This document shows positions 1 through 20,999 of a stretch of 20,999 bases of DNA, in pieces. The DNA lies in IMG/VR virus record IMGVR_UViG_3300014325_000382, positions 1-20,999 of that record; one strand, written 5' to 3'. Within the stretch, counting starts at the first letter, position 1. Every line of letters begins with the position of its first letter. The position numbers and the translations under genes are program-made. Source of the stretch: a virus. The notes beneath the pieces are model-generated. The model was not told the origin of the DNA and made no database searches. It worked only from the letters and a program-made list of their open reading frames with translations.

Positions 1-959
1 CGGCACAAATCGAGAATTTCTTCAGGGCGCGGCTTGGAGAAGATCAGCGTTGATGCGGAGAGATCATTGATCTGCGCACCCAGCCCCTCAGCGGGAATCA
101 GCACACGATATCGATACGAGGCCATCTCCGGACCCGCATAATGAATGAAGGATACTCGATCATTGGGCGTGTGCTGGACTTCCTTGGCGATGGATATTCC
201 ATCGGCGAGGTATTTTTCCAGAATTGCCGGAATCAAGCCTTTACCATGAGTCGTCACATGGATCCCCGGCATCATGTCGAAGATATCGAGGAAGTGCTGG
301 GCTTGCAGGATCATGGCATTATTCGCATGGAACACTTCCCCATTGGGCGTGATCCGCACATCAAAGACGCGATCCCCATCGCTGACGCCAGTTCCATTGA
401 TGCGCAACGTATTGCCCGTCAGGCAGGAATCGAATCCAAACAGGTCAAAACTTCTCCAGCCGAGACAGTAGAAAACTGCAATGGCTCGCAACCCAGAGGT
501 CGATAACCCCGGTATCAGGAACTTGCCGGCAGGTTCGGTCTGGCCATGGCTCATGTAGGTGTGCCATGTCAGAATCTTATGGCCTTCGAGGTGATCGAAG
601 ACGGCCTTATCGCACTGAGATGCGATGACGTACTGCACATCCTGATGCTTCTTTTCAAAGCAATGCCAGCTATTAGGAAGCGGATCGACCGTGAAGGCAT
701 AGTCCGGGATCATGCCGTTGGTAATCATCCAATCGTGGGCATCGCGAACGGCAACTTTCGGACCCGGGAAAGCGCGTATTGCGTCAATCTGTCCAGCGAT
801 GGATGGGCCGGATGCCACAATGGCAATATGACCTTCGCGCTCCGGTTGCAATCCTTCAATTTCGGGATATCCGCAGGCGACGACGCGCTTCATGTTTTTC
901 AAGAGATGGGAGTCGGAGGCCACGCAGTGACCTTCAATATGCAGGGGCTGTATTTCCAT
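1..959 (-). CDS. DUF115-like domain fused to start of a glycosyltransferase, partial at left edge
   Basis: The frame is open from an ATG at 959 to base 1, giving at least 319 residues with the C-terminus missing. Residues about 44-54 read HIAIVASGPSI, the nucleotide-binding-type motif seen in DUF115 (MptE-like) proteins, and IPDYAFTVDP at about 84-93 fits the same family ('..PDY...DP'). From about residue 268 a second domain begins with SFIHYAGPEMASYRYRVLIP, which resembles the N-terminus of GT4-type glycosyltransferases. The gene lies 53 bases downstream of the putative decoration gene. No in-frame ATG, GTG or TTG lies between that gene's stop and 959. The Shine-Dalgarno match is poor (AAAGGGGA about 18 bases upstream), so translation may be coupled. 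I infer that it glycosylates a virion or cell-surface component. Family assignment is from motifs only. Confidence 0.8.
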   Translation of the reverse strand, partial: MEIQPLHIEGHCVASDSHLLKNMKRVVACGYPEIEGLQPEREGHIAIVASGPSIAGQIDAIRAFPGPKVAVRDAHDWMITNGMIPDYAFTVDPLPNSWHCFEKKHQDVQYVIASQCDKAVFDHLEGHKILTWHTYMSHGQTEPAGKFLIPGLSTSGLRAIAVFYCLGWRSFDLFGFDSCLTGNTLRINGTGVSDGDRVFDVRITPNGEVFHANNAMILQAQHFLDIFDMMPGIHVTTHGKGLIPAILEKYLADGISIAKEVQHTPNDRVSFIHYAGPEMASYRYRVLIPAEGLGAQINDLSASTLIFSKPRPEEILDLC

Positions 960-1012
960 AAATCCAAAGTGGGCGATCCCCTTTGCAGAAGACCGCCCAC
1001 GAGATGCCGCTA

Positions 1013-1564
1013 TTACGGAAGCGCGGCAGGGTTTACCACCCTCGGCCACTGCGCCACGCCCCAAGGGGCAGAAGCAGAAGTTGCCGAAGTGTTGATCGTG
1101 ACTCCGATAACATACCCGGAGGTCAATGTGTCATCCAGCTTGCCCGCCGTCGATGTCGTATAGAGCGGCACCTTCGGTTGGCAGGCAACCAGACAATTGA
1201 TTCGGGGTGTCCCATTCATGCAGACCCATGTGTAATAACTCGACGCAACGGAGTTTTGGCAGAATCCAATTTCGTTACCGAAATTGACACCAGCCGTAAT
1301 CGCGTTGGTCGTGGTGATCGGAACAAAGGCACGGCCCGGAGTGGCCGATGCCGAGTCCGCATACGTTCCAAAGACGACCACATCGAATGCAGCCGTATCG
1401 GAGGCGCAGCGAGCCCAGACATAGGTACCGTCGTTGTTGGTCCGGACCGTGGCTCCCGGATTCGCAGGCTGCATGGCCGCACTGCCTGCTGAAGTGGACG
1501 CGAAGACCGCAGAGAGGTCGATACCAATCTTGCCGTCTGTGACGAAATCATTAGCATTTGCCAT
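1013..1564 (-). CDS. Putative capsid decoration / head-associated protein
   Basis: This 183-residue protein is rich in Ala, Thr, Ser and Gly, has no membrane segment, and looks like an all-beta structural protein. Its start is firm: AAGGAGG lies about eight bases before the ATG. It is the gene immediately downstream of the major capsid gene (12-base gap), the usual place for a head decoration or stabilisation protein in tailed phages. It has several cysteines in the second half (WARCAS, FCQNS, WVCMN, INCLVACQ), unusual for a cytoplasmic structural protein. I do not recognise a named family. The decoration role is inferred from position and composition. A head-fibre or head-completion protein is the main alternative. 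Confidence 0.6.
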   Translation of the reverse strand: MANANDFVTDGKIGIDLSAVFASTSAGSAAMQPANPGATVRTNNDGTYVWARCASDTAAFDVVVFGTYADSASATPGRAFVPITTTNAITAGVNFGNEIGFCQNSVASSYYTWVCMNGTPRINCLVACQPKVPLYTTSTAGKLDDTLTSGYVIGVTINTSATSASAPWGVAQWPRVVNPAALP

Positions 1565-1576
1565 TGGTATACCTCC

Positions 1577-2557
1577 TTATTCGGTCATCTTGCCCTGGAA
1601 CTGAAGTCCCGAAGCAGTGAGGTTGCCTGCCCATCCGATCAAGCGCACAATTGCGTCCTGATTCGTGGACATGCGGTCATCCCCGATGGGAACAAAGTTC
1701 CTCCGGGCATGTGGACGATAGAACAGATACTTGGTATTGAGGAACCATGCCGAATGCGTCGGCACGCCACCACCAATACCGCCATCGAGGATCACGTCGG
1801 CGTGCATGTACTTGGTTCCCACAAACCCGAGATCGGCCATGTCTTTCGACATATCGATGCGGGCGAGGGTCTGAAGCGATGCCTCATAGAGTCCCCAGAA
1901 GAAGTTATCGAGCACGATCAAATCGACGGTGTCGGAACCACGCGAGGTCTTGGCATAGAGCGTGTTAAATCCGGTCTGGATGTTGGAGGCCGATGCCGAA
2001 GCTCCCAGATCGGAAGAGAAGTCAAACGTCTGATTCTGCCAGAACGACCATGTGGCACGGTCGATACCGCCAACGACTCCAGTGGACGGAGAAGCCACAA
2101 CCTGCGCTTGCAAGCCAGTGATTTGCTTTCCGTTGGATCCGGTGCCGTCGGAGTAAATACCGGTCTGGATCAGGTTCTGCATGGAACCTTCCGCGACATC
2201 CAATCGAGCATCGAGCAAGTCGATGATCTGGGCATCGCCGGAATTTTGCAGGTCTTCCAAGCCGGTGAGGGTGACGGCGCATGCCGCCTGTTTTATCGGC
2301 CACTGACTTGCTGATATCACGTCAGAGGGAGAGATGTTCAGGACTTCAGCACCGCTGTAATACATAGCTGTGCCGTTGGACTGAAACGAGAGTTCTTGAA
2401 GAATGGTGGAACCGCCATTGAACAGTTTTTGCCTTCCGCGAGATTTCAGCCTGCGCAGAAGTCCGTTGTTGTTGGTGATGTTATCGGCCACAACGCCGGA
2501 GCGTGATTCAATGGTCGTTGCCAGAATATCCGAGTAGTTGGTATTCGCAAAGGCCAT
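1577..2557 (-). CDS. Major capsid protein
   Basis: This 326-residue protein forms the icosahedral head shell. The N-terminal half resembles phage coat proteins of the HK97-fold superfamily: an early MAFANTNYSDILATTIESRS segment, an N-arm rich in Asn and Leu (NNNGLLRRLKSRG), and a central region with TWSFWQNQTFD. The C-terminal third has YLFYRPHARRNFVPIGDD and ends IGWAGNLTASGLQFQGKMTE, a pattern I associate with podovirus-like coat proteins. AAGGAAAACAC precedes the ATG as ribosome binding site. It follows the scaffold gene by nine bases and precedes the putative decoration gene, the normal head-gene order. Fold assignment is by pattern and context, so HHpred or structure prediction would settle it. 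Confidence 0.88.
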   Translation of the reverse strand: MAFANTNYSDILATTIESRSGVVADNITNNNGLLRRLKSRGRQKLFNGGSTILQELSFQSNGTAMYYSGAEVLNISPSDVISASQWPIKQAACAVTLTGLEDLQNSGDAQIIDLLDARLDVAEGSMQNLIQTGIYSDGTGSNGKQITGLQAQVVASPSTGVVGGIDRATWSFWQNQTFDFSSDLGASASASNIQTGFNTLYAKTSRGSDTVDLIVLDNFFWGLYEASLQTLARIDMSKDMADLGFVGTKYMHADVILDGGIGGGVPTHSAWFLNTKYLFYRPHARRNFVPIGDDRMSTNQDAIVRLIGWAGNLTASGLQFQGKMTE

Positions 2558-2566
2558 GTGTTTTCC

Positions 2567-3619
2567 TTATCGACGGGCTTTGATTTGCGCTTCGATCAGC
2601 GCTCGCCGGTCATTCGGATTGATTTGAGGTACCGGGCCAGTGGAAGGTGCGCCTCGCACTTGCACGGCAGCTTTTCGGGCTTGCGATACCTGCTGTTTTG
2701 CATGAGATGCGGCCTGTTGTGCGGCCTCAATCTGCTGCCAGATGGCAGGGTCCATGCGAACGGCAACGTCATACGCGGCTTTCAGTTTGTCCTGAATGGG
2801 TTTCGACCCATGTTCCGATTGGAACTTCTCGGCACTGAGAATTGCTCCCATCCAATCCTCGACGGCGCTGAAATGCGCGTGCTCCGGATTGGCGGCGAAT
2901 TTCTCAATCTCCGCTTGGGTCGTTTTCAGCGACTGCTCTGTTTGAAAGGCGTTAAAACGCTGATCGACAAGCTGACTCACATATTGCGGGTTAAGCCCCT
3001 GTTGTGGTGGAGCCGTACCGGCGAGGGCTTGCTGTAAGTCCTCGATGGATATTCCGTATTGCCGTATTAATCCGGCAATCGCGGGAAGACGTTGTGCGGG
3101 ATCCCGCATGATCGCGGCAGTTTCCAGCATATTCTTGACAGCCCCGAGCGGCGTTCCTTTATCGGCAAGAATCATCTGCTCGTAAGGCTTGATGACGTTC
3201 ATGAACTCATCGGCCACCTTGGCGCGTTCCTTGAGAGGGGCCACGCCCTTCTCGTAATCGGTTTCGCGCTGAGCAATCGCGGCGGCGAACTCGGGCGCGA
3301 CGGTGTTCCAATGAGATTCTAGTTCTTTCTTAAGCGACTTCGGCATCGCCGGTCGTTCCGAGATCGTGGTGGTGGGTGCCAGTTTCGTATCTGGTGGAGT
3401 CGGAGTCGTCGTCAGCGTCACCGATGGTGCGAACTTGCCACGCTCATCACGGGATTTCGGCGCAGTGTTGGCGATGCGGAGAAGTGTTTCGCGTCGGTCT
3501 TCTGTTGCGGCGGGAGCTGGAGACGGTGAAGGCTCCGCTCCAGCTGCTGGCTCCGGGGTTGGTGTCGGATCTCCGCCAGTCGTGGGTTCTGTGGATAGAT
3601 TTTCTTCCAGTGCGGACAT
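2567..3619 (-). CDS. Capsid scaffolding protein
   Basis: This 350-residue, highly charged and helical protein sits directly upstream of the major capsid gene. Residues about 10-40 are a disordered Pro/Glu/Ala segment (GGDPTPTPEPAAGAEPSPSP). The middle is predicted helical with many Glu, Lys and Ala residues. The C-terminal third is Gln/Ala-rich (IEAAQQAASHAKQQVSQARK) and ends in a basic tail, KAQIKARR. This layout, with an acidic disordered N-terminus, long helices and a basic C-terminus, is typical of scaffolds that co-assemble with coat protein and leave before packaging. No protease catalytic motif is visible, so it is not an obvious protease-scaffold fusion. The start is supported by AAAGGAGAAT just before the ATG. 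Confidence 0.75.
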   Translation of the reverse strand: MSALEENLSTEPTTGGDPTPTPEPAAGAEPSPSPAPAATEDRRETLLRIANTAPKSRDERGKFAPSVTLTTTPTPPDTKLAPTTTISERPAMPKSLKKELESHWNTVAPEFAAAIAQRETDYEKGVAPLKERAKVADEFMNVIKPYEQMILADKGTPLGAVKNMLETAAIMRDPAQRLPAIAGLIRQYGISIEDLQQALAGTAPPQQGLNPQYVSQLVDQRFNAFQTEQSLKTTQAEIEKFAANPEHAHFSAVEDWMGAILSAEKFQSEHGSKPIQDKLKAAYDVAVRMDPAIWQQIEAAQQAASHAKQQVSQARKAAVQVRGAPSTGPVPQINPNDRRALIEAQIKARR

Positions 3620-3627
3620 ATTCTCCT

Positions 3628-4029
3628 TTATCGGCCTCGAAGCATTCGATTGGTTTCAAGTGCCAACTTGATGAGCATCTTACGCTCTGGTACTGGTCTT
3701 CCGTCAAGACGATTCAGCAATTCCTTGTTTAATCGCGAGCGCTCATATGCTGGGGCTGCCATCACATCGGTATCTACAGGTCGCACATTCAGCTTCTCGC
3801 CTGTTGCGAGTTTCGCGTTGAAATCGGCCTTCTTGGAGTTCCACTTGTCGCGAGCCTGTGCCAGTTCCTTGGGGCTGAGTTCAATCGTGTCATTGGCTTT
3901 CAATCGCTCGCGCCATTTGGTGCGCCCACCGTATTCTTCGAAGTCAGGCTGAACGAAATGATGCTGGCTGGGCTCGCGGACATATTCGTGAGCATTGCCG
4001 TCCTTGTCATAGATCCAGGTGCGTCTCAT
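3628..4029 (-). CDS. Small hydrophilic phage protein of unknown function
   Basis: This 133-residue protein is basic and helical, with no membrane segment and no motif I recognise. It begins MRRTWIYDKDGNAHEYVREP and ends NRMLRGR. Its ATG overlaps the stop of the 723-residue repeat protein by four bases (ATGA), and it ends nine bases before the scaffold start, so it is part of the head operon. The segment LNVRPVDTDVMAAPAYER resembles short hypothetical proteins found next to scaffolds in other podovirus-like phages, but I cannot assign a role. It could be a minor scaffold factor or head-assembly chaperone; that is speculation from location only. Confidence 0.65.
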   Translation of the reverse strand: MRRTWIYDKDGNAHEYVREPSQHHFVQPDFEEYGGRTKWRERLKANDTIELSPKELAQARDKWNSKKADFNAKLATGEKLNVRPVDTDVMAAPAYERSRLNKELLNRLDGRPVPERKMLIKLALETNRMLRGR

Positions 4030-6197
4030 AGGTCGTTCTCTTCCAGGAATTTCATGATTATCAATAAATCCTCTTCGTCTTGAGCCTCGATGGCTCGTTG
4101 TTTAGCAGCTTCCACCACAGCCATGAGGCTGGCGCGAACGGTCTCCGGATCTCGCTCCCATGGCGCGATCTGTGGTTTCTTTTTCTTATATTTCCCGCCA
4201 TGCGGGGGCTTCCACGGATCCGGTGGGCGATGCTCCGGTGGTCCCGGTGGAACGAACGGCTGATATTCGATGGTATTTGGGATCTCATCGACCGGCTGGG
4301 CGTATGTGCGCAGTACCGGGTTCGGCCAAGCGGTTTGGGCAAATGGCTGTGTATTGACAAACGTGATCGTCGGGATCTGGTCCGGGATTCCATCCTGAGG
4401 CGCACGATAAGCGCGCCTAATCGGATTTGGCCAGTCATCCTGCTTGGCAGGTTTCAGATTCGGAATCGTAACCAGCGCAATTGTGTTGATGTGATCAAAC
4501 TGCGGATTGCGTCGAGGTCCGCGAATAACCGAACCTTGAACCGGAACACGCTCGATATACGTTGGAGTCAGCGCCAGATTCGGCGGAAGATCCACTTGCG
4601 TCGGTCGGCGCGTGATGATCTTCGTGGTCTGAAGCTGCCGGAAGATATCGACATCCGGTGCTGGTGGCGCATCCGGTATTCCCGTAACCAGCACGTTCGG
4701 GATGTTCTGAACCTGGATGCGGGCTGGTGGAATGATCTTCGTCGTCTGGAGATGACGGAAGATATCCAGATCCGGTGTTGGCGGAGCAGGGATTCCCAGA
4801 ATCAGGACGTTCGGGATGTTCTGAACCTGCGTTGGCTTCCGCCATTGCGGACGAGCATAAAGCGGCCCGGGGAAGACATCATTCGAACCAGGCGCTACCC
4901 CAGCACCCAGCATTATTGAATTCAGGCTCGAATAATCCTGACGCTGATTCAGGTGCTTTCGCAGAACGGGATTGGGCCACTGATCCTGTTTATTCGGCTT
5001 CGTGTTCGGAATAATCAGATTCGAGAGATTGTTCTGATCTCGACCAATAGGTGCACGGTATGGACGGATGACGGGATTGGGCCAGTCGTATTGATTGTAG
5101 GGAAGATCCGGCGCGATCTCCCGATAAATGGTGATCAGTATCTGTTTCTGCGTGTATCGAGCAATTTTCGGATTTGGCAGAATCGGTGGCTTGAATGGAT
5201 TTGCCGCGACAACGGGAACAAGTGTCGATTCCTGAAGATTGGGATGGTCGAAACGCGGCTGGTATTTGGCGATCTTTGGGTTCGGCAGAATCGGTGGCTT
5301 GAATGGATCCTGTGAAACGGGAGCTAATGTATTTGTCTGAAGATTAAGCTGAGTTGTGTCTTGCGCTCGAACCGTATAGCCCGGACGCGCATAAAGCGGT
5401 GCCGGGAAGATATCGGTTGCGCTTGGAGCCGGAGCCAATAACGTCAATGCGAGATTGACGAAGATCATGCTGCTGACGGCGGTTGTCCAAGCTGTTTTCT
5501 GTGATGGAATATTTTTGGGAAACGCTTGTGAAACTACAGGATTGATAGGTGCCGGATGCACCATAATCGTCTGCGACCTCCATGCCGCAGACACATCCAC
5601 TCCAAATGTTCCTGGATCTTCCGCTGATCCTGTGGTGAGTTGCCTGCTTGCAGCGAGGATCAGTCCGCCGAGGTTCGTGCCAGCGACGCCGCATGCGGAC
5701 TGAAGCGGAGGATTCGGCAGGTAATTCGTCGGTGGAGTGTTGCCCCATGTGTCGTCATCGGCTTCTTCTCCCGCCATTCCGGCAATGGCGATAAACAGGT
5801 AATCCTTTGTGGATCCAGGCGTCGCCGATGCAGGCGGGTCTGGAGTTGCGGAGGTTCCCGTTCCTGTTGTGCCGATCTCGGGAGTGATGGATTTATTGGC
5901 ACCAGATATGCGGTATGAGATCGATGCGTCACGAGTGGATGCTGAAGAAGTAAATGTCGGATTGGATGGAACTCCTGCGCCGGTATACCACAGGATTTTC
6001 AGTCCGTTGGCCGAGTTTTCGTCGAGGATCTCGCCCCAGTCCGTCAGCGCATTCAGCGTTGCCGACGTGGATCCGATATCCATCACGATCAAAACGAGAT
6101 CGGATCCGACAATACCGGCTGGGAGCGTTACGGTATGGCTTGTTCCGGCTGTACTGGTCGATGACTTTGCTGTTGCTTCGACTACCGGAGAAGCCAT
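4026..6197 (-). CDS. Large virion-type protein: beta domain plus about twelve WPNP-type repeats
   Basis: This 723-residue protein has three parts. Residues 1-215 form a beta-rich domain (SDLVLIVMDIGS, ASISYRISGA, DYLFIAIAGM, DPGTFGVDVSAAWRSQTIMV) of a kind common in phage surface proteins. Residues about 226-650 hold roughly twelve degenerate repeats of 33-39 residues, each built around an aromatic-Pro-Asn-Pro core (YDWPNP, QWPNP, DWPNP, AWPNP, or variants such as FPAPLYARP) followed by a Pro/Gln-rich stretch and a hydrophobic strand. Residues 660-723 are a basic linker (KYKKKKPQIAPW) and an acidic helix ending EEDLLIIMKFLEENDL. A 21-base hairpin lies just upstream, and AGGATAA is a possible ribosome binding site. 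I infer an extended structural or fibre-like protein; its function is unknown. Confidence 0.8.
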   Translation of the reverse strand: MASPVVEATAKSSTSTAGTSHTVTLPAGIVGSDLVLIVMDIGSTSATLNALTDWGEILDENSANGLKILWYTGAGVPSNPTFTSSASTRDASISYRISGANKSITPEIGTTGTGTSATPDPPASATPGSTKDYLFIAIAGMAGEEADDDTWGNTPPTNYLPNPPLQSACGVAGTNLGGLILAASRQLTTGSAEDPGTFGVDVSAAWRSQTIMVHPAPINPVVSQAFPKNIPSQKTAWTTAVSSMIFVNLALTLLAPAPSATDIFPAPLYARPGYTVRAQDTTQLNLQTNTLAPVSQDPFKPPILPNPKIAKYQPRFDHPNLQESTLVPVVAANPFKPPILPNPKIARYTQKQILITIYREIAPDLPYNQYDWPNPVIRPYRAPIGRDQNNLSNLIIPNTKPNKQDQWPNPVLRKHLNQRQDYSSLNSIMLGAGVAPGSNDVFPGPLYARPQWRKPTQVQNIPNVLILGIPAPPTPDLDIFRHLQTTKIIPPARIQVQNIPNVLVTGIPDAPPAPDVDIFRQLQTTKIITRRPTQVDLPPNLALTPTYIERVPVQGSVIRGPRRNPQFDHINTIALVTIPNLKPAKQDDWPNPIRRAYRAPQDGIPDQIPTITFVNTQPFAQTAWPNPVLRTYAQPVDEIPNTIEYQPFVPPGPPEHRPPDPWKPPHGGKYKKKKPQIAPWERDPETVRASLMAVVEAAKQRAIEAQDEEDLLIIMKFLEENDL
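4248..5522 (-). repeat. Twelve degenerate 33-39-residue coding repeats
   Basis: The repeats are visible in protein and DNA. A 25-base word at 5176-5200 recurs identically at 5284-5308 (spacing 108 bases, 36 codons). A 23-base word at 4693-4715 recurs at 4807-4829 (114 bases, 38 codons). The rest have diverged at DNA level but keep the WPNP/FPxP core and the N-[LIV]-x-L-type strand. Spacing in whole codons and the protein-level conservation show that the unit was amplified within the gene. Confidence 0.85.
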
Positions 6198-6216
6198 GAG
6201 GCGTTATCCTATAACC

Positions 6217-6237
6217 GCAGGCGAGGATCTCGCCTGC
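6217..6237. other. Perfect 9-bp hairpin in the leader of the repeat-protein gene
   Basis: GCAGGCGAG-GAT-CTCGCCTGC is a perfect inverted repeat with a three-base loop, 20 bases upstream of the repeat-protein ATG at 6197. Neither strand has a T-run after the stem, so it is not a standard intrinsic terminator. On the minus-strand transcript it could limit read-through, block RNA decay, or mark an RNA processing site; these are inferences. Confidence 0.6.
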
Positions 6238-6264
6238 TGGCATTGATGAAGCAAAACCCTTCCC

Positions 6265-6771
6265 TTAGAACGTCTCGAAGATGATGTGTGCTCCGATGAT
6301 TCCGGAACCGCCTGTGAAGGCGCTCAAGCTGGCTTGGCCCAGTGAAGCCGCATTGCCCACGATGGTGACTTCCTCGCCGGGAGCGGCCAACCATCGCACG
6401 ACGCCACCAAACGCATTGAACGTCAGGTTCATCAGATGCAGGGAGGAACTTCGCTGCGGTTTGTTGGTTGCTGCCTTGTTGAAGATCGTCGGAGGCGCAG
6501 CCAATGCCGCTGTGGCGGAATTCATCGGCGCATCGGTCAAGGTGGCATCCTTGGTCAGCGAACCGGTGGCAATCTGAGAATCGATGCCGAAGACGGTAAA
6601 GGTCGTGGCAGAGGATGTGGACTGTCCACCCATATAGATCTCCATGATGTTGGTGATCTGTGTGGTGGAGCCGCCGAGGATTGCCAGCGGATAGGTGGAA
6701 TCCGCCAGATTGGTCGCATCCGCCGTTGCGGTCAGCGTGTTGGTGTGGTTGGAACCGATTCGTTTGGCCAT
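6265..6771 (-). CDS. Small beta-rich phage structural protein
   Basis: This 168-residue protein is rich in Thr, Ala, Ser and Gly, begins MAKRIGSNHTNTLTATADAT, and ends with alternating hydrophobic residues (GIIGAHIIFETF), suggesting a beta sandwich. It lacks signal peptide, membrane helices and catalytic motifs. It starts five bases after the zinc-ribbon gene, with GGAG in that gene's last codons as a possible ribosome site. Its small size and location between the surface-protein block and the repeat protein suggest a virion component. I do not recognise the family. Confidence 0.65.
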   Translation of the reverse strand: MAKRIGSNHTNTLTATADATNLADSTYPLAILGGSTTQITNIMEIYMGGQSTSSATTFTVFGIDSQIATGSLTKDATLTDAPMNSATAALAAPPTIFNKAATNKPQRSSSLHLMNLTFNAFGGVVRWLAAPGEEVTIVGNAASLGQASLSAFTGGSGIIGAHIIFETF

Positions 6772-6776
6772 GTCTT

Positions 6777-7112
6777 CTAAAGCTCCTTAATGTTGACGAT
6801 CTGGGCTGCGGCCTCCAAAACGGATTCCGCCTTTCGTTTAAACGAACTGCACGCTAGGGTTTTAGCATAAATAACTCCGCACGCATCACAAATATCATGG
6901 TGACAGCCCATACAATGGGCGCGATCCCTTGTGCGCTTGGGTTCAATAACCACTACATAAAGACAGTGTGAACAGGTATAAGTCGCCGCTTCGAACAAGC
7001 CTTGACCCGCACCGGGAGGCAGATCGCAATGCCAGACGGCGGCATCGCTGACGCCGGGAGAGTTTCGGTGATCAATCAAAAGATAGCCTTCGGTTGAGCG
7101 TTTTGATTTCAT
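6777..7112 (-). CDS. Zinc-ribbon protein
   Basis: This 111-residue protein carries two cysteine knuckles: YTCSHC near residue 46 and, about 20 residues later, AHCMGCHHDICDACG, with further cysteines. This fits one or two zinc-binding sites. The N-terminus (KRSTEGYLLIDHRNSPG) and the segment LPPGAGQGLFEAATYTC are features I recall from small conserved proteins encoded within head operons of podovirus-like phages. The ATG overlaps the stop of the lectin-like gene by four bases (ATGA). It probably binds nucleic acid or acts as an assembly factor, but no function is established. The zinc-site call is strong; the role is not. Confidence 0.75.
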   Translation of the reverse strand: MKSKRSTEGYLLIDHRNSPGVSDAAVWHCDLPPGAGQGLFEAATYTCSHCLYVVVIEPKRTRDRAHCMGCHHDICDACGVIYAKTLACSSFKRKAESVLEAAAQIVNIKEL

Positions 7113-7726
7113 AATAGTTGCATCGCGTGTAAAGTGGGACCGCCACCGCCTTCCTGCAAATCCAGATTCTCGACGTAGCCATTCATGGTATTGGCGTTTC
7201 CTCCATCGTTATATCCGGATGCGACGGTGATATATCTATAGCTAATGGCTGTAGCAGATGTGACAGTGAGGGTATGCACAAGTGTTGTTCTTCCGGAATC
7301 GCTATAAACATCACAGCGAAATATTGTGCCCGCCCGTGCAATTGTCAGGTAATAGATGGTGCTGTTAGATAACGCGAACGTATCGATGAGATCCACTCCG
7401 GATTGATTCGAGCGTAACGTTAAAGTCGGGCCACTATCAAAAAAATAGATAGACAGCGAATCCCCGCCAGATATCTGCGTAAAAAGGTCGCCGGTCAGAT
7501 TGGAGAGTATCCATTGAGCCCAAACGGCTCCGCTTGCAGGCGAGGTCAAATCCACAGTTAATAGATGCGAGAAATTACCGTTGAAGTGATTGGCACCTTT
7601 ATCGCCCTGCACATATCCGGTCGCATTGCGCGACATAAATGATGTGGCCGTCGCCCGAGTGGAAGTAACTCCAATCGTTCCTCCAGCCGATGCCAATGTG
7701 TATGTTGTGAAATCTTCTACTGCCAT
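7109..7726 (-). CDS. LamG/concanavalin-like surface protein
   Basis: This 205-residue protein has strand patterns typical of concanavalin A-like (LamG) lectin domains: AVWAQWILSN, STIYYLTIARAGTIFRCDVY, and a closing YITVASGYNDGG with GYVENLDLQE. It ends in a Gly-rich linker and a short hydrophobic tail (GGGGPTLHAMQLL), like the neighbouring tailspike-like genes. A clear AAGGACAATC-ATG supports the start. It lies eight bases after the larger beta-helix gene. Such domains in phages often bind glycans or support a fibre. I infer a virion surface role; no catalytic residues are evident. Confidence 0.65.
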   Translation of the reverse strand: MAVEDFTTYTLASAGGTIGVTSTRATATSFMSRNATGYVQGDKGANHFNGNFSHLLTVDLTSPASGAVWAQWILSNLTGDLFTQISGGDSLSIYFFDSGPTLTLRSNQSGVDLIDTFALSNSTIYYLTIARAGTIFRCDVYSDSGRTTLVHTLTVTSATAISYRYITVASGYNDGGNANTMNGYVENLDLQEGGGGPTLHAMQLL

Positions 7727-7734
7727 GATTGTCC

Positions 7735-9699
7735 TTAAAGCAGCATCGTGAAAAACGCGGTATTCGATGTTGTTGGAGGAGTGGTATCCGATAAACCCAG
7801 AGCCGCCAATAGCGTCGTATAGTTCACGCCGATATCGGTCCCATCTGACGCAGCATTATGATAGGTGCTGCCGCTTGTCAGTCGAAAATTACCTCCTGCT
7901 TCGTCAGCCCATCCCACTGCTGCATGACTCAATGCAATAAAGTCATTTGGATAGCGACTGTTCAATGGACCATCACCAATCTGAGTGCCGGAACTGCGAT
8001 TGTCAATAATCACATTATGGTTCTGTGTAATGCTGGGCCATGTGGGAGGGCTGACGGCTTGATCGTTCAACCCGTTTTCATTGTTGGGAAGTATATTGTC
8101 CTTAAAGATGAAACCGGGGCAATTCGGATCATTGCCGATAATCATGCTACGTCCAGGAGATGTTACCGAACCTGGATATGTATTGTGGGTGCAAGTCACA
8201 TTATCGGCCCCGCCCATGGCGGCGAAGATCATCTCCACACCGGACTCGATCAAGTTATTGTCAAAAAGAAATGGACCACTGCGGCAACTGGTATATTCGT
8301 TATCTTCAAGCGCAGGGCCTCCGATTGGGAATCCATAAATGCGGTCCCAATTCGTCATCCGCGTCCACCAATTATTCCGAATGATGAGATTAAAACTACC
8401 AGTCCACGGGAAGCCACCCGACGTTAAAGTACTACCTTGATTGCGAGTGGTTATGACAATGCCATTCTGCCAACCTCGAAACGTATTCCCCTCAATCAGC
8501 AAATTTTTCGACATCTTGACTTCAATGAAGCCTTTAGGTGCATTGCCAGTATTGGTCTGTGTTGAGCGTGGGCTGGTCGTTGGATCTCCACCAGTTGCCG
8601 TCCATACGGCTTCGGTGGAGTTGAAGTTCAGAACCAACTCGTTGCGTAAAATCGAAACATCTTCATTGAGTGGACCATTCCATTGAGCTGGCCCCGCAGC
8701 ATCGGGAGCCTGAAGCAATGGATTCCCTCCAGCCACATTGCCATCGTAAGCTCCCCATCCGATATAAGTAACAACGCTGCCAGCAATATTGGTCACTTTC
8801 CCAACTTGAAACTGTACGGCTTCGCTGGGATGGGCGGAGTTCGTTGGCGGTGTCAACCCGCCCGTTACTTTAAAAGCAATCAAATCACCTATAGCCAGGT
8901 TGGAGATAGAGGAGAATGTCGCCGTTCCGGTATTGGTTCCGGTGTTGAAGGTCGGACTCGTCAGTGTCGCCGTATATGGAGTATATCCACCAGAACCACC
9001 AAAGAATAAACAGGCAAACCACGCTTCGATATAGCAATTGGCCACAGTGCAGCGTAATGCGGCATTCGGAAACAGGATTCCATGAGATGCTTCAACTCCC
9101 ACTGGCGTTGGCCGATAGGTGCGAAATCCTGCAATTCGGCATTGAGTCACTGTAATATCGGATCCATTAATATCGAATCCACGGATGGACGTGGTCGTGG
9201 TGCCGTCAGGAGTACTGGTATCATTTGTCGCTTCGCGCACCCAACAACGGTCAAACGTCATATGGTGCGGTCGTTCGGCATAAGTGAGAGTCCCGCTGGT
9301 TGCGCCTCCAATCAATATCATTTCTTCCGTTACAGTGCTTCCACCAATATTGGTGATTATTAGTCCGATGAACTTATAATGATGGGAATTGGCAGCGCCT
9401 TCAAATACGGGGAATGATGTATCCGAACGCAGAATCGGCATAAACGAGGCATATGCCGAAGTAATGGGATCTCCCTTTGTCGTCGTCGCTACCGCTGCCG
9501 GAAGACCCGCCTCACCCGCCGTATGGATCGTGATGTAACTGGTGCCCGCACCCTTGTCGGGAAGGATGAAGTTGCCCGCATAGATTCCGCCAGCCGTCAG
9601 AACGATATCGTCCCCGAGCGCGGCGCTATTGAGCGCAGACTGAAAGTTCGTTCCGTTCGTCGTCGCATTGCCGCCGGTGGTGACGGTCCATGTGGCCAT
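7735..9699 (-). CDS. Beta-helix tailspike-like protein (654 aa)
   Basis: This protein shows a right-handed parallel beta-helix pattern of the pectate-lyase type: N-terminal FQSALNSAALGDDIVLTAGG, then many short rungs with Asn turns (HHYKFIGLIITNIGG, ITVTQCRIAGF, NLLIEGNTFRGW, LIIRNNWW, FLFDNNLIESG). Phage proteins of this fold bind or cleave host surface polysaccharide. I place the start at the ATG at 9699. It overlaps the upstream stop as TAATG and has AGGGGTGG about seven bases before it; a start at 9777 would run 26 codons into the upstream gene. The protein ends PPTTSNTAFFTMLL, sharing the hydrophobic tail type of its neighbours. The enzyme activity cannot be assigned. Confidence 0.82.
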   Translation of the reverse strand: MATWTVTTGGNATTNGTNFQSALNSAALGDDIVLTAGGIYAGNFILPDKGAGTSYITIHTAGEAGLPAAVATTTKGDPITSAYASFMPILRSDTSFPVFEGAANSHHYKFIGLIITNIGGSTVTEEMILIGGATSGTLTYAERPHHMTFDRCWVREATNDTSTPDGTTTTSIRGFDINGSDITVTQCRIAGFRTYRPTPVGVEASHGILFPNAALRCTVANCYIEAWFACLFFGGSGGYTPYTATLTSPTFNTGTNTGTATFSSISNLAIGDLIAFKVTGGLTPPTNSAHPSEAVQFQVGKVTNIAGSVVTYIGWGAYDGNVAGGNPLLQAPDAAGPAQWNGPLNEDVSILRNELVLNFNSTEAVWTATGGDPTTSPRSTQTNTGNAPKGFIEVKMSKNLLIEGNTFRGWQNGIVITTRNQGSTLTSGGFPWTGSFNLIIRNNWWTRMTNWDRIYGFPIGGPALEDNEYTSCRSGPFLFDNNLIESGVEMIFAAMGGADNVTCTHNTYPGSVTSPGRSMIIGNDPNCPGFIFKDNILPNNENGLNDQAVSPPTWPSITQNHNVIIDNRSSGTQIGDGPLNSRYPNDFIALSHAAVGWADEAGGNFRLTSGSTYHNAASDGTDIGVNYTTLLAALGLSDTTPPTTSNTAFFTMLL

Positions 9700-10388
9700 T
9701 ACATCCACCCCTGAGAGTGCAAGACCTGCGTTCCGCCGCCATCGGTATTGATGAAGCTGATGGCATTGGCGAGCCATCCCTGAGCGCTATTCAGCGTGAC
9801 GGTGGCATTGTTGGTGCCTGTTTTTGCCAGATACCAAGTGGCGACAGTAAACGACCCGCCGAAAGCATTGGCCTCACCGACGGTGGCACTGGTTCCGCCA
9901 ATGGCCTGCGCGGTAACAGGCGTGGCATCATTCTCGCATCCCATACCACCCATAATCAGCGTATCGGTTCCGCTGGTCACAAGCGAACCTGTGTCCACCG
10001 ATGAAGAACTGGCACTGGTTGCCGTCGATAGCTCCGCATCGAAAGTGACGGTTCCTGTTGGACGGAATACATAGACTAAGAAGAAAATTGCACCGCATCC
10101 GGTAGCGGTGAATGTATATGTGGGCGTGCCGGTAGCCACAGACGCCGTCTTAAAGAAGAATGCGGCATTGGCTTCCGAGAAGGCACCAACTCCGGTATTA
10201 TGCGCCCCGCCTACATAAGACGACGTGACATTATCTCCGAAGCTGTGCGTTAGCGCATGGGTCGCATCTCCCCAGACTACCCATGCAAGAATCAAATCTC
10301 CTGCGTTGACCGCAGCGCCGGTAAGGACACCCGATGCAGTATCGGAAGCCGCCACCCCCCCCACGCCGTTGATACGGGTAAATCCCAT
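9699..10388 (-). CDS. Beta-sandwich surface protein
   Basis: This 229-residue protein consists mostly of beta strands and small residues: VNAGDLILAWVVWGD, NAAFFFKTASVATGTPTYTF, IFFLVYVF, and SFTVATWYLAKTGTNNATVT. The pattern of 'AGDLILA...', an ageing-strand pair and a late 'W.LAN.ISF' resembles a domain widespread in phage fibres, and loosely resembles the N-terminal domain of the 723-residue repeat protein. It ends GGGTQVLHSQGWM. It overlaps both neighbours as TAATG, so it is likely co-translated with the two beta-helix genes. A run of eight G (coding strand) lies in the first twelve codons (10355-10362). Its likely role is an appendage or receptor-binding component. Confidence 0.7.
   Translation of the reverse strand: MGFTRINGVGGVAASDTASGVLTGAAVNAGDLILAWVVWGDATHALTHSFGDNVTSSYVGGAHNTGVGAFSEANAAFFFKTASVATGTPTYTFTATGCGAIFFLVYVFRPTGTVTFDAELSTATSASSSSVDTGSLVTSGTDTLIMGGMGCENDATPVTAQAIGGTSATVGEANAFGGSFTVATWYLAKTGTNNATVTLNSAQGWLANAISFINTDGGGTQVLHSQGWM
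10355..10362 (-). repeat. Eight-base G homopolymer near the start of a surface-protein gene
   Basis: Eight C on the plus strand give GGGGGGGG in the coding strand, covering codons for Val-Gly-Gly-Val within the first twelve codons. A one-base slip would abolish the protein. Confidence 0.7.
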
Positions 10389-11740
10389 TAGAGCAAGACC
10401 TGCCCCATCAGGATTTCATTGCTGGTAACCCCACCACCACCGCCGCCTCCACCGCCGCCACTTTCCAGTGCTGTGATCAGAGGATGCGGATACGTGTAGG
10501 CGGTATAGCCAGCCTTGGCCGATCCGCCCGAGAGTGCGGGGTTGATATAGTCGCGTCCCGATGCCAGCCATACCGTGATATCGCCGCCGCAAGAGGCACC
10601 GCCCCATCCCTCCACAATTAAGGCGTCATCCCATGTCGATGATGAGCCGCCTCCAGCCGGATTGGTATTTCCCCAAAAGTAAATCGGGTCCGTGGTCTGA
10701 ATGCCGCCGACATAGCTTTGCCCCGGCTGGCGTCGTTCCGGATAGACAAGGGTGCCGCATGTTTTGGCGGTCAGATCTACATCGGAGACGGTGATTAGCC
10801 CCGGCTCTTGATAGGCTCGCCCACTGATACGGATCATCGGCTTGCAACTGGTGGGGCAGGCCCCCCATGTGCCACTAGCAATTTCCTCTAATGAGTTGTT
10901 GTAGACGACTCCGGTACCACCACGAATCCATATGACTTGCACGACGTTGCCGTAACGCTGGCTATCTCCAGACTCGATCCCCAGCAGAGTATCGGGATCA
11001 CCACGGTCATATGTGTTCTCGTAAATTTCGAAATGTCGCAATCCATAGCGCGACGTGTCGTATCCGTGAGAGTTGAACATGCCGTAAGTCAGGTCATTGT
11101 AGCGATGGACAATCCGGCAGCCATCATCGGCATCCATGATTCCGTTTGTGGAACCGACCATGATGTTGTCTTCGAAATAGTGATTCAGCAGTCCCGTGGT
11201 ATCGGCGCTGCCCATCGTCGGGTCGCTGGTCCATGAGCCATATGAATTGGTTGCGTCTTTGACAGTGAACGGCCCCGCGTTGTAATTGGCCGCCATTGTG
11301 TTTCGGGACCAAATCATCCCTCCCGGGACGTAACACTCCACCATCGTATTTGCGTAGATATTGCAGTTGTTGTTATAGAAAATCACCGGACACGTCGCCC
11401 AAGGGCCAGTGATAAGAACCGGCTTATTGCCCGCACCGTCATAACGTGTTGAGAGGTTGAAACCTCGAATCACAATCTGTCCGGCTGCCTGTTTGGTTAT
11501 CACGACGGAGTTGGATGCCCCGACAAAGGCCATATTGGTGGTGGATGCCCCGCAGCCTTTGGCCGGTCTGGCGGCGGGTTCAGTCGATGTCCCACTCAGA
11601 GTAATAGCCTTGCTGATACTTAGGCTGGTGCAGTCAAAGGTTCCGGGATCAACCTGGATGGTATCTCCCGCCACGCATAACGAATTATCGTGAGCGGTCT
11701 GGATAGCGGATTGTGTGGCGGCGACATTGAAAATCGTCAT
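10388..11740 (-). CDS. Beta-helix tailspike-like protein (450 aa)
   Basis: This protein has the hallmarks of a pectate-lyase-like right-handed beta helix. It opens with AAGDTIQVDPG-type features (VAGDTIQVDPGTFDCTSLSI, SKAITLSG). It then has rungs such as VIFYNNNCNIYANTM, NHYFEDNIMVGSTNG and HFEIYENTYDRG. It closes with GRDYINPA and AGYTAYTYPHPL, a C-terminal signature common in phage beta-helix proteins. After that come ten consecutive Gly and EILMGQVLL. Thirteen or so cysteines are unusual for a cytoplasmic virion protein. The ATG overlaps the portal stop as TAATG, tying it to the portal. The substrate is unknown; no catalytic residues were identified with certainty. Confidence 0.82.
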   Translation of the reverse strand: MTIFNVAATQSAIQTAHDNSLCVAGDTIQVDPGTFDCTSLSISKAITLSGTSTEPAARPAKGCGASTTNMAFVGASNSVVITKQAAGQIVIRGFNLSTRYDGAGNKPVLITGPWATCPVIFYNNNCNIYANTMVECYVPGGMIWSRNTMAANYNAGPFTVKDATNSYGSWTSDPTMGSADTTGLLNHYFEDNIMVGSTNGIMDADDGCRIVHRYNDLTYGMFNSHGYDTSRYGLRHFEIYENTYDRGDPDTLLGIESGDSQRYGNVVQVIWIRGGTGVVYNNSLEEIASGTWGACPTSCKPMIRISGRAYQEPGLITVSDVDLTAKTCGTLVYPERRQPGQSYVGGIQTTDPIYFWGNTNPAGGGSSSTWDDALIVEGWGGASCGGDITVWLASGRDYINPALSGGSAKAGYTAYTYPHPLITALESGGGGGGGGGGVTSNEILMGQVLL

Positions 11741-14151
11741 TATGTCGCCGCCACCAATTCGGCAATCTTGCCATCTTCCCCGCGCACGATCTTCCAGCGT
11801 GACGGCTTCTTCGGCTCCGGTGGCGCGGCAGGTGTCGGCTTGGCAGCGGGTTCATCCTTACTGCGCATTGCGAACATGCTTCCTGCCGCATCCATGGCGG
11901 AACTGCCGAGGGTCGATTCCTTCTCCAACTCGGCGACCCGCACCTGTGTTTGAGCATCCAGCTGTTTGGCAGGCATTTCGGCTGCGGCCTTCTGTTTGGG
12001 ATCCTCAGGCGGCTTGGCCGTCGCCATCTTGACCGCATTGTTCATTTCCGTCGTCTTCATGGTCGTGTCGGCATTCATCTGCGCTTGGGATGTTGCGGCC
12101 TGGACTTGAACATTGGCGATTTCCAGTTTCGTCTGGCGGTCGAGTTCGGCCATCCGTAGTTTCGTCTCCGCATCGAGCGCGGCCTTGCGCATCTCGACAT
12201 CGGCAGCAGCAGCAGCGGCTTGAGCCTCCATCGCGGCTTCCTGAGCGGCCCGTTGCTGCTCCATCTGCATCTTCAATTGTTCAAGTTGACCTTCGGCCTG
12301 CAACTTCGCCGTCTGGGATTGCGCGGCAAACTGTTCCTTGAGTTGAGCCGCTTGCGTATCGGCCTGAACGCGCATCTGATCGGCCTGCATCTGCATCTGC
12401 GCTTTGACTTGTTCCTCCGATGGACCTTTCGGCGCAGCAGCAGCAGCGGCCAGTTGCTTCATCGAGCTTTCGATGGCGGATTCCAAAGGGCGACCGGCAC
12501 GGTATCGGCGCACGAGGAACAGGAGCATCTCAGAAAACATCGGGAGAAGCTGTGGCGCAGTCTCAACGGCGGGTATGGCTTCGCCGAGGAACTTGCCCAC
12601 AACGGTAACGGCTTCCGTAGCGGCGGTTTTTTCAGCATCATCGTCAATCTGAGCGAGAGAATCCGATTCGACAGCGATATGGAAATCCCGCGGGCTGGCC
12701 CCCTGTAAAAGATCCAATGCGGCGGCAAGTTTCTGCATGAACGCGGGATCTTCCGCTTCATCCAATGCCATGATATTGGACATCTGCACCATGAGCATCG
12801 GCGGATAGAGATTGCAGATGATCTGGGCCTTGAGCTTGAAGATATCGGAGGCAAATCGTGCGACTTCCTGTTGGGACGATCGCAGTCTCAGGCTTCCGAA
12901 GTTGGCTTTGAGTTGCTGCGCCCCGAGGGTTTCTTCGGCTTTGGAGGATCCTCGCAAGATATCCGATATACCGCATATTTCGTATATGATTTGCTTGACG
13001 CCTTCGCGGGCGGTATAGAGCGCATTGAGGGCAGCAACAATAGTAGTAAGGTCGATGAGTTGGAAAGCACCTTCCAAGCCTCCCTTCTCTGAGAATCCTG
13101 CCCAGTTCTCCACCGGAACCAACACATTGCCCTTGGTCTGAAGCAATCGCTGCAATTCCTTGAATTCCCCGTTGCAGACGCCGGCGGCGCGGACGGCATC
13201 GACCAAATGATCGATACGGGCGGTAATGTCATCGAGTTCCTGCGCCTGATCCTGGTATTCGGCATAATCGGGGATCGGAATCAGCGAACCATTGGTGGTG
13301 GTGGCAAACAGTGGCTTCGGACACGGGAAGAATTCTTCCAGTTGCAGCGGATCGGGACGCTCATCGAGAGCCGGAAGGAAGTCTTTCGCAATCCAGCACA
13401 CGGTCCCGGTGCGCTTGTTCCAGATTTCCCAGACTTCGGCCTTTTTCGCAAATTGCGGTGAGTGCGACTTGTCGCGGGACCGCTTGGAGTTGTCCTCTTG
13501 ATATTCCCCCAACGGCACGGTCCTGAAGATTTCACCGAATCGCTTCACGCCCTCGGCGGTGGTTTGAAACACGCGGCGGGCACACCACCACACTTCGTCC
13601 CACGTGCGCGCGGGGGAATGCCGAAAGTCTTTCCAATACACGTAGTCGACGGGCGCATGGGCTTCACTGATCGTCTCGGACTGCGACTCTTCGCTGCTGG
13701 TGATCTGCGCGCCATTCTCATCAAAGCCTTCAAACCGCATCCATGGAGTGCCGCGACCGCAAAGGAGTCGATCTTCCACGCAGGAATCCATGGTGGAATG
13801 AAAATCCGGGAATTGCTCGACTTCATAATCCAGACATCTCTCCAATATGGTAGAAGCGAGTCTCCCGACGGGATCGGAATCCATATATCGGCGAGAGACT
13901 TCCGGCTTGGCGGGTCGTCCATAGAGGGAGGGTCGAAGGACCTGCACGTTGGACCACAGGATATTGAATTTGGATCCCAACCGGTCATTGAGAGGTCGTT
14001 CATCGCGGTAGCGTTCGACAATTTGAGTGGCGCGGGATTCCCACGTCGCAAACACCTGTGAGGCATGATCGATCTGTTCGCGCCAGTACTGGCCGAGCGG
14101 CTTTCCGTCGTATTCGGATTCGGTGGCTTTGTCGTCTTCTACGGCGCTCAT
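11740..14151 (-). CDS. Portal protein
   Basis: This 803-residue protein would form the dodecameric ring through which DNA enters the head. The N-terminal half carries features of podovirus (P22-type) portals: early LGQYWREQIDHASQVFATWE, RYRDERP, an MRFEGFD segment, VDYVYWKDFRHSPARTWDEVWW, and a later YEICGISDILRGSSKAEETLGAQQ, a segment I associate with such portals. The C-terminal third is a long Gln/Ala/Met-rich helical region with heptad character (QMQADQMRVQADTQAAQLKE), consistent with the barrel of large portals. It starts immediately after the stop of the small beta protein gene (TAA-ATG). It follows the terminase gene in the expected order. I am confident of the call. Confidence 0.9.
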   Translation of the reverse strand: MSAVEDDKATESEYDGKPLGQYWREQIDHASQVFATWESRATQIVERYRDERPLNDRLGSKFNILWSNVQVLRPSLYGRPAKPEVSRRYMDSDPVGRLASTILERCLDYEVEQFPDFHSTMDSCVEDRLLCGRGTPWMRFEGFDENGAQITSSEESQSETISEAHAPVDYVYWKDFRHSPARTWDEVWWCARRVFQTTAEGVKRFGEIFRTVPLGEYQEDNSKRSRDKSHSPQFAKKAEVWEIWNKRTGTVCWIAKDFLPALDERPDPLQLEEFFPCPKPLFATTTNGSLIPIPDYAEYQDQAQELDDITARIDHLVDAVRAAGVCNGEFKELQRLLQTKGNVLVPVENWAGFSEKGGLEGAFQLIDLTTIVAALNALYTAREGVKQIIYEICGISDILRGSSKAEETLGAQQLKANFGSLRLRSSQQEVARFASDIFKLKAQIICNLYPPMLMVQMSNIMALDEAEDPAFMQKLAAALDLLQGASPRDFHIAVESDSLAQIDDDAEKTAATEAVTVVGKFLGEAIPAVETAPQLLPMFSEMLLFLVRRYRAGRPLESAIESSMKQLAAAAAAPKGPSEEQVKAQMQMQADQMRVQADTQAAQLKEQFAAQSQTAKLQAEGQLEQLKMQMEQQRAAQEAAMEAQAAAAAADVEMRKAALDAETKLRMAELDRQTKLEIANVQVQAATSQAQMNADTTMKTTEMNNAVKMATAKPPEDPKQKAAAEMPAKQLDAQTQVRVAELEKESTLGSSAMDAAGSMFAMRSKDEPAAKPTPAAPPEPKKPSRWKIVRGEDGKIAELVAAT

Positions 14152-14439
14152 TTAGTTGCCAACACTAAAGAAAAAAGTAACATCGAGGGCCGTACCTCCA
14201 ATAGTGGCATGTAGAGTTCCGCTCACATCGGCAGGAAAGGTATGAAATCCAATTGCGGGCGTGATGGTTCCACTGATGGCAGTCCCCCCGGATCCATCTT
14301 TACGTAAGACTAAAGTTCCGGCGTTGGTGGAGTTCACATAGAAGCCGTGAAGCTGGCACCCGACCGCCGTGGCGGAATTCACGTTGCCGGTAGCGCTGAG
14401 GTTTTTGGCAAATCCGGTTCGAGCGATAGGCTTAGCCAT
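14152..14439 (-). CDS. Small beta protein, paralogue B of a tandem pair
   Basis: This 95-residue protein shares GFYVNST, GTITPAIGFH, FPAD and TFFF with the adjacent 91-residue gene, about half of positions by eye, so the two are tandem duplicates. Both are predicted to be all-beta. Start and stop codons are tightly packed: TAATG overlap with the paralogue, and direct contact with the portal ATG. The final VTFFFSVGN mirrors ITFFFASAN of the partner. Position between large terminase and portal suggests a head or packaging accessory, but the family is unknown to me. Confidence 0.7.
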   Translation of the reverse strand: MAKPIARTGFAKNLSATGNVNSATAVGCQLHGFYVNSTNAGTLVLRKDGSGGTAISGTITPAIGFHTFPADVSGTLHATIGGTALDVTFFFSVGN

Positions 14440-14714
14440 TAATTGGCACTCGCGAAGAAAAAGGTGATCGATACCGTATTGGCCGTCGTGACGACCAGCG
14501 AGCTTCCAATATCGGCAGGGAAGCGGTGAAATCCAATCGCCGGAGTGATGGTGCCGGTAATCGCGGTTCCTCCATCTTTAATAATGAGAGTGCCGCTGCT
14601 CGTGCTGTTTACGTAGAAGCCCAGCAACTGACAGGGAGCCGGACAGACAACGGTATTGGTTCCGGCATTGGTGATCACTACCGGATAACCGCATTCGGCA
14701 ACAGGTTGGCTCAA
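14439..14714 (-). CDS. Small beta protein, paralogue A of a tandem pair
   Basis: This 91-residue protein begins at a TTG that overlaps the large-terminase stop (TTGA), with AAAGGCGG upstream as a possible ribosome site. It carries PCQLLGFYVNST, GTLIIKDGGTAITGTITPAI, FHRFPAD and ITFFFASAN. The neighbouring 95-residue gene carries the same blocks with a three-residue insertion (KDGSGGTA versus K-DGGTA). Each has a cysteine just before 'QL[LH]GFYVNST'. Function is unknown. A small virion protein (such as a decoration trimer) or a host-surface binding domain are possible; neither is demonstrated. Confidence 0.7.
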   Translation of the reverse strand: MSQPVAECGYPVVITNAGTNTVVCPAPCQLLGFYVNSTSSGTLIIKDGGTAITGTITPAIGFHRFPADIGSSLVVTTANTVSITFFFASAN

Positions 14715-16234
14715 ATTCGTTTCCGCCTTTCCGCTTTCTGCTCGGCAATGGCCCAGAGGTCATCGAGCGACATCTGCGCCTGATCGTGAATCATCTTTTC
14801 AATCGCCCGGACTTCAATCACATGCTTCGGCTCGACCGGCTTGGCGGGAATCATACGCCGTTCCGCGACAGCAAGCATTCGAAAAGCATCGGCGATGTGC
14901 GAAGACCAGTCATGCAACGGCTTGATGGCATAGACTTCGCTCTTGTTGTCGAACTTCCTCTTATAATGGAGCAGCGCATTGATTCCGTCTTCACAATGAT
15001 CTTCATCGAACCAGCACCGGCCTAAAATACCACGCACGGCCTGAATTCCATCCTCAATACTTAATTCTGGCGCAATCGCGAGCGTCGAGATGCCCAAATG
15101 CCGCGCCAGCTTCTCGACGATCGACTTGCCATCGCTGCCGAGAGTTTTCGCCCGCGCATCATGGGGGAGATAGTGCTTGGCGTAGCGGTAGCCGCGCCCA
15201 TCGCGCCGACGCAGGACTTGTTTGGTGATGGAGCCGGGAATCATTTGGCCGGTTTGGAAGATTTCCAGTTCCCCACCACTTTCCGAGTGGACGTCGAGAA
15301 TTCGCAGTTCGTTGCCGATGTTTTGGTAAAACCAGATCGCCGTATCGTCAGTTCGACCAAGGTCCCATGCGGTATAGACTGGGTAGTCTGGGTCAAAAGG
15401 GACTGATGTAATGCGTCCAGATTTGCGAACATCCGAAAGTTGCGCGGCATAGTAGGCTCCTTTAATGGCGGCTTCGAGTGAGAGAAACCACTCCTGATCG
15501 TATTCTTCCTGACTCATGATGCCCGATGCAATCAACTTGCGGTCATCGGCCATGGCCTGTTCGAGCAACTGGATCGTGACGCCGATTTCAGACTTTAAGG
15601 ATTCGTCAACGTCTTGCCAGAGGGCGAAGGAATCGGGGTCGTCTTTGGCGGCCCTCCAGTAGCGGTAGAGGTGGTCTTTGCCTTTGATTGTCCCGGCAAA
15701 TATGGCGTATCCCAAGTGATCTCCGAGGGCTTTAGAGAGGACTTCAGTAAAGATGTTGGAAGGTTGCTGCGAATACTCATCGAATGATAGACCGGAAAAG
15801 GCAAGACCTCGCATTGCATCAGGGTCGTCAGCTCCGAAAAGCTGCACCTTATTTCCGTTCGGGAATTTGTAGAGCAATTCACTTTCATTGGACTTTCCTC
15901 CGATATCTTCAAATGGGGCGCAATAATATTTCAGCTTGTCCCAGGCGACGGCTTTGGCCTGTACGCGAATCGGCATGACATGACCATAGTGTCGTCCGCC
16001 GGGAGGATGGATAAGTTCTTCCAGTTCGCGTTCTCGTAAGGTGGGGCGGAGGTGCTGAAGGCGTCGGCGCTCCCATCGATCATCCATAGCCGCTCGAATA
16101 TGATGGTTGAGGACTCCGGTGGTTTTACCAGCGCGTCGATGGAGAACAAGAGCAATAAAGCGTTTGTATGTGGCATGGAAGGGGACCGCCCACTGTCGCG
16201 GGGAATACGCGATCTGGATCTTTTTATCGATCAT
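14711..16234 (-). CDS. terL: Terminase large subunit
   Basis: This 507-residue protein is the DNA-packaging motor ATPase and nuclease. The Walker A motif is HRRAGKT at about residues 32-38. A 'YGHVMPIRVQAKAVAWDKLKYY' type segment follows at about 83-104. The Walker B is GLSFDEY (Asp152, Glu153). The RNase H-like nuclease domain has an acidic residue in YTAWDLGRTDDTA (Asp291), a second region at YLPHDARAKTLGSDGKS, and the late Asp in HDWSSHIADAFRM (about 449). These are the conserved elements of phage large terminases. The start ATG overlaps the upstream stop as ATGA and has AGAGGA just before it. Length is normal for a large terminase. Confidence 0.95.
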   Translation of the reverse strand: MIDKKIQIAYSPRQWAVPFHATYKRFIALVLHRRAGKTTGVLNHHIRAAMDDRWERRRLQHLRPTLRERELEELIHPPGGRHYGHVMPIRVQAKAVAWDKLKYYCAPFEDIGGKSNESELLYKFPNGNKVQLFGADDPDAMRGLAFSGLSFDEYSQQPSNIFTEVLSKALGDHLGYAIFAGTIKGKDHLYRYWRAAKDDPDSFALWQDVDESLKSEIGVTIQLLEQAMADDRKLIASGIMSQEEYDQEWFLSLEAAIKGAYYAAQLSDVRKSGRITSVPFDPDYPVYTAWDLGRTDDTAIWFYQNIGNELRILDVHSESGGELEIFQTGQMIPGSITKQVLRRRDGRGYRYAKHYLPHDARAKTLGSDGKSIVEKLARHLGISTLAIAPELSIEDGIQAVRGILGRCWFDEDHCEDGINALLHYKRKFDNKSEVYAIKPLHDWSSHIADAFRMLAVAERRMIPAKPVEPKHVIEVRAIEKMIHDQAQMSLDDLWAIAEQKAERRKRI

Positions 16235-16419
16235 TCCTCTTTCGGCAATGCCTCCAGCATCCGGTCCACCATGACCTTCAAGACCTCAATCGAAACGCCA
16301 GACGCGAGCAGATACTGCATCCTCTTCAATATGGTGCGTGCGGAACTTTCCGCCAGCGACCAGTCGGGTCCGGGAATACGAATCTCAGGCTTCTGCGGAC
16401 TCAAAAGGAATTCCTTCAT
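16231..16419 (-). CDS. Small helical protein upstream of the large terminase
   Basis: This 62-residue protein starts MKEFLLSPQKPEIRIPGPDW and continues as a probable helix (SSARTILKRMQYLL, IEVLKVMVDRMLEAL). I chose the ATG at 16419; a TTG at 16434 is the other option. Neither has a good ribosome site, and the start overlaps the upstream gene by 35 bases. It ends with a four-base ATGA overlap with the large terminase start. No motif recognised. Its place fits a packaging accessory, but a distinct small terminase is present further upstream. Confidence 0.5.
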   Translation of the reverse strand: MKEFLLSPQKPEIRIPGPDWSLAESSARTILKRMQYLLASGVSIEVLKVMVDRMLEALPKEE

Positions 16420-16573
16420 TGTCGATGGTCGCAATCGATGCGCCCTTGGACTTCAGCAGCATCCTCAATTCGTGATCCAACTGCTCTCTATCGATGAGCA
16501 CCAAGACCTGCGTTTTCCGATTACGACGCTGCCGATCCTCGCATACCTTTTTATAAATAGTCCACTCACTCAT
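16385..16573 (-). CDS. Small basic phage protein
   Basis: This 62-residue protein begins MSEWTIYKKVCEDRQRRNRK and ends GIPFESAEA, with a strand-helix pattern (TQVLVLIDREQLDHELRMLL). The ATG overlaps the stop of the preceding 40-residue zinc-binding gene by four bases (ATGA). The single cysteine and absence of motifs allow no assignment. Its location in a tight array of co-directional microgenes supports it being real. Confidence 0.5.
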   Translation of the reverse strand: MSEWTIYKKVCEDRQRRNRKTQVLVLIDREQLDHELRMLLKSKGASIATIDNEGIPFESAEA

Positions 16574-16692
16574 GAGTTGTATCCTTCATCGTGGTGGATG
16601 ATACGCACTTCCCCGCACCAGTGGCAACGGGGATCGCCATTTTCATCGGTCTGGCAGAAGCAGTGTGGGGGACATCCAAATGCCGGTTCCAT
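16570..16692 (-). CDS. Zinc-binding microprotein (40 aa)
   Basis: An ATG at 16692, overlapping a preceding TAA as TAATG, opens a 40-residue frame: it starts MEPAFGCPPHCFCQTDENGD and continues PRCHWCGEVRIIHHDEGYNS. Five cysteines plus histidines (C-x3-C-x-C ... C-x2-C) suggest a zinc site. It ends in an ATGA overlap with the 62-residue gene. It is too short for many gene finders, but the Cys spacing and coupled boundaries on both sides argue that it is translated. Confidence 0.6.
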   Translation of the reverse strand: MEPAFGCPPHCFCQTDENGDPRCHWCGEVRIIHHDEGYNS

Positions 16693-16721
16693 TAGTTTGT
16701 TCGTCTCTTTTTTCTCTTCAT
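16692..16721 (-). CDS. Possible basic nonapeptide upstream of the zinc microprotein
   Basis: ATG at 16721 reads MKRKKRRTN then TAA, which overlaps the next ATG as TAATG. AAGGA lies about eight bases before it. It may be a coupling leader or chance; there is no independent evidence that the peptide is made. Confidence 0.2.
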   Translation of the reverse strand: MKRKKRRTN

Positions 16722-16734
16722 TAATAGAGATCCT

Positions 16735-16884
16735 TCAACCCTGTTTGTTCAGTCGTTCTATTAATAAATCCACATCGAACGCATCACTCATTACCAGATG
16801 ATCCCAGCAGCTACGACAAAACCACAGATAGCACTTCTTCCGCACCATACACTCACGGCATTGGCGGATACCGACATTTCTCAT
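16735..16884 (-). CDS. Cysteine-rich microprotein (49 aa)
   Basis: An ATG at 16884 overlaps the glycosyltransferase stop as TGATG and opens a 49-residue frame: MRNVGIRQCRECMVRKKCYL, then WFCRSCWDHLVMSDAFDVDL and LIERLNKQG. The C-x2-C, C, C-x2-C spacing resembles a treble-clef or zinc-ribbon site, followed by a short acidic helix. The role is unknown. Translational coupling to the upstream gene and the Cys pattern support it as real. Confidence 0.6.
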   Translation of the reverse strand: MRNVGIRQCRECMVRKKCYLWFCRSCWDHLVMSDAFDVDLLIERLNKQG

Positions 16885-17540
16885 CAATAGAGTTCCTTCA
16901 ATCGATCCATGTTATCGACCGTCACGACCAGATCGGCAGTCAGATGCCCGACCTGACATTTCGGTTCGACCCAGACTTCCACGCCCATGGCGGCAGCTCG
17001 CTCGTGACAGGCGTAATCCTCACTGAGATATTCGTCTCCTTTAATGGTCGGCATGAAGAACGGATAGAACGGCTCAATCGAGGAATTCTGATGAAGCAAG
17101 GGAAGGCTCTTGGACATTTTCTCGAAGGCTTCCCGGTGATAGGCGATTAAGCCACCGGCATATTTCACCTGCATGGGCTGATTATTCCGACTCCGCCATG
17201 GTTCCTGATCCAGATTCTCAAACGGGACAATCGCGGTGTATTCGCCCGACTTGAGTGGCGTCACTCCAGCGACGATGCACTGCTTTTCGCGGCAGGTGGC
17301 CACCAGTGCGGAAATATCGGCGGGAGTGAACCGGAAATCGTCATCGCTCATCACCAGCACATCGTCGGTACCGGCGAGAAACTTCGTCGCGGCAATCGAG
17401 CGCGCCCGGGAAATCAAGGCATCGCCAAATTCAAAGGTAATCCGCAAGGGGATGGTGGACTGCTGCAACCGAAACACGCTCCCCAGTGTCGGGATACTCA
17501 GATTCCGATAGACAAACACGCACAACGTCGCGATGTTCAT
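16884..17540 (-). CDS. GT-A type glycosyltransferase
   Basis: This 218-residue protein has the elements of a GT-A (family-2-like) glycosyltransferase. ALISRARSIAATKFL at about residues 41-55 and VLVMSDDDFRF at about 61-71 contain the nucleotide-sugar binding strand and the Asp motif that binds the metal. KYAGGLIAYHREAFEKM and YLSEDYACHERAAAMGVEVW are acceptor or catalytic regions with the conserved Glu-Asp. CQVGHL near residue 196 supplies a late His. It overlaps the DUF1508-like gene by four bases (ATGA). Such phage enzymes may modify DNA bases, virion proteins or host surface glycans. The target is unknown; the presence of a second glycosyltransferase at the left edge favours protein or surface modification. 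Confidence 0.78.
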   Translation of the reverse strand: MNIATLCVFVYRNLSIPTLGSVFRLQQSTIPLRITFEFGDALISRARSIAATKFLAGTDDVLVMSDDDFRFTPADISALVATCREKQCIVAGVTPLKSGEYTAIVPFENLDQEPWRSRNNQPMQVKYAGGLIAYHREAFEKMSKSLPLLHQNSSIEPFYPFFMPTIKGDEYLSEDYACHERAAAMGVEVWVEPKCQVGHLTADLVVTVDNMDRLKELY

Positions 17541-17758
17541 TTCCGGCCAGCTTGAATCCGAGTGATCTGCGAGACCAATAGCACGAGATCGTTTTTCACC
17601 ATCTCCAGTGTCTTCTGCCGCGTCACCAACTCCAAGGCTGTCTCACAGTCGGCCTTGTTGGCATACCCTTCGGCAGAATCGGCAACCTTATTCCCGTTGG
17701 GCGCACTGAGCGTCCAGCGCCAGTCTCCATCCTTACCTTTATAGATGCGGGTCTTCAC
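17537..17758 (-). CDS. DUF1508 (YegP-like) domain protein
   Basis: This 73-residue protein contains DGDWRWTLSAPNGNKVADSA followed by EGYANKADCETALELV, the characteristic one-domain DUF1508 pattern (W-x-W-x-L-x-A-x-N-G ... E-G-Y-x-x-K). In bacteria these proteins are widespread but of uncertain function. It starts at a GTG with GGAGG eight bases upstream, and its stop overlaps the glycosyltransferase start. The C-terminal 30 residues (KTLEMVKNDLVLLVSQIT) form an extra helix beyond the DUF1508 domain. Confidence 0.75.
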   Translation of the reverse strand: MKTRIYKGKDGDWRWTLSAPNGNKVADSAEGYANKADCETALELVTRQKTLEMVKNDLVLLVSQITRIQAGRK

Positions 17759-17824
17759 TTAAAATCCTCCAGAGTCATTCACGGGTTCCTCGGGCTTGGG
17801 ATCCAGGATCGGCTCTTCATGCAC
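17759..17824 (-). CDS. Possible 21-residue acidic micro-ORF
   Basis: A GTG at 17824 overlapping the end of the preceding gene opens 21 codons (VHEEPILDPKPEEPVNDSGG plus F) ending two bases before... at TAA directly before the DUF1508-like GTG. The acidic, proline-rich peptide contains the GGAGG that serves the next gene. It could be merely a spacer; support is weak. Confidence 0.2.
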   Translation of the reverse strand: MHEEPILDPKPEEPVNDSGGF

Positions 17825-18002
17825 CGGGTTCTACCGTCAGCGCACTCTCATCGGTGGCCACAATCAACCGCTTGATGATCCGGCGGGCCTCATCGATATG
17901 ACTCACCGCATCCATCGCTTCCATCAGCGCTTCCACTCTCCACTGCTTGCCGGTCTTGGCGGTCGAGGACTTCTTTTCCGAATGGGACTTCTTTTTAAAC
18001 AT
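17817..18002 (-). CDS. Small basic helical protein (61 aa)
   Basis: This frame starts MFKKKSHSEKKSSTAKTGKQ and continues with a helix pair (WRVEALMEAMDAVSHIDEAR, RIIKRLIVATDES). AAGGAG lies six bases before the ATG at 18002. An earlier ATG at 18026 also has a ribosome-like GAGGAAG, so an eight-residue longer form is possible. The basic N-terminus suggests nucleic-acid contact; no family recognised. Confidence 0.55.
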   Translation of the reverse strand: MFKKKSHSEKKSSTAKTGKQWRVEALMEAMDAVSHIDEARRIIKRLIVATDESALTVEPGA

Positions 18003-18038
18003 GGGGCTCTCCTTAGAAGTCACCATATCACTTCTTCC

Positions 18039-18263
18039 TCAATCGATATCCGGATTACGGTCATCGGCCTTCCCCACACAACTTAACTGGCACGTCGGGC
18101 AGGAGAACTGAAACCGCCCCACGTCCGACCACTCAATCTCCGCCGCGAGGTGCGGACAACCCTGATAATCGGAATAGCACTGATAAACAGTGGCGCGTAT
18201 CCGTTCCCGTATGGCTTCCCTCATCCGAAATGCCCGATCCCTCGAACTCACTTCTTTTCCCAT
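18039..18263 (-). CDS. Small protein with a C-terminal cysteine cluster (74 aa)
   Basis: The N-terminus is a helix (SRDRAFRMREAIRERIRATV) followed by YQCYSDYQGCPHLAAEIEWS and FSCPTCQLSC, with five cysteines that could form a zinc site. The gene overlaps the preceding zinc-ribbon microgene by 16 bases. No named family recognised. The pattern of helical part plus Cys cluster resembles small phage regulators, but nothing confirms it. Confidence 0.6.
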   Translation of the reverse strand: MGKEVSSRDRAFRMREAIRERIRATVYQCYSDYQGCPHLAAEIEWSDVGRFQFSCPTCQLSCVGKADDRNPDID

Positions 18264-18349
18264 CGGTAACTCTTACAAAGTGGACAGGACTTGGGACGCT
18301 CCACCCGCGACACCCATTCATGCCCACATTTCGAACACTTGCAGGTCAC
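18248..18349 (-). CDS. Zinc-ribbon microprotein (33 aa)
   Basis: I place the start at a GTG at 18349 that overlaps the stop of the 46-residue gene as GTGA. The protein reads MTCKCSKCGHEWVSRVERPK then SCPLCKSYRWEKK, a textbook short zinc ribbon (CxxC ... CxxC, with GHEW and PLCKS). Extending upstream to an ATG at 18430 would add a Gly/Ser-rich stretch that is merely the other frame of the upstream gene. The shorter start is preferred. It may bind DNA, RNA or a host protein. Confidence 0.7.
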   Translation of the reverse strand: MTCKCSKCGHEWVSRVERPKSCPLCKSYRWEKK

Positions 18350-18486
18350 TTGGATTTCTCTCGCTCGGCCATCAGTTCCGCCACCACTTTTCGCAGCGCC
18401 ACCAACTCCCGCTCCTGAGCTCTCGACCATCTCCCATATATAAGGTCGTGAATTCTCAAACGTAATTCCCGGATAAAGGACTTCAT
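18346..18486 (-). CDS. Small coiled-coil protein (46 aa)
   Basis: An ATG at 18486 opens MKSFIRELRLRIHDLIYGRW, then SRAQERELVALRKVVAELMA and EREKSK, a highly regular amphipathic helix with a heptad-like pattern. Its stop overlaps the zinc-ribbon GTG by four bases. No strong ribosome site precedes the ATG. The helix pattern and coupled boundary support coding; the overlapping longer zinc-ribbon frame is rejected. A partner-binding role is likely, but unproven. Confidence 0.55.
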   Translation of the reverse strand: MKSFIRELRLRIHDLIYGRWSRAQERELVALRKVVAELMAEREKSK

Positions 18487-18779
18487 GACTTGATTATGAT
18501 GATGAGCACATCCTTATTACAAGCAAATTCTAAAAAAGCGTATACTCCTCCCATGCCCAAACCCACCAAACCCCCACATCCTCACAAACCCCCTCCCGCC
18601 CCAACCTCGGCCCCTACCGTCGATCCTCCTCCTGTGATCGAACCCCCACCGGTGATTCCCCCACCCGTGATCCCTCCTCCGCCCGACACCCCCCACATCC
18701 TGCGATCCCCCCTCCTCACCCCCCGAATCCTTCGCTCCACCTTCCAACGCCCCCTCACCGTCTCCCGACTCATCAAAAC
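18487..18779. other. Low-complexity C/G-rich stretch, coding strand uncertain
   Basis: This 293-base stretch is strongly C-rich on the plus strand. It encodes either a plus-strand Pro-rich frame (18553-18783) with PPPVI repeats, or a minus-strand Gly-rich frame (ATG at 18773, ending at 18582) with GGGIT repeats. The two frames share wobble positions, so synonymous variation cannot tell them apart. Purine loading of the other minus-strand genes slightly favours the minus frame. The minus strand has G-runs (for example around 18571-18604) that could fold into a G-quadruplex. No other gene is visible here. Confidence 0.6.
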
Positions 18780-18783
18780 TTAA
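18553..18783 (+). CDS. Possible proline-rich protein (76 aa), opposite to its neighbours
   Basis: ATG at 18553 opens MPKPTKPPHPHKPPPAPTSA, then a block of PPPVI repeats (EPPPVIPPPVIPPPP) and a basic tail (RPLTVSRLIKT). A TATACT box lies six bases upstream, so if expressed it could be leaderless. The stop shares TTAA with the end of the HNH gene (convergent). It would be the only plus-strand gene inside the minus-strand block, so caution is warranted. Confidence 0.3.
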   Translation: MPKPTKPPHPHKPPPAPTSAPTVDPPPVIEPPPVIPPPVIPPPPDTPHILRSPLLTPRILRSTFQRPLTVSRLIKT

Positions 18784-19280
18784 GGCCGACTCGCTCGATT
18801 GCGTTTCGTCTCCCGACCAATCCGTTCATAACTGGCCTTGGCAATCGCCTTACACTTTTGTATATTTTTCAAACGATATTCCCGAAACCATCGATTGTGA
18901 CACTCCACGCACCGTCTCTGCTTTTCTCCTCGTGGATTCCCACACGCACATCGATCCTTCAAATTCCCACGCACGGAATTGACCGACTGCGGCACGGGTT
19001 CCATATGAGCGGGATTGCAACACAACTTCGTCTTGCACAAATGATCAATCGTCAACCCTTCCGGAATCGGACCCACCTTCAAACTGTAGGCAATCCGGTG
19101 CACCTTATAGGGAATATCCCAAAAATTCCATACCCCATAACTATGCCCCTTCGCCGTACTCACCGATCCGGTCCATAACCAACACTGACCAGGATCTCCC
19201 ACCTCCACCTTAGCCCAAAATCGCTCAACCGCTTCTTTATCCGACCGAATGATCTCAACTGGTATTCGTCTTGGCTTCAT
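18780..19280 (-). CDS. HNH endonuclease
   Basis: This 166-residue protein has an N-terminal FWAKVEVGDPGQCWLWTG, then KVHRIAYSLKVGPIPEGLTI and DHLCKTKLCCNPAHMEPV, an HNH_3-type nuclease core with the conserved His, Asp-His and Asn-Pro-x-His. A second cysteine set (CACGNPRGEKQRRCVECHN) follows and may bind zinc. The C-terminus is basic (RETKRNRASRP). It lies next to the small terminase, where HNH genes are common in tailed phages either as homing nucleases or as packaging accessories. A TTTACA-16-TATGCT promoter sits so close that the ATG would be near the transcript 5' end. No intron hallmarks are seen. Confidence 0.88.
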   Translation of the reverse strand: MKPRRIPVEIIRSDKEAVERFWAKVEVGDPGQCWLWTGSVSTAKGHSYGVWNFWDIPYKVHRIAYSLKVGPIPEGLTIDHLCKTKLCCNPAHMEPVPQSVNSVRGNLKDRCACGNPRGEKQRRCVECHNRWFREYRLKNIQKCKAIAKASYERIGRETKRNRASRP

Positions 19281-19520
19281 ACCTGTAGCATAACAGATAC
19301 TGGTTGTATGTAAAGGGAATTCTTATGCGAAATTTCTAAAAAATACAGAAAACTGAACTGTGCGTGTGGTGGGGATATAAATACATCTGACCGGCGGGTA
19401 AGATGCAGCCCCCGCTTTCGACTGGCATCGAGTTGACCGGGGGAGGGGTCACCCCCATGACGATATTCGCATAACCGATTTATGCGCTAGACGTACAGCG
19501 CACAAAATACATTATGTGGC
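19281..19520. other. Structured intergenic stretch between small terminase and HNH genes
   Basis: No convincing gene is present. It holds two adjacent inverted repeats: GCATAA-CCGAT-TTATGC (19469-19485) and TGCGCT-AGACGTAC-AGCGCA (19484-19503, overlapping). It also holds GGGGTCACCCC, alternating C-rich and G-rich blocks (GCGGG/CCCGC and CCCCC/GGGGG pairings), and an imperfect direct repeat TGACCGG (19388-19394 and 19434-19440). Short frames exist (plus 19403-19474, 23 codons; minus 19336-19458, 40 codons) but lack support. A packaging (cos/pac) site, a small RNA or an attenuator are candidates. The RNA or DNA structure is seen; function is inferred. Confidence 0.5.
19287..19314 (-). promoter_or_regulatory. 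Possible promoter of the HNH gene
   Basis: On the minus strand TTTACA and TATGCT are separated by 16 bases, near the bacterial -35/-10 pattern. Only six bases separate the -10 from the ATG, so use would give a leaderless or nearly leaderless transcript. Confidence 0.4.
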
Positions 19521-20096
19521 TCACTCTGTTGAATCGCTTAGACTTAACGGTGATGCGACATCGATGATGTCGGCATCATGTGGCTCGATTGCGGCACTCT
19601 CCGGTGCCTGCCAGGTCACCGTGACGCGAACATCGGTATCCACCTTGACGGTCTGATCGACCATGTGGAAGTGTTGGGCGAGTAATCCCAGGGGTTTCAT
19701 CTTATCGACGAGCTTGATCTTATAGACGGTATCGATATGTCCATCGCCAGCCTCGGCATTCTTCTTAATGACCTCGAATTGAGCGATGCAAGCGGCTTCT
19801 TCTTCACTGAGTGAGGTAATGGGCCTCAGATTACCGTCTTTATCGAACAATCGACGGATATCGAAGAATGCGGTACGTCGGAGTTCTTCTAATGTCCGAA
19901 CAGCGGAGGCTTCACAGCGTTCATTGAGTCTGAGGAGAGCCCGGCGAACATTGGGTAAACGTTCAATACGAAGTTCAGGCATACGAGCACGAGAGAAAGG
20001 ATAGCCGGCATCAAGGGCAGCTTGCATTTTGGTCTTACCTTGAGCAAGACCTTGGGCATATTTAGCAGGACGAACGTCGGTGTCAATCTTCCTCAT
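19521..20096 (-). CDS. terS: Terminase small subunit
   Basis: This protein (about 191 residues from the ATG at 20096) has an N-terminal helix-turn-helix-like region (KYAQGLAQGKTKMQAALDAG) and RIERLPNVRRALLRLNERCE, then EELRRTAFFDIRRLFDKDGN and a central PITSLSEEEAACIAQFEV. VYKIKLVDKMKPLGLLAQHF is the typical end of XtmA/Terminase_2-type small subunits. These proteins recognise the packaging site and recruit the large subunit. The ATG at 20096 is chosen; a TTG at 20123 would add nine residues, and neither has a good ribosome site. It lies 3.3 kb upstream of the large subunit gene, an unusual separation. Confidence 0.85.
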   Translation of the reverse strand: MRKIDTDVRPAKYAQGLAQGKTKMQAALDAGYPFSRARMPELRIERLPNVRRALLRLNERCEASAVRTLEELRRTAFFDIRRLFDKDGNLRPITSLSEEEAACIAQFEVIKKNAEAGDGHIDTVYKIKLVDKMKPLGLLAQHFHMVDQTVKVDTDVRVTVTWQAPESAAIEPHDADIIDVASPLSLSDSTE

Positions 20097-20157
20097 GACT
20101 AAAGATGATAATTCATCCGTCAAGCAAGGGATCGGGGTAAAACTTCGGGATCTGGGT

Positions 20158-20182
20158 TTTGCCGGTTTAGAGAACCGTCAAA
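20158..20182. other. Hairpin in the small-terminase leader
   Basis: TTTG-C-CGGTT-TAGAG-AACCG-T-CAAA forms a nine-base-pair stem with one mismatch and a five-base loop, about 60 bases before the small terminase start on the minus strand. No T-run follows, so it is not a typical terminator. Confidence 0.45.
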
Positions 20183-20258
20183 TCCCAATGGAAGGGAGTA
20201 TATGCGGGTTTGTGAATGTCTGGATGGCAAGTGGTTGATTTGTTTGGGATAACTCCGC

Positions 20259-20288
20259 TTGACAGATATATAGATGGTTATCGATATA
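20259..20288 (+). promoter_or_regulatory. Possible plus-strand promoter with perfect -35
   Basis: TTGACA at 20259-20264 is a perfect -35 match. The best -10 is a GATATA at 20283-20288 with 18-base spacing, inside a palindromic TATCGATA. The promoter would point to the early-type genes at 20403. The weak -10 makes the call uncertain. Confidence 0.35.
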
Positions 20289-20307
20289 TCCCTCCTTCTA
20301 AGTAAGT

Positions 20308-20339
20308 TTACGTACCTGAAAAATACGTAATGTTGCGTA
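20308..20339. promoter_or_regulatory. Possible operator: TACGTA-type inverted and direct sites
   Basis: TTACGTA (20308-20314) and TACGTAA (20324-20330) form a perfect seven-base inverted repeat with a nine-base spacer. TTGCGTA (20333-20339) repeats the half site with one change. The cluster is near the divergent start of transcription, suggesting a regulator-binding site. Confidence 0.4.
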
Positions 20340-20368
20340 TTGTATACCCAGCCGTTCGGTATTACATT
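20340..20368 (+). promoter_or_regulatory. Possible plus-strand promoter close to the first gene
   Basis: TTGTAT and TACATT are separated by 17 bases. This puts the transcript start near 20375, followed by AGGAGA and the ATG at 20403. Matches are moderate (three and four of six). Confidence 0.35.
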
Positions 20369-20402
20369 AGTATTCATGATCGTAACACAGGAGACCAACA
20401 CC

Positions 20403-20621
20403 ATGACCAAGCGCAACTTCACAAAGGAATTCAAGATCCTGTCAAATAACTTAACGGCTAATACGTGCTTCCATGAAGACGACGATTTCGTGAAAGTCCA
20501 GACGAATAGCGGCATCGTAATGGAGTGCGTTCACTGTGGCGCACGAGTCGATAAGCCATTCCTCGATTCCGAAGAGACCGCAAATCATATCGGCAGTCCG
20601 GACTATTACACGAAGTACTAA
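20403..20621 (+). CDS. Small protein of the plus-strand (early-type) unit
   Basis: ATG at 20403 is preceded by AGGAGA at good spacing, giving 72 residues: MTKRNFTKEFKILSNNLTAN, TCFHEDDDFVKVQTNSGIVM, then ECVHCGARVDKP and SPDYYTKY. It carries one CxxC pair and an upstream Cys-His, possibly a small metal site. A longer frame from 20340 has no ribosome site and is rejected. I do not recognise the family. Confidence 0.65.
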   Translation: MTKRNFTKEFKILSNNLTANTCFHEDDDFVKVQTNSGIVMECVHCGARVDKPFLDSEETANHIGSPDYYTKY

Positions 20622-20643
20622 CCCCCTCACAGGAGACACGAAC

Positions 20644-20913
20644 ATGAACACCACGCAGCCTACATACAAGATTCGAACGATACCAGGCACATTCTGCCGA
20701 TGGGCTAAATACCGTAAGCTGTTCGCGGACATTCAGGAAGTATTGGCCCGTCCCAATGGGGTTGTGCAGATATCCACGGTTTACCGCTCCACTGTCTACT
20801 ATCCGAAACATGCCTCAATGTTTTCCGTTAGCTCGAATGGTGTCTTTGTGCAACGCGGTAAGGCAAAAGATGATATTTCGGGATGCTCTATTCGATTTGG
20901 GAGGACAGCATAA
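20644..20913 (+). CDS. Small protein of the plus-strand unit
   Basis: ATG at 20644 follows AGGAGA and yields 89 residues beginning MNTTQPTYKIRTIPGTFCRW and ending SGCSIRFGRTA. It is mostly beta and basic, with no motif I recognise. It lies 22 bases after the previous gene and its stop overlaps the next start as TAATG. A frame from 20536 would overlap the previous gene and is not preferred. Confidence 0.65.
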   Translation: MNTTQPTYKIRTIPGTFCRWAKYRKLFADIQEVLARPNGVVQISTVYRSTVYYPKHASMFSVSSNGVFVQRGKAKDDISGCSIRFGRTA

Positions 20914-20999
20914 TGATTAAAACTTTCAAAACTACGGTTCTCGGAGTTGGTCCGTTTTGCGTCGAATTCGAAGACGGGGAAATCATCACAACTCGGACG
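20913..20999 (+). CDS. Start of a third plus-strand gene, partial at right edge
   Basis: ATG at 20913 overlaps the preceding stop as TAATG and has GGGAGGA upstream. The visible 29 codons begin MIKTFKTTVLGVGPFCVEFE and continue DGEIITTRT. Too short to assign, but coupling and the ribosome site support a real gene. Confidence 0.6.
   Translation, partial: MIKTFKTTVLGVGPFCVEFEDGEIITTRT

Follow-up and report, generated by a model that had tools for sequence, protein, structure and literature searches.

The window, a stretch of 20,999 nucleotides from the virus record IMGVR_UViG_3300014325_000382, a phage of an uncultured lineage, carries on its minus strand a head module in the order portal, A450, B229, C654, D205, E111, F168, G723, H133, scaffold-type gene and major head protein. 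The portal protein (11740..14151; phrog_12082, E 1e-163) and the major head protein (1577..2557; phrog_9953, E 6e-100) are both of the P22/Mx8-like family, and the Mx8 portal is 32.9% identical to that of the window over 74%. The scaffold-type protein (2567..3619), named from its position before the capsid gene, lacks a strong PHROG match and has homologs in 89 of 112 loci; the conserved small gene H133 (133 aa; 3628..4029) has phmmer homologs in 51 of the 112. Relatives retain the P22/Mx8-like order of portal, small gene, scaffold and capsid, with an island inserted between portal and small gene, so that the portal and H133 form the left and right boundaries of a slot. Portal, small genes, scaffold-size gene and capsid follow the same order in Mx8, BUCT555 and RHph_I3_18; the small genes before the scaffold-size gene number one or two in these three and in ctMlz233, three in ppBjS10J-1, and five in Mwe-JY13 and 45A6.

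Within the slot, the portal is followed by A450 (10388..11740, ending GGGGGGGGGGVTSNEILMGQVLL), B229 (9699..10388, a small protein ending GGGTQVLHSQGWM), C654 (7735..9699, ending TTSNTAFFTMLL) and D205 (7109..7726, ending GGGGPTLHAMQLL). An earlier note on this DNA had placed these four non-core genes between portal and scaffold/capsid genes and described TAATG overlaps running from the portal stop onward; both observations hold, the overlaps being those of portal/A450, A450/B229 and B229/C654. C654 and D205 are spaced by 8 bases, and D205 and E111 overlap as ATGA. The open frame of C654 extends upstream to 9777, but we set its start at 9699 because of the TAATG overlap and because the ortholog in the related locus L113 starts at the same point. 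A TAATG overlap also occurs at s91/s95, upstream of the portal, and is thus not special to the block. Next come E111 (6777..7112; 111 aa), a Cys-rich, probably zinc-binding protein with five Cys that are conserved throughout seven aligned sequences, which serves here as the marker gene of the cassette, and F168 (6265..6771; 168 aa), a predicted all-beta jelly-roll aligned over 60 sequences. G723 (4026..6197; 723 aa), upstream of H133, is variable and has an acidic-hydrophobic C-terminus, DEEDLLIIMKFLEENDL, which by eye resembles a gene of about 119 aa in sister phages.

Judged by comparing relatives rather than by knock-out, the slot is an accessory island. In the sister phage L045 it is empty, whereas its content amounts to 1.1-4.1 kb across 47 further relatives that have H133, and to 7.7 kb here. 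Five slot proteins of relatives, searched against PHROGs, gave no family in three cases, a family with unknown function in one and a weak virion-structural match in one. The conserved E-F pair and the block also occur in phages with other capsid types, and in L124 and L195 the cassette is placed after the capsid gene instead. A reading of the four as accessory, surface-type proteins inside the head module, as in the earlier note, is thereby supported: one sister has nothing in the slot, the rest have other contents there, and the block moves with the E-F pair. Nor did a single recent insertion bring the block into this phage alone, since L113 carries orthologs of A (53%), C (74%), E (64%) and F (69%) in the same order. 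In L113 the place of D205, which has homologs at 30-35% in seven other viral contigs, is taken by D352, an unrelated protein of 352 aa ending GGGGGGATLHPMSLF. We had also considered B229 and its 221-aa L113 counterpart as a domain swap, which BLASTP ruled out by showing homology (37% over 153 aa).

The domain labels of the earlier note fared unevenly. Its beta-helix reading of C654 agrees with a match to Pfam Beta_helix (PF13229, E 0.001) that falls below the curated cut-off (19.1 versus 25.9 bits), and its tailspike-like reading of A450 with Foldseek results from a poor structure model (pLDDT 42), in which enzymes and tailspikes, presumably beta-helix proteins, make up most of the 50 rows listed (best E 0.085). 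A450, likewise treated here as beta-helix-type, has no Pfam match and matches phrog_1332, of unknown function, at E 0.012. Family searches gave no support to the labels beta-sandwich for B229 and LamG for D205: the former has no match in PHROGs or Pfam, and the sole one for the latter is to DUF3724 over 13 residues, below cut-off. The nearest LamG support comes from a different phage, L165, whose tagged protein resembles Laminin_G_3 (E 1.5e-5, 25.7 bits against a cut-off of 27.6). Sequence searches of solved structures with A450, C654, D205 and F168 returned nothing useful.

The main feature of the block, absent from the earlier note, is a common C-terminal tail. A450 ends in ILMGQVLL (codons at 10391..10414), and 34 proteins have a C-terminal octapeptide of this kind, approximately [TVI]-L-[MFH]-[GSA]-Q-x-[CLW]-[LM]. 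From this set we dropped L185_1707 (tail ...ILGATQCL) as a likely chance match and retained by hand C and D352 of L113 and C654 and D205 of the window, which score below the 6.3 cut; the gene picker behind the counts misses some true genes, such as the tagged gene of L199. A DNA scan for LMGQ[IM]C[LF]-stop gave ten stretches, six of them in-frame C-termini (five independent), and all six adjoin E homologs. From internal positions, 0.11 of the 941 dereplicated C-termini in E loci should match the expression h-[MLFH]-[GSA]-Q-x-x-h-COOH; 16 did so, a count that describes more than it blindly tests, as the expression was composed after E-locus C-termini had been seen and L136, L189 and L197 were already-known contigs; part of the E loci was inspected by eye.

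A matrix built from 18 tails scored 8 or higher at 26 of 2501 C-termini, where 0.40 were expected; 19 of these 26 belong to the training tails, whose own loci are not independent. The four block tails of the window lay outside the training set and are independent tests: among the 19 window proteins scored they reached p values of 5.5e-6 (A450), 3.3e-5 (B229; VLHSQGWM, 9702..9725), 4.2e-4 (D205; TLHAMQLL, 7112..7135) and 1.6e-3 (C654; TAFFTMLL, 7738..7761), the other 15 giving at least 0.12. With the five DNA-scan tails as a separate reference, 25 of 2501 C-termini, those five included, scored 15 or higher (2.5 expected), as did no N-termini and one stretch at -24..-17. By this test A450 reached 1.5e-5, and the result was weak for D205 (0.02), B229 (0.051) and C654 (0.051), the window's major head protein scoring as high as the last two. 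Going by tail scores, A450 clearly bears the tag and B229 probably does; the case for the tails of C654 and D205 as tag variants is weaker.

The tag is found on proteins without detectable body similarity to each other. BLASTP groups the 34 bodies into 25 clusters at 1e-3 and 15 at 0.1; an earlier phmmer-based count of 28 body families among 35 proteins was too high by this standard. The linker before the tag is Gly/Ala/Thr-rich, with Gly, Ala, Ser, Thr and Pro making up 0.56 of residues -25..-10, versus 0.39. The bodies might instead be remotely related within just one or two families of beta-sandwich proteins, the tail being a relic of common descent with no docking role. The homology of B229 to the 221-aa L113 protein fits such a history, as do two clusters that take in 17 of the 34 bodies at E 0.1, but 15 clusters persist at that threshold, A450, D205 and the Gly-rich L179 belong to neither of the two big ones, and conservation climbs sharply only in the last nine residues, behind the low-complexity linker, in a set admittedly chosen by its tails. 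We consider descent of this kind quite improbable. The Laminin_G_3-like L165 falls inside one of the two big clusters.

An artefact at the nucleotide level, with the tail codons serving gene E as a signal for ribosome binding or coupling, appears very improbable. The E start does fall within the tag codons in several loci; A450, B229, L113 A, L138 and both tagged genes of L178, however, do not adjoin E, and the tag codons differ synonymously among tagged genes, so that constraint would act on the peptide. Such third-position differences largely refute an RNA or coupling signal. PEP-CTERM, GlyGly-CTERM and LPXTG sorting signals consist of a motif followed by a transmembrane helix plus a basic tail; in the tagged set, by its definition, the stop codon directly follows the octapeptide, with neither helix nor basic tail. 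Among the titles and abstract openings listed in our literature search no such tag was described, and three tail strings matched no paper.

The tag travels with genes E and F. Of 115 E relatives in viral contigs, 80 were kept; E was present in all 26 tagged loci and F in 24, the remaining two ending within 700 bases. As 23 of the 26 had been retrieved via E, F or a block gene, or had been seen previously, the DNA scan alone measures linkage free of this bias. Conversely, 38 of 62 dereplicated E loci had no tag within 3 kb at the cut-offs used here (L113 and L124 among them do bear tags, missed by the distance rule, and a tagged gene of L199 escaped the gene picker), indicating that E and F can exist without the tag. 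On the F tree, the tag label requires 9 changes against a shuffled mean of 19.5, with none of 500 shuffles as low, a clustering that near-copies favour. E, F and tag co-occur with different capsid lineages, and all three are absent from sister phages that share the window's capsid type.

Linkage and fold make the F168 product our favoured, if unproven, candidate for a socket or cement protein that receives the tag. Its AlphaFold2 model, a single-chain prediction, is confident (pLDDT 94.5). The best structural match has a Z score of 7.0, and values under 8 may reflect just a common arrangement; this applies to the KHP40 trimeric cement protein (7dou, Z 6.9, 2.9 A, 102 aligned), to ExsF with its anchor peptide (9h3d, Z 6.9) and to the Pam1 capsid (7eel_H, Z 5.6, 3.5 A, 110 aligned). 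Foldseek found no match in the PDB at E <=0.001, and the F profile no usable sequence match among solved structures. Against viral models, Foldseek gave 15 rows at E <=0.001, all unnamed or uncharacterised phage proteins except one satellite-virus coat protein. A further row, for LIMEzero (E 0.0018), could correspond to ORF57, a gene near the endolysin and outside the head module that is linked to the row by size only. Among 60 F members, two matched PHROGs (phrog_33661, best E 0.00087) and none matched Pfam; seven E members gave no PHROGs match. In tblastn searches of 50,697 phage records (E 0.01, some at E 1), no match was found to A450, C654, E111 (window, L130), F168 (window, L130, L186) or the tagged L128 protein; two scans of genome contigs gave no relatives.

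We lean towards reading the block as a modular virion-decoration cassette, in which exchangeable adhesin-type domains dock via a C-terminal peptide. Late proteins with differing adhesin- or polysaccharide-type bodies would be co-produced with the portal via overlapping genes; the short common peptide behind its flexible linker would fix each of them to the particle, and bodies would be swapped while the plug is kept. The tag would dock on the F168 jelly-roll, which is probably trimeric and sited on head or neck, the bodies may bind or cut host glycans, and E111 may aid assembly. That the head, and not the neck or tail, carries these proteins is an inference.

Two other placements bear on this reading. 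The tagged proteins could be tailspikes or fibres whose tag plugs into a short tail hub, the gene order being merely unusual; where a gene lies need not tell where its product sits in the virion, and the bodies of A450 and C654 are tailspike-like, both by weak matches. Yet the tag follows E and F, the post-capsid genes of relatives occupy, by position alone, the place of tail genes in annotated isolates, and maps published for this podovirus group generally put tail-fibre genes to the right of the tail genes (PMC10386132), and we regard tail attachment as unlikely. The tag could also act as an encapsulation signal and bring its proteins into the prohead as internal cargo, which is improbable in our view. 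Encapsulin targeting peptides are short, usually C-terminal and follow a Gly/Pro-rich flexible linker on the cargo of an HK97-type shell (PMC10960027), and the tagged proteins share this anatomy, motifs aside. The block genes, moreover, directly precede the scaffold. Phage heads have the HK97 fold. Encapsulin cargo, however, is internal and its socket the shell protein itself, whereas the block bodies resemble extracellular adhesins or polysaccharide enzymes and the tag occurs with different capsid families, F being the common element.

The decoration cassette has partial parallels elsewhere. Hoc of T4, pb10 of T5, gp17 of N4, gp12 of SPP1 and gp8.5 of phi29 have little role in capsid integrity and help host-surface contact, several head decorations doing so through carbohydrates (PMC7602432); the excerpted text of that source on head decorations and fibres describes no C-terminal plug common to them. 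In 936 lactococcal phages, carbohydrate-binding modules besides the receptor-binding protein are parts of neck and tail structural proteins (PMC6669499), whereas here they would be separate proteins. In the Bacillus exosporium, different fibres each dock by a short terminal peptide, which sits in a cleft between two subunits of a trimer (PMC11952670). The F168 model is weakly similar to ExsF (ExsF/BxpB) and BclA of that system (Z about 7), but the BclA/F-Anchor leader is N-terminal, Pro-rich and of a spore system, whereas the block tag is C-terminal and of a phage. We know of no single phage in which a set of unrelated decorations has a C-terminal plug in common.

The host range of phages is usually read off tail fibres and spikes. 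More tentatively, and with some doubt, we propose that a widely shared C-terminal octapeptide makes glycan-binding and glycan-cutting proteins exchangeable on the common jelly-roll socket F, among uncultured phages whose capsids belong to different lineages, several different ones per particle and independently of tail-fibre evolution, like one plug fitting many tools onto a virus particle. If the docking tag is real, eight residues would mark adhesins even without body similarity and would provide a sequence handle on virion-surface proteins of uncultured phages, whose genes for them mostly lack a name. A small tag-socket pair could, in turn, make the display of proteins on particles possible, and the swapping of surface proteins between phage lineages would become testable.

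The head region lies entirely on the minus strand and runs from TerS, an HNH gene, small genes and TerL through two genes termed s91 and s95 and the portal to A450, B229, C654, D205, E111, F168, G723 and H133 (named by letter and length in amino acids), followed by a scaffold-type gene, the major head protein, a decoration-size gene and one more gene. The 20,999-base virus record has no recognisable tail genes. Portal (E 1e-163) and head protein (E 6e-100) were assigned via PHROGs; the names 'scaffold' and 'decoration' are based on gene position. Gene coordinates confirmed the claim of the earlier note that the first four proteins of the block (A450 through G723) lie between the portal and the scaffold and capsid genes, with the first three overlapping the gene upstream as TAATG. 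In the surrounding region, s91 and s95 are adjacent paralogs (14152-14714, between TerL and portal), s95 matching a virion structural protein (phrog_4588, E 0.00019), and the HNH endonuclease gene occupies 18780-19280 in the TerS-TerL interval (phrog_826, E 6.8e-31). Two further proteins in the packaging and head region (16884-17540 and 3-1064) resemble sugar-modifying enzymes by sequence impression and belong to PHROGs 1574 and 2111, both of unknown function.

The domain labels of the earlier note (beta-helix tailspike-like, beta-sandwich and LamG-like) fared less well. C654 matched Beta_helix below the cut-off, and A450, whose structure model was poor, gave weak Foldseek rows that we take to be mostly beta-helix lyases and tailspikes; B229 and D205 had no usable family match in PHROGs or Pfam. 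The nearest kin of the block lies on viral contig L113, with the order TerL, s91, s95, portal, A, B homolog, C, a 75-aa frame, a 352-aa protein, E and F. Its A protein is 53% identical to A450 (tblastn), its B homolog 37% to B229 across 153 aa, and C, E and F reach 74%, 64% and 69%. The position of D205 is occupied by the unrelated 352-aa protein, and the only detectable likeness between the two is at their ends (TLHAMQLL versus TLHPMSLF), each preceded by a Gly run. This likeness directed attention to C-termini.

A scan with F, the F168 family, retrieved L122-L126, four of which have proteins adjoining E or F that end in ADLMGQICL, TTLMSQICL, DTLLGQAIC or VTLMGQIVC. Searching the viral collection for the DNA pattern LMGQ[IM]C[LF]-stop, which is blind to E (the Cys-rich E111 family) and F, matched ten stretches. 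Six were in-frame C-termini (L123, L127-L130 and L132, the last with its gene body outside the locus and visible in L189, which contains it), and an E homolog adjoined all six; the other four (L131, L133-L135) lie out of frame within one 542-aa gene on related contigs. The tagged gene is identical in L128 and L189, which reduces the independent cases to five; among these, L123 was already known beforehand. An E-profile scan gave 115 relatives, 80 of them kept, and a regular expression, written after part of the tails had been seen, fitted 16 of 941 dereplicated C-termini in E loci against 0.11 expected from internal positions. With an 18-tail matrix containing no window tails, the four proteins A450, B229, C654 and D205 took the top four ranks among the 19 window proteins scored. 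A stricter test using the five DNA-scan tails gave p 1.5e-5 for A450 and 7.3e-6 for L113 A, but 0.051, 0.051 and 0.02 for B229, C654 and D205, with the window head protein likewise at 0.051. Judged by these outcomes, A450 certainly carries the tag, B229 probably does, and C654 and D205 are tentative carriers.

The tagged set comprises 34 proteins (28 by score, with four from the window and two from L113 included by hand and one row excluded as chance-like), which BLASTP groups into 25 clusters, falling to 15 at E 0.1. L stands at -7 in 30, Q at -4 in 28 and M, F or H at -6 in 29, counts that are descriptive, since the set was selected by tail; synonymous codon differences occur among the tags. 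HMMs built here found E in 26/26 tagged loci and F in 24/26; the two others, L128 and L203, stop 652 and 447 bases past the tagged gene, and F is present in L189, of which L128 is a shorter twin. Because most loci were retrieved through E or F, the six in-frame DNA-scan tags provide the unbiased evidence of linkage. Conversely, a tag lies within 3 kb in 24 of 62 dereplicated E loci, the 38 without by that count including L113 and L124, which are actually tagged. The tag label clusters on a 60-protein F tree, with 9 changes against a mean of 19.5 for shuffled labels and 0/500 shuffles as low. Seven untagged E-F phages (L150, L152, L155, L157, L158, L163, L166) carry 137-154-aa proteins upstream of E, in the same place as the tagged genes, that end in ...AIV[QE]I[SAEQ] and are possibly a different partner set.

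We then considered the slot between portal and H133 across 112 loci, gathered through head-protein (at least 79) and portal (25) scans and including seven annotated isolates and the window's own piece. In 87, portal and head protein share a strand and follow the expected order, and H133 was recognised in 48 of these. L045 (1-2432), a close relative whose portal shares 64% identity with the L016 portal, lacks the block and represents a natural empty site, portal and H133 overlapping by 4 bases. In the other 47, the block spans 1,064-4,065 bases, usually with a protein whose start is of the MSL(V/A)LADRV type and an approximately 119-aa gene before H133. In 23 loci H133 was not recognised and the gene recognised next begins within 900 bases, leaving little room for a block, and the more distant L083 has 5.0 kb ahead of its scaffold gene. 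Among isolates, the slot holds one small gene in Mx8 and ctMlz233, two in BUCT555 and RHph_I3_18, three in ppBjS10J-1 and five in Mwe-JY13 and 45A6. Apart from the window's own piece, the seven block proteins had no phmmer match at 1e-4 in the 112 loci. Thus the group shares the slot but exchanges its contents. In sister phages L012, L017, L021, L033, L034, L051 and L052, the gene before the approximately 119-aa gene ends in ...[KTL]WG or ...[KTL]WGA behind differing segments, so this group may possess an end-tag of its own.

The cassette (tagged genes, E and F) also occurs among other head genes. On the L130/L199 contig, TerL and a phrog_1216 portal come first, a 221-aa gene separates them from tag-E-F, and then follow two genes, G, a gene of scaffold size and the phrog_267 major head protein; the cassette follows a phrog_332 head-tail adaptor in L128/L189, lies between TerL and a portal-size gene in L161, and in L124 and L195 comes after a head protein belonging to the same family as the window's. 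'Between portal and capsid' is thus frequent, not universal, and 'within the head module' describes the observed gene orders better. The tagged proteins might instead plug into a tail hub, which we consider unlikely. The protein preceding H133, scaffold or portal varies greatly in length but closes with an acidic stretch and then hydrophobic residues (window 4026-6197, L005 8156-8512, L161 4279-5520, L127 1949-2767, L083 16518-16889; end sequences DEEDLLIIMKFLEENDL, RDEQDISRLLEFL and NDEDEDVFLLMI), perhaps a second C-terminal signal. A tblastn search of 50,697 phage records with A450, C654, E111, F168 and the L128 tagged protein found no isolated phage with the block.

Single-chain prediction gave F168 an all-beta jelly roll with high confidence. 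The closest solved structures (Z about 7) included BxpB/ExsF, BclA, the KHP40 trimeric cement protein and a plant satellite virus coat, with a Pam1 capsid chain matching at lower Z; at such Z values, this likeness is only suggestive. In Bacillus, fibres are held on ExsF trimers, their short terminal peptides sitting in clefts between subunits (PMC11952670), and encapsulin cargo is loaded through peptides, usually C-terminal, with Gly/Pro-rich linkers ahead (PMC10960027). A tag that loads proteins into the head interior, as in encapsulins, appears improbable to us. The results show the tag, its linkage to E and F and the exchangeable slot, and from them we infer docking of the tag, the identity of the socket (with F168 as the favoured candidate), the virion location and a glycan function. 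By analogy with the ExsF and encapsulin peptides, several tagged bodies would share one socket in the window.
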